Below, piece by piece: positions 1 through 64,000 of a stretch of 64,000 nt of DNA. Each line of letters opens with the position of its first letter. Position 1 is the stretch's first letter. The DNA is from Nereocystis luetkeana (Eukaryota > Sar > Phaeophyceae > Laminariales > Laminariaceae): contig JARUPZ010000029.1 of the NCBI GenBank assembly GCA_031213475.1, forward strand, positions 7,720,290-7,784,289, given 5' to 3'. Under the pieces are notes generated by a model, which saw nothing but the letters and a program-made list of their open reading frames with translations, was not told the DNA's origin and ran no database searches. A program made the translations under genes and the position numbers.

Positions 1-124
1 CTTGCCACTCTGGCGCCGTTAGACCTGCCAAGCGGATCATAACAGTACCGGGAAGAAAAGAAACGTGTTGCAAAAAACAAGTGCCCTGCCTCATTGTACC
101 AGGTGTGTCATACTCGTACCTGGT

Positions 125-420
125 ACAAGTCTCCACACATCGGTCAAGTCAGATCGTATCAGATCATGTCAGATCCACATTTGATGATCTAGATATTTCA
201 GGGAAGACAAAATCATGATCTGTACGATCTGTGTGATCTGTACGATCTGTACGACACGGCTCGTGCGAACATGTTTGTCGCGTGGGGTCTGTATCATACC
301 GGCACATACGGCTCTTGCGGAACATATCATTACTAAAAATATGGGATCTAGATGATGTAGATGACGTTGATGATCTAGATGACGTAGATGATCTACATGA
401 TCTCTTGTAGATCGTCCTCT
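125..420. repeat. GATC-rich degenerate repeat block
   Basis: The stretch is dominated by spaced GATCT/AGATC and GATGATCTAGATGA-like words, for example three near-copies of TGTACGATCTGT around 215-250 and tandem GATGTAGATGA-like units at 345-405. A block with the same vocabulary lies at 55740-56240. The phrase around GACCTAGATATTTCA is shared between about 185 and about 56020, so the two blocks are related copies rather than chance. Confidence 0.55.
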
Positions 421-3400
421 GTCCCACGTGTGCAAGTTTCCACTTCAAGCGTCGGTCGAAAGGAGGAAACAAAAAGCGAAGCGGAGCTATATACCTGGTA
501 TGTGATACACCGAGGCGCCTTTACGTCGTAGTAAGTACTGGTATTGTTTTGGTAGCGTCGATTCCTTCTGGTGTTTGTCCAGCTGCTCAGAAGCAACGAG
601 CGGTTGCAGAAGCGGACGGACGAACCAACAGAACTGGAGTGCAACGCAGCAGCTCTTCGAGACGCTGGCCATTCGACGCAGCGCTGTGCACGGCGTAACT
701 ATCAGGCTCGTGTCAAACCGCTCACTACGAACGTAGCGGGTACTGATTGAATACTCCGAGGTTAGAAATTCTGGTAGAAAGTATGAGGGCCAGTCGCTTG
801 TGCCCGGATCACTCGCTAAAGGCGTCGATACTCGTACTTGCGAGTGTCAGAGTACTGACCGAAACTCGTACAGCGGTCAATCCTCACTCATCGCTCACTA
901 CTCATCACGGGCTTCTGATTGGTCGACACGCTACGAGATTATCCCAGCGACGGTTTCAAACTACACCAGTGCAGGCGAGAAGCCGACGACGTCCGTCGTC
1001 TCGATGGGGCTATAATACCTCGCGCGCCGTTTCTATGCTTTTATTATGCGACATTTTTTTTGCGTCGGATAGGAATATGTATCATACCAGGCACTGTACT
1101 GGTACCCGGCAAGAGATGCCGATATAGAGATGCCCCTACGTCCTCTGCCTGCATGTATGTACTCGTGGGGGACATACGACTGCCACAACAGATACGGCAG
1201 TACTCTGTACGTACCTGAGTGTATCCATGATTACACACGTGGCGATATTATATCAACAGTCGACATGTCATTTACGGAAACTGCACTACCTATTCAGAGT
1301 GTTTAGGGTACACTTTGACAAAAAAATATAAGGACCGTTTAGACATAAATATGAATATCAAGCGTTGCTTATATTTCCGTCCAGAGGGGTACTTCGTGCT
1401 GCAGTACCTTTTACCTGGTGTCAAGAGCCCCACCCCAGGAGTACGTGCATACCCTGCCACTGGCGGCAGCGCCGGTATTACGTGCGCGCGATCAGATGAA
1501 GACGTACGAGCGGTGCCTCTCTGAAGGAACGGTGTCGCGGTACTATCGCAAATAATGATAATGTTTCACGTGCTGCTGTATAAAGAAGTATGGTTAGTGC
1601 TCGTACTGGTACTGACTGTTAACACCAGGTACGTGCCGGTATTGGTGCCAGACGCCAGACCAGCATGGGTATCATATACCAGGTACCTGGTATCGTACAT
1701 GCCAGGTACCAGGTACTCGGCGCCTGGTATCATATTGTACGTGTCGGTTCGTGGAGGCATTCCAGCGCTAAGCTGGTTCAACAACGATGATACTGCTCTG
1801 GTCAGGCAGTTTAGAGCAACCCGAAGTGCGTGCAGACAGCAGCATATAGCCAATCGATCACACACACCGGTGATCATAAGCAAACCTTTTCCCACCGTCC
1901 GAAGATAACGCAGACGGGGGCATGTTCTTCTAGCGCAAGCACTTAAACCGATACCAGGTACCTGGTACCTGGTACATTTTTATTGATAGTCGTACTCGAG
2001 CAAATACATGAAATAAGGCAGATGGGGACCATGAGTTGTGATCGTGACGAGTCAAGCGGTCACTTCACCGGGTATGCTCACGCAATCAATCTTCCAGCAC
2101 ATCACACGAGTGAATAGTACGCAGTGCACACTCTGCAGTGCTGTGGTCAACACGGTAGCTCTTCTTATACCCGTAACGCTTTGCTACTCAGCTACGAGAC
2201 TGCAGTTGTACGTGCATCTGAGACATGTGCTCTGTTGTGCTGACTGGGCAACCTCTGCCGCGTGTCATGCGGTTTGCGCCACACTATTTCCTCATCAACA
2301 TTTGTGACCTTTTTTTTGTACTAGAGGGTATCGTAATATGAGCACAAAATCGAGCCTGAAAAAGCAAGCAAGAAACAAGCCAGACGTCGACCAATACTGT
2401 TCGCCACCGCTCACTACCGAGTGCTGAGACACCCAGACCAATGGAACATGCGGGACCCGGATTAGCATGCCGTATTACGTGCATCAGCGGTGGACGGTTG
2501 CCGAAACCACGCTCGACCTCAAGTTGTCATGCTTTGGCATGCTTCGCATGCTTCGCTGCTCATCAGCGAAAACTTGTGTTGGGTGCTGCTGCAGCTAACC
2601 GCCAACAACCCGACGATGGACGAGCATCAACACCAAGGATACACCACCAGGCTCGTCAACAACCGGATAACACGTGGAACTTCACGATCCGGCCACACCG
2701 GAAACCTTGTTTGAGCACTGCCAACACCAAGCAACCCCTCAGAGCGTCATTCACCTTACTGACCGACCCCGTCCGAGGCTTGGAGAGGCCATGAAGCCTG
2801 CGACGGACGCTGGAGCAACGAGGACCCATGCCAGAGCACATGCTACGGTGCACGACAATCGTGCCGCCATGTCTGTGGTCTTCCGTCAGTTGACCTTTGT
2901 GGAAGTGGAAGGCTGCGCTGGATGAGGTGTTCTAGCCAAAGGACGTCCTGGTGCTTCGCACATGAGGAGTTCAACGAACATTGTCAAGGCGTTTTTAACA
3001 ACATGCTCTCCTGGTTTCCAACCCCGCACAGCCAGATCCTTCGCTCGTGGAGGTGGAAAAGCGCACTCAGTAAGGCGAGTGTGCTTGCCTCGAGCCGATC
3101 AACCTTCTATTTTCTGGCGTTTCAAGGTGAGTGGTAGATGTGAATCGGTTATGGCTTGCCGGTGGTACAGCATTGGACAGCGGAAGCTCATAGCTCCGTC
3201 TCAAACTTCGCACGAAAACCCACAAACCCCACTTTCCTCCCTATTAATCCTGCCCCATTTCCATGGAGTGGTGCTGTTTCGTACCTGGTATGGCATTGGT
3301 GAGACCTTGGAGTACCTTTTATGCCACTTGCCCACAGATTGGTCGCAATGGAGTTGGAATGCAGGATATGGCAACAGTGCTTGCTGCCATACTATGAATA

Positions 3401-4454
3401 ATCTTGCTGCCACACTATGAATAATATTACCAAATAGCCTATGGTTTCCCTACGTAAACTCTAATACTGTGTACACATCGTTATCATACTGCTCCAGCCC
3501 GGCATCAACAGCATCAGCACCAGCAGCACCAGCAGTACAACAACAGCTGTGGGCGATACTGCTACCGTAGGCAAAAGTACCAGGTATACCCTTTCGGTGT
3601 ATCACGCCCGCCTACCACTATGTTTGAAGATGCCAGATATTCACCCTATACTGCTGTAGCTCGTGCTTGCCTGCCCAAAAGGTGGCCCCTGACTCCACCG
3701 TTGTGGCTTGCTTGCCTTGAAGTCGCCGACTTTGCCTACCGCCCTGAGTGCTCTGGAGTGCTCCCTCCCCGCTGGGTTAAAGGTACGACCTCGTTCGAGA
3801 CGTTAGACTTGAGACCGCTGGGCAATCACCCACCGACATGACTACCTTGTACCAGGTACTTACTACTGTAGTACACGTAGTACAGAGTACAGGGGGAGCT
3901 ACTATTCAGGAGAGGGGTGTACCAGGCCTGCTGCAGTAGTATTAGTAGTCCATGTTTCATTCCCTAGTCCGGAATGGGTATTGTATACTGTACTGGTACG
4001 ACTACACCAGGTATGGTATTTCTAGTATGCCCCGGGGCCAAGCCATTTGATCTCTCTGAAATAGGTGTTTCTCTTAAATCGTACACCCCCCCCCCCCCCC
4101 CCCTGTATACAAAAAGACACCAAGCAGACAAACAAACCAGCACCAGCTCGTCTTCACACAAGCTCAACAACATCGTCATTCGTTATTTCGGGTGCCTTTT
4201 TCTGGTGTCGTTGGTTGTCGTCGTGGATGTGACTCACGCTTCTGGAGAAAACCGTCAAAAGTTGGCGCTGACTGGAGCAGCAGCGGTGCAGAGCAGTTGC
4301 ATGTACAGCAGACAGTGCCAGGAAAGCCCCACCACGAGTACGATTACATCTTCCGGTGGTGTTTACAACTTGACCGAGCTGCAAAGTAATAGCTGATAGT
4401 CCACTCGAAAGCCTCAGAGCAACTTCATTGCAGGAAGCTTTTTCATTCTGTCGA

Positions 4455-4540
4455 AGCTAGGATTGCAGCCCCCGTGTGGGGACAAAGTACTTGAAAATTG
4501 ACTGGTTTGCCCCCAAAACGGGACTGCAGTCCTAAAAAGG
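4455..4540 (+). repeat. Degenerate copy of the 90-bp TTAA element
   Basis: The right arm, GGGACTGCAGTCCTAAAAAGG, and the centre with GGGGACAAAGTACTTGA match the intact copies at 17269-17358 and 55232-55320. The left arm is decayed. The downstream TTAA lies a few bases beyond the arm end, so no clean target duplication remains here. Confidence 0.6.
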
Positions 4541-5046
4541 TTGAGTTAACCCTACGTACACTGTCAGCCCCTCTTCTCGCTTGAGGCAAAGGCAAAGCTT
4601 CTTCCTGCGTCTTCCTTTTTCACCGAAAAAGTTCTAGCACAACACACATTATTACACACCGTTACCCGCACTTTGTAGCCGGCCGGACATTCTTTGCTCT
4701 CTTGTTGTCCGCACCAACACTTGCAACCCCCCCTACATACGATATAAAACCCTATCTTAACGAACGTATTTATGTATATATACTTCGTACTGACGTATTT
4801 ATGTAAGTATTGTTGCCTCATGGCCTTATTTCTTACCAGTACCTGGTGTTTCCGACAACTTGTCCGCAAAGTAACCGGGCGTTTCTTTTCACCCCCTCCC
4901 GCCGTTCGTGATCGTCTCTGGTTGGCGTCTCACATCTCTCAGGGTCGACATGTTTACCCGCGTGGAATCCGCCCAAGAAACACCGCTATTCGTCCTTTTT
5001 TAATATAGCCTATTCATTGTGGTGTGTGCCGCAGATACCAACAGCT

Positions 5047-5438
5047 ATGGCGATACCGGCGGATGTGCTGGTGGAGCGGCTGCGGTCCAGGGAAAACGTC
5101 CGCTCCTTCACCTCTAGCACATACATGTGCAACGACCAGTTCCAGGCGAGTGGAAACGCGGAAACCCTCGCAACAGGCTTTTTCTTGCAGAACGAGTACG
5201 ACGCGAAACACAGTATGTCTGGTAGCACGTAGGCTCTTTCTAAAGCAGCGGTGAGTGCAACAGTCTGTGCATTGGTTGGCCGCCGTGAACATGGAATGGT
5301 TGACACATAATAGCTTCAGCACTGACAAGTGAGTGGCATAGCCCGCAGCAGTATCTAGTGCATTCCTCGTTTGTATGTATCACGCACCCCGCAGCTCCCA
5401 CAGGCATATCGGCAAGTTCCGAAGACATCACGGCCGAT
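5047..5438 (+). CDS. THOC7-like gene, putative exons 1 and 1b
   Basis: Exon 1 would run from ATG at 5047 to 5212 with donor GTATGT and begin MAIPADVLVERLRSR. A 44-bp exon at 5395-5438 (acceptor CCCCGCAG, donor GTACAG) would restore phase 0 for exon 2. Without it the phases of exons 1 and 2 do not match. Support is open frame, splice consensus and phase only; the sequence is too divergent to align confidently with known THOC7 N-termini. A 5'UTR intron may end at the AG just upstream of the ATG. Confidence 0.4.
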
Positions 5439-8400
5439 GTACAGTATTCAAAATTATGAAAATTTCGAGCGTAAAACCCTGAAATGCTACGTACGGTGTG
5501 CCTTTTTGAAGTACATTATGTAGCCATAGGTAGCCCCGTTTAGGTGCGCCTACGGGCGATGCGTTCGGGATTCGAGGTCCCTCGTATACCTTGTCCCCTT
5601 CTTGCGTGATCGCTTACAATGGGGTTCGTGCTGTAGGGATGTTTTTTGTGGAGCCGTCGGTCGGACGCGGGGGAAAAGTCTCGAGATAAAGAGTTGCTCA
5701 ACCTCGACCTCGTTTTCTTTTGGTCGACCATGTCGAGTTGTCTTGTCCCGCGCCATTTTTTTCGACCATATCATTTTTGTCACCCATGTCCGCTTTTCAC
5801 CCACGCCGTTCTGTCGCCCATGGCTTTGTCGCTTTAAGTACGTGATGTCCTTTCGAGGCGGGATATTAAATGAATACCAAGGTAACGAAGAATACAACCG
5901 GGAGTCGGAAGTCTCCGAAACGCTACGTATGTAGCGCTTTGTCAAGTACTAAGGTTCATTCTTATCGGAGAGCGTTTTTTCCATAATTTCCAAAGTTTGG
6001 AAGTAGTTAGAGATATGTATCAACATACGGAGGCGTTCTGTCACTATTCGTGAAGTTCTCCAGAACCAAAAATATCAAGTTCGTTAACATTCCAATATTT
6101 GGAAAAAAAAAAAAACAGGAAAATATGGAAGATTGAAAAATTGCGCGCAAAAAATGTCCTAAATTTGGAAAAAAAAAAAGCTCTCCGATAAGAATGACCC
6201 TAAACCGTAACAATGAGCAAATCCTGGGGTTTCCACAACGGAATTTTTTGTGTTTTTGTGGGATCGGACGGGGACAGAGGGTTGTTTTGCTCATGCCGTT
6301 TTTGTCACTCATGCCATGGTTTTCGCCCTCTTCGTCGACCGTGGCATTGGCACGTCATTGTGCCCGTCTCTCCTCCCCCCAGGCGTTCTTGCAGCTGGTG
6401 CTGCCTGATCTGGAGCAGTCCTCTCCGAGGGTGGCGGACCCCGCTAAGGAGGAGAAAGTTCGGCAGGCTGCGGAGAAGGCTATCAAAGAAATCCGCTTGT
6501 ACGGCTTGGAGGTGAACGACGGGTTAAATTGACATACTCGTAGCAGCGGTGGATTGATTGACAAGGCTCCGGGCTAGATTTGACACAGCGATGGGTTATG
6601 TAGCCACGCCGCACAATTTTTTTTTGTGTGCGTAAGTGTGGCAAGCTTAAGTTACGTTTGTTGCTATTAAAACCTGGCGGAAGATGAAAACAGAACACAC
6701 AGTTCTTCGAGGTAAGCGTGCGGGTTGCTCGGCCCAAACCCACGAACTTCAAACGCAGCTGGCTGTGTTTAGATTCACCTTTTTGGTGCCGAGGTACTGG
6801 CTACTGCAGCTATAGGGACCGTGAAAGCGATAAATGCGGCAATAGTGTCAACCTTAGTACGAAGAGCGTGCAACAGGTAATACAGTATTACGGGGGACCA
6901 TAGTAAATAGGACCAAATATTGTTTGGAAAAAGAGCGGAACATAGAGGTTTTTGTGTTAACCGTAGGTTCTATTTAATACGTTCCCCCGTAAATGGTAGT
7001 GCAGGTAGAGCATAATATTACGGGGGACCATAGTTAATAGGACCTATGATATACGTAAAATCCAATACATTTAATCATTTTTACTATTACGGGGGGCCAT
7101 AGTTAACAGGACCAAATTTTGTTAGTAAAAATGGTTAAATATATAGGTTTTTATGTATACCATAGGTCCTGTTAACTATGGCCCCCCGTAATAACAATAT
7201 TTGGTCCTATTAACTATGGCCCCCCGTAATAGTAGTGCCGCTTGTCCGCTTGTTACGGATGGAAATTGATCAGTGTGACAGTGTGAGGGGTAGGTGCCGG
7301 TTGCCGCTGTACCGCCGGCATTGTGACCTGGCGCATACCGGCAGGCCCTATAGAGGGACCACTCGCACACGCGTATCACGATGCTGCCCACGTGTCACTA
7401 AAGGACACATGTACGCCCTACCCGAGCAGCCGGGGGCCGGGGCTGCTTCGCTCCTGTCCGATACAATATATTTATATTTTGTGTCTGCCTTCCATCAGTA
7501 GCGAGCGCGCACAGCTGTCGACGGCGGCTATTAACGAGTGTGCACTGAGCGCGAGTTTGTTACTGGCGGGAGTAAGGCTACCCTTTCTCTTGCGCTTTCC
7601 GGATCCTGTATTATCGCGAAGCAATTTGCTTATTGCGCCGCGTCCATCCCCGAACGATCGCTCGCTGTCGATGGCTGTTCGGTTTTCGCGACAGCTTCGG
7701 AAAGCGGAGGCCATCGAGAAGACGAGCGAACGGGATATCGAGGATTACAGCCGCCAGCGAGACCAGATCGAGGTACGGACTCCCAGCTCCCAGACACAGG
7801 ATCAACGCGCCCCCAAACTTCCAGAAAAAGAACCTACGTACGCTTCCAGCTTCCAGAAAAAGAACCTGCATACGCTTCCAGCTACCAAACAAAAAAAAAC
7901 ACACACGCTCTCGGCCCCCAACGAAGCAGCGAACCGCGGCGTCTTAGCTTGCCGTGTGACCCTTCCCTCCCTGTCAACATCGGGAAAAAAATGGAATCCC
8001 TACCCACGTTTGGCGGTTTGTATCCCCCAGTCCAGAACGCCTACTCACATACCTGGTATACGTACATGATGGTGTGTCCGAAACAATGTTAAATGTATAA
8101 ATACGGCGCAGCTTGCGCAGCGTGGCTACGACGACAATGTTGGTTCCCTCAAGATCTTTTGTGCACACCCAGCATGTAATCCGACGCGCCTAGTTTTATC
8201 TCACAAGAATCCACGGGGCATTGTTTTTCTCGTTGGGTTCCCGTCGTTCGGAAGGCATTACCGGCAATGATAACACCCGCCCCGGCCAGAAAAACGAAAC
8301 ACAAAAAAAGATTTCTGGGGTTGAAAGTTCGCTTTCGTTCGTTTGTGTTTCCGGCATGCTTTTCGAGGCGTCCTACGATGGAGGTCCGCCCTAATTTTTC

Positions 8401-9822
8401 TGAGGGTCCTAACTTAAGGAGCTCCATACTTCACTCAAAAACTGACTTCGGCAAAAATCAAATTGCATCTAGGTGAATAATGCCACGACCCAAGTATGCA
8501 GAAACATCATTTTTCGAAAAAAGATTGACTGTTCTGACGATTTTGGGTTAAGAAACCCCGTCATCCAGAAAAAAATAGCGAAAACGTGCTACCTCTATCG
8601 TAGAACGCGTCTTACATACGACAGGACATCACCAACGAGGTGCATGAATCAACCTTTCCCCGTCAGAAAAAGCGCCTCCTGGACGGGTTTCTATTTGAAC
8701 CTTCCTTCATTCGTTTCGTCTGACACTTTGTTTTGTGTTTGTTTGTTGTACGTGCGTATCATATGACAGGACAGCATCAACGAGGTGCAGGAGCAGATCG
8801 GAGCGCTGAAAGAGGGGCTAGTGGTGGAGCGCAAGAAGAGGTATAACAAGGAAATTTACGAGGAGGCATGCAAGGACATCAACAAGCACCCGCCGCATAA
8901 GGCCACAAAGGTGCTAAAAAGTACCGCCGTAGAAACAAAAAAAAAACCAGGCTAACCGCCCTCCGTGTGCCCCGCATGTCCCAGAAAAGCGACGCTGCCC
9001 CCACGAAACACCTGGGGGGAGATAAACTACGCGGAACCTGTAGGACCTGTTTGTTGGAGTTCCTCGCCCCTGTAAAACCGCGGTGTAGCTGCTGCGGGGG
9101 GACAGAGTAATCAGGACCAAATATGCTCAGTAAGAATACTGTAATGTATAAGTTTTTGTGTGTTTGATGGGTCCTGATTACTAGGGCCCTTCGTGTTTTT
9201 AATAGCACACGTGCCTGCGTGTGTGTGGGTAATACCGCTGCTGCTGCCGTCCAACAGAGTAGGACCAGGTGCGCTATACCTGGCGTGGCCTCACGGGTGA
9301 TAAATGCGTTCTGAAATTCTGCATAACGCGCCTTGTGAACCCGGGTGTGGCGACGGCAAGCGTGCCACGTATGCCGGTGTTTGTTATCAACGGTCTTCCC
9401 AACGGTCATGTCAGCCGTCACGTGAGAGCGCGCAGCAATACGGTAGCAGTAATAGTTGTCGGATTGTACTCCCTCTTTTTTCAGCTTGAATCACAACTAC
9501 AGTATGTCAGCTGTGAGTTCGACCCATTGAGTGGTTAATACTCTTGCATGGCAATTCCACCCGGACCTGATACGACGACACCGTGGACAGGGAGTTAGTC
9601 GATGTCAGCCCTCCTAGTCGATGCCAGCCCTCTGTAGGAGCCGTCCCCCGGAGGCATGGTTGAGCAACCTGATCCCACCCTGTGGAGTACCTCGTACGTG
9701 ATGATTTTCTGGGCGGCAAAATGCCCGAGTGAACTGATCCCACCCAGACCTGATCTCACCCGCATATGGCCCCGCTCGCAAGGAGTTGATACATATTAGC
9801 CCTCCGCAGGAGCAGCCGGGTT

Positions 9823-9857
<35 letters not shown>

Positions 9858-12800
9858 CAGAGCAGCCGGTTCTGCTGTTGGAACGGGAGCGACGGGTTAA
9901 ATTGCCACGCGACGTGGTTAAATTGCCACGCGACACGTATTCTATTTGGAAGTGTGGTGAGCTCATGCTTTGTTTTTACCAATCCGCCGGAGAATGGAGA
10001 AGAGAAAGGGAATAAGAGAGTGTCTACGATAGAGCTTCACCCCACATATCCTGAGGGTCCTCACTTGACAATAATTAGCTCCACACCTCACCCGAAAATG
10101 GACTTCGACATAAAAACGAAATTGCACCCCAATGAAAAATCCCACGGCCCGAGTATAACTAAAGCATCATTTTTCGAAACAAGGATGGCATTCCGACGAT
10201 TTCGGGTATGGAGGAGTCCTGTGATCTGGAAAACCTTTAGCGGAGACGTGCTACCTCTATCATAGAACGCGTCAAAAGACACCCCATGCATATAGTTGAG
10301 GTACACTCCCTATCCCTGCCTACCTCGGCAGCCCGAATAGCCCGGGCTAGTTGCTCCGTGGGACCGATGCTGTAACCTGTCGCCGCTTGGTCTCGGCAGC
10401 CTTTGCCCTTTGAAGCATGCCCTGCCACTCCCAGAGAGGTCACGCGTGAGATCTGTCACCGCGGTGGACAGATACGTGTTGGTGCCAGTGATCGTCGAAG
10501 TGTAGTCGCGCATAAAATACGAGTATGTGCAATGCTGTGATAGCAGCACCGTGAGCGTGCTGCCCAACGCTGGTAAGTCTAGGGTTGCAGCGTTGTTACC
10601 CGTGTTTCGTTCTCCTGGCTCGCTGTTTTTTGTTTGTCTTCTCGTGTGTTTTTTTTTTCAGCTGTGGGTGGAGAAGTTTCAGCGCGATAGCATTTCTACT
10701 GGTATCTCGTTATTTCTCCTGGTTCGCTGTTTTATGTTGTTTTTTTCGGGGGGGGGGGGGGGTTGTGTGTGCTTGTTTTTTTCAGCTGTCGATGGAGAGC
10801 CGTCAGCACGACAGCATTTCTACTGCTGTTTCTTTCTCCTGGCTCGCTGTTTTATCTTTTTTTTTGTGTGTGTGCGTGTGTTGTTTCGCGTGCTGATCGA
10901 TAACTTTCAGCATGGCAACGTTTATTTTCTCCTGGCTCGCTGTTGTGTTCTTCATTTTTCTGTTCTTCAGCTGTCGATGGAGCACTTCCAGCACGGTAAA
11001 AGACCAATCAGCGGTTGTTATTCCTTCTGTTTTTTGTGTTTTTTTTCGTGTCAGGTGTCGATCGAGAACTTTGAGAAGGAGCTGTCGGCGTTGGACGAGA
11101 GGAAACAGGCGGTGCAAGCGGTGCAGAGACTGAAGCAGAAGCAGATAGCGCTCATCATGCAGTCGGTGGCGGACGTGCAAGCCTCGGTTGACGAGGTACG
11201 GTCGCTGTTTTTCAATGCTCTTCACGCGTTCTGACCCGTCCCGGGGTCGGATCAGAAAACTTATGAAATCTCACGGGTCGGGTCAACCAAGGACGGTATA
11301 TCGGGTTTGTACTGTTCCAGTTGACGGTATTTATACGTAACCCCCGCCACAAACAGCACTTTGTGTCGGCAGCGCTCATCGGCGAATATGGCACGGTACA
11401 CTGCAGCCTCGTGCTGCCTCTAGTTGTGCGATGTATCTAGTTTACGGCCTTGTGCTGCCTCCAGCTGACATCCAGCTGACAACGGTGGCCGCAACCAAGG
11501 CCCTCGCCACAGATGAATCTTCGTTTGTATCTTTGTAGGTTATCTCCTCATGTATCCCGGTCTGTGAATGATCGATGTCCGATATTCGGTACAGGTGTAT
11601 CGGGTGTCGGTACAACCCTACCTGATTCGGTACAAACGTTCCGGATACCGGCACAACGACTGTACGGGATCGGAACGAACGAAACGGCTTCCGGTACCAA
11701 TGTAACGGCAATTTCTGTCCGCCATGGCACGAACGACGCAACCACATCTGCCTGGTCGGTGAAAACCCGACGCAATCCTTCCCCGCATTATAGGGATGCA
11801 AAGGTCTATGACCATACGACTACGGCCATGCATGGAAATGAGTACACCCCCCCCCCCCCCCCTCCGCCCCTATCTGGGTCTCACATATAAGAGAGTGGGG
11901 TGTCGACCTGTTTTTTTTTTCGGTGTACGTACCACTCTAAAACCTACCAGGAGTCAGGTATGAATACACCCACACACTCCGTAGGACGCTGTTATCTGAT
12001 TGTTGTGTCCCCTGTACCACGCCCAGCTTGCAAAAATGGGTTTGTATTCAATATATTTTCACTCTCAAAGCCTCTTGGTAGGTTTTTTGTTCCTCCTTGT
12101 TCTTCTAAGTGGACCCATGCTGCGCATATATGACACCCCCCCCCCCCCCCCTAAAAAATAAATATATCAGGGTGATGCCGAGGAAGAACCGACGGCCGGC
12201 GCCTTGGAGCTGGTGGACCCGGAGCAGGAGGAGTTGGTAGTGGAGGGAGGGGCGGAGGTGGAAGGGGATGGCGATGCTGACGACCGCGACGAGGATGGGA
12301 ACGTTGACGATGATGGGGATGTGAGCCACGGAAAATTTAATGGAAGGGGTGTCATTATTTTTTTTGTCGGTGCACTGCACATCAACACATACTTCAGTAT
12401 CAGTAGTACATCTGACTATGATTCCCATTTTTTTTTCCCCCAAAAACGGGAGTGCCGACCTTTACTCTTTTATTACGAGGGGCCATAGTAAATGGGACCC
12501 AATACTGTTAGTGAAAGTTGCGAAATGTATAGTTTTTTTGTGTTCTGTAGGTCCTTTTTCCCCCGTAATAGTACCGCAGCCCCATTTTAGGGACAAATTA
12601 CTTAGAATTTGACTGGATTGTCCCCAAAACGGGACTGCACTCCTAAAGAGGTTAAGCCTTTTGCGATAGTGCTGCAGTCCCGTTCGAGGGACAAACTACT
12701 CACAGTAGAATCTGACTGCTTTGTCTCCAGAACGGGACTTCGGTTCTTAAGGGGTTAAGTTAACCATTTTAGGACTGAACCCTTTTTATGGCTACAGTCT

Positions 12801-15358
12801 CGTGTTGGGGACAAACCACTTGCAATTAGAGCGGTTTGTCCCCAGAAGGGGATTGCACTCCTAAAAGGGCTAAGGGTTGGAGACCAAGCCCTAAGGTGCG
12901 CTGAAGCTCCTTCAACCCTCCTGCTATTACGGGGGGCCATGGTAAATAGGACCAAATATTTCAAGTAAAAATAATAAATATATAGGTTTTTGTGTGTACC
13001 GTAGGTCCTATTTACTATAGCCCCCCCGTAATAGTACTGCATTGAACTTGAGCACATACGATATGACTTCTAGTCCCAGGTAATTTTGGCAGTCTTGGGC
13101 CACCGCTGCTAGTAGCTTGCCGCGCTTACGCTACCTCTGTTCCACATGCCAGTCGTTTATACATGCCATCCACCCATTCCGGGTATGATGAAGGTGAATA
13201 TGTGTACAGGAGTAGGCTGGCCGGTCGTGTTGATGATGTGCCCACGTATGGTGCCTGTTGCTGTAGCGAATACCTTCCGCTTGCCTGCAGTTTCAATGGG
13301 CTTCGGCTCGGTCCTAAGAGAGCTACAGATATCTATGGGGTAGGTACATGGCACTCGCAAGGAACTCGCGCCGGTGGATGCAGCGTTTGTAAAACTGTCA
13401 GCTGCTACTACTGTGTTCGCTGCTGGAAAGCAGTACTGCTGTGGTTGAAAAAATAAACATAGAGTTAATAAAGGTATGTTACACGCGTTGACGTTTTTTC
13501 GAAGATGTTTCGTCGGACGGCGTCATTTGTATTATGTCTCATTTCAGGATTCCTCTCTTATGGCATTCCTTTTCTTTTTGGGCTTGTTCCTTGTGTTCTC
13601 GTACCCGGCACGTTGGCATTTTGTTCGCTTAACTTGCTCCATTTGCGTTTATTTTGGTGCTTCTCTGTCTCCCACCATTCTGTGGCCACGTAGTTCAAGT
13701 ACCGGGCATACGGATGTTGTTGCGTGGAAAGGGCGATTCATCAAAATGGAGACAACACACACGTTGGAAGCACATGAAAAATCAGCCCCCCCCCAAAAAA
13801 AAATAACACGAAACGAAACGAAACGAAGCGGGATGAAACGGAATGGAACGAAACGGAACGAAACAAAACGGGACGAAACGGAACGAAACAAAACGGAACG
13901 GAACGGAACGGAACGGAACGAAACGAAACGAAGCGGGACGAAACGGAATGGAACGAAACGGAACGAAACAAAACGGAACGAAACAAAACGAAACGGAACG
14001 AAACGAAACGAAACGGGACGAAACAAAGCGGAACGAAACGGAACGAAACAAAACGGAACGGAACGAAACGAAACAAAAGTACAGCAGTACCGTCCTCTCT
14101 CTGTTGATCCTGCTAGAAACATACCCTGGAAAGCACGGTTTCATGCGGCTGGTTCAATGCAAAGACAGCGCACACGGCGCGGAGCTCCAGCTTGACCAAT
14201 CTACGAGTACGATATTTATTTCAGGGGAAAAGGCGCCAGGCTGGACTTTTATGGTAGGGAGGCGCGCGAGGGTGAAGCGCGAGCCTTTTTTTTCTCGTGG
14301 TACGTGGCACCCAAGGAAAAAAACGACTTTTCATATCGAGCCGTAACCGACTTCCGGGGTGCATTTTTTGTTATTCACTTTGTAAAGCTTCGGCGCCGGA
14401 CCGTTTAGCTTACGAGGGCCCCTGGGACCTATGGATATAGCTGGTGTCACCAATATTTACGGGCGAATGCGAGGTTCAAGTTTACACGCCGCCATAACTA
14501 TAGGAAACCCTTTGAGGTGGCTGAATCGATCGACCGACTGACCGACCGACCGACCGGGATCCATCGGGCACAAGTTCTCGACGAATACAAATATGGTGCT
14601 GCGCGAGTCCCTTTCGACAGCTATGTTCTATTCATGTATTGTTTATACGTACGAGACCTCCAGACTTTGGCCGGCAACGTTGTACCGGCAGGCTCGCCTC
14701 GTTTTTGACAGTTTGCTGCGGTGATGGTGCCCGGGACGGGGATTGAGGGGGTAGGTGGTATCGTCTGGTCGTTTCTGCTCTGGGTAATGAGGCTTTCGTA
14801 CGGTGGTCGATGCGGTTTAAGTTTTACGCATCAGGCTCCAAATTTTGCACAAGCAACTTGAATTTGCCCGGCAGCCTTGACGTATACGCGCGGCAAACTT
14901 GAGCTTTTTATCCTGCAGCTTTAGCCGCAGCTTGATCTTGAGCAGCTCCTTGAACTTACACAGGAGGTTGAACTTTACACGGCAACTTGAGCTCACGCAA
15001 GCAAAACGTTTGAGACGGCCTGAATTCACACAGCAATTTGAAGTTGTGCAGTTACTCTCGATGTTGCACATACATGCACCTTTGAAACTTGCACAACCAC
15101 AATCAGGCTACACCGCACGTGAATCATGACCAACAACACCATGAGATTGCACAGCAGCTTACCACTCTCCCCTGCTCTTGTTTTTCTTTTTTCGTGTTTG
15201 TGAAGGAGGAGGAAGACCGTCGTCGTAGCAGGCGGAAGCGATCGCCATCGGCAGATAGCGATGAGGGGGCTATAGGGGCCAACGGCGCCCTGGGTCATAG
15301 CGGCATTGCCGGCGCCAGGGGACGGTTAGAAGACGAAGAGATGCCGGATGTTGCTTGA
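5047..15358 (+). CDS. THOC7: THOC7-like subunit of the THO/TREX mRNA-export complex (multi-exon gene)
   Basis: THOC7 is a small coiled-coil subunit of THO, the nuclear complex that couples transcription to mRNA packaging and export. Proposed exons are 5047-5212, 5395-5438, 6383-6511, 7695-7772, 8770-8910, 11055-11195, 12171-12320 and 15206-15358. All have AG before and GT after, and the phases add up to 333 codons plus a stop. Residues about 114-233 match the THOC7 core in order: RDIEDYSRQRDQIE, then a heptad stretch, an R-rich part followed by INKHPPHKATK (animal and plant versions have an HP..R.ET motif here), then ENFEKELSALDE and a QIALIMQSVADVQ segment like the family's conserved QF.LL...ELQ. 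An Asp/Glu-rich tail and a basic RRRSRRKRS segment (possible nuclear signal) follow. It is longer than animal THOC7 (about 200 residues). The core is well supported; the first two exons and start codon are less sure. Confidence 0.75.
5953..6200. mobile_element. 248-bp MITE with TAA target duplication, PIF/Harbinger-like
   Basis: The two ends are inverted repeats of about 27 bp (GGTTCATTCTTATCGGAGAG at the left; the right end is its complement with one difference), and the element is flanked by TAA on each side (5950-5952 and 6201-6203). A 3-bp TAA/TTA duplication and ends starting with GG are typical of the PIF/Harbinger superfamily. The interior is A/T-rich and non-coding. It sits in the intron before THOC7-like exon 2. 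Confidence 0.7.
6383..6511 (+). CDS. THOC7-like gene, exon 2
   Basis: Acceptor TCCTCCCCCCAG and donor GTGAAC bound 43 codons in phase 0. The peptide is Lys/Glu/Ala-rich with heptad character (EEKVRQAAEKAIKEI). Plant THO7 proteins have a similar acidic-basic helix just before the core. The preceding pyrimidine tract is strong. Confidence 0.6.
6888..6992. mobile_element. 105-bp TA-type MITE (family A), copy 1
   Basis: Begins TTACGGGGGACC and ends in the complementary GTTCCCCCGTAA, 105 bp long, preceded by TA at 6886-6887. The right flank is AT rather than TA, so one copy of the duplication has mutated. It lies in the intron after THOC7-like exon 2, 25 bp from the next copy. Confidence 0.85.
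7018..7229. mobile_element. Family A MITE, copy 2, split by a nested copy
   Basis: The outer ends are TTACGGGGGACC and GGCCCCCCGTAA with TA at 7016-7017 and 7230-7231. The 212-bp length is one 105-bp unit plus a second full unit inserted near its middle (7087-7191) plus one extra TA. Removing the inner unit and one TA restores TTTTTACTAACAATATTT, which is the uninterrupted sequence in the copies at 18247 and 36953. Confidence 0.9.
7087..7191. mobile_element. Family A MITE, copy 3, nested inside copy 2
   Basis: Exactly 105 bp, TTACGGGGGGCC to GGCCCCCCGTAA, flanked by TA at 7085-7086 and 7192-7193. The host copy supplies the empty site, so the TA duplication is shown directly. TA duplication points to the Tc1/mariner superfamily as the source of the transposase; no transposase gene is present in the window. 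Confidence 0.9.
7695..7772 (+). CDS. THOC7-like gene, exon 3
   Basis: Twenty-six codons between acceptor TTCGCGACAG and donor GTACGG, phase 0 on both sides. The peptide LRKAEAIEKTSERDIEDYSR aligns with the region of THOC7 where a Glu-rich helix leads into the central coiled coil. Confidence 0.7.
8368..8611. mobile_element. Inverted-repeat element family D, copy 1
   Basis: About 244 bp. The left end GCGTCCTACGATGGAGGT and the right end ACCTCTATCGTAGAACGC are inverted repeats. The interior (ATCATTTTTCGAAA, GACGATTTTGGGTTAAG) recurs at 10019-10273 and 41718-42037. It is non-coding and lies in the intron before THOC7-like exon 4. Confidence 0.75.
8770..8910 (+). CDS. THOC7-like gene, exon 4 (core)
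   Basis: Forty-seven codons from acceptor TATGACAG to donor GTGCTA, phase 0. The stretch DSINEVQEQIGALKEGL is a coiled coil, and KKRYNKEIYEEACKDINKHP followed by HKATK matches the most recognisable part of THOC7, where R..R.EY..LA..I..HP.R..T is found. This exon is the strongest single piece of evidence for the family call. Confidence 0.8.
9097..9194. mobile_element. Diverged family A MITE
   Basis: GGGGGACAGAGTAATCAGGACC at the left pairs with GGTCCTGATTACTAGGGCCC at the right, and the AAGTTTTTGTGTG middle is shared with the 105-bp copies. The outermost bases are mutated, so no clean TA duplication is visible. Confidence 0.65.
9823..9854. repeat. (AGC)n microsatellite
   Basis: About ten uninterrupted AGC units in the intron between THOC7-like exons 4 and 5. 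Confidence 0.9.
10019..10273. mobile_element. Inverted-repeat element family D, copy 2
   Basis: Left end GTCTACGATAGAG and right end CTCTATCATAGAACGC, with the same interior words as copy 1 (CATCATTTTTCGAAAC, TTCCGACGATTTCGGG). The 120 bp to its left also recur near 30560-30660 (a GGTTAAATCGACAC, GGAAGTATGG-like stretch), so a larger repeat may be involved. Confidence 0.7.
10605..11054 (+). repeat. Tandem array of duplicated 3' splice-site segments before THOC7-like exon 5
   Basis: Four units of about 90-120 bp precede the real exon 5. Each starts with TCTCCTGG(C/T)TCGCTGTT (near 10613, 10715, 10836 and 10927). Each then has a T-rich tract, and three of the four end in CAG followed by CTGTSGRTGGAG (near 10661, 10785 and 10970); the remaining one (10890) has CGTG in place of the AG. 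Each unit therefore repeats the end of the intron plus the first codons of exon 5 (LSME..QH versus VSIENFE). Only the last acceptor (11051-11054) leads into a long exon. Confidence 0.75.
11055..11195 (+). CDS. THOC7-like gene, exon 5 (core)
   Basis: Forty-seven codons, the same length as exon 4, from acceptor CGTGTCAG to donor GTACGG, phase 0. VSIENFEKELSALDE followed by KQKQIALIMQSVADVQ matches the end of the THOC7 domain, a helix ending in a Lys/Arg-Gln-hydrophobic segment. Acidic tail exons follow. Confidence 0.75.
11745..11861 (-). repeat. G-tract-headed repeat (family E), copy 1
   Basis: On the minus strand it reads a 14-base G run, TGTACTC, then ATGCATGGCCGTAGTCGTATG, a CATAGACC word and CCGACCAGGCAGA. 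The same order is found at 16929-17160 and, in part, at 16055-16165. Confidence 0.7.
12171..12320 (+). CDS. THOC7-like gene, exon 6 (acidic tail)
   Basis: Fifty codons from acceptor ATATATCAG to donor GTGAGC, phase 0. The peptide is dominated by Asp, Glu and Gly (GDGDADDRDEDGNVDDDGD). It gives no family signal by itself, but acidic tails are common in THO subunits, and the splice phases join it to exons 5 and 7. Confidence 0.65.
12473..12568. mobile_element. Family A MITE, copy with clean TA flanks
   Basis: TTACGAGGGGCC to CCCCCGTAA, 96 bp, flanked by TA at 12471-12472 and 12569-12570. It has lost about nine bases at its right arm compared with the 105-bp standard. Confidence 0.85.
12572..12872. 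mobile_element. Cluster of three TTAA-type MITEs (family B)
   Basis: Three adjacent copies (about 12572-12648, 12657-12751 and 12760-12872), each with a GCAGTCCCG-like left arm, a GGGACAAA centre and an inverted right arm (CGGGACT...CTCCTAAA). TTAA lies at the junctions near 12652 and 12752-12762. The copies are diverged from one another, so they are separate insertions or an old tandem array. Confidence 0.7.
12927..13031. mobile_element. 105-bp family A MITE
   Basis: Full 105-bp copy, TTACGGGGGGCC to GCCCCCCCGTAA, flanked by TA at 12925-12926 and 13032-13033. It lies in the last intron of the THOC7-like gene. Confidence 0.9.
13807..14075. repeat. GAAAC/GGAAC pentanucleotide satellite
   Basis: About 270 bp made almost entirely of CGAAA, CGGAA and CGGGA five-mers. 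Because five is not a multiple of three and no stop is generated, it stays open in several frames on both strands and makes spurious reading frames. It lies in the last THOC7-like intron. Confidence 0.9.
15206..15358 (+). CDS. THOC7-like gene, last exon and stop
   Basis: Acceptor after a T-rich tract ending TTTGTGAAG; fifty codons then TGA at 15356-15358. The peptide starts EEEDRRRSRRKRSPS, a likely basic nuclear-localisation or RNA-binding segment, and ends LEDEEMPDVA. Its attachment rests on splice phase and the run of charged residues shared with exon 6. Confidence 0.55.
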   Translation, partial: EEEDRRRSRRKRSPSADSDEGAIGANGALGHSGIAGARGRLEDEEMPDVA

Positions 15359-16054
15359 CCTCTCGAGCGTTTATTCCTCCGAGAATTTTCCCGGGAATAT
15401 CCGAGAATTTTCCGCGAAGTTTCCGGGATATTTCCGGGAAGTTTCGAGTCTGTGATTTTTTGGGAAAATTCCAGTCTAGTTTTTTTTTCTATTTTTTCTT
15501 TTTTGTTTTCGGGTGTTGGCCTTCTGAATTGTTTTGTGTGTTTTTTGTGCTTGTTTTATGGAATATTCGGGCCATACTTTAAAGTCCCGTTTTTTTTCTT
15601 GATTTAATCGAGTACTACGTAGCAGTTGGTTTTTCGTTCATACGAACTTGTGTTTTTTTCGTGATGTTTGGTCCCCTCGTTCGTATTTCGTAAAGGGGTT
15701 TGCGCTTGCGTTGCCACGTTGGGCATGCTTGGGGCGTACGGGGCTGGGGAATCGCATGGTTGATAAATGTCAAGGGGCGGGTTGGGGTTGTATACTGAAG
15801 TAAGGCCAGGGATGGGATAGGGGTGGGCCTACGCCTGTGCCTTGATCCCGGTTGGGTTGGTTCTACGTCCGTGCGTTGGCCCCACCATCGGAAGTGCTTC
15901 CTCGCCCGATGCTCGTCTTCAATTTACAGCCCGACCCCAGGAAGGTCCGTACTAAGACGTTGTCAAGAAGACTAGGTGGGAAGGGGGAGGGGTGGGGTGT
16001 TTGCGTGACGGAAGTGGGGAGGCGTTCTTCTCCATCGAGGCTGCGGCGGGGGTG

Positions 16055-16165
16055 GCGGTGTAGGGAGGGGTGTACTCGTGCCATGCATGGCCGTAGTAGT
16101 CGTATGACCATAGTAGGTATAGACCCACGCATCTCTATAACGCTGGGACGGAACCGACAAGACAG
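16055..16165 (+). repeat. Family E repeat, copy 2
   Basis: GGAGGGGTGTACTC followed by CATGCATGGCCGTAGTAG, TCGTATGACCATAG and CGGGACGGA-like words in the same order as the copy at 16929. The G run is interrupted here. Confidence 0.65.
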
Positions 16166-16928
16166 GGGGGTTGGGAGGGGAGGGAGGGGCGGGAGCAAGC
16201 CTATGTGCACTATAGTTCGGATACATCCCCTATCCCCTACCTCAATAGCCCGAATAGCCCGAGCGGCTCGCTTTGTGTGGTCATTGCTGTCATAAAATCA
16301 AGGCACTTTTTGTTCCACGTTTTTTTTACACGAAGACAGCCAAAAGGCCAAAGCGGTTGATAGTATGGATTGGATTCTGCAGCAGTTTCTCTTTGCGTAC
16401 ATGCGCCTGGCGCGTATGGTAATGGGTAGCGGAAACTTAGCCGGCGATCGTTTCGGTGACGTGAATCAGACATATACGGAGTAAAAGAAAATCGATACAA
16501 GAGCCGATGAAACATACTTTTTTTTCTGTTGGTGGTGGTATTGCACACTACTGATGTTATTCGCAGTGCTTTCCGCTATTTTCAATTACTCATCGACGAA
16601 TCGAATGTTCGTGCCGGCAGTAGCGCCTCCGGTGCCGCGGTATGCCTGGTGCGTCTTTTCTTGGGGTGGGCTCCCATAGCATATGATGCCAGAACCAGGT
16701 ACGCACCTTACCTGGATTATGGAATCGAGAGTTCGATGCTCACGGTCCAACTATAACACTTTTGGAAAAAAAATGGGAAGTCCCGATGCCAAGACCTGAT
16801 ATTCTCTGCGCCGCTGGTTACTAATTTTTTCGGCACCGCTTGGTTTTTGACACCCCGTTTACCGGTGGCTGTTCGTGCGTGTGTGTCTTGAAAAAAAAAC
16901 TCCAAAAAACACCCCGGCCGTTCCAGGG

Positions 16929-17160
16929 AGGGGGGGGGGGTGGTGTACTCGATAGGAGAGATGTGCTCGATCTCATGCATGGCCGTAGTCGTATGACCAT
17001 AGACCCTCGCTTCCCTACAGCCGGGACGGAGAATGTCGGGTTTTTACCGACCAGGCAGACATCGCTTGCACCAAGCGCGAAGCGCCGTGAGGTGTCCGGC
17101 GATTCGTATAAAGGTTGAGCTGCATCCTACTAAGAACCGCTAGTGAGGCGGACTTGCATA
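16929..17160 (+). repeat. Family E repeat, longest copy
   Basis: A G-rich tract, GTACTCGATAGGAGAGATG, ATGCATGGCCGTAGTCGTAT, GGGACGGAG and CCGACCAGGCAGA, then a right part (GCCGTGAGGTGT, GAGCTGCATCCTA, AGTGAGGCGGA) that also recurs at about 33630-33710. It is non-coding. Confidence 0.65.
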
Positions 17161-17268
17161 TGGATGACAGCTTCAACGAGATAATTTAATTTCCGGTGTA
17201 GGCAATTCCAGAGACAGCAATGGGAGTACGATGTAAAATTGAAATGCCTCTTGGGTGTCTTTCCTTAA

Positions 17269-17358
17269 CCCTTTTAGGACCGCAGTCCCGTTTTGGGGAC
17301 AAAGTACTTGGAATTTGACTGGTTTGTCCCCAAAACCGGGACTGCGGTTCCAAAGGGG
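17269..17358. mobile_element. 90-bp TTAA-type MITE (family B), intact
   Basis: CCCTTTTAGGACCGCAGTCC at the left, complementary right end, exactly 90 bp, flanked by TTAA at 17265-17268 and 17359-17362. Ends starting CCC with TTAA duplication are characteristic of piggyBac-type elements. The arms are about 34 bp each, so almost the whole element can fold into a hairpin. Confidence 0.85.
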
Positions 17359-17868
17359 TTAAACACTACTTGATACGATCAATTCCCTTGTGCTGAGTAA
17401 AGGTTGTTCACCTCGCACAAACGATCTAACTCGACGACCAGCTGTGGGCGACCCCAAGAAAAAAAACAAAAACGGTACCCTGGTTGTCTAGCTCACGTAG
17501 TGAGCGGCGTGTTTTACAGTGTCGTTGCCAACCGACGCCAACCCAACCTATGTATACTAGGGATAGGGGGAGAGGGGGGGTTATACCGCTTACTTCGGGT
17601 GGGTAATCGGTTAACCTTTCACCATGTGCTTATCAAAAGTCGAGAGGAACTATTTTGCGACGTCGACATAGCGACCAACCCACTCTTTTCCTTGTATGTA
17701 TGTCAACCGTGTAGGAGCACTTTCGAAGCAGCGTCAGTAGTAGGGGGTAGGGGTGGGGTAATCCTCCACTCGTGTCGTTGCTTCCAACCATGGTAACTCG
17801 GACACCGATACAGCTTTCTACTAATAGCATCCCCCAATCACTCGGTGGCCGCCGCTGTAGTAATAATG

Positions 17869-17975
17869 TTACGGGGGGCCATATTAAATAGGACCTACGG
17901 TACACACAAACACCTATATATTTCGCTATTTTTACCAATAATATTTGGTCCTATTTACTCTGTGGTCCCCCGTAG
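17869..17975. mobile_element. Family A MITE
   Basis: TTACGGGGGGCC to GGTCCCCCGTAG, with the same centre words (CCTATATATTT, AATATTTGGTCC) as the 105-bp copies. The left flank is TG, so the TA duplication is no longer perfect. Confidence 0.8.
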
Positions 17976-18082
17976 TAGTCACTTTTTATAGGCAATTTCC
18001 CCTCTCTGAAGTCCCAAGCCTCACTGGTAGGCCACGATAGGACAGAGGTATGATATCTACCTCCAGGTACTGTATTACTATT

Positions 18083-18225
18083 GTTATTATGTGTCTTGCC
18101 ATCCGACAATGTGCAGCATGATCTTCAACATTGATCACTCATAACTTTCCCGGAAGAAGAAAACCTCGGAATCAAAAGGAAACCCATGCACCAAGTCAGT
18201 CTCCCTTCTGTGACAACAATCGGAT
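18083..18225 (-). mobile_element. Tailed retroposon (family C)
   Basis: Minus-strand copy reading TTGGTGCATGGGTTTCC, TTCCGAGGTTTTC, GGGAAAGTTATGAGTGATC and GTCGGATGGCAAG, then an (AAT)n-like tail. Copies share this 3' end but start at different points (5' truncation), the pattern of a LINE or SINE. No reverse transcriptase is in the window. Confidence 0.65.
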
Positions 18226-18246
18226 TATTATTATACCAGGTATATA

Positions 18247-18342
18247 TTACGGGGGACCATAGTTAACAGGACCTATGGTACACATAAAAACCTACCAGGT
18301 ATATGTTTAACCATTTTTACTAACAATATTTGGTCCTGTATT
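18247..18342. mobile_element. Family A MITE carrying an inserted TACCAGGTA
   Basis: Starts TTACGGGGGACC after TA at 18245-18246; the right inverted repeat is lost. Where other copies read AAACCTATATATTT, this one reads AAACC-TACCAGGTA-TATG, that is, five extra bases plus a duplicated TA (18293-18301). Confidence 0.8.
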
Positions 18343-18429
18343 ATATATAGTACCATCCAGGTACGTGCCTGGGATATGTATGTGATACTTCGAAGGACAT
18401 GGTTTATACCTTGTTAATAATAGAGGTAA

Positions 18430-18525
18430 TAATAGAGGGGGTTTTCTTCTTTCGGGAAAGTTATGAGTGATCCATGTTGAAGATCACATGCTGCACATTG
18501 TCGGATGGCAAGAGAAATTATAATA
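18430..18525 (+). mobile_element. Tailed retroposon (family C), truncated
   Basis: Plus-strand copy from CTTTCGGGAAAGTTATGAG to GATGGCAAGAGAAATTATAATAG. With the minus-strand copy at 18083 it makes an inverted pair about 200 bp apart around a family A MITE. Confidence 0.65.
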
Positions 18526-18597
18526 GAGGAGAGAAGAAACACGGAATATATATCGTGCCGTCCTCTGTACACATATACATTGCGGATCTTCCTATTA

Positions 18598-18665
18598 ATA
18601 GGGCTCCAGCACCTTTACTTTGTGTGTGACCACACGGACTCTTTTGTCAGAGAGTTAATGTGAAG

Positions 18666-18701
<36 letters not shown>

Positions 18702-18702
18702 T
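18598..18702 (+). repeat. CAA-tailed repeat (family G), copy 1
   Basis: AGGGCTCCAGCACCTTT, GTGTGACCAC, TCAGAGAGTTAATGTGAAGA and then (CAA)n. The same order is on the minus strand at 35662-35775, and related copies end in the same GTGAAGACAACAACAA tail at 37048 and 43735. A body with a simple 3' tail suggests a retroposon. Confidence 0.65.
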
Positions 18703-19287
18703 TGCGTCGAAGCGAGTGCGCCGAAAAACGCTCGACCTATACACTTTATTTATTATAGACCTATATTGCTGCTGGGTGTATACTGCTGTGTACCTGGTAG
18801 TAAAATACCACCACTGCGCTGCCGCTGCTGCTGTATCACGCACTCACCCAGCTTGCAGAGTTGGGCATCGACCGACCCGTATTCCAGCTGTAATTCATGT
18901 ACTACCTGGGGTACCTGGTATATTACATCTATGTATGGGCTGCTCTGCAGTAAATCAAAAGAGAGCATATGCGGCAGGTGACATGTTCATGTATGTGTTT
19001 TCATATCATATGAATACGTATACGTGCCCGAATTTCTGTTTTTCCATGCTAAAAAAACAGACGAGAAATAAATGAACTAAAAAGGTACCAGGTACAAGTA
19101 AGTGAAAAACGGGGACAACAGAAAGAAGAAGAACGAAATTTGAAAATTAGTAAGACATCGCGAGGAGAGCGCGAGTTATTAATATTAATATAAAAAAGCT
19201 ACATTTTACGAGCATGAATTTGACGAGCAGTTAGTTGTTGGAGAATGCTGAACCCTGTGCGCGACAAAAAAATACAAGAAGAGAAGG

Positions 19288-19473
19288 GTAGACATACCTG
19301 TGACCACTGTAGGCTTGTCCAGAAGTTTGGCGAGGGTAAGAAACCCGAGTTTTAGGCTGGAAAGTAAAAGTGATGCTTAAAAAAATACCTGTGACCACGG
19401 TAGGCTTGTCCAGAAGTTTGGCGAGAGGGTAAAAAACCCGAGTTTTAGGCCGGAAAGTAAAAGCGATGCGCCA
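19288..19473. repeat. Tandem duplication of about 98 bp
   Basis: ATACCTGTGACCAC(T/G)GTAGGC, GTCCAGAAGTTTGGCGAG and CCCGAGTTTTAGGC(T/C)GGAAAG occur twice, 98 bp apart, with few differences. It directly abuts the left end of the inverted-repeat element at 19472. Confidence 0.85.
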
Positions 19474-19603
19474 AGTATTATGGGAAATTGTTGAGACGTT
19501 ATTTCTGGCTTTTTCAGCGATCTCCGAAGCCCAAAAATCAGAACCATCTATTATGGGACAGGAAATCATCGATATTTTTGATCTCAGTTCCTGGAGGGGG
19601 CAA

Positions 19604-19657
19604 AAATCAGCAAAACCTCTCAGAACTGAGCTCAGTTCTGAGAGGTTTTGCTGATTT
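19604..19657. repeat. Perfect 54-bp palindrome
   Basis: Left arm AAATCAGCAAAACCTCTCAG plus AACTGAG meets its exact complement at GAG|CTC (centre between 19630 and 19631). There is no spacer and no mismatch in 27 bp per arm. Further GAACTGAG/CTCAGTTC words lie just outside. Confidence 0.95.
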
Positions 19658-19807
19658 CTGAGAACTGAGATTTTTCGTATTTTGGGTGCTACATCTCACT
19701 ACTACTGCCAGCCCACCTATCTACCTGCGCACCTGCCACCCGTCACCCACCACGCGAAAGCATCAAGCCGACGGCGGGCGGTAACTACGGCGCTTGTGTA
19801 AAGAGAG

Positions 19808-19926
19808 ATGGCTTCTCCTTCACATGGAAGCAATATTAGCGGTGGCAGCAGCAGCTGCAACAGCGGCACCAGCAGTAGCAGAAGCAGCAGCAGCACCGCC
19901 AGCAGCAGCAGCAGCAACAGCAGCAC

Positions 19927-19967
<41 letters not shown>

Positions 19968-20215
19968 GCAGCAGCGATGGCGACTCGATGTCGCCGGCGC
20001 TAATCCTCCCGTGTTTGGATGCTGAAACCACGCTCGCGGCCGCCGCTGCCTTCGCAACGTTTGAAGACGACGAGGAGGACGCTGAGACGCCTGCCAAGAC
20101 CAACCAATACTATACAAAACCACTTTTAAAAATCAGAACCCATAATACACGTTATATATTTTCACCCACACTTTTCTGTAGCCCGAAAACTCACAAAATA
20201 AAAAGACAGAAATAA
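19808..20215 (+). CDS. CAG-rich open frame coding a poly-Ser protein, doubtful
   Basis: The 135-codon frame begins MASPSHGSN, continues with a long Ser tract from AGC repeats (about 19850-19975) and ends with an acidic segment (FEDDEEDAETPAK) and a basic end. The same AGC tract is open in other frames as poly-Ala or poly-Leu, so openness is weak evidence. The DDEEDAETPAKTN part is the only non-simple sequence. It may be an exon or a passenger of the surrounding element. Function unknown. Confidence 0.25.
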
Positions 20216-20389
20216 CGTCTCAAAAATTTCCCATAATACTTGGCCTTAAAAAAATAATTAAAAAATAAATAAAATCGGGAAATCGGGAACTTCTACGGCA
20301 CAGGCAGCAGTACGTACTACTACTATTTTATAAAATGATGAAATACGCCAGCTGTGAGTTCGACTGATTACATAGTTGATACTCAATTA

Positions 20390-20560
20390 TTATTATTATT
20401 TCTCTTGCCATCCGACAATGTGCAGCATGTGATCTTCAACATGGATCACTCATAACTTTCCCGAAAGAAGAAAACCTCGGAAACAAAAGGAAACCCATGC
20501 ACCAAGTCTACCTCCCTTCCGTGCCAACTTTCAGCTTGTCTACTCTATTTGCTGCTCAAT
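20390..20560 (-). mobile_element. Tailed retroposon (family C), long copy
   Basis: Minus-strand copy with a clear (ATA)n tail at 20385-20400, then GTCGGATGGCAAG, GTTATGAGTGATCC, GGTGCATGGGTTTCC and GTTGGCACGGAAGG, continuing to GCAGCAAATAG. It shares its 5' part with the copy ending at 38276. Confidence 0.7.
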
Positions 20561-20869
20561 TTATATTATTGTACCAGGTAGGATATTTTTTTCTTCGATT
20601 ATTATCAAAATAGTATACGAGTACAGCAGCGGTACTACTTACCAGTACTACAGCACAGATCGTGTGACACGCTATGCTTTTACGTATACTAATAATATGT
20701 AATAATGCGAGTAGCTCTTTAGTCAAATCAGAAAAAATGGTCCAACTCTAATAACTCCAAGTAATTTTCCCCTTAAACATACGTGGTCATACGTATAGGG
20801 TCGCAGTTCCCCCGGGGGGCATGATCTTTTTGATCTTTTACGCTGGATCCGTTTTTTTTTTGGATATTT

Positions 20870-22133
20870 TACCAACGGGATATGATAGCTCATGTATCCC
20901 CGAACCAAAAACGCCCCAGGTTTCCCCATGCGGTATTCCCGTTCTGCGCGCACACCCGCGGGCAAGGCTGTAAGAAGGGTGTACCAAGGTTCAGAGAGGC
21001 GACAGCAGCAGGCGAAGAGAGAGCAGCGGCGTGGTGGTCATCTTCGCTGGTCCGTCTGTGGCTCCCGCGATTGGTGGCGGCACGGCTGTGATCGTGTTGC
21101 GATTTTCAAGGGTGTGGCGCACAGAAACAAGTCATCACGTCCATATTCCACTGCTGTTGCCGCGTGTAAAACCCCCGGGAGAGCACATCCATGCTGCGAG
21201 GGGCGAGGTTGGACGCTGGCCGGGCGAGGCACCCAGATCATCAGGGCAACAACGGACGACCGACCCAACATGTGGGTGCTGGTGGACAGGTGACAATCGG
21301 ACCAGTGTGGGCGGGAAATTGAAGCTACCGAATCGGGCTTGTAGGTGTTGCGCAATAGCCGAAATCTCGTCAAAACGTACAGCAAATATATGTCTGCTAT
21401 TTGTTGCTTGCGTGCCTGCGGACGGGTGGCATACAGGGGCACCCAGGCTACCCTTTGTAGCGTACAGGTTCGGCGACTTGTGTGGCATTGTCTAACGAGA
21501 GAGTGAAATCACGCGCCAACACACGAGACTACTGGCCGTCCACGTTTTAGACCTGTGTTCGGAGATAGATCATGCCCTCCGCACCTCAGCTCCGATAGCC
21601 GCTGCTTGTTCTTCTTAAAGTGGCATAGATACCCGTGGTAAACTATTTCAGAGATCGTTCTGAGCCAAGTTTCTGCAACTTTGAAAGTACTGGACGGTAC
21701 GTATGATACAGCACTTGCACAGGTACGGTACTGTACTGTACCAGTATGTAATACGAAATCGAAGATCGAAACGCGGCCCCAGGGTTATATCGTACAAGCG
21801 CAGCAACATCCAGCGACCCAAAAGGGCCAACACAATACTACAGTAGTAGCGTGCGCTGACAGCGGAATGCGTTGCACGGTGCTTGCCCAAGCTGGATCCC
21901 GCCAGGAAGGGATGGCGCATAGTGTGATGTCGACCACGGCGTCGCCACAGTTGCTGCCTCTCTCTCCCTTTCTCGCTGTAAACCCACTGCGTCTTTTATC
22001 GATTCATATATATATATCTACGCGTGTTTTTTAAGCGGAAAACGAGAACAAGAAAATCAAAACCGGGCGCTTTTGCTGAATGCAAGCCTCACCTCGCGCC
22101 CGGCTTTTGGTGTGTTCTTCCCCCTGTTGCCAG
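20870..22133 (+). other. Upstream region of kinase gene P1, duplicated at P3
   Basis: Blocks here match 56570-57844 in order: a GGGATATGATAGCTC-like start, AAGGTTCAGAGAGGC, GGCTGTGATCGTGTTGCGAT, TTTTAGACCTGTGTTCG and CCCCTGTTGCCAG just before the first recognised exon. It should hold the promoter, start codon and any first exons of P1. The open frames at 20882-21495 are similar between P1 and P3 in more than one frame, so I could not choose a coding exon. Confidence 0.6.
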
Positions 22134-23736
22134 GTTCGGCCGCACGATATCGTCGCCGGCCCACCAACAGAGACCACTATAGCAATTTCAGCGCAGGGGG
22201 GTGCGCGGCGCCAGACACGCCCGATCTACCCCCCGTCGCCGGCGCCAGCGCCGAACACAATTGGATACCAGTACGCGCCTGCGCCCACCAACAGAAAATA
22301 TGCCGTGGTGCACGGGCAAACAGCAGCTAGACACTCCAACCGTCAGGTGTACCCGAAGATAACCGCAACGGCGGCTGATGATGGATTTCGTGCTAGCGAG
22401 AGAGAAGCTGCGCTGGCTGCTCAGTTGCTGGATGTACGGAGAAGGGCTCGCAATGAGCATGACTACGCGATGAAGCGCATCCGCGAGAGCGCGGCAGACG
22501 CTGTTGCTCACGGCCAACGCGCGGATGAAGCAGAGAGAGGCCTGACGTTGATCAGGGTGAGTCGCTGCTTTACTATCGGCATTGTCTTTTGTAAGCTACA
22601 ACAGCCGGGACTGCCGCAGTTGCTGTTATTGCTGCTGCTGCCCCTACTGGAAGATGATGATTAGCAAACCTGCCTATTGATGCAACCGCGCTAACGCAAA
22701 TTTCATACCCTCGGTTCCCCCCCCAGGTGCTGCGGTGTGCCTGGTGACTACTGCACAACACTAGTTGTATGATACACCCCCTGTTTGTGCGCGACTCTTT
22801 TTTTTAATCCCAAGCATGCGGTACACAAAGCGGGAGAAAACATGTATCTTACGTAATGTACAACCACTGGTGCCTCGCCGAACCAATCGATAGTCGTTTT
22901 GACGGACTCGCACTTCTCTGTGCCCCAATGATTCCGTCAAACAACCCTCGCGCCTCAGGGCGAACTTCAACAAGAGCAGATGGCGTCAGCTGCGCTGGCT
23001 GTTACCCTGCGAGAGAACACCGAGTTGCTGGCCGCAGAGAAGGTTTGATTTTTTGTTTCTCTGCTCGGCAAGCCACATCGGGCAGTCCGTGCGTGGCGCG
23101 TGTTTTCACTTTTTTTGCTTGGAGTCGATAGGATCCTACTTTGTTTGCTGTGTGTATCGATGCGCCAGCCAGGAATAATGCGACCGGACCATGTGGGGAT
23201 GCATGCTTGATTGTTCCACGCAGCATCTACATTTCATGCAGAGAACCGAGTCGTTGGTGTGTACGAAAGTCAGTGGGAGGCCCTTGCGCGAAGCATGAAC
23301 ATGTATCTCGTGGCGCCGCTATAGTTTGTTTGGCTGTCACACATCAGCCAGGAATAATGTGCACCGCTGTTGATCACTTCGAATCGCTACCAAGAGCATA
23401 TAAATAACCAGGTATAGTTCAACGTGAGATACCCACTAAGTGAGTGTTATTACGTGTGGATGCGCTGGTTTCGTTCCATATGCCTTGCCCACGTTCGTGT
23501 GGAGTATTTATTCATACATCGACAGCATGCCTACCCCTAACGTTTCCGCTGGCTCCATGCTCGACGTCACTTCTTGCGATGTTATTCCGGTGGGGGGGGG
23601 TGCCTGCCGTACACTCAAACGTCAACCGTGGTTCCACTTTGTCGTCTCCGCGAGCTAGGGACGCACGAAGGCTTTGAAGAGCCTAGTGGACACCCTTCTC
23701 AAGGAGAAGGCCGACTCAGACACTTGGACCAACGAG
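22134..23736 (+). CDS. P1 coiled-coil exons
   Basis: Exon 22134-22556 has a Pro-rich start (VRPHDIVAGPP) and a heptad helix (REAALAAQLLDVRRRARNEH). Exon 22959-23042 has the helix EQMASAALAVTLRENTELLA and exon 23659-23736 LKSLVDTLLKEKADSDTW. The P3 counterparts are 429, 84 and 78 bp with clear protein similarity, while the introns differ more, which supports the coding calls. P3 has one more small exon of this type (59169-59231) that I did not find in P1. Such helices may mediate self-association. Confidence 0.7.
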
Positions 23737-26700
23737 GTGCGCAAGACAGCTTTGTAGACCTGTCTGTGCTTGCAGCTCGATGTGCTTAATGCTGAGTTCT
23801 GTACTCCAGCCTTCCTTACAGTGTCGTGCCGAGGTACAGTAGATCACTAAGGTAGTACCAGTCGGTCCACACACAAAATAGTTTGGTTGACATCAGACGA
23901 TACGCGCCAAAGTAGCAAGGACCTTTGCATCACACATACCCGCTTCCCCCTTGATATGCGTCGAACTAAAATAGCGCCCCCTACCTCTGATCACTACTAT
24001 TGACATCACGGCGGCACTGACGCGCGCACGACAACTCCTTCGTATACTCAGCGATAGTGCGACTGAAATGGGGGCTAATTTTTTCTTGCCGAAAAATAAA
24101 ACTGGCACCCACGCCGTCCGGATTATCAATGTGCTCTCGACGCCCGCCCCATTTACCCTCCACAGCCTGCTGGGGGTGAGGTAGCTCTGGCGCTTCTCCG
24201 TCCTGGCGGGGCTGAGGCGGGACCCCCGCGTCAAGCAGATATGCAGGATCGATGCTCCCCTGGCCTGGTGCGCCAAATTTTTCTTCACAAAAAACAATCC
24301 GAGTGCGCTTGTAAGCGAGAGCTGGCGGCGAACGGGCTGACCAACCTGCACCAGCGATACCAGGACATCGCACCCCTAGGGGAAGGCGGTTTTGGTACCG
24401 TCTTCCGCGGAAAATGTCGAAAGACACAAAAAAACTACGCAATCAAACAAGTGAAACAGGTGAGCTCGGATTGACAGATAGGAAGGATGTTCCAGTGTCT
24501 GGCGGTGTTTTGTTTTCTAGGAAATTTTATCTGTATGTAAGGTTTGGCGGCAAGATGATAAGACAGCTAAGTTTGTGCATGGAGAAATATAGCGCAATAC
24601 ACCGGTTATTGTTGTTGTTGTTGTTGTTGTTGTTGTTTTCGTTGGTGGTGGCGGTGACGTTGATATGGTTCTCACAAATACTCATCGCCATTATCTAGTC
24701 CATGCTGACAATACAAGACACGCATTAGCATATCGCCGTGTTGTTTGGTACGACATCAATCAGAGTAGCGTGAACAAGACCAAGCGTACGAGTTCAGATG
24801 AAAAAAACGAAACGAAGAACTTGTTCGTTGTCGTCTACGACAAAAATCTGATTTAGCTCATAGGTCGATAGGATACCACGGACAATAACGGTGTTGTTCG
24901 TTCGCCAACCTGTAGCTCCAGGACAGTGAACCAAGCAAACGATGATGCTCCTGCTACTGCAGCTACCGCGGCTATGCACAGATTGCGACATTTCTCGGTT
25001 TACCATCGCTTAGCTGCACGACCTTTTGAGCCTTGCCGACGTCACGAGACCCCTCCCATCGACTTTTGTACCAGGGCCATTCGGGAGCGTTTCTGCTGAG
25101 GGAGATGCTCGCTTACGTCATGTGAGCCCTCTCTTCTTGCGTGTCGCAACACCATTAGCGTACTGCGTATGATCTTCTGTGCCATAGTTAAGAGTACGCG
25201 TATGTCCGCATCGAGCTGCCACGCATACCAAGGTGGTAGTGTTCGAAGCCGCATCTGGATGGTTGCTTAGTATAAATGTTACTGATTTTTTTTTCATGTT
25301 CACGGTGGAACGTCGGGCGTTTGAAGGACAGTCGCTCGTCCGACCGAGGTAGCGCTTGCCTCATGCCGCCCCCCACCCCCCCCGCCCCCTCATACCCCTC
25401 GCATCTCAGCGTGAAGAAACACGCCAACATCGTAGACGTGGAATGCCTAAGCGACGTAACGGGATCAGAGGGGTTGGTCATGGAGATGGCACTCTGCGAT
25501 CTTCTTCAGGCCAGTGGGGGAACGAGTGGCACGGTTTTTACGCTGCCTCAGCTACTGAAGTGAGCAGGCCCAACGGCATGTGCACATGAGGTGTCTGTTT
25601 TCGCAGTAGGCATCTATCTGTTCGCTACTCGCTGTGTTGCACAGGAGGGCTGATCGACGCACTTTTCCAGCTCGGGGCTATTCTTCAACGCTTCGCCGTT
25701 TAGCGCCAGCGTTCCTGACGATATATTTTAGTTGCATAGATAGAGGCATCCGATTCGGGTGATCGAATAATATTTCTTCAACACGTTGCAGTGAACGGCG
25801 TTATTTTCTGTACGATACACGGTACTGCAATAGCAATACGAAACGAAGGCCTTGTTCGGGACAGCTATGCTCCACGCGATTTGTATGCCGAGTCGACAGT
25901 TTGGACTACCGTCCAGTAACCACTATGATAGTGCTGTGCTATAAATATGTGCAGTTCGGTAACCACCGCCTGACCAGTAAGAAAACCGGCATTGCACTTT
26001 TTCTACGTGAAGTCGGGATCAATATGGCCCTCTATTTTCCAATGAGGCACCACCCATGCTCAGCACGCACGCGTTCCGGAGTTGAACACTGCCTCCCGCA
26101 GAAATTGGGACGCGGCGGTCATTCGTGCACGCGTTTCAGTGCCTGGATTTGCTGTACACTTAAAAAGTACATGTCGCCCGCTTTTTGCACCTATCGTTTT
26201 TTTCGTTCTGTGTTGTTTGTGGCCAGGTTGGAGGCCGATGCGACCGAAGGGCTGCACCACATCCACAGTGAAGGGATCGTCCACTGTGACGTAAAGCTCG
26301 AGAACACTCTCATCTTTCGCTCTGATTGCCCCACTGGTTTCGTAGCAAAAGTCACCGACCCTGGATTGTGGTGCGGTGAGTCGGGGAGTCAGGATTGAGG
26401 GCAAAAATTCAAAAAGAAGAAAAAATGAAGGCACGAAAAATCCCTTGTCACTCCACCCTTTATATTCCAAGCATTTCACCCTCGTTTTTGGGGAAGGTAG
26501 TCTATACTTCAATCCAGAGATAGGCAAGTCTTCCTGAAAAGCGCACGGCAGAATCACAGATTTCTCCCGGGTTGGAAGGCTTCTCTTGTTGAGAGGTGCC
26601 TTTTTCCGGTTGTATTATGCTCGCATCGGGGAGTGTTGTAATGGGGGTCTAACATGGAAAAAGAGAGAAATGTTGCGTTTTCAAGATTCTGGAAACATGT

Positions 26701-29700
26701 ACACTTCACGACACGGATAACGCTTCCCAGGTGCAAACAACACGGTGTGCTGCCCCCCACGGCCAGAAGCCCCTTTCAAACCTAACGCGTTGCCTGACAC
26801 TCAACCATACACACGCTCGTCCATGTCGCGAACACCACAGGGGTGGGTGAAACGAGGAAAATAGGAACTGGCACCATGGGGTGGATCCCTATTGAGAACG
26901 TCCTGGGGGAAGTCGAAGCAGCACCCAACCAAGACGCGTTTGCGGTAGCGGTTGACGCGTGCTTCATCCTGGCCCACCCTAGGTTGAAGGAAGAAGTTGT
27001 CAGCATGTGGGCCCACACGGTAAGCGGCATGCCCGTGGCTGATGAGGCGTCGATTGGGCTGTAATGGCGGGTGCCCGGGTGTGCACAGCAACGAACGGTG
27101 ATGCACCCCAGCCTAAAACATGGCTGCATGCTGTCTCAATAAGCCACCTGCAGCCACGTACATACACACGTACGAACGTATCCCCCTCCTACCATCGCGA
27201 GGCCAGCCGGCCAACCAGCCCACATTTTCCCCTCCCCCTCTTGATTATAGTCCAACTGTCCATCCCGAACGGCTTCGTCGACCTACTGCAGATGCTGATG
27301 ACGGCGGGAGAGCTGGAACGTCTAAGTGTTCTGCAAGCCACGGGGGGTTGCCAGAACCAGCTCCGGGTGAGTCCGCGTTAGGGCCGGCTTTTCTCGCGTG
27401 CCTCTAACGTTCTCGCGCGCTCGACCGAATGGGGCAACGTCGACTATCCTTACTTCCCGAATCGTTCATGTATATCTGTACTACATACCTGATACCTGGT
27501 GCCAGCTAAAAGTGTAGTGCCGTTCCTGAAACTGCCTCTCGATTTTCGCTACGTACACATCGTGTGTCACGTACAAAGCGAGCGAGACCATTCTGTGTCT
27601 CAACCCTCATCTTAGTCTAGGATCTGTGACAGTGTGAATGTCACGCACTTACCTACTACGCGGTTCTGATGCGCGCTTGCGGCGTGTCTATGTTGCTGTC
27701 TGGCATGTAAAACTGTGTATACAGGCGGAGGTCACCTTTCGTACCATGTCCGACGGCAGCCTGATCCGAACTCTTCTCCAGGCTGGCAACCTCAGCCCGG
27801 CTCTGCCCCCGTCATCAGAACGGAAGGTGAGCTCCTGTCGCACCCACTTCTGGCGGATTCTTGATTCAGTCTTGGGCCCAACCTGGTTCCAGTTCCCAAC
27901 GAACATGGGGTCAGTCTTAGTGCGCAGTTTTCCAGAACATATCGATCAAGCCCTGCTCAAACAACACACTACTGTAGCATTCCTCCTCACCTGTAATGGA
28001 GAAGGACGCGCGATCTGCCCAAGCGATTCCGGTGCTGGAACGACCAAGCAAGAACCTTGACTCGCCCGTATCATAGTCTCATCGAGCGATGTTAGCTACC
28101 CCGGCCTCAATCTTGGTGACACGGTGAAACGTCTAGCTCGCGTGAAATGTAGTGCTGCTCTTCTAACCTCACTACTACCGTTTACGTAATCACTAAGACA
28201 ACCAGAAGGTAAAGTAGTCTCGTATTCCACCACGGGACTGCAGTACGCACGTATATCTGCCTCATTGCTCTTCTGAGGGCATGCTCATGAGGTGTTTGTG
28301 ACTACTGACATGCTCAGCGTAATTGACCCAGCCCTCCCGACTGCCTCCTCCCACCCCTGCTGTATACAACGCCCCTTGTTCGTGCCTGAAGACGTGTGAG
28401 TGGCTGGCCAAGGCCCTATCTTCGAACCCCCTGGACCGCCCCACCTTACCAGTGCTGACCACCCTCCTGCGCGACCTGGCCAGGAATACTGCCATTCACG
28501 AGAAAACCCTCGCCGCTGTACCGCCTGGGTTCGGTCTCCAGCTAGGGGCCGCTCCCCCGCCCGCCCTCCCTCCCCTGTCACCGGCGTTGCCTCTCGTCGA
28601 GGGCGGCGGCGACCGTGGCGAGGGTTTTATCCCCCTGGGTGACGGCAGCGGGGGGAGGGACTCCACCATTGTCCACGCTTCGGGGTTTCCGGGATCAGGA
28701 CTGATTGGGACTGAAGGCGATGGCGACGGGAGCGCCTCGGGGGGCTTGGCCGTACACGGACTTCTTTCCCACCTCCCCTTGGCGAGACAGCGCGAGGGCC
28801 AGGGCACACCGTCCACGGAGTGGGTTCACCTCACACCCTCCCTTCTTGTCGGACCGCACGCGGGTGGAGCGGACGTTGGTGCGAATGCTGCTGTGTTTCC
28901 GGCTCGGGCCGTTGAGCCACCGCGCGGTTCGGCCTTGCGCGGCTCAGCACCGATCGGCTTGGCACCGCACGCAGAGGAAATCATCCATGGTACGGTCATT
29001 CCCTCCCTGGAGGATATCGCCGGGTGGGCCCCACCGTTTCCCGGATCGGCTGCTCAGGTGCTAGCCAATCGGCCTGCCGCCATGTTGCGCTCCCTGGGAG
29101 GAATCGTTAGGTTAGAGAGTGTCCCCCCTCCCGTCGCTTCGGTGCCCCTTACGGGACAAGCCTACGGTGGCGGTAGCGGTGGTGGCGACACTGGCGGTAG
29201 CGGTGACGGTAGCGGTGACGGTAGCGGTGACGGTAGCGGTGGTGGGAGCGGTGGTGGGAGCGGTGGTGGGAGCGGTGGCGGTGCTGATGGCAGTGGTGGT
29301 GGAGAAGGGTCCGACGGAGGGCGGCCCCAGGAAGACGTGGATGCGGGGGCAGTGGACGGCCCCGACCCACCTGTCACGTTCATGCAGGTGCTCGCTGGTG
29401 GTTTTGGCTTGTCCGCGCCCGCCGACAATATGCCCACGCCCCCGGCGGTAGCACTCCGTCCACGGGTGGTAGGTGGGCCCGACTTGCCTCTCACCTTCGC
29501 GCAGTTGCTCGCTGGCGGGTTCGGCGCTCCCGCTCCCGCCGCCGACACTGCCAATCCCCCGGCGGTAACACCCCGTCCTCGGGTAGTGGGCGGGACTGAC
29601 TTGCCTCTCACCATTGCGCAGTTGCTCGCGAGCGGTTTTGGCGCGTCCGCTCAAGCCTCAGACGCCAGATTACCCCCGGCAGCGGTTCCCCGCCCTCAGG

Positions 29701-29948
29701 TGGGGGCCGGCGCGAACACGCCGCTCACCTTTGCGCATGTACTCGCGCGCGGTTACGGCGCGTCCGTCCAAGCCTCAGACGCCGGCTTGCCCCTGGCAGC
29801 GGCTCCCCGCCCTCAGGTGGTGGCCGGCGGGAACACGCCTCTCACCTTTGCGCAGGTGCTCGCGCGCGGCTTCGGAGCGTCCGCTCATGCCGCATACGCG
29901 GCCACGCCCCCGGCGGCACCCCTCGCCGAGCTTTCTGGGGCTTCCTAA
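22134..29948 (+). CDS. TKL-like protein kinase gene P1 with coiled-coil N-terminus and repeat tail
   Basis: Recognised exons: 22134-22556, 22959-23042, 23659-23736, 24166-24459, 25075-25121, 25410-25559, 26227-26375, 26841-27019, 27251-27366, 27725-27826 and 28392-29948 (stop TAA). All have AG/GT borders and phases that join, except the 116-bp exon at 27251, one base short of phase. In order the product has coiled-coil segments, a Gly-rich loop GEGGFG, YAIK, an alpha-C exon with REMLAYV, HANIV, the catalytic HCDVKLENT, DPG in place of DFG, GTMGWIPIE in place of APE, DAFAVAVD, and CEWLAKALSSNPLDRPT, the usual end of a kinase domain. The tail is Gly/Pro-rich with repeats. About 1,060 codons are visible; the start codon lies upstream. 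Substrate unknown. The one-base loss may make P1 a recent pseudogene or be a sequence error. Confidence 0.75.
24166..27826 (+). CDS. P1 kinase-domain exons
   Basis: Eight short exons encode most of one kinase domain. 24166-24459 has CACKRELAANGLT then the Gly loop and YAIK. The 47-bp exon 25075-25121 holds the alpha-C Glu. 25410-25559 has HANIVDVECL and the hinge. 26227-26375 has VHCDVKLENT and TDPG. 26841-27019 has the activation segment and DAFAVAVD. 27251-27366 and 27725-27826 cover later helices. P3 exons 24166 to 27019 correspond one to one; all but the first (294 versus 282 bp) have identical lengths: 47, 150, 149 and 179 bp. Confidence 0.8.
24608..24639. repeat. (TTG)n microsatellite
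   Basis: About ten TTG units in the P1 intron after the Gly-loop exon. Confidence 0.9.
27251..27366 (+). CDS. P1 late kinase exon with one-base frameshift
   Basis: Both neighbours require phase 0 on each side, so the length should be a multiple of three, but it is 116 bp. P3 reads TCCACTTGTGGCATCCCGAA after the acceptor at 63954; P1 reads TCCAACTGTCCATCCCGAA, one base shorter. After the gap the P1 frame IPNGFVDLLQMLMTAGELER aligns with IPNGSFDLLQQ of P3. No alternative acceptor nearby restores the frame. Confidence 0.65.
28392..29948 (+). CDS. P1 terminal exon: kinase end plus Gly/Pro-rich repeat tail
   Basis: The exon starts after a pyrimidine-rich tract ending CCTGAAG and codes 518 residues. 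TCEWLAKALSSNPLDRPT is kinase subdomain XI, with the conserved Arg. Then come low-complexity Pro/Gly/Ala sequence, a short glycine-serine segment (about 29167-29310) built from 12-bp tandem repeats, and five repeats of about 45 residues, each with a core like PLTFAQVLARGFGAS followed by PRP.V. Exon-size repeats of this kind suggest a scaffold or binding region. Fragments of the same tail are at 52978-53450. Confidence 0.75.
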   Translation, partial: TCEWLAKALSSNPLDRPTLPVLTTLLRDLARNTAIHEKTLAAVPPGFGLQLGAAPPPALPPLSPALPLVEGGGDRGEGFIPLGDGSGGRDSTIVHASGFPGSGLIGTEGDGDGSASGGLAVHGLLSHLPLARQREGQGTPSTEWVHLTPSLLVGPHAGGADVGANAAVFPARAVEPPRGSALRGSAPIGLAPHAEEIIHGTVIPSLEDIAGWAPPFPGSAAQVLANRPAAMLRSLGGIVRLESVPPPVASVPLTGQAYGGGSGGGDTGGSGDGSGDGSGDGSGGGSGGGSGGGSGGGADGSGGGEGSDGGRPQEDVDAGAVDGPDPPVTFMQVLAGGFGLSAPADNMPTPPAVALRPRVVGGPDLPLTFAQLLAGGFGAPAPAADTANPPAVTPRPRVVGGTDLPLTIAQLLASGFGASAQASDARLPPAAVPRPQVGAGANTPLTFAHVLARGYGASVQASDAGLPLAAAPRPQVVAGGNTPLTFAQVLARGFGASAHAAYAATPPAAPLAELSGAS

Positions 29949-29982
29949 GACCCGCGCTCACCAGCCCGCGAATATCGGTGTC

Positions 29983-30004
29983 GGGGGGGGGGGGGGGGGG
30001 GGGG
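29983..30004 (+). repeat. 22-base G homopolymer
   Basis: Uninterrupted G run 35 bp after the P1 stop codon, within the likely 3'UTR. Such a run can form a quadruplex in RNA. Confidence 0.95.
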
Positions 30005-31142
30005 CACCACGACACCCGAGGTACTGTTCACCCTGTCGGTCAGTCTTCGGCAAGACGGGGGCGGGTCGGGCATCCCTCCAGTAGCGCCTGGGGGGGAGAC
30101 AGAGCGGTGCTAGGGGAGGCGTTGGGCGAGGCAGGGCGCAACCGAGAATCACAGAGGTGATGGAGCTGGGCTTTTCTTGTCCACCCCGGACGTCAGAGTT
30201 TATTGTTAAAGAGATTCTTGTAGGATAATCTCGAGCGCCGTTTTGGTTTCGACGTCTACCTGGTGCGTTTGTTGAGCGGAATGCACCGGGACCACTGGGA
30301 CAGTGCACATTCTGGGGGGTCGCGTGAGATCCTGGTCGGGGGATTTCCGGTAGCGATTTTACGCTAGCCGTGTGGAGGGCACGGCAGGTAGGCGGCGTAG
30401 TCCATGTTTTTGTTTGTCGGTGAGCTTCGCACAAGTTCGACACTACCCGGGGATTTTCCCTCTCAGGGTGGCTATCTCCACCGCACCTGATACTCCACCC
30501 GGAGGATCGGGGCGGGTCGACGTACTCGCGCTGCTGTATGCCACATCAGTGCCGTTGTTATCTGCAACTGGGTTAAATCGACACACGACACAGTTGTATG
30601 TGGAAGTATGGTTTGTTTTTATCCGTCAACCGGAGGTTAGAGAAAAAAAAATGCCGCGAGGATCCATTTATTCGTTACAACTTCAAATGCGAGCATACTA
30701 CGGTCGTCCGCGCCGAGCTACAGTAGCCTTAGCATTAATAGTAATCGAAACGTTCGACGGTTAGACGGACGTTTGCCGTTTTCGACGTTCAGCCTTTATG
30801 AAACATGCCATCCCTAATTTTTTGTCTTAGGAATTGTGTCGTGATTTGTTGCCTGCAACCTGTCTTGTTTTGCGCAAAGGGAACAGACAGGTTTCTTATC
30901 TCATCGTGCCGCGATTTCTCTGCCTGTGTCTGGCAATTGAAGCGATTGAAAGTGGTTATGCAGAGGGAAACGGACTGGCTGTGAGTCTCAAGCTGTGTAC
31001 CTCCACAGGTATACCAGGTATAGCCGGGGTTCAGACGCATTTGCCGGGGTTCAGAGCTCTCTTTCCTTAACAAGAAACGATCTGCAAGCACGTACCCGCA
31101 GGAGTTGGGTACGGTAATAATTTACCGGTCAGGCGAAGCAGC

Positions 31143-31215
31143 ATATATATACATATATATATATATATACTCGAAGTATTTATGTGTATATATGTATATA
31201 AATATTTATACATAT
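31143..31215. repeat. AT-rich microsatellite (TATA and TGTATATA units)
   Basis: Alternating TA with scattered C and G (TATATATACATATATATA, TATTTATGTGTATATATG). Confidence 0.85.
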
Positions 31216-31739
31216 AATGACACACGAGGTCGGCTCTCTGCAGTGTAAATGCCAATTTTGTACCCGGTTTTGAGCCAAAATCGAGCTAACCTGAGATGAG
31301 GCCCACCTATCGGCGCGCTTTTAGCTGGACGTGCCTCCCCTTGCTCGCCCTTCCCGACCTGTCAGGGGCGGCCTCGGCCGACTCGCACGGCGTCCCGGGG
31401 GGGAGTACTATGAATAGTTTCGTGTTTTTCACCAGCACAACTGTTCTGATCTCAAGTGTCTCGACTCATACATATAGAAAGGCATTAGTCTATGGCTCAG
31501 TACATTATATGCCGTTTGGCTCGAAGCACAGTATTTCGACGTTCACCAGGTCATTTCCCGGTCCGAGTCCACAGCAGAGCTCGTTTTTTTATGGGGGGGG
31601 GTGATATCTGCGTAGGTACGATTTGTTTTCCTTTTTTTTGTAGCACCATGTAATTGCTATGTTGCTGCTGTTTGTTGTTGACAACAACGTTATGTCGTTA
31701 CGTTGTGTCATACCATATCATACAAGCAGGTATGCTGTA

Positions 31740-31924
31740 TGGGAAGGTACATTAACGTACCTGGTATATATTTAACCATGTTCACTACCTGGTAACAATT
31801 TTTGGTCCTATTAACCCCTTTAGAACAGCAGTCCCGTTTTTGGGGACAAACCACTTAAATTCCAAGCAATTTGCCCCCAAAACGGGACTGCGGTCCTAAA
31901 AGGGTTAACTATGGTCCCCCGTCA
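31740..31924. mobile_element. Family A MITE host with a nested TTAA element and two TACCTGGTA inserts
   Basis: The right end GGTCCCCCGTCA and TA flank are kept, the left inverted repeat is lost. The centre (TATATTTAACCAT, ACAATTTTTGGTCCTATTAA) matches other copies. The family B element at 31815-31904 interrupts the right arm, and TACCTGGTA sits at 31758 and 31786 where other copies have a plain TA. Confidence 0.85.
31815..31904. mobile_element. 90-bp TTAA-type MITE (family B), nested
   Basis: CCCCTTTAGAACAGCAGTCC to GGTCCTAAAAGGG, 90 bp, flanked by TTAA at 31811-31814 and 31905-31908. Removing the element and one TTAA restores GGTCCTATTAACTATGG, the sequence of other family A arms, so the TTAA duplication is directly proven. 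Confidence 0.92.
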
Positions 31925-31994
31925 TACCTGTTTCTCTTTGATAAAGTCATATTTGTATCTTCACCTCAACACGATTGATTTAGAATATACTCCT

Positions 31995-32215
31995 TGGAAG
32001 TGCTGTCGCACTTACGGCCTCGATTTGCTCACATCCTCGGCCATTACGGGTACGAGCCGAGATTTTCTTGTTGCTGGTTCATCGAATCTGATTCCAGCGT
32101 TTCCTCCTCTCTCTTAACGGATTTACTTTTAATGCACCCCTTGGACGTACTCCCGTATTTTCGGCCACGGTTTGCCTACTACATCCTCGGTCATTACGGG
32201 CATGCGCGGAGCCAA
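31995..32215 (+). repeat. Local direct duplication
   Basis: CCTTGGAAGTGCTGTCGCAC to ATCCTCGGCCATTACGGG recurs about 150 bp downstream (CCTTGGACGTACTCCCGTAT to ATCCTCGGTCATTACGGG) at roughly 80 percent identity by eye. Confidence 0.65.
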
Positions 32216-32824
32216 GGCGGGCGTCAGCCCGCCGAGGCGGATCCCTCTTGGATACTCGTATGATACGTATACGCGTAGGTATTACGAGCAAATGCCATAT
32301 ATTTACAAGTGGTTTATAGTTTCGACGGCGTCAAAAAATAGTTACCCGTTTCGAGTGGCCTGAAACAAACGTCCGCGCCCCGCCGTATAACGCCTCCCCC
32401 AAAAAGGAAACGACGGAGGGCAATTTATCGGCTGACGCACTCAAGTTGACGATAGTTTCAAATATTCTGCTGCTCGAGTTGCCATTCAAAGTGACAGCGA
32501 TAAACTTCAGGGAATTTGGCCCTTCTTCTTCGCTGCTGTTTCGGACAAAGGAAAAACCGACGCGGCTCCGACGCTTCCCCTCTCCCCCCTCCCCCCGTTA
32601 GTAGTCCATCTGTTAATACTCCAGCAGTGCGATGGACGAGTATACAGCAGTAGTATAGTGTGTGGTTCGACGAAGGGAAAATGCGTGCTGACCGCAACGC
32701 ATGACAAAATCGCGATAACAAAAAAAAAGCGAGGGCACTACTAGCGGGTAGGGGGAGGAGAACCCTGCTTCTAATATGCCCATGCACCCCCCCGGTCTGG
32801 GTTTCAAGGACCGAAGGGCAAGGG

Positions 32825-33720
32825 ACCAGACAGAGCCAAAAGGGGGGGGAGGGTGTATTATTTACTACGTCATGCATGCCCGTGGTGGTAGTCGTCGTTT
32901 TTTATGGTTTTTTCTTCCCCTTCCATCTTCTGTTCTTCGCCCGTCTTTTCTCTCTCCTTAAGAGTCGTAAAAAATCAGGTCCGGGGTCACAAAGCAGGTG
33001 CTTCTCCCTCCTCCCCACTACGAGTCTTGGCTCGCATTTTTATCGCGAGAACAGTTCATCAGCCCTTTTTTCTTCGCTCGTCGACTCGCATCGAATTACG
33101 CCGTCGTATATGCCATATTTTCGACCCTCGCATCTCTACAATACACCGGGACGGAGCACGCCGGGTATTTACAAGTTTTTCATATATCAAGAGCAGAAGA
33201 TGCCAAGAACATGTACGATAGTGAGACTCACCAACAAACACGTGCGTGCTCGTGCACTGGTACGTCAAGATCTGCTGCAACATTTACAGGGAGTATATTG
33301 AACAATTTTCATGTGGTCGGTGTGCCCGTCACGTTTAAACTGTGTTGTAAACCAACTTTCGATTGTCTTGTGTACCCCGACCCTCGCGTGTCGATCTGCT
33401 GTTTCAGTGTCCGAAATGGTACAAGTATTATCGTCTCGTCGACCCTGGCGGCATCCAGGGGAGTCACCGGCCAGTAGTCAATCGCCAGGGAAATAATGGA
33501 AAACGCGCGAACGGTTCACGCAGCTTGCAAACTCGAGTATCGATCGATCTGCCGATCGGTTGAACTCACAGCTGACGTATACTCTTTTCTTTTTTTATTA
33601 AAAAAACAAGCAGACATTTTAAGCACAAAGTGCTGTGAGGTGTTCAACGAGTCGCATGAAGAGCGAGCTGCATCCTATTAATACTACGAGCACCACTTGT
33701 GAGGCGGAGAGGGTAGCAAT
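32825..33720 (+). repeat. Family E repeat interrupted by a family F repeat
   Basis: A G tract, CATGCATGCCCGTGGTGGTAG and TCGTCG begin family E. Its continuation, GACCCTCGCATCTCTAC and CGGGACGGAGCACGCCGGGT, resumes near 33120, and its right part is near 33630-33710. The intervening 32897-33119 matches 40852-41060 (TTTTTATCGCGAGAA, GTCGACTCGCATCGAATT). Confidence 0.55.
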
Positions 33721-35039
33721 GTTGGGTTTCCCCTGAAAAAAGAAATGGTACGACGAGATAGCGAGTCTTGATGTAATAATCGAAAACCTATATACCTACC
33801 ACGTCTTTATAGTATAATATTTCAACACCAAATAAATATGTGGGTTCATGACACTGCCTGAGACATGGCGATGCAAAGCCAATTATGAGGTACGAGTACG
33901 AGTACTCGTACGGCCGAGATGCCCTGTCAGCCGGTCTTCTACCGAATTTACTTGTTTGTTCCTCATGTCTCGTAGTCGAACCGGAACATTTATTTTTCCT
34001 CCGCGTTCGTTTCATGGTACCCGCCGCCCGCCACAGCAATGCATAGGAAATCAACCGAGAAACCCTGCCGCACCAAATAAATGTCAAAATACGAAATACG
34101 AAATACCAGTACAATTCCCATTGTACCAGTACGAAATACACACACTTGCCAGCTTTTAGAGCTTGGACCCTTTACGTACGTAGATCGAGCCACATCATGG
34201 CGCATAGCAGGACCCTGGATTCCATCCTTGCTGCAGGTGTAGACATGCTTGCCCCTGGCGTGGGGGACATCTACACGCAGGTGAGCGCAACTCGTGATAA
34301 GTCCAGCCTACAGTATGCAGTAGATTGATCATGTGCCCGTGGCGAAGCTCCGCATTGCTGTTGTTCTTCAACACTTACTTGTTGATGCGACACGCTGTAC
34401 GAGTACATGTGGTGTGTTGTCAGCATGATGCGCTGGAGGGTCCATACGCCCATTGGTCCTACCCCCTACGTACCTACGTAAATGGCGGGCGATCGCTGAA
34501 CGCTGGAACGCAGGACCCGACACCTACCGACTCCCCGTTGTCCGTGCACAACACACAATAGCCCACAACGAGCTCTGAGAAAAACAGTTCCTTCATCTCT
34601 TGCCGATGAAAAGCAATTCCAAAATTCAAATTTCCTCGATTCTCAATTTTCGGGCCTCCTCAGCCTGGGGCCTGGGGGCAGGTTTGCTGGTGTTTGGTTT
34701 GTCGACTTGTCGACAAAGCTCATCAACCGACCGGGCATGCCTGCCTGCTGTGCCTGCTGCGTAGCGCCTAGTACTGCTGCTGTAAACTACACCACCACCA
34801 GCAGTACTATTGGTACAGCACCACATTCACTAGTGGTGTTCAGCCCAGTATACAGCAATATACGTCCAGGTACGGGTCTTGAAACGGGTTTAGATTTTGG
34901 ATTTTGGAAACTGCTGTTTTGTTGTACTCGTAGCTCTTCCAGGTGGTGTTTTCTTTAGTCTTAGCGGGTAAGTCAACGTACGCCGTATAAGGTCGTACCG
35001 ACTACCGACGCCCCAAATATTCCGCCGTTCATAGGGGCG

Positions 35040-35160
35040 GGGGGGGGGGGGTACTCATTTCTCTTGCTTGCCTCGTAGTCATTTGGGGGCGCGGGGGGGG
35101 GTATACTCGATAGGAGCGATGCACTCGATATTATTATGAATGGCTGTTAGGTAGACGTCC
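35040..35160 (+). repeat. Family E repeat fragments, doubled G tracts
   Basis: Two G tracts (35040 and 35092) are each followed by GTACTC or GTATACTC, the second by GATAGGAGCGATGCACTCGA as in the 16929 copy. Confidence 0.55.
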
Positions 35161-35661
35161 CGGGGGGTGTTGAAAAGATTACCCTGGGCTGGGTTTATCG
35201 ATCGATATTTCACCCTTACAGCTCAGCAGGTATCACCTTCACAGCTAGTCACGGCGGACCACATCGTCACGAGCATGGCTGCTGTATTATACGTACTGCT
35301 GTTAATATTAATAGTAGCTCTTTGAGGTGGCATTTTCTTTGTTCTCTTTTTGACAGCTTTTCTAAGGCCACGGTACCGCCCCTGTCTCAAGAAACTCGAC
35401 ATCGGGCTCAGGCTGATAATCTTATTCTGGGCGAGCCAGGAAGCATGCTTTCTTTTGTTGCCCTTCTTATTTTGGCCCCCGATCAGACGTTTTTCCTACT
35501 GTAGTGTGTAGTGCACAATGAATGGTGCCTTAGGCTCAGGCCAGCCATATAGGAAGGGCTCTAGGCTGGGGGCTTTGGATTTTTCAGGCTGACTTTCTTG
35601 TGAATTGCTTTCTGGCGAGCGGCCCGGTACTGCTGCTGTTGTATTGTCTAAGAGTTATGAC

Positions 35662-35674
35662 GGTATTATACTGG

Positions 35675-35709
<35 letters not shown>

Positions 35710-35775
35710 CTCACATTAACTCTCTGACGAAGGAGTCCGTGGTCACACAAAAGGTGCTGGAGCCCTAGGAAGATC
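35662..35775 (-). repeat. CAA-tailed repeat (family G), minus copy
   Basis: A (TTG)n run at 35671-35709, then TCTCACATTAACTCTCTGAC, GTGGTCACAC and AGGTGCTGGAGCCCTAGG, the complement of the 18598-18702 copy. Confidence 0.7.
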
Positions 35776-36952
35776 CGAAAAACGAAAAACCCCCCGAAAA
35801 TTCGGCTGCCTCAAAATACACGAGACGAAGAAAGCGCACACGAGCTAAAACCAATGTGCAAAACTGAACTAACATGGCCACGGGTATATCCTCTCAACTA
35901 TAATATAGAGTACCCCCGTTCCCACCACTAACCAACTCGTGGCTGCTGACTACAGCGGATGCTGTCTGAAGTGCTGCCTGCACCGTACGAAACGCACGGT
36001 AGTCGTGAAAACGAAAGAGGAACACACCTGCCTGCTATCTGGAGTGCTGTCAGAGTGAAGACTCGCGGATATGCAGTGAAAAAAGGAGTAATCGAACCTT
36101 ACTACCACACGAATATCAACGATCGCTATCTCTTCCTGGATTGTCTGACACAAAAAGGTGCAGCACAGTAGTTATGATACCACGTCCCTGATAATTGCGT
36201 AGGTTATTCCCCATGAAGGGTATACAACTCGTTAAACTACAAAGACCAGTGACGACGTTAATACCAAGTACCGGTAGATACTATTCTGCCTCGTGAAAAA
36301 ACAATACCAGGAAAAAACAAACTATGACCGCTTCTCTCGTGATGATGGTGTGCGCGCAGATCATGGGTCTCCGTGCACCGTCTTCCTGCCGCTCTTCATG
36401 GCCGCCTCATCGCCTTGGCCAATCCACCCGCTCCTTTGCGCGTGCACTCGTTGCCATTCCCTTCCAGTCGATTTCCTTTCTCCGTCATCTTGAAAAACAA
36501 AATGCTCCTCGCACTTGCGGTTCTGATCTGAAAAATAAAAATTCTCGCGCAGGGGGAGGTCAATCCGTCTCTTCCCCGCACGTCGACGCTCAGTCTCCCT
36601 CCTCCCTCGTCGTCGAATCCAGGCTCCTACCGGCGCAATAGACTGTGCCGTAGTGTGGCCTGTGGTGGCGCCTGCCTCCGCGTACGGACACCCCGATTGA
36701 GCATTGCTGCTCTGCCGCAGCTGCCTAAAAAAGACGCGCGAATCGTAGGTCTCCGTGCCTGACGCACCACGTACGACCCAACTCTACTGCCGCCTGAGCC
36801 TCGCGGCCACAGGCAGCAGCAAGAAGGTATCGCTCCTTGAGGGTGAGTCTGGCCTGACACCCGCCAGATAGACCTACCCCACTCGCTATAAGCCTGATAG
36901 GGCATGGCTCGTAGCATTCCTTGCCGAGGCAGCGAGGGGAACGGAGACCCTA

Positions 36953-37050
36953 ATACGGGGGACCATATTAAATAGGACCTAGGGCACACACAAAAACCTT
37001 CATATTTCTCTCTTTTTACTAACAATATTTGGCCCTATTTGCTATAGTAC
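36953..37050. mobile_element. Family A MITE, right end lost
   Basis: ATACGGGGGACCATATTAAA at the left, shared centre TTTTTACTAACAATATTTGG, then GCTATAGTACCAGG where the right inverted repeat should be. It shows the uninterrupted TTACTAACA site used to interpret the nested copy at 7087. Confidence 0.75.
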
Positions 37051-37135
37051 CAGGATAGGGAATCAGGACGGACACTGGGTGTACTGATGAAGCTGGGTAG
37101 AAAGGACGATTTTAAGTGAAGACAACAACAACAAC
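37048..37135 (+). repeat. CAA-tailed repeat (family G)
   Basis: GGGAATCAGGACGGACACTG, GTGTACTGATGAAGCTGGG and GTGAAGACAACAACAACA; nearly identical to 43765-43860. Confidence 0.75.
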
Positions 37136-37984
37136 ACCATTTCATCTCAGCTATGAATATATGTCCTATTCCTCATCAACGTTCCATCCCATCCTCTCCC
37201 GCTTTGCAGCCTGATCATGTGCCGGGCTGATCCCACCCGGACCTTTTACGCCCTCCAAACTCAAAACTGGCCCTGGGTATATAACTTGCAGCAGGCAGGA
37301 CCGATTTGGCACCCTGACTCGGCGCAATATTTTGGAACTTTGTTTTTCATGATATATCACGGGTTTTCTTGTCGGACCAAGGTACCAAGTGGGCCTTGCC
37401 GGCGGCGAATATATACATATATATCTAGGGCCAGTGTGGTAGGGTCAGGTCCGGGTGCGATTAGGGATCAGGTCGGTATGGGGTCATGGTGCCAACCGCG
37501 GGAGCAGGGAACCTACGGTAGAAGCAGAGTTCTGGTGTAGTATACCGGTAGCAGGTAGTAGATATAAAATACCCGTATACTTCGCATATACCTGGTACAA
37601 CAGCAGTGGGGTGCCCACGTTAAGACCATCCCGTGGCAACGCCATTTACGTGGTATCTTCTCTACTCATGGTTTTAAATTTTACTGCTGTACTGCATGAA
37701 CTGACCAATACCGATTCTAAGTAGATTATTTTTGTGGCAAGCATATTTACCTGGCCTTATCTCCACAGTAAATGGCTCAATAACCGGATGGTCTTGAAGT
37801 GGGTACCCCATTGCTGTACCTGGTATGTCGGCTGGGGGGGTACGGCCTGCGTACGCCTATACCGTAGTCTATGGGGGTAAGGAGTGTTTGTACTTCGAAG
37901 TATACTGCTGTACTGGGGCCAAATACTGTACATTAACCCACTGCACGGGCGTTTTTTAGATGCGGATATTCAACAGTACTGAGT

Positions 37985-38276
37985 GTAGGGACCGCCAAGA
38001 AGGAAGAAGGAACAGGGGGGGGAGGGACGACAGACCCACACCGATGGCGTGGGGATGGAGGTTGGATGCAGCTTAGGATTTAAGAATAGAATGTGATGAA
38101 AAGGAAGGAGCAAGGACAGCAAATAGTGTAGGCAAGCCGAAAAAGTTGGCACAGAAGGGAGACTGACTTGGTGCATGGGTTTCCTGAATGTTTCCGAGGT
38201 TTTCATCCTTCGGGAAAGTTATGAGTGATCAGTGTTGAAGTTCATGCTGCACGTTGTCGGATGGCAAGGGAAATAC
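37985..38276 (+). mobile_element. Tailed retroposon (family C), longest copy
   Basis: The 3' half has GTTGGCACAGAAGG, GGTGCATGGGTTTCC, GGGAAAGTTATGAGTGATC and GTCGGATGGCAAGG followed by AAATACTAATA. The left limit is uncertain; sequence shared with the 20390 copy starts at GACAGCAAATAG near 38115. Confidence 0.6.
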
Positions 38277-38935
38277 TAATACAATAGTGTGGAGTTGGCT
38301 TGTCGCAGTACGTTCGAAATTCGAAATTCGAAATTCTCGATGGAGGCTTCCATATATATATTATGAATGCGTACGTAGACATAAAATTCTGCTGTACGTA
38401 CCGTTTTGTGGTACGTAACAGCTACTCAGATAACAAACACTAGGGCCGAAAAAACGGGCTGGCATTCACCGGATTTTTTTTTTGGCAGACCGTCATGCTG
38501 AAGTTAATGTGGAAGGCACCTGCCCCCAATAAAATAAATCTAGCCTGGATCAGCATCCCTATTTATTGGTATTACGGAGTATGTGCTGTATAATATTGGT
38601 GTCCTCGACTACTACTGTACTACGTAATGCTGCTGTGTCCCGTGCCTTCGACCTACAAGGAGCTGGTCAAGGGGGTTGTGGGCTATAGGTATTTAGTACA
38701 TACCGTTACGGGTAATATGTACCAGGTTCGTGGCTTCAGCCTACGATACCAATGTTTCCATATTGATGCCCTTATACGCACGTAGTAAATATTAAGGGAG
38801 TAGGGTAAGTATTCAGTACCCATCGTAGTCACTTCTCGTAGTCAATACAACTGTACCTGGTACTGGCATATAGCAAGGGAGGGATTGTGTCAGTGTTACA
38901 ACGCTTAGGTCGGGTGGGCGATTGTACAACCTTTC

Positions 38936-39290
38936 ACCAGTAGCCCAACGGTTATTAGTGCTCCTCAAGTGAGTTGAGAGCCAGTAGCCCAACGGTTATT
39001 ATTGCTCCTCAAGTGAGTTGAGAGTAAAGGGGGAGAAGTCTAGTGAACGGTAGTGGGTTTCGCCAGGAACACGGCTCAGCCCAGATGCCAACCAAAACTA
39101 GCCTGGTATCAGATACGAGTATTCCCATACAGATGATTCCCAGAGCGCTACGTACGTGTAGCCATACAAGATTCGCGTACGGGTATGTTCCCAAAACGCT
39201 ACGCGAAGCCGTATAAGATTCGCAAACGGGTATGTTCCCAAAACGCTACGCTTAACCGTATAAGATTCGAAACGGGTAATGTACGTTCCT
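38936..39290 (+). repeat. Two short tandem arrays
   Basis: At 38936-39022 a 43-bp unit (AGCCCAACGGTTATTA and GCTCCTCAAGTGAGTTGAGA) occurs twice. At about 39125-39285 a unit of roughly 50 bp (GGGTATGTTCCCAAAACGCT, CCGTATAAGATTCG) occurs three times with drift. Copies are adjacent with no unique spacers. Confidence 0.8.
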
Positions 39291-40708
39291 ATACGATAGA
39301 TATGCTACTCCATCACATTAGCCCACCCTGAATGATCGTAGATGCAGGATCACACGACGATAAAAGATGATGACCATATCATCCCAAAATCGGGAAGAGA
39401 GCTCGAAGATGCGGCTATTCAACACAGAAATGAGGGGATAGATCTACCCCACACCTCGTAGTGGGGCTTCGACGCCTCACTCACGAAACACCGGTAAGCG
39501 GAAGGAGAGAATAAAAACAAGACGCAGGAAACCAGACAAGGCGCACGGGGTCCTAACCCTAAGACCATAGTACATGGCGTCTACGGCAGTTGAGGTCTTA
39601 GTCCGTTAGGATGCGAGTACTGGTAAAAGGCTAGTACACCAACCGCCCACCCAAAGCGAGACATGTAACATCAATCAGCGTTTGCTCCTCGTGATCCAAG
39701 CTTTTTTAGCCTTTTTTCCCTCTGCGTACGTCCGAAACAAAATGGACTTCAGACAGGTGTCGTGCAGTCCTAGTATGGTAAATGCCTACGAATGCCGAAC
39801 AACTGAGCAACTCATTAACATCTATCCTGTACCAGTACCAGTACCACTAACACTGCCACAGGTATCTGGGATCATCCACAGTCAGGACCCCTCTATCCCT
39901 ATTAATGAAGCAATACTCGTAAGATAGACGGGACGAAGGTACGAGCGTAGACCCAACCCAACCCCTATATCCCTAACCCTATACCCCGACCTCGATCCAA
40001 AACGGGCCACAATGGGCGAGAGAGCAGGCTGCGCCGCTTTGGCATCAAACGAAAAAATGATAAGAGCTGCCACGATTTCTAATCTGCGGATCAATATTTT
40101 CCACCCCCCGTCCCCGGGTTTCTAGGTCGCTCTAAGCTCTAATCTCTACTGGTAAGTTCTCTTTCGGTGCAGTCAATCGCGCCGCTGTTTTGACACGCTT
40201 CGTTTGTACTTCGGCTGGTTCGTGCCTGAGCAGACAGCGGGTGCATGTATGTGTCAGCTCAGTGCTTTGCCTACGTGCAGCGTGCGGGTAGTGACTATCT
40301 CCAGACTGGCCGTCCGCGTTTTCTCAACAGAGTCCTGCACCTCGACTTGGGGTGCTGCAGTGGTCGAAATCGGTCGACATGCGGACAGAAACATGAGACA
40401 AAAATGACTCCCAACTGAACGTTTTTCCAATTGACTTGAGGACAACCACAGGCCCCCACAAGCAACCACAAGCAATCACAGCCCGGGAAATTGAGGCGCG
40501 CTCCACATGGGGTGTGTGAGGGCGTCGGGTGCGCCAGACAGCAGACGTAGCCAGCCAGAAACGGCTCACGAGGTGTCATGTGAACTCCAAGTTGCGAGCC
40601 AGCAACACAAAAAAGTCGAAAAATCTATACCTGGTAGTCGGTTTACATGCCCCCCCCCGGATCCTCTTAATTGCTAATATGTACGTACTACTGCTGTAGC
40701 CGTATTAA

Positions 40709-40797
40709 CCCTTTTAGGACCGCAGTCCCGTTTTGGGAACAACTTACTTAGAATTTCAAGTGTTTTGTCCCCGAAACGGGACTGCGGTTCTAAAGGG
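40709..40797. mobile_element. 89-bp TTAA-type MITE (family B)
   Basis: CCCTTTTAGGACCGCAGTCC at the left and GGACTGCGG-like right arm, flanked by TTAA at 40705-40708 and TCAA at 40798-40801 (one changed base). Confidence 0.85.
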
Positions 40798-40851
40798 TCA
40801 AGACTGCTCATCACCAAAGAAAAAACGGCTTGCCCCAAAGGTCTCTTGGAA

Positions 40852-41060
40852 GATTTTTTTTTTTTTTTTTTTTGTTGCTCATCCCATTCATTATCTTCGC
40901 ACATCTTCTTCTCTCTCTCCTTCCAACTCGTAACTCAGATCCGAGGTCACATAGCAGGCTCTTCTACCCCCTTCCCGCTACGGTACGTGCCTTCATTTTT
41001 ATCGCGAGAAGATTTCAGTCTTTTCTTCCCTCGTCGACTCGCATCGAATTGTGCCTACCC
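40852..41060 (-). repeat. Family F repeat with T-rich head (poly-A tail on minus strand)
   Basis: A run of about 19 T, then TCTCTCTCCTT, GGTCACATAGCAGG, TTTTTATCGCGAGAAGA and GTCGACTCGCATCGAATT. The second copy is at 32897-33119. Read on the minus strand it ends in poly-A, which suggests a retroposed sequence. Confidence 0.55.
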
Positions 41061-41126
41061 ACGCTGCAAGGCGCTCTCAACATTTGAATCCTTTTTTATT
41101 TTTATTTTTGCAAATAAAGTCAAAGT

Positions 41127-41203
41127 CCGACCCACCTGGGGCTCGAACCCAGGACTCAAACACAAGTAGAATTCGAGGTTACCCACTTGAACCACCGATC
41201 TTT
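41127..41203 (-). repeat. tRNA-like sequence, probably a tRNA-derived SINE piece or pseudogene
   Basis: On the minus strand TGGTTCAAGTGG fits the Pol III A box and GGTTCGAGCCC the B box, 45 bases apart as in a tRNA. A D stem (GGTT/AACC) and a perfect T arm (CTGGG, loop TTCGAGC, CCCAG) can be drawn. However, the acceptor stem does not pair, the anticodon loop would have 11 or more bases, and the variable region is too short, so a working tRNA is unlikely. Confidence 0.4.
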
Positions 41204-41217
41204 GGAACTCCACAGTA

Positions 41218-41322
41218 TTACGGGGGACCATAGTTAATGGGACCAAATTTTGTTAGTAAAAATGCTTAAATATATAGGTTTTTATGCATACCATAGGTCC
41301 TGTTAACTATGGTCCCCCGTAA
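41218..41322. mobile_element. 105-bp family A MITE, intact
   Basis: TTACGGGGGACC to GGTCCCCCGTAA, exactly 105 bp, flanked by TA at 41216-41217 and 41323-41324. It is nearly identical to the nested copy at 7087. Confidence 0.92.
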
Positions 41323-41717
41323 TAGTACTTGTGTAGAAGGACATACTCGAAAAAAGGGCGGAAAAGTGAATTACATTCCCGTGAGAGGTACGCATAGTCT
41401 ATAGTAATAGTAAGTTGTTGGGCCCAAAATAGGGCGAAAAAGGGATAAAAAAAACTTTGGATTCTTGTTTATTTGAAGTGCTTTTCTGAAATTTAGATGA
41501 ACGGATGTTGTTAGCAAATCCCGTTCATCAATCTGTAGTAGTCCTAAGCCGTTGGTAGATTTTGGCATAATTCCTACCTTCCCTACGACAATCGAGTAAC
41601 GAATATGATGGCTACTGGCTACTGACAAGTATCATCTCTAATACGACGCGTGCTCGACGACAAATTCCAGAGAGGTCCGCCGCTATGGGCGTTGTGACCC
41701 TTGCTATTACGATGAGA

Positions 41718-42037
41718 GGCGTTCTACGATAGATTCTTTCGGGAAAGTTATGAGTGATCCATGTTGAAGATCATGCTGAACATTGTCGGATGGCAAGAGA
41801 AATAATAATAGAGGTTCACCCTAATTTTTCTGCGGCTCCTCACTATAATAGTAAGTCACCCGAAAGCTCAATTCAGCAAAAATCGAATTGCATCTCGGTG
41901 AATAATCCTATAGCCCGAGCATACAAAAACGTCATTTTTCGAAACAAGTTTAGCATTCCGACGATTTTGGGTTAAGGAGCCCCGCCGTTCAGAAAACGTT
42001 ATAGCGGAAATTTGCTACCTCTATCGTAGAACGCGTC
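41718..42037. mobile_element. Family D inverted-repeat element, copy 3, interrupted
   Basis: Left end GCGTTCTACGATAGA, then a 74-bp foreign insert, then GGTTCACCCTAATTTTTCTG and the rest of the element to ACCTCTATCGTAGAACGC. Without the insert it is about 240 bp, like copy 1. Confidence 0.8.
41734..41807 (+). mobile_element. Tailed retroposon (family C), 74-bp 5'-truncated insert with ATAGA duplication
   Basis: TTCTTTCGGGAAAGTTATGA to GGCAAGAGAAATAATA, flanked by ATAGA at 41729-41733 and 41808-41812. The target is the left inverted repeat of family D, whose empty form is known from the right end and the other copies. Confidence 0.85.
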
Positions 42038-42835
42038 GAGATACTGCACTGATTCTGTGGTCGCAGACGGTGAGACAGAGGAAGACCAAAAAATAAAAAA
42101 TAAATCGCAAATTCAAGTGTCAAGCAAGTGAAGTGTCAGCGTACCGGGTACGAGAACACAACAGCACAAGCAAGACCGGAAAAATATCAGCAAAAAGAAT
42201 ATAAAGCCAAAAACACAAAAATCTGAAATGAAAACGTAAAATAAAAATAACGTGGGGAATGGAAATTGGGAAACGGCTGGCAGAGAAGCGTGTATGAGGA
42301 ATACTGCTGATTTACTGAAGGATATTCGGTTTATACTGGAATGGCATCTATGCTATATTGTCAGAAGGCAAGCATGGTACCTGGTAATGTTTAATAGCAG
42401 AGTTCTGGGGGAGTATGTACTACGATCGTATGTGTAGTAACTTTGTAGCGGCACGTCGGTTCTGGGGATACAGCACTGCCTAAAAAATTCCCCGATATCA
42501 CTACTGTAGTCTATACGGGTGTGCAGAGTTTTTTATTCCAGGTAGTACCAGGTACGTTTCGCCGATCCCCCAGCTGGGAGATCAAGAATTTTGCCCGAAG
42601 TAATACCTGATTGGCTTGTTGGTAGCCCGCCTTTTCGCGATCTTGACTTTTAAAAGTTGGTCGGTAATAAGGCGTTTTTTCTCGATCTTGACCTTGTGAT
42701 GATCCGCGGTGTTTATTGTTTTTTTATAGACCAACTATTAATATATATTTGAGAATCTGGGAATTTTTATGAAGGGGTCTCACAACTAACTGGCTTTTCG
42801 TGCCGAAAACCGGCGATTTACTCGACCGGACTGTC

Positions 42836-43152
42836 AAAAACACCGGTGTGTCTGTGTGTGTTCTTCACATTAAACCGTTCTTTCTACCCGTCGACATCCA
42901 GCACAACCAGTGTCCGTGCCGATTCTTCAATCCTATCAATAGAAGAGATACAAGTTCTGTGGCCAGAAAGGTAGACTCCTTGCATTGCCCACTGCAGTGC
43001 ATACTGCACACGTGGCAACGTAGTATCTCTGTGGCGTAGCTTTGTGACCACAGAACCTGTATCTCTTCTAGGATTGGAGAATCGGCACGGACACTGGTTG
43101 TGCTGGATGTCGACGGGTAGAAAGAACGGTTTAAAGTGAAGAATACACACAC
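42836..43152. mobile_element. Fold-back element with arms of about 110 bp (family G related)
   Basis: GTGTGTTCTTCACATTAAAC, TTCTTTCTACCCGTCGACAT and CCGTGCCGATTCT at 42855-42965 are repeated, inverted, at 43040-43145 with only a few differences. The central spacer is about 75 bp. The outer part equals the tail side of the family G repeats at 37048 and 43735. Confidence 0.75.
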
Positions 43153-43734
43153 ACTCCTCAGGGTGCTCCCTTTTAACTAGTTTTCCGAGAGCTTTCTCTA
43201 ATAACACGTACCTGGTAGCACTTTTCCGTTTCTCTCCAGAGTGCCTTTGTCTTAGTTGGACTGTTCGTCCATATTTCCAGTTCTGACGGCATCATGAGTC
43301 TTCATCAAAAATCTTCCAAGATCCATTGTTTCTGGCCCCAGTTCTGACCAACAGCCCTTTTTCTGAGCCTATAGAGAAAACGGATTGGCTGCTCCAAAAA
43401 ATAAACTAGGACTCCGGAGAAACGGGAAATTGTCCCTGAAAGCTCGCAAAAAACTACGGGGAGCATTTTGGGGAGTCTATGGGTGTTTTTTTGCTTTCCC
43501 GCCGAGTAAAACGCTATATTCGGCCTAATAACCCAGTTCTGAGAGCTCAGAAGTAATTTCCCATAAAAATAGTTGGACTTATATGATACCTGGTGCTGGA
43601 CTGCTGTAGTATTTTTATTATTTTATTTGTTTCATGTGTTGTTGTGTTCTCGTACCCGGTACGCTGACGCTTCACTTGCTTGACACTTGAATTTGCGATT
43701 TAATTTTATTTTTGGTCTTCCTCTGTCTCACAGT

Positions 43735-43860
43735 CTGTGACCACAGAATCAGTATCTCTCTAGGATAAGGAATCAGGACGGACACTGGGTGTACTGATGA
43801 AGCTGGGTAGAAAGGACGATGTAATGTGAAGACAACAGCAATAACAACAACAACATTGAA
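43735..43860 (+). repeat. CAA-tailed repeat (family G)
   Basis: GTGACCACAGAATCAGTATC, GGAATCAGGACGGACACTGG and GTGAAGACAACAGCAATAAC; almost the same as 37048-37135. Confidence 0.75.
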
Positions 43861-44424
43861 GCTGCGCCTCTACGAGTATACCTGGTGATACGGACTCCTT
43901 CATATGAAAGTTAATGTGATAGCAACAACAGTACAACAACAACAGTACAACAACAAACGAGCCATTCCGCTGCTGCTGTTATCAGCATCCTACAGCCGCA
44001 GCGAGAGGCGTTCTTCTGTCGGTCTCGACATGGTGTTGCTCATGTCTCATATGAAAAATATCAAGCACAAGCCCTACAGCCTCACCCTTCGTCCTCCGTC
44101 TTCTCCCAACCTGCCCGGGCCATATTATTGATAATAGTCAATAGGGTGATGATAACCGGTGAAAAATAATACATCCGCGCACGAGCTCTCCTTCTCCCAA
44201 CAACAGCAACAACAGCAACAACGGCAACAACACCTCTCGTTAGGAGAGAAGCAAGGCCCTTCCCCAGTACCAGCCGCCTTGGGTAGCTTATAACAAAAGG
44301 GGGCAAGAGAGGTGGGGAAGGGTTCCTTCCTTGTTCACGATCTCGGGTGTTGTGTTGTAGATGAACTCACCTACCAGATGGCAGCCAGCCTTTCTTTCTC
44401 GAACAGACTACGCGAAAATAGTAT

Positions 44425-44528
44425 CTTGGGGGGCCATAGTAAGTAGGACCTAATGTTGCTAGTGAAAATAGCGAAATATATAGCCTTTTGTGTGTACCGT
44501 AGGTCCTATTTAATATGGCCCCCCGTAG
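44425..44528. mobile_element. Family A MITE
   Basis: GGGGGGCCATAGTAAGTAGG at the left, shared centre, and GGCCCCCCGTAGTAG at the right. The outer TTA of the left end is changed to CTT. Confidence 0.8.
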
Positions 44529-45061
44529 TAGCGCTTTGCCCTGTCGGTGTGGATGAGCGAGCGAGGGACGTCGGGGGCTCGCGTGTCGCTCGGTGCTGCC
44601 TCCGAATCCGACAACAACAGGCGAAACCCCGGTACAGCAGTATGTCAAACTACGCTGTACTCCGAATATATCTACTCCAGTAGTATTTTATACTGCTGTA
44701 TGCCCGCAGTCTATTTCTCCCGAACGATGTCTTTTTTGTGCTGCCGGGACATACAAATAGCGTCGTTTTGTTTTGCAGTTGACGACCACCCCATTCGCTC
44801 GGCCTTCTCTTGGCGACCCCGTCCTCTGTGCCCGAGCTTGAGCTGTTGAATACCAGGTACATTTTTTCCTGCCGCCTGATGTCCTTGCCTCCGTGATGTC
44901 GCGGCTGTCGTCGTTTGCTGCGGCGTACAGGCGTGTGGGAGAGGGTGCACGCTGCCTGGGGAGATTGCGCCGGCAAACGAATCGACGACAAGCTGCCCAG
45001 AGTATCGGTCGTCTGAAAAACAGACGTTTTCGTCGGGGTGAGTGTACCTACAGAACCTGTT

Positions 45062-45135
45062 TGTGTATGCCATCTGACAATGTTTAGCATGAGCTTCAAC
45101 GTTGATCGCTCATAAACATTACCCCAAACAAGAAA
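45062..45135 (-). mobile_element. Diverged family C retroposon
   Basis: TGCCATCTGACAATG, AGCATGAGCTTCAACGTTGA and CGCTCATAAACATTACCC correspond, with several changes, to the minus-strand copies at 18083 and 20390. Confidence 0.6.
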
Positions 45136-45789
45136 AATAACGTATTACTGTATCGAAGTACAGCAGTGGTACGCGCACACATAGTTATAACATATTCGTA
45201 TACACACATGAAGGTCTCTATGTAAAGGGGCTCTGTGTAGATTTTGTCTTTGATCCGCTGTATATAGTTTTCTCGGTAGCATAGCAGGCGTTTTTTTAGT
45301 AGACGGGTCGGGGGGGCAAAAGGAAGCAATAGACAGAAAGTCTCTAGGCTTGCATACAATTTCTCGATACGCGCCGATGTCAGTTACAAAGATTTTCACA
45401 TATTTTGTGTCCCTTGAAGTGCCCTCTGCCGCGACGCCACCGCAAGCACTGCAATTAGTACAACCCTAGTATAACTCGTTCCAACGATCTTGCCAGGAGC
45501 TTTCTTTCAAAACAACTCAATCCGTTGGGGAATGTGATATATTGATTAAATAGCCCAAACCAGTGTTCTTCGTGGCCGAAATATTCGCAAACATTGAATT
45601 CCTCTTACTCGCTAAAATATTCGCTCCGTCCGGCGTACGAGACGCCCCTCTTTTCTAGCGTGTGTCGCCGGTCTTTTTCATTCGACGTTTGCTTGTGGAA
45701 GAATGCTCTCGCCGCTAATATGGCAGCAGCAAGCACCAGCTGCAGCGATAACAGTCCCAACCGACCATCAGCTTGCTGTCGTCGTGGCT

Positions 45790-46060
45790 TTTTCTGCCGC
45801 TATACCAAGTATTGAAAATGGCGACTCACCGTGACCAACTTGAGTTTTTTCTCGGCTTTCTCCGCTCGTTGGCGGTAGACCACACCCTTTCCCTCCTTTT
45901 GGACAAAGCGCCTCTGCTACGGCCACTTGCAGAGGCGCTTGGTCTAAGAGGCGGGACAGAGTGGGGTGTACCGCCAACCAGTGGAGGAACCCGAGAGGGA
46001 TCTGGGATTGTTCACTGTGAGTCGCCGTTTTCAATATTTCTCGAAAATGTTGGGGTATGC
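45790..46060. repeat. Fold-back of the P2 first coiled-coil exon
   Basis: The centre is AAGCGCCTCTGC, an 11-base spacer (45918-45928) and its exact complement, and similarity continues outward for about 120-135 bp on each side. Both strands therefore show the same exon end and a GTGAGTCGCC donor: at 45829 reading left and at 46017 reading right. The minus-strand frame (VVYRQRAEKAEKKLKLVT) is open, the plus-strand one has a TAA. Confidence 0.85.
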
Positions 46061-46395
46061 CGGGGCTTGTGCTGATGCTGCTGCTAAAATGCGCTGTCTG
46101 CCCAGCTTGCCTGTTGGTACAACCGCGCGCCACGCATAACTCCGTGCCAAATTGAGGAGCGCCGCAGCGGCAAAGAACCCGCGGTGCCTCGGCAAGGGCT
46201 GCCGTGAGTGTTGTAGCTACAAGTTATGCGCGACGCTCCATGTTTTGTTTCCGTCTCTGCGATTCGCATGGCGAAAAAAACATCCAGGCTGTCGTACGTA
46301 AACACGCTGACGCCCGCCGAGCCAAACTACAACAGCTTTGCGAACTCGCACTATCCGTGCCCCAGCGCATCAATCAAACCACCCTTCCGCCTCAG

Positions 46396-46714
46396 GACCG
46401 ACTTGCACAGGAGCACCTGGCGTCAGACGCTCTGACGGTTGTGCTGAAGGACAAGACGAACGCCGCGCCTTTACACGAGTTAGGTTTTTCTTGACCGACA
46501 GCTTGTGTACCCAGCACGTTCCCGCTAGCTTGATGTTCGAGCTCGCTGTTATTACTGGTGGCTCCTTTTTGGTTGTCTTCGGTGCGCACTCAGAGATCTA
46601 CCACTGTCCGCCCCCTGCGCCGTCTCCTCGAGTTAGGCGCTCAACTGGGGGCTGAAGCGTCTAGTTGACGCTCTGCCTAAGGAGATAGCTGATTGGGACT
46701 CCTGGGCCGATGAG
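46396..46714 (+). pseudogene. P2 coiled-coil exons
   Basis: 46396-46482 reads DRLAQEHLASDALTVVLKDK, similar to DELAHEKMASDAL of P3. 46637-46714 reads LKRLVDALPKEIADWDSWADE in 78 bp, the same length and donor (GAG|GTG) as P1 and P3. Both are open, so this part of P2 is less decayed than the kinase part. Confidence 0.65.
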
Positions 46715-47359
46715 GTGCCCGAGACAGGTGATGCAGACCTACCTGTGCTTGCAGCGTGATGTTCGCTGTTTGTATCCCCACTTTCCTCGACTTTTAGGGG
46801 TAGATAATTATTATAAGGCAGCATCAGTCGGCCGATCCCGACACAACCTGCCTGTAGATGCAAATTTGTATCAGAATATGCGCACCATGCGAACGGAGAC
46901 AACATTTTCATTCCACGGCTGCTTCTTCGGTCGGCATCGAAATACCTTATTCCTGATCACGGCTAGGTATTAATATCACGGCGACACCTACGCGCGCACG
47001 GCCACTCCTAGACTTGGGGGTGAAAAAGGGGACTCTTTCGATGGTTTACCCAAACTCGGGGTGGACACCAAGGCTCGGTGGTCCCTTGATCTCGTGAAGC
47101 CACTAACAAACAAACGGATCTGAGATATTACGGTGACCACAACGTGTGTGTCTTCAATGTGACCACGGACTAGATGATGGCGATGAACTACCCTGAGGTC
47201 AGAAAAGCAACAAACACCACGCGTTATCATTCCCCATGCGTGCGGATAGCAGTATTGGCATCTTACCGCCGAACCTTAGTTACCGCTCCAAGTTTCTGCG
47301 GAAATCAATGCCCTCAGGCTCCGCAACACCCTTCCTACCAGGTACCTGCGATTACAGCC

Positions 47360-47975
47360 CACAACTTCCCGGTTTGATCGTCTTGGTTGCTCACACCGTT
47401 GTAGTCGAACATCAGCGCCCGCGGCGGACGACACCGACCTCCCCTATTTGTAGGACAACGGTTTCCTCGAAACGCCTCCGTGGGTGAGTCCTTTCGACGA
47501 TAAATCGCCCCTACACGCGCAAGCACCGTCAGTCCTCTCGAAACCCTTCCACCTGTTAGATGTCACAGGTTCTATGGTTTGTGTCGCTCATATTTTCGGT
47601 CTTTTTGAAATGTCTACGTTATTCGGCTTCGAACATCCCCCTTCCCCCAGGACGGTACCGTGATCGTGTGGTATCTACTAGAGGGAAGGGGAGTTCGGCA
47701 CCGTACACCGCGGGCGCTTCCAAAGGCCAAGAAGGTGCGCGATCAAGACCATCGAACTGGTGATATCTACGTGCTGGCTGTACGGAAGGGTGTCTCATTG
47801 TTTGGAAACATCCATACCTTTCAGCGTTTAGAGCTCACGGGTTTAATGGTCTTGATTGCGTATTCTGTTTCGGTCGTTTTTCACCGCCCGCCGGTGTACA
47901 AGGGTGTGATATCACGTGCTCGTCCTAGGGGAAGGGGGGTTCCGCATCGTCCACCGCGGGCGCTGTAAAATATTA
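47360..47975. pseudogene. P2 Gly-loop exon copies on alternating strands
   Basis: Plus copies: about 47650-47760 (REGEFGTVHRGR then CAIKTIELV) and 47905-47975 (LGEGGFRIVHRGR). Minus copies: about 47365-47460 (CRPPRAL region) and 47830-47895 (KTTETEYAIKTIKP followed by a GTGAGC donor). Stops interrupt several of them. Neighbouring copies are in opposite orientation. Confidence 0.65.
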
Positions 47976-47989
47976 CCAAGAAGGAGACG

Positions 47990-48290
47990 AGAACTCCTGA
48001 CACCGTGACATCGCTTAGACACTCGACACCAATGATATGCTCGTGGTTTCCCATCCTTTACAGCACTTGCAGCGTATAATACGGAGACTTCAAAATGTTG
48101 CAAACGTAAGATACGCATGTACGTATACATACCTGCTGTGGGGTATGCTCACTCGATGAGTTGTCCGAGGGTGATACCAGGTCGTTGTTTTTCGTGCACG
48201 CCGTGTACATGTCGCACGCAGCGACCCGCAATCCGAGACGTTCTGATCCCACCACATCGCGCAAGGCCTCAGCGGCCATGATTTCAATGT
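47990..48290 (-). pseudogene. P2 hinge exon copies, minus strand
   Basis: On the minus strand 48290-48160 reads DVVGSERLGLRVAACDMYTA and ends at GTGAGC, as the P1 exon 25410-25559 does. 48060-47990 holds the first half again (HEHIIGVECLSDVT). The order is second half then first half, so the exon is duplicated and broken. Confidence 0.6.
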
Positions 48291-48814
48291 GGTTCTTCGT
48301 GCGGTGCAGCTTTACTACTTATATTTGACGGAGACATGACTAACTAGACTTGTTCAAGGCATTGCACGGGAAGAAGCGATGCCGTACTCAGTATTCGGGC
48401 CTGCCCAAACAGACCAGGTAATCAGCCCCCACGGCACAAGTGTACGTGCGGTTTCTCGTGTTTGCAATAGGTATGTCTAAGCGTGGTAGTGTTGCGTAGG
48501 AAGGCTATCGATGGGTTTCGCCGACCTGCGCCGTCTTTCCTGGTGGCTTAAAATGTTACAAACCAGCCGATTCGGGTGAGCGTAAAGTATGTTAGTTCAA
48601 CACTGTAGTGAACAGCGCTCTGGCCTATACGATATCGTAGGAATACTACCGAAAAACCCTGTTGGTGGCATGTTCCCGCGTCGTGTGGTCGACTGTTTCG
48701 ATATTCGCGCAATGACTGCAACTGCTATTGCAGGTACAGTAGGTAAGCAACCTAGGTAAGCAACCCCCCTGCAACGTTGGATGCCGCGTGTTTTTTTTGT
48801 CTACCTGCAGAATG

Positions 48815-49410
48815 ATCGGTTTCGCGCGGTTCAGTTGTACACTTTGAAACGTTTCTACCCTGCTCATACGACATGGTTACCCGTGTTTTTTTCTTGACGT
48901 TATGTAGTTTTTGGCGAGCTTAGAAGCCGACGCGGCCGAAGGCCTGGGTAACATGCACGGCATCGAGGTCGTTAATTGCGAGCACAACGTCGACAGCACT
49001 TTCACCTACCGCTCGGATTTTCCCTACAGGCTTCATGGTCAAAGTGACTGACGCCACTCAGCCCACTTGAGTGTGGTCGGTCACCTTGACCACTTTGCCC
49101 GTAGGGCCATCGGAGCGGTAGATCAACGTGTTGTCGAGCTTGCGATCGCAATTAATGACCCCGATGCTGTGCATGTGCTGCAAGCTTTCTGTAGCGTCGG
49201 CCTCTAAGTTCGTCACAAACATGGCGCCAAGGAAAACAAATCGTGCTGTAGGACATCATTTTTCGAATAGTAAAACACGTACAAGCACCGGAATATGTGA
49301 ACGAATGAGCGTGATATTGCAAACTTTGCGGGCAACATGCGGTCCCGAAACGAGTATGTTGCAGGGATGGGACCATGAAACAGAGCGCGCGAAACCGACC
49401 GTTGTGCAGT
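48815..49410. pseudogene. P2 catalytic-exon fold-back 1
   Basis: Plus arm 48905-49060 (LEADAAEGLGNMHG, then NCEHNVDST) and minus arm 49240-49064 (LEADATESLQHMHS, then NCDRKLDNTL) face tail to tail. The centre reads GACTGACGCCACTCA, a spacer of about seven bases, then TGAGTGTGGTCGGTC. Arms continue into the upstream intron. Identity between arms is roughly two thirds by eye. Confidence 0.75.
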
Positions 49411-49429
49411 CAGAGTCGTAATGGAAATC

Positions 49430-49755
49430 TGATCCCGTGACATCGCTCATACACTCTATGCTGATGACAATGTTGTGTTCTTTCACCCCGCGCAACGCTA
49501 CATACGAACACACAGAGGCACAACATGCTGCAAACCAAAGACACGTTTGTACATGTACATGCGCTATTTTTCCCTTTGGGTGTGCTCACCTAATTTGCTG
49601 GGCAAGGCTGAACGATATGCAAGTCGTTACCGTGTATTTCCTCGGCATATTGTACATTGCGATCTCCATGACGAGAATTCTGATCCCATGACATAGCTCA
49701 AGCAATCGACGCCAATGCCGTTGTTGTGGTTTTCCATCCCGCGCAACTCTACTAG
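49430..49755 (-). pseudogene. P2 hinge exon copies, minus strand, second set
   Basis: 49755-49570 on the minus strand carries IGVDCLSYVMGSE and LVMEIAMYNM, ending at GTGAGC. 49505-49430 repeats the first half (VKEHNIVISIECMSDVTGS). The latter precedes the minus catalytic exon at 49240 in the normal order. Confidence 0.65.
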
Positions 49756-50204
49756 TCGGAGCCATAACTAGCTCAACGTGTTCAAGGCCTGTACAGGAAA
49801 GAGCGTCCCCGTATTCTCATTTGCTCAACAGACCAGGTCACCAGACCCCATGGCACAACGTTCACAGGCGGGTTATCTTGCTTGTGATAGATTTTGTATC
49901 GGCATGACAGACTGCGCAGGGAGGCTACCGATAGGCTTCGCCGTTTAGCGCAGGCGTTCCTGACGATATACTATGTTCTGAAGCAGTCGATTCCGGTTAT
50001 TTAACAAGCCAACACTTCCATCTCTGCAGTGAACGGCGTTCTTGCCCGTACAATTTTGTAGGGATGAGAAGGAAAACATTGTTGGCGGCAATAACTGCCT
50101 GACGTAGAGTTGACCGTTTCGATCACTGTTCGGTGGGTACTGTTTTGGTTGTGGGTGTGGTGAGTCAATACCACCAGCGCAGTTGGAAACCAGCATTTTT
50201 TTTT

Positions 50205-50810
50205 GTCTATGATACCTCGGTTTCGCGCGCTCTACCTCTACATGACGCCCTACAACATGATTGCCTTTTTTCTTCACGCTATGTTATTCTTGGCCAGCTT
50301 CAAAAGCCGATGCGACGGAAGGCCCGAGCCAATTGCACAGCGTCGGGATCATTCGCTGCGAGTACAAGGCCGACAACACGTCGATCAGCCAGATTCTTGT
50401 CCCCGCGGGTTTTGTGGCAGGAGGGGCTAACCCTACTCACCTCACCATTGCGTGGGGTGAGTCAGGGTCAGCGCCCTTGCCCACAAAGCCCGTAGGGTCA
50501 CAGGAGCGGCAGATCAACGTGTTGTCGAGCTCGGGATCGCAAGGTATGACCCCGAGGATGTGCATGTAATCCAAGCGTTTTTTGTGGCGTCCGCTTCGAA
50601 GCTGCCACCAACAACACAGCACGTAAAGAACAAAATTCACGAGAAAACTGCAGGACGTCGTGTGTGTGTGTTAATTGTACACCACGTACAAGCACCGGAA
50701 CGTGTGCACGGTTGAGCGTGATGTTTCAAACTTTGCAGGCAATCTTTAGTCCCGGAACGTGTGCGTGCATGGATAGAACTGTGGAAAAGAGCGCGCCAAG
50801 CCGATCCTTC
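50205..50810. pseudogene. P2 catalytic-exon fold-back 2
   Basis: Plus arm 50270-50450 (FKADATEGPSQLHS, RCEYKADNT) and minus arm 50640-50457 (LDYMHILGVIPCDPELDNTL) again meet tail to tail at the splice-donor end: CCCTACTCACCTCAC, spacer CATTGC, GTGGGGTGAGTCAGGG. Both catalytic loops lack the HxD...K set. It has the same architecture as fold-back 1, which suggests one duplication made both. Confidence 0.75.
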
Positions 50811-50984
50811 TGCAGGTACACATCCGTGTTTCCAATTGTGCAGGTGACGTGTACTGACTACACCTTCAGCAACAACAGCGGTCACTAGACAGTCATCAAA
50901 CCAGTCAACACCTACGACCAAACGAAATTACTTCCAACCATTCGTTCGTAACAAGCTCGACATAAAATACGTTGATATTCAATC

Positions 50985-51050
50985 CGAATGGCCTCTAAGG
51001 GCTTCGTGTGCAAAGTGACTGACCCCGGGCTGTGGTGCGGTGAGTCGGGC
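50985..51050 (+). pseudogene. P2 partial catalytic exon
   Basis: GFVCKVTDPGLWC followed by a GTGAGTCGG donor, the end of the catalytic exon without its first half. The following 700 bp resemble the P1 and P3 introns (for example TCACAGGTTTCTCTGGGTTGG near 51215). Confidence 0.65.
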
Positions 51051-51995
51051 TTCGGAGGGGAAAAGCTTGATTTGCAGGAGGGAACAGAACAAAAGCCGCT
51101 ACAAGTCCCCGTGACTCCAGCCCTTTTTACTACTATTAATAGTGCTGCACCCACGATTTGGGAACTGTGCGTTTGACTCCAACAGGCGGATGACTCTTGC
51201 TAAGGACGTGCGGCATTTCACAGGTTTCTCTGGGTTGGAAAGCATTCCTTGTTGAGCGGTGCCTTTTCCCGATCGAAGTATTCATGTATCGGGGCTTGTC
51301 TGAACGGGGGGCTAGGACCGCAAGCACCACTATTATTTTCGAGATTATTGAAACGGTTCTTTGACATTGAGCGAAAACGCTCCCATATTGTGTGACGAAA
51401 AAATACATTTATTTCAACAGGAGCGTTTTCATGCATATTTTGTAGCTTCGATGTTTTCCGCTTGTTTTTTCAAAAAGGACTACTTATGTTATTTTGTTTT
51501 GTCTCTTGCGAGGTTTCGAAATTTGCTTTTTTTCCACGAAAAAATGGCTTGCGTTTTCAAGCAAAATTGAGACTGCTGTCGCCAGCAGCGTACCTGATGT
51601 ACAGGGTTCGGTTGCGGTCTGCTCGAGCCACGATTGTAGAGACGTGTTTAAGAAGAATATGCTATTTTAAGTAGAATCTCAGCAGGAGGAAGGAAATTAA
51701 ATACCAGCACATACCCACCGTCCCTGCGGGCGAGAAACTCGATAGTTGTCCCAAAATACCATGAACGCCACGTAATTTGCTGAGTAGGGATCGTCGTCAT
51801 TGTTTTCGCCTGTTCGTCACCGGCACCCGGTTTCGTGTTTTGTTTCTGAGGTGCGATTGCTTCGCATGGTACTGACTTTTTTATTAGCAAATATTTAGAC
51901 GTCGACCGTCGCTTGACGCGTGAAAATGAAGGATTCTGTGTATCGACGCAGCTTCAACAGCCCGGTAAGCTGACGGTTTTTATCATGGTCATGCC

Positions 51996-52415
51996 TTGGT
52001 CGTGGTCATGGCAGTTTGTCGACCCCCAGCAGATGTGTCTAATGTTCCGTGTGCGATAGTCATCTACTACCCCAACTCGAGGACAGGGGAGGTGCAACCC
52101 GTTTTTGCGATGCCATTTGTGATACGTCAATGCTTTGGCGAGGGCGAATTGCCCGCGGCAAAGTCGGCTAGAAGTAGTCGTACGGCCGGGAAGGTGCGAC
52201 GGGTTCAGGATAATGACGCTGTCGCGGTGCCCGTCAAGCGTAAGCCGTCCAAACGTTGCAGCCTAGTGCAGTTCGGGGACACACAACTTCGAATAAGGAT
52301 ATTAGTAGGATCTTATTTTGCGGTAGTAAATGGCAAAAGGGCTAGAGCCGCGTTTCAACCGGAGCAGGTGGGAACCCTCTGGGCTTGCGACAGCACCCAG
52401 AACCAACACCCCTGA
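51996..52415 (+). CDS. Open frame of unknown function inside the P2 block
   Basis: A frame of 139 codons that is less biased and more protein-like than most here (CAIVIYYPNSRTGEVQPVFA, FGDTQLRIRILVGSYFAVVN). I recognise no domain. It has no counterpart at the same place in P1, and P3 is cut by the window edge. It could be an unrelated exon or chance. Confidence 0.25.
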   Translation: MVVVMAVCRPPADVSNVPCAIVIYYPNSRTGEVQPVFAMPFVIRQCFGEGELPAAKSARSSRTAGKVRRVQDNDAVAVPVKRKPSKRCSLVQFGDTQLRIRILVGSYFAVVNGKRARAAFQPEQVGTLWACDSTQNQHP

Positions 52416-52915
52416 ACGTTTTTGTGTGTTCCCCCTGTACTACAGCAGTACCTTCGTATGTGTTAGACTCCCCCCTTTAATAGACGGGCGGCCGGCAAGA
52501 GAAATCTGAAAGAGTGAGGCGCCATTCGTGCCTTGAAATTGGCGGTGGCGACTATCGGAGACGCGCCTCGTGGTCCCTTGGGCATGCAGGCTTTGAGATC
52601 AAGGGAGGAGAGCTTCGTCTAGATTTACTACAGATTGTGCATGGTTACGTTTTTTTTGTTTTTCTGCCCGGCAACGTTGTGGTTGCTGCCGTAACACCCC
52701 CCCCTCCAGCAACGGCAGCTGTTACTCAAGTTGCGCCCAGTTTTTAGAGGCGCAAGGTTAGAGTGACCTCGTCTCTAGGTGCGCTGAGTATCCTTTGGCA
52801 TTGATTCTGTTGGTTCTAATTTCTTGTCCTGCGTGGTTGTGCCGAGGGGGAGAATGGACGACATCACCGCCGCCGCCGCCGGTGCAACGTTGACTTGATG
52901 CTGTCAGCCCTGCCG

Positions 52916-52975
52916 CTTCCCTTCCTTCCCTTCCTTCCCTTCCTTCCCTTCCTTCCTTTCCCCCCCCCCCCCCTC
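52916..52975 (+). repeat. (CTTCC)n followed by a C tract
   Basis: About eight CTTCC units, then 14 C, directly before the P2 tail remnant. Confidence 0.9.
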
Positions 52976-52977
52976 CC

Positions 52978-53450
52978 GTGGTGGCACCTCACGTGGAGTG
53001 GATCGGGGGTGATGCAGGCGTTCCTGTGTCATCGGTCGAGGGTGTCCATGCTGGACGCGACGCGACTCCGTCGGCTGCGGAACCTCCTGGGGAAGAGGAA
53101 AACGTGGGCGTGGTCAGGCCCTCCCAGGAGGAAATGGCCGGGTGGGTGGACCCCACTCCCCTCCCGTTCCCCGGCCCGACTGCCGAGGCGCTGGCCAACC
53201 GCCTAGGCGCGCCAGAGGCGGCCCTGGGAGAAGCGGGCGTGGGGGCCATAGTTTGACGCCCCCCCGCTCCCTACGTATTTCCTCACTTCAATGTATCCCG
53301 GGTTTGGCGACACCATCCGCTCCCTGGGAGGCAGTTCCGGATTGGAAAACGTTACCCCTCTCTCACCACTCGCAGTCCTGCTCACCCCGTCGACCATTCT
53401 GCAGGCGGAAGGGGGTGGGCCGGGACGGGCTTCCCTCCGACATTTTTTGC
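52978..53450 (+). pseudogene. Remnant of the kinase repeat tail (P2)
   Basis: EEMAGWVDPTPLPFPGPTAE and ALANRLG resemble EDIAGWAPPFPGSAAQVLANR of the P1 tail. SLGGSSGLENVTP in a shifted frame at 53318 resembles SLGGIVRLESVPP. The change of frame and missing repeats show decay. Confidence 0.6.
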
Positions 53451-55231
53451 GGCTGATGCAAGGCGGTGGTACGTGGGCGTCGCACGGTGCGGTGCGCTCT
53501 CGAGGAAAGGAACACGGAGATAAAGAGCGAGCGGGGCCTTTAGCTGATCGGTATCAGATTGTTCTTCTAGGCGAGGTTCTTGAAGAAGAGTCTGGAGCGC
53601 CGGCGTTCACAACGTCTGTAGTTATGCGAGATGCTGCGGAACCATCCGACGACAGTGCTCAATCCGAGTGTTCCTGTGAGGCCCCGACGGCGGGTTTCCG
53701 GCAGTAACGGTACGTTAGCCGCGTGGGGGGGGGGTAGACAGGGTGGGTTTTGGAAAGCCAATACTAAATCACGGTAGCGTGCGACTGGGTCCGCGGTTGA
53801 CGCTTGGCCGCCTAAAGAGGCTTCGCTTTTGTTTATTTTTTAGTTGTCCGGGCTGCAAACGGAAGAGAAGGGAATGGTCGACTGAAAGTAAGGGGAGGGG
53901 GAAGGGGGGGAGAGTAGGTTATTTCCTTACGTGTGTAGAGAGAGAGAGGCTCAGACTTGAAGTTTGGTTCATACTTAAAGTAGTTCCTTCCACAAGAATA
54001 GATGGCAGACGATGCCGAGTCAGCGATGGACAGCACGGGAAATGCGGCTGGGCCTGCAGTTGGTGCTCGATCGTACAGAGAGGTTTTTTGTTTGGCATTC
54101 ATCGTGGCAACGACTAACGAAGAGAAGGCTGTGGCATGCAATTCCATACCTGGTAGGTGGCATTGCGCCGCTTGCCCAAAGGAAAGGGGGCGTAGACCAT
54201 AGATGCGGGTTTTTATACCTTCGCCCCCGAGGATTGAGGGAAAGGAAAAATGACTCCGCGCGCGTACCTCCCCTCATGCGAATATGCATTTTTTCAAGGT
54301 TGCTTCAATTTTCCCGGACAATCCTCCGTAGTTAATCTTGTCTTGGGGTGTATTCCCGGCGACTATTAATAGCTGCCACCACAGTGCCCAACATAATTTT
54401 GTCTACGGTATCCGGCCAGCGCAGAACCCACAGTACGGAACCCGGCCACTGCGGCATTGATACGGGCAGCCTAATCTAGAGCAAAATAAATAAATACTAT
54501 TAATATTAACACCAGGTATTGGTATGAGATACCCGTGCAGCAGTACAATCATTTATACAAGGTAGATATATCGGTCCAGTACGTACTTTTTCGGTACCAC
54601 AGGACCTACAGGCTCTCTAGCTCTACCGTACCTAGCGGGGAAAGGCACGTGCGTGTCGTTTTTTCATTGTGAGTTTACCAGAAGTTTACAACAGTTCCAT
54701 CAAGTTCCATCAGTTATATTTGTTGATGGTGTTCAGGTCTCACTCGTGACTCTAACGTCCTATTGATAGTCCTACTATTAATAATACCTGCCAACGCTTT
54801 GCGCCGGATCTGTATAAATGATGTTTTACTCTACTATGTACCGTCCTACAGCAGTACCTGGCTGGGTGAAACCCTTTCCTGTACTCGTACACATACCAGC
54901 AACGGATTTGTGTGGGACCTGCAGTAGGATACCGTCCCCTAGCGGTATAATACCCGACCGCTGGGTAGTCTTAGTGCGAGTACCTCGTGTTGAAAACTAT
55001 TCCAGGAGGGTATTTTGATTATCACCATCGGGTAGGTGGGTACTGATAGCAATGCACGTGTAGATACATGCACACTGACATGAAGGTGATGTTAGAGTAG
55101 TATATTCTGACGGACGTGATACTGCCGAAAAGCGCTCGGACGAGGAGAAAAGTTGGAAAAAAAAACGAAAATTTCACAAACATGACCACTGTAACTATAC
55201 ATACACTAGTTTTTTCAAGCCTATGCCTTAA

Positions 55232-55320
55232 CCCTTTTAGGACCGCAGTCCCGTTTTGGGGACAAACTACTTGAAATTTGAGGGAATTGTCCCCAAAACG
55301 GGACTGCGGTTCTAAAAGGG
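55232..55320. mobile_element. 89-bp TTAA-type MITE (family B), intact
   Basis: CCCTTTTAGGACCGCAGTCC to GGTTCTAAAAGGG, flanked by TTAA at 55228-55231 and 55321-55324. The arms are almost perfectly complementary. Confidence 0.9.
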
Positions 55321-55739
55321 TTAAGGGAGCATCTCAACGTACCACAATCATATTTGTTTTAACCATTGCAGCAGCAGCAGCTGTGTCATATCTCGCGGGA
55401 GCTACAATTTCTTCCTCTTGATCAAAAATAAAAAATCGTCATTTTGACTTTCCAGCGTGAGACTCGTGAGAGGTTTTTACCCTCAACCTGTTGTCAGTAA
55501 GTAATTTATCGCCGTTTGCGTTAGAGATTTCCATAACAAGTTGGCAGTTCGTACAAGTGCAGGCTTCGCACCCCAAGTTGGTTTGGTTATTTTACGGTGG
55601 ATCAAGTTCGACAAGACCCCGAAAATTTGCCGATAATTCTTGACGAAATTGAAATAAATGCCAGTGGGCGGACGGTTGTAGGAAAAATGAAAAATCCCAC
55701 ACACATCCAAAGACAGATCATTGACTTCAATCTACTATT

Positions 55740-56240
55740 TAGTAGCAGCTGTATCTGGTAGATCAGTCAGGGCAGAAAGATTCCCGATCTGTATGATATA
55801 GCTCATGCTTCCTGACGGGATCATCTGTATACTGTGCATGATCTACGGTATGTTTCCTGGACTAGATCTGCACGATTGATACTACTACAATAATACGTAG
55901 CAGTGTACGGACCCTGTATACGAGTACAACACCCCTAAATAAACGACAGGTTAGGATCTACAATAGATCGTGACCTGATTTATTTTACATCTCGGACAAA
56001 TCATCGACTCCCAGTTGATGACCTAGATATTTCATGGCAGATCTATTCGCGATCTTTTATGGTACCTGGTATGATCTAGCTCATGTTGCTGGGTACAGCT
56101 AAATTGTGCAGGATCTAGCACATATATACATGCTTCTTGGGTTGGATCTGTACTATTCTTGTTGTGCAGATCTGCACAATCTCCCGGCGGCAGGTGAGGA
56201 ACTGCAGTATTAATAGGTGATTTACTGTAGATCATTATCT
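55740..56240. repeat. GATC-rich degenerate repeat block, second copy
   Basis: Repeated GATCTGTATGAT, GATCTGCAC, GATCTACAATAGATC and similar words at irregular spacing, related to the block at 125-420. Confidence 0.55.
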
Positions 56241-56569
56241 GTCCGAGCTGTGACTATTATGAACTTAGCACAATCTTGATCCGTCGTAAGAGCTTCTAAG
56301 CCCAGGCCATGTTCATACTACAGCAGTACCAGCAGCATGGAAAGCTCTCGCAGAAAATATGGGATACTCCTCCTGACAACAGAAAGTCGTATTCCAAGTT
56401 CCCCGCGGGATCGTGCAGGAAAAAACAACGTTTAAAGTGCACCCAGGATATTTGGGGACAAATTACTCGGAATTATAAATTGGTTAAGTTTTACACCGCT
56501 TACAGCAACGGTAGATTATTAATATTTTGTGCTGGATACACCTGGATACGTTTTTTGGCCCGTTTTTTT

Positions 56570-57844
56570 CAAACGGGATATATAGCTCGTACATCCCCGA
56601 ATAGAGAATGCCTCAGGTTTTCCGCACGTGCTATTCGCGCATCCTACATCTGCACAACACGACCGTACTCGGGCAAGGCAGCCAAGGGCACCAAGGTTCA
56701 GAGAGACGGCGAGCGGCGAAGAGAGAGCACCCGCGACAGCGGCAGCGGCAGCGGCAGCGGCGTGGTGGTTGGTTATCTTCGTTGCTCTGTCCGCGGCTTT
56801 TGCGATAGGCGGTCGCACCCGCGTGGCACGGCGGCTGTGATCGTGTTGCGATTTTCGAGAGCGGAACAGGAACAAGTACCATTGCACCGCTGTGTGAAAC
56901 TTCCGAGATATCACAACACCTATATATATGATGCATGGGGCCAGGATACCCGCTGGCCGGGCGAGGAACCCCGCCATCGAGGCCAACGCCGGATGGCCGA
57001 TCCAACGTGTGGGTGTGGGTCGACAGGTGATTATCGGACCGGCGTGGTTGGGTATAGCGGCCGAACTCAGCTCGTAGGCGTTGGGGGATTGCCGAAACGC
57101 GCGTCCAGAATGGACTTTCTTCTGGTCGGTTGCCATATGAGTACCTCTACCCGTATAATAGACGCGTATGATGCTCAGAGGAGCATGACATAGCCCTTTC
57201 TCGGGAGCAGGTTTCGGCTACTTGTTTGGTATCTTCGAGAGAGACAGAGTTCGGGCGCCGACACGGCACTGACCAGACCGTCGCGTGCGTAAGTCCTCCA
57301 CGTTTAGACCTGTTTGCGAAGATAGGTCATGACTTCCGCCCCTCAGCTTCGATACATCGCTGCTCGTCCATCCTGAAGTATATACCAGGCATACTGTAGA
57401 TCACAGTACAGTAGCAAAAACGAAGATCGTTCTTCCAAACTTTGAACCTAACCGAATATAGTACGAAATCGAAAATTGAAACGCAACCCCAGGAATGTCG
57501 TACGAACGCAGCAATCCAGCGACCCAACAAGGCCAACATCCGAAATAGCGTACGCCGACAACGGAACGCGTAGCGTGATGTTGTGACCCTGTCAAAGCCG
57601 GGTCCCGCCAGGAAGCGATAGCGGGTGACGCCATCCTGACCACGGTGTCCCCGGCGCGACGGCTGCCCCTCTCTCCCACCCTCTCTATGTGTGTTAATCC
57701 ACCGGGAGTTTTCTCAATTCAGACGTACATGTGCTATTCTTACGAGGAACGAGCACAAAAACAAAACAGAACCGAGAGCTTAGCTGGACGCAACCGTACG
57801 TCACGCCCGTCTTTTGTTGTGTTTTACGTACCCCCTGTTGCCAG
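56570..57844 (+). other. Upstream region of kinase gene P3
   Basis: Matches 20870-22133 upstream of P1 in order, with a (CGGCAG)n expansion near 56740. The shared CCCCCTGTTGCCAG acceptor leads into the first recognised exon. A first exon with the start codon should lie here, but I could not identify it. Confidence 0.6.
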
Positions 57845-59686
57845 GCGTGCCCGCACAATATCGTCGCCAGCCCACCGCCAGAGAGGAACGCCGGCATGTC
57901 AGTGCGGGGAGATGCGCGGCATGCGTCACGTCCGATCTACCGACCACCGCCGGTAGTAGGACCTACCAACAATCGATACGCGTCAGCAACCACCAACCCG
58001 CCAGCCTGGAAGCCTGCCGTATTGCTCGAGCAAGGGGCAGTGCGGCACCCCAACCCTCAGATGTTCCCGAGGACGACCGCAGCGGCGGCTGATGATAGTG
58101 GATTTCGTGCTAGTGCGAGAGAAGCTGCGCTAGCTGCGCAGTTGCTGGATGTGCGGGCCAAAGCTCGCAACGAACACGCGCATGCGATAAGGCTGATTGA
58201 AGAGATGAACGCAGAGGTTTTAGCTTGCCGCCAGCGCACGGATGCAGCCGAGAAGCGTCTCATGGTTGTTAGCGTGAGTCGCCGTTTCAATGCCGGAATA
58301 TTTCCCATTTTTTTGCATTTTTCCGGGACTCTTGCTGTTGCTATTGCTGCTGCTACCGCTGCTGCTGAAAGACGTTGGTTGGTCAACTTGCATGCTAGTG
58401 CGACCGCGCTTAGCGCATACCTGGTACCTGGTATATATTCCATACTCTCGGTTGCCTCCCCAGTTGCTGCGATGTGTTTTAGGGCTACAGTACGTAGAAG
58501 TTGAATGATTCACCTCATGCGCTATTATAAGAGCGATTTGTTTTTCATGCTGCGGTTCACGAGGCGGAAGAAAACATGTACCTACTACATATCATACGTA
58601 AGCACTGCTGTACGCCTCGTCGAACCAAGCGTTGTTACGAACTCGAACTCTTCTATGCCCCGGTGCTTCCGTCAAACAACGATTTCGCCTCAGCGCGAGC
58701 TTGAACAAGAGAAGATGGCGTCAGACGCGCTAGCTGTTATCGTGCAGGAGAAGACCGAGTTACTGGCCGCAGAACAGGTTTGATGTTGTATTTTCCTGCT
58801 CGGCAAGCCACATCGGGCAGTCCGTGCGTGACATGTGATTTTGGGTGGCGTCGATAACGTTTGCATGTTGTGTTGCTGTGCGGATTCGCTTCAGTAGCGA
58901 GGAAGAATGCAAACTGACGGTTGTGTGGAGCCCGGCTGCTGCGATATGTCTGATAACTTACCTCAAATTGGTGTATTTTTATATTCCAAACCTGCGGTTC
59001 ACAAGGCGGCCAAAAACATTTACCAGGTACATAAATATATAACATTCTACTAAGTATGTACGCATGCGACGGTCTGCTGAACTAAAACTACTGTACATCT
59101 GGCAGTGTTTTCAAGAACTCGCTCGCTCTCGCTCCGGTTCTTCCGCCAAACAACCCTTACGCCCCCAGGATGAGCTCGCACACGAGAAAATGGCGTCCGA
59201 TGCGCTGGGCAACCTGCTGGCCGAAGAACAGGTATGATGTTTTGTTTTCCTGCTCGGCAAGCTACAGCGGGCAGTCCGTGCGTGATATGCGATTTTGACG
59301 ACATCGGTATGACTGGTTTGTGCTGCCACACATCAGCACCACTTGGACGCGTCACCAGGAGTAGTTGAACTTGCAATAGGTTATCAGTAGTGTGTGTTAA
59401 TACGTGTAGATGCCCTGGGTTAGATCCATACGCCTTGCCGGCGTTCGTGCGGGCTGTTCATTCATACACCGACAGCGTGTCAACCCAGAATTCTCCCGCA
59501 GGCTCGATATTCGAGACCACTTTTTTAATGGTGATTCCTTTGGGGTGCCCGCGGTAAACTCAATCGCTAACCGCTGTCCCACTTTACCTTCTCCGCGAGC
59601 TACTGTAGGGGCGCACAAAGGCGCTGAAGAAAACACTGGAAACACTCCAAAAGGAGAAGGCTGAATCAGAAGCGTGGGTCAACGAG
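57845..59686 (+). CDS. P3 coiled-coil exons
   Basis: 57845-58273 (429 bp) has a Pro-rich start and REAALAAQLLDVRAKARNEH. 58694-58777 (84 bp) has ELEQEKMASDALAVIVQEKT. 59169-59231 (63 bp) has DELAHEKMASDAL, evidently a duplicate of the previous exon. 59609-59686 (78 bp) has LKKTLETLQKEKAESEAWV. The short exons follow CAG or TAG after pyrimidine tracts. Confidence 0.7.
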
Positions 59687-62600
59687 GTGCGCGAGACGGC
59701 TGTAGACACCTCTTTGAGCTTGCAGTTTGGTGTGCGTTCTGCTGCTTGCCGCGTTCCGACCTTTCTTACCGTACCGTGTCGTGGTAGATCGCTCAGACAG
59801 CATCAGTCCGTCGCGACACAGCATGTTTTCGGTTGACATCAGACGATAGTAGGTGCCTTTGTAACGCGCTTAACCACTTCCTCCTCGATAGACGTGAAAT
59901 TATAACCCACCCCTAACCACTGCTATTGACATCACGGCGACACCGACGCGCGCACAACCACGCTCAGCCCCAGGGGAAACATGTTGAGGTATTTTTTTTT
60001 ATTGCCGAAAACTAAAATTTGGCATGAACGCCGTCCAGGTTAACAGAGTGCTCCCCGCGCGCACCCCCTTTCCGCCCGTCACAGCGGACCGATGGCTGGC
60101 AAGCTTTGGGCTATTTACATCCGGGTGGACCTCCGCGCCAAGCGTGGATGCAACAATTGTGCTACTCTGGCATTTTGCGCGATATAGTTCGCACACGGAA
60201 GGCACAAGATTGCGCTTGTAGACGCGAGTTCGCAGCGAACGCGCTAACCAAACCCCACCTGCGATTCAAGAACATCGTCGTCCTAGGACAAGGGGGCTTC
60301 GGCGTCGTGTACAAGGGCCTATGCAGCAAAACTCGTAAAGAATACGCAATAAAGACGGTCGTGCCGGTGAGTTCTGATGGCTCTTGTTAGAAGGAAGGGC
60401 GCTTCAGTGTCTGGCAGTGTTTTTTAGGTTTTCTAGATATTTGCATCGCTACCCAAATTATGCGGTGAAGTGCCAAGGTCGTTATGTTGTACGCAGGTGG
60501 AAATAAAATGCATACATTTGTCGTCTTTGATGGTTTTGTTGTTGGTAGGGATGTTGGCACAGTCTTCCTAATAGCTCGTCACTATAACCTGGTCCATGAC
60601 CACAAGAAGAGTCACGCATTGAATTATCGCCGCGTTGTATGTATGTATGGTTTTGTTCAATAATATTTTAGCGCAATAGCGAAAAATGGCAAGTACAAAT
60701 AAACAAATACGAAAACATTGAAAAAAAAACACATACCAGGGTACTTGATATTTGTGGTGCACGGTAAACTTGAGATTCACACCGTGCGTCTACATAATAC
60801 CACGGACATTCAACGGCACTGTTCTTCCGTGAGCCTGTTGCTTCAGGAGCAGTACAACACGTAAAACGCTGCTGCGGCTACTGCGGCCGTGCACGTCTCG
60901 CGACACATTTTGCTTGCCGTCGCTTACTCACGCGATCGTTTCAACTTGCCGACGTCACCAGACCCCTTCCCATCCATTATTGCACCAGGGTAATTCGGGA
61001 GCCTGCCTGAAACGGGAGCTTATCGCCTACGCCGTGTGAGTGCCCACCTCTTTTGTCTCGCCTAGAGATCAGCGTACTGACCGCGACTGTCTTTGCTAAT
61101 AGATAGGCGCACGCTTGTCGGCGGCGAGCAGCCACCCATGCCAAGGCGATAGTGTCGAAAACCGCACATGGATGGTAGCTTTACTATAGCTGCTACTGCC
61201 GCGCTTTGGTGTGTCCTTCGCGACGTCGGGGGTTTGAAATTGAGACGCTCGGGTGGCCCGAAAACTCTCGCCTCATACCCCCCCCCCCCCCCCCCCCCCC
61301 CCCTCCCCGCCACCTCCTGTATGCCCTCACATCTCAGGATGGGCCCGCATCCGAACGTTATTGACATCGAGTGCCTAAACGATGTTGCGGGGTCCGAGGG
61401 TATAGTGATGGAAATCGCTGTTTGTGACATGTTGGAAGCAAGCTTCGGAACAAGCGTCAAAAAGTTCAGTCTTTCCCAGCAACTGAGGTGACAAGGCCCC
61501 ACGATACGCGTGTGTATATGGTGTCTCTCGCTTGCAACAGATGCGTCCCGATTCGCTACTCATAGAATAGTGTTGAAGAGAACAGGAAGGCCGATCGACG
61601 CGCTTCGCCAGGTCGGGGTTTATTCTCCAACGCTTCGACGTTAAGCGCCGGCGTTCTTGACGATAGATTTATAACCCTTTTAGAACTGCAGTCCCGTATT
61701 GGGGGCATTTCAGTCAAATCCTAAGCAATTTGTCCCGGAAACGGAACTGCAGTACTTTGTCCCGGAAACGGGACTGCAGTACTTTGTCCCGAACACAAGA
61801 CTGCGGTACTTAGTCCCGAAAATGAGACTGCAGTACAAAAAGGGTCAAGTTGCATATAGGCATCCGATTCCGGCGATCGGAATAGAAAGTGTTTCAACAC
61901 TGCAGTGGATGGCGTTTTTAAGTGCACACGATATCGCTAGAAAACGAACGAAGACATTACAGGGGATATCTACTGCGCGTATATATAATCGAACGTGTCG
62001 ATTACCTTCGAGGTAGCCCCTGTTATACTGCTGTATACTTTGAGTAGGTAGTGTTGCGTCAACCCACAGACTACTCGATTTCGCGTGCCCTCTTGCAAAA
62101 GTGCCACCATCCTTACCCAGCACGCACACGTTCCGGGCGCACATTCTGCCTCCTCAAAGTTTGAAACATGGCACTCATCCGTTCACGCGTGCCAGCGTTT
62201 GGACTAGCTGTACCCTTGAAAAAAAACAATACGGGATGCCCACTTCTTTGCAACGATTCGTTTTTTTTGGCGTTGTGTTGTTTGTGGCCAGCCTCCAGGC
62301 GGATGGCACTCAAGGCCTTCACTTTATGCATGGTGCCGGCTTTATCCACTGCGACGTCAAGTTGGCGAACACCTTGATATGCCGCTCCGATGGCCCCACC
62401 GGCTTCGTCGGAAAAGTGACCGACCCTGGCCTGTGGTGTGGTGAGTCAGGGTGCGGGAGTGAATACAGACTTTCAGGAAGCAAGAAAAATAAATACGCGC
62501 AAATTTTCCCCTTGACTTGAAGCTGCTTAGCACCGTGTATTGCACCCACATTTTTTGTTAGTACTTGAATCCAGAGCAGGATCACTCTCGCTGAAACCTA

Positions 62601-64000
62601 CACGCAAAAATCACAGGTTTCTTCGAGTTGGCAGACATTTCTTGTTGTGCGGCGCCTTTTGCGCGCGCAGCAGGGCTTGTACTATCGGAGGCCTAACATG
62701 GCTAATTCCATGTTCTTTTCCCCAGCTTACGGAATGAATTATTGATGCTGCCATTTGGCATTAATGTATCCACAATTTGTGACTAAACAATATGTTCAGT
62801 GGTTATTCCGTGTGGATTTTATTTTGCCGATGCCTTGTGTTCTACCGGTGTACTCTGTTGTCTTTGTTGATGTTTCTTATCAAGTTTTACCGTGTGTTCC
62901 CCATGGATAAGTATCGCGCGTTCTTGCACAACATCATAACGTCTTCTACAGCGACCCTTATGAGATTCGACTTCGGTTAGCTTGAGCCACGAGTGTAAGA
63001 GAGCGGTGTACGAAGAAATCCAACAGTCGAAACGGAGGGAGTACGGGCACATGTACCAGAACACACCCACCCACCTTCGAGGGCGATAATTCCGACTAAC
63101 GCACGCACGATTGCCGCTGATCCCCCCTGCTCGTGACGGGTTCCGTTTGCGTTTTTTTCCGAGGTGCCACTGACCTGCATACGCATGAGATTGCTTTTTT
63201 AAGCGCACACTGTCGGACAACAGCATTAATCGTTCATCGTTCGCTTGGACCCGTTACGTTTTGACGCTTCTCCAATACCAGGGTAGTCGACTTGCACACG
63301 TGTTGCTTGTATACACGTGCTACCCCGGGGCCTTATTGCTACCTTACCTTTTCTCGATACCTGCAGCAGCGAAAACGCGGTCGCCCCTCGCTACACACTT
63401 GCGTCGCCACGGCACGACACGGATAACCTTTCGAGGGCGCAAACAGCACGATATACGGGTTTTCGTTACCCTCCGCAACCTGACAACCCCTCTAATCAAA
63501 CACACAGCCTGGCACCCAACCATGCACACTCTCGTCTTCGTCGCGAATACCGCAGGACTTGGCGAAACGAGAAGCAGGACGACAGGCACCGTGGGATGGA
63601 TCCCTCTGGAAAACATGCGCGGCGACGTCACAGCAGCACCTGACCAAGATGCCTTCTCTGTCGGAGTCGACGTGTGTTCCATCCTGGCCAAGCCTGCGAT
63701 CAAGAGCGAAGACGTCAGCATTTGGTCTTGCTCGGTGAGGGGCGATGCTTTGGTAGTCTGGGTGTCGGTAGGGCTGTAGTACCGGGTATTCGGTCGCGCA
63801 CTGCAACGAACGGCGGTGCTATGCAGCCTAATCTTGGATGTGAACTGTCGCGATAAACCGTCTGCCGCCCCCTATATTTGCACTTATCCCCGTCCCTTCC
63901 CATCGCAACACCAGCAAGCCAACCCACATTCCCCCCTCCGCCTCTCATTCATAGTCCACTTGTGGCATCCCGAACGGCTCTTTCGATCTACTGCAGCAAC
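57845..64000 (+). CDS. TKL-like protein kinase gene P3, 3' end beyond the window
   Basis: Exons: 57845-58273, 58694-58777, 59169-59231, 59609-59686, 60085-60366, 60989-61035, 61338-61487, 62292-62440, 63556-63734 and 63955 to the edge, all with AG/GT borders and continuous phase. The product has coiled-coil segments, CACRREFAANALT, Gly loop GQGGFG, YAIK, an alpha-C exon with KRELIAY, HPNVIDIECL, the catalytic HCDVKLANT, DPG, GTVGWIPLE and DAFSVGVD. The catalytic Asp, Lys and Asn are kept, so activity is possible despite DPG and PLE. No stop or frameshift is seen, so P3 is the best candidate for the working member. Role unknown; TKL kinases often signal. Confidence 0.78.
60085..63734 (+). CDS. 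P3 kinase-domain exons
   Basis: 282, 47, 150, 149 and 179 bp. The last four lengths equal those of P1 exactly; the first is 12 bp shorter. Across splice junctions the reading gives DPG-LWC-GLGETRSRTTGTVGW, that is, the activation segment is cut just after DPG in both genes. This agreement fixes the exon borders with good confidence. Confidence 0.82.
61278..61303 (+). repeat. 26-base C tract in a P3 intron
   Basis: Uninterrupted C run about 35 bp before the acceptor of the hinge exon; P1 has a shorter, interrupted C-rich tract at the same place (25369-25390), so it serves as, or grew from, the polypyrimidine tract. Confidence 0.9.
61675..61845. mobile_element. Family B element with expanded right arm
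   Basis: The left arm CCCTTTTAGAACTGCAGTCC and the GTCAAATCCTAAGCAATT centre are followed by four tandem versions (about 28 bp each) of the right arm, TTTGTCCCGGAAACGG and ACTGCAGTAC, ending AAAAAGGG and TCAA. The left flank is ATAA. Confidence 0.75.

What the first reader, a model, noticed from the sequence alone, without database searches (positions are those of the whole stretch)
45790..53707. Kinase pseudogene built of exon-sized hairpins: a possible hairpin-RNA locus
Between two kinase paralogues that look largely intact lies a third copy in which several exon types (coiled-coil, Gly-loop, hinge and catalytic) occur in opposite orientation close together. Three pairs meet with spacers of about 6-11 bases (centres near 45923, 49060 and 50453). 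A transcript through them would fold into long hairpins whose arms match the mRNAs of P1 and P3. Endogenous hairpin RNAs derived from inverted gene copies silence relatives in flies, nematodes and plants, so a regulatory role is conceivable. The arms have diverged to about two thirds identity in the catalytic pairs, which argues for age or loss of function.
Basis: partly seen in the sequence, partly recalled or inferred. Interest (0 to 1): 0.8.

Follow-up and report, generated by a model that had tools for sequence, protein, structure and literature searches.

The report
Broken kinase gene with folded-back exons
Between two intact protein-kinase genes lies an old broken copy whose exons were copied back and forth in opposite directions; its RNA would fold into long hairpins, but the sequence shows them decaying rather than being kept for use, so it looks like a genomic scar rather than a gene switch.

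Summary
The locus (P2, from 45.8 kb) follows the kinase gene in order but changes direction at least 7 times, up to 11. Three exon-sized hairpins sit at 45807-46039, 48888-49236 and 50266-50635 (fold z -18, -19, -13). No such inverted exons were found in P1 or P3.

The RNA-silencing reading is not supported for P2. Arm-to-arm differences ignore codon position, whereas P1-P3 differences favour third positions. A second P2 copy lies about 254 kb away; 35 of 456 hairpin pairs differ, none by a compensatory double change, and the wobble share is as expected by mutation. No catalytic-arm 21-mer (0 of 606) exactly matches 13 paralogue stretches.

Best reading: a pseudogene shaped by fold-back (template-switch) copying and decaying; the copying mechanism is inferred. 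Weak opposite hints: H1 changes at half its flanks' rate (p 0.02); some arm-to-arm homogenisation is possible.

Larger lead: a second, independent exon hairpin of this family (C29:8203117-8203638, three direct copies), with 261-bp arms and an 89-bp perfect run.

The parts
45807..46039 (.). Hairpin H1: exon-a (coiled-coil) end, antisense 45807-45917 then sense 45929-46039
46292..46765 (+). Sense remnants of exons b and c and nearby intron
47145..47522 (-). Antisense copy of exon d (Gly-loop) and its downstream intron, with stops
47683..47966 (.). Exon-d fragments sense/antisense/sense (47685-47762 +, 47833-47874 -, 47913-47966 +); weaker matches (E 0.0003-0.1)
47997..49409 (.). Tandem unit A: exon f antisense (47974-48054, 48199-48297), f-g intron sense, exon g sense then antisense
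48888..49236 (.). Hairpin H2 (A): exon g sense arm A5 48914-49052, antisense arm A3 49076-49210
49429..50815 (.). Tandem unit B: exon f antisense (49427-49486, 49589-49737), f-g intron sense, exon g sense then antisense
50266..50635 (.). Hairpin H3 (B): exon g sense arm B5 50303-50434, antisense arm B3 50464-50574
50966..51736 (+). Exon-g 3' end with donor site and following intron, sense: P2 returns to parental order
53115..53729 (+). Possible 3' end of the P2 remnant: five short collinear translated matches to the region downstream of P1
20867..27378 (+). P1, kinase gene with open exons (reference)
57845..63734 (+). P3, kinase gene with open exons (reference)

Best explanation
P2 is a dead copy of the P1/P3-type protein-kinase gene. 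During DNA replication or break repair the copying strand folded back or switched template repeatedly within this gene. Read from left to right, the locus therefore follows the parent gene forwards, then backwards over what it had just copied, then forwards again, with turns near exon a, in exon d, in exon f and, in both tandem units, at the 3' end of exon g. A ~1.43-kb stretch holding one catalytic hairpin is present as a tandem pair. The hairpins are by-products of this history. Since then the arms have diverged without visible coding or pairing constraint, apart from possible patches of arm-to-arm homogenisation. Shown: the back-and-forth path, the hairpins, the disablements, arm divergence without codon bias, a second genomic copy with the same structure, and no compensatory change between the copies. 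Inferred: the copying mechanism, the order of events and the absence of function.
For: Back-and-forth path: 7 orientation changes among blastn matches with E<1e-3 to P1/P3, up to 11 with weaker exon matches. The exon-g turn falls within 3 bases of the same parental position in both units (P1 26359/26360 and 26362/26363). Introns are copied too, so it is not a retrocopy. Disablements: stops in the antisense exon-d copy, frameshift in A5, truncated copies. Codon positions of differences: P1-P3 10/6/24, P1-A3 10/6/28, but A3-A5 11/7/13, A3-B3 8/10/6, B5-B3 15/13/12; H1 arms 9/7/7. Second copy of P2: of 456 hairpin pairs 35 differ, 0 by a compensatory double change; Watson-Crick (WC) pairs fall from 347 in the window to 333 in the copy. 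WC-G.U exchanges are 8 of the 28 single changes between a WC pair and a wobble or mismatch; 0.29 is expected (whose test was run with 7 of 28, p 0.84). Paired runs in H1, A and B are no longer than chance (p 0.79, 0.98, 0.77).
Against: H1 differs from its copy at 10 of 233 sites against 61 of 676 in its flanks (p 0.023, uncorrected; H2 p 0.25, H3 p 0.42). In H1 11 of 13 transition-type mismatches are G.U on the + strand, though in A 12 of 21 and in B 10 of 26. H1 arms carry 24 substitutions and no indel. Of 11 window mismatches that changed between copies, 10 are paired in the copy; with no outgroup they may simply be breaks in the window copy. Of 162 core sites, 6 group the arms within each hairpin, 8 group the tandem copies, 0 the control way; under the tandem tree the excess of the first over control has p 0.02 (6 or more alone p 0.063), and under the hairpin tree 8 tandem sites have p 0.008 (1000 simulations each), so some homogenisation or pairing effect is possible. 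The two main topologies tie (AU 0.51 vs 0.53). The 6-bp inverted repeats at the exon-g turn were not tested against chance. A3-A5 pN/pS is 0.60, not 1.
Confidence: 0.75

Rival explanations
1. P2 is a working hairpin-RNA locus: a transcript through it is diced into small RNAs that silence kinase paralogues.
For: Long stable hairpins; a Piwi-domain gene in the genome; H1 evolves slowly and is G.U-rich; inverted repeats and pseudogenes give 21-nt RNAs in Phytophthora (PMC3804510, passages).
Against: 0 compensatory double changes among 35 changed pairs; wobble share as expected by mutation; 0 of 606 catalytic-arm 21-mers exact, 3 with at most one mismatch; P2 vs P1/P3 exons never below 2 mismatches (with introns included 5 sense-strand 21-mers have one mismatch).
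Confidence: 0.07
2. Same dead pseudogene, but the inversions came from separate breaks, inversions and unequal exchange rather than fold-back copying.
For: Junctions have decayed, so no direct trace of template switching remains; a plain tandem duplication accounts for the two catalytic units; inverted repeats at the turn were not tested against chance.
Against: Sense and antisense copies of the same segment lie head to head with 5-11-nt spacers, which a simple inversion does not give because it does not duplicate.
Confidence: 0.15
3. P2 is a store of exon cassettes kept for reshuffling, as proposed for LRR exons of brown-algal ROCO genes (PMC11378527, abstract).
For: Exon-sized copies in both orientations; the A3 frame is open.
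Against: No third-position bias between copies; stops, frameshifts and lost ends.
Confidence: 0.02
4. Assembly or amplification artefact.
For: Close palindromes are a known chimera pattern (recalled).
Against: Arms 22-26% apart; second genomic copy with the same structure.
Confidence: 0.01

Closest known systems
Fold-back inverted duplications primed at short inverted repeats (yeast; PMC10622511, abstract and passages seen)
   Same: Head-to-head inverted copies centred on a short inverted repeat; extra rounds gave triplications or quadruplications with an inverted repeat at the junction
   Different: Those are new, large chromosome rearrangements; here arms are roughly 100-300 nt, old and inside one gene
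Replication template switching that creates and maintains hairpins (PMC8794818, abstract seen); MMBIR model (PMC2621351, search listing only)
   Same: Reverse-complement copy made next to its source; possible homogenisation of arms
   Different: Here at least seven turns lie within about 5 kb of one gene; I did not check the event sizes reported there
Endogenous hairpin-RNA and inverted-repeat siRNA loci (Drosophila hpRNA: PMC10292708, search listing; Phytophthora: PMC3804510, passages)
   Same: Inverted copies able to form long hairpins
   Different: No sign that pairing is kept, poor match to possible targets, no RNA data
miRNA foldbacks of the brown alga Ectocarpus (PMC4513859, passages seen)
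   Same: Long foldbacks (mean 170 nt there, H1 233 nt)
   Different: No small RNA shown here; no pairing conservation
Exon shuffling in brown-algal ROCO genes (PMC11378527, abstract and outline seen)
   Same: Exon-sized units duplicated in a gene family
   Different: No coding constraint between P2 copies, many of them antisense

Membership tests
Unprocessed pseudogene of the local kinase family | Homology to intact genes, introns included | tested here: met
Unprocessed pseudogene of the local kinase family | Disabling changes | tested here: met
   Stops, frameshift, truncated and inverted exons
Unprocessed pseudogene of the local kinase family | Divergence without coding constraint | tested here: met
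   No third-position excess between arms; A3-A5 pN/pS 0.60 is intermediate
Hairpin-RNA / endo-siRNA locus | Long inverted repeat | tested here: met
Hairpin-RNA / endo-siRNA locus | Transcription and 20-25-nt RNAs | not testable with these tools
   No RNA data
Hairpin-RNA / endo-siRNA locus | High complementarity to a target | tested here: not met
   Catalytic arms: 0 of 606 21-mers exact, 3 with at most one mismatch, against P1, P3 and 11 of the 65 matches. H1 arms tested against P1/P3 only (best 4 mismatches in exons)
Hairpin-RNA / endo-siRNA locus | Pairing kept by selection | tested here: not met
   0 compensatory double changes among 35 changed pairs; H1 evolves slowly
Hairpin-RNA / endo-siRNA locus | Argonaute and Dicer in the genome | tested here: inconclusive
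   Piwi domain found (5 pieces); the RNase III request did not complete
Fold-back / template-switch product | Head-to-head sense and antisense copies with short spacer, path returning to parental order | tested here: met
Fold-back / template-switch product | Short inverted repeat or microhomology at the turn | tested here: inconclusive
   6-bp inverted repeats at the exon-g end of P3 (loop 18) and P1 (loop 16), not tested against chance

The most novel reading that the evidence does not exclude
This kinase cluster repeatedly gives birth to exon hairpins by fold-back copying, and arm-to-arm conversion keeps some of them nearly perfect for a time. P2 is an old one in decay; the second locus (H4, three 522-bp hairpins with an 89-bp perfect duplex) is a young one that acts as, or is becoming, a hairpin-RNA locus acting on the kinase family. 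Together they would be a birth-to-death series of hairpin-RNA genes from one family.
Probability: 0.12. Interest if true: 0.75.

Novelty: new member of a known kind. Interest (0 to 1): 0.38.

Why it matters
If the reading holds, the locus records repeated fold-back copying inside one gene, with at least seven turns in about 5 kb and two copies in one genome that can be compared. It also shows that a striking predicted hairpin can be a mutational by-product, and how genomic copies can tell the two apart. The second, much better hairpin found in the same family makes the question whether such scars become silencing loci directly testable by small-RNA sequencing.

Tried and rejected
Rejected: exon-cassette reserve (no codon bias between copies); assembly artefact (arms 22-26% apart; second copy); retrocopy (introns present); dispersed repeats as the source of the hairpins (H1 has no other copy in the regions compared, H2 and H3 only kinase-related ones). 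Led nowhere: Rfam at gathering thresholds (0 matches), tRNA scan (0), IMG/VR search with the P1 kinase (7 pattern matches, none confirmed). I hoped that a tree of the four arms would date inversion against tandem duplication; it does not, and in the larger tree a decayed paralogue (C29:8298669) falls among the P2 arms at 63-76% support, so the arms are not shown to be one clade. The organism is not identified; that it is a brown alga is my guess from recall and rests on no call. Paper searches made; the listings, capped at 3 to 12 titles each, showed no report of this locus or of a kinase-exon hairpin of this kind; only open-licence papers are held.
Full report
What is there. The window lies in a 465-Mb, 1987-contig genome at C29:7720290-7784289. 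P1 and P3 are multi-exon protein-kinase genes (Pfam Pkinase E 2.7e-19 and 1.5e-17 for their joined exon peptides) with coiled-coil exons upstream. P2 between them matches the same exons and introns, but on both strands. From left to right it visits the parent gene in this order: a antisense, a sense, b and c sense, d and its intron antisense, d sense, d antisense, d sense, f antisense twice, f-g intron sense, g sense, g antisense with intron, f antisense twice, f-g intron sense, g sense, g antisense with intron, g 3' end sense and onward. Counting only blastn matches to P1/P3 with E below 1e-3 there are 7 changes of direction; the weaker exon-d matches raise this to 11. Sense copies of the exon-f end at 48322-48440 and 49750-49840 are likely but weak (E 0.36 for the second; the first only by its repeat match to the second).

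The hairpins. H1 (45807-46039), H2 (48888-49236) and H3 (50266-50635) fold with z -18.3, -18.9 and -12.5; the antisense transcript of H2 folds almost as well (-205.0 against -213.5 kcal/mol). Arms are 78%, 76% and 74% identical with 0, 2 and 9 gap openings. H2 and H3 sit in two tandem units, 62.8% identical over 1455 columns. In the window and the adjoining 200 kb, 19 close palindromes were found; 15 are dispersed repeats and 4 are not, three of them these.

Coding constraint. Between P1 and P3 the catalytic exon differs mostly at third codon positions (10/6/24). The same holds between P1 and A3 (10/6/28), A5 (12/8/25) and B3 (12/9/22), less so for B5 (15/14/21). Between arms there is no such bias: A3-A5 11/7/13, A3-B5 18/16/17, A3-B3 8/10/6, A5-B5 20/14/16, A5-B3 12/11/11, B5-B3 15/13/12, and 9/7/7 in H1. 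So coding constraint acted before the copies split and is not seen after.

Pairing, tested on a second genomic copy. A 95.9%-identical copy of P2 with the same arrangement lies inverted at about C29:8.02 Mb, with a 98.9%-identical P3 copy whose exon peptides are 98-100% identical; a kinase nearly identical to P1 in exon g lies at C29:8045355. Divergence along P2 is patchy, 0.2-8.9% per 500 bases. Over 456 hairpin pairs, 35 differ between the copies (H1 9, H2 14, H3 12). By type: Watson-Crick (WC) to G.U 7, WC to mismatch 13, WC to gap 2, mismatch to WC 7, mismatch to G.U 3, G.U to mismatch 1, G.U to WC 1, mismatch to mismatch 1. One pair changed on both sides, without restoring pairing; none is a compensatory double change. 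Exchanges between WC and G.U are 8 of the 28 single changes between a WC pair and a wobble or mismatch; with the measured transition bias 0.29 is expected by mutation alone (tested there as 7 of 28, p 0.84).

Results the other way. H1 changes at about half the rate of its flanks (10/233 against 61/676, p 0.023, uncorrected for three hairpins); H2 and H3 do not differ from theirs (p 0.25, 0.42). H1 has 11 G.U against 2 A.C mismatches, A 12 against 9, B 10 against 16. Of 11 window mismatches that changed, 10 are paired in the copy; without an outgroup these can be breaks in the window copy. In the four-arm comparison, sites grouping the arms within each hairpin number 6, sites grouping tandem copies 8, control sites 0 of 162; simulation under the tandem tree gives p 0.063 for 6 or more and 0.02 for the excess over control, and under the hairpin tree p 0.008 for 8 or more tandem sites. 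Both signals are thus present, as expected if the hairpin is older than the tandem pair and arms were later partly homogenised. Three of the six lie within 11 columns at the apex, which fits local homogenisation better than scattered compensation. Topology tests do not separate the two (AU 0.51 and 0.53; the third topology 0.012).

Could it target kinases? No 21-mer of P2 (45790-51320, either strand) matches P1/P3 exons with fewer than 2 mismatches; in the six hairpin arms 6 have 2 (5 in A3, 1 in B3); with introns included 5 sense-strand 21-mers of P2 have one mismatch. Against exon-g stretches of 13 paralogues (P1, P3 and 11 of the 65 genome matches), 0 of 606 catalytic-arm 21-mers are exact, 3 have at most one and 25 at most two mismatches. 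A Piwi-domain (Argonaute-type) gene is present (5 pieces at C2:13350796-13356173); the RNase III search did not complete.

Mechanism. Head-to-head sense and antisense copies with 5-11-nt spacers, and a path that returns to parental order, are what fold-back priming or template switching would leave (PMC10622511, passages; PMC8794818, abstract). The exon-g turn falls at the same parental place, within 3 bases, in both units. P1 and P3 carry 6-bp inverted repeats there, but I did not test that against chance. The step from structure to mechanism is inference.

A second exon hairpin in the family. The exon-g search gave 65 matches at E<=0.01, among them three pairs of opposite copies 12 nt apart at C29:8203258-8210540. 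The fetched 9 kb (L031) holds three direct copies, about 3.5 kb apart, of a 522-bp palindrome: 233 of 261 pairs are WC, there are no indels, MFE is -457.9 kcal/mol and z -45.7. Its arms are exon g from about residue 17 on, donor and intron, antisense then sense, with the apex inside the exon, whereas P2's are sense then antisense with the apex at the exon's 3' end. The tree puts its arms together (99%) and next to other paralogues (84%) than P2's arms (71-76%). So it most likely arose independently. It has an 89-bp run without mismatch (p 0.0001 for random placement). Copies 1 and 2 are identical in the hairpin; copy 3 differs at 4 positions in 3 pairs: one double change C-G to G-C, one mismatch of copy 1 that is paired in copy 3, one pair broken. 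This fits arm-to-arm conversion or selection and cannot separate them. Its exon arms differ 6/5/6 by codon position. It has exact 21-mer matches to three of the five paralogues examined (two on C23, one on C29); all span the exon-intron border or lie in the intron, so none would be whole in spliced mRNA.

Verdict. P2 is best read as a decaying pseudogene with serial inverted exon duplications; a hairpin-RNA role for P2 is unlikely but not excluded without RNA data. Interest is moderate, and rises mainly because of the second hairpin locus.

Noticed in passing
L031:618-1139, 4129-4650, 7661-8182 (C29:8203117-8203638 and two direct copies): 522-bp kinase-exon hairpin in three direct copies, 89% paired without indels, 89-bp perfect run, one double change between copies; a better hairpin-RNA candidate than P2.
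   Followed up: partly
window 45467-64000 and C29:8.009-8.028 Mb (L008-L010): Inverted segmental duplication of P2 and P3 (P3 98.9%), with a kinase nearly identical to P1 in exon g at C29:8045355; P2 divergence is patchy (0.2-8.9% per 500 bases), which suggests gene conversion.
   Followed up: partly
window 49935-49970, 25690-25725, 61632-61665: A 34-36-base stretch of the f-g intron is 88-94% identical between P2 and P1 or P3, more than the neighbouring exons; unexplained.
   Followed up: no
window 7016-7234, 12569-12863, 18084-18523, 42850-43154 (also 40698-40808, 41216-41324, 55226-55326): Dispersed palindromic repeats (MITE-like); the first four have copies in 58, 29, 54 and 10 2-kb bins of 264 kb.
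   Followed up: partly
window 62293-62440 and 26228-26376: The P1 and P3 kinases read HCD and DPG where kinases usually have HRD and DFG (the usual motifs are recalled).
   Followed up: no
L015:2881-3409 (C29:7827170-7827698): The only other non-dispersed close palindrome in the 264 kb examined (529 bp, 61%); not identified.
   Followed up: no
window 29439-29914: 117-bp tandem repeat within a GC-rich 541-codon open frame (28323-29948) downstream of P1.
   Followed up: no
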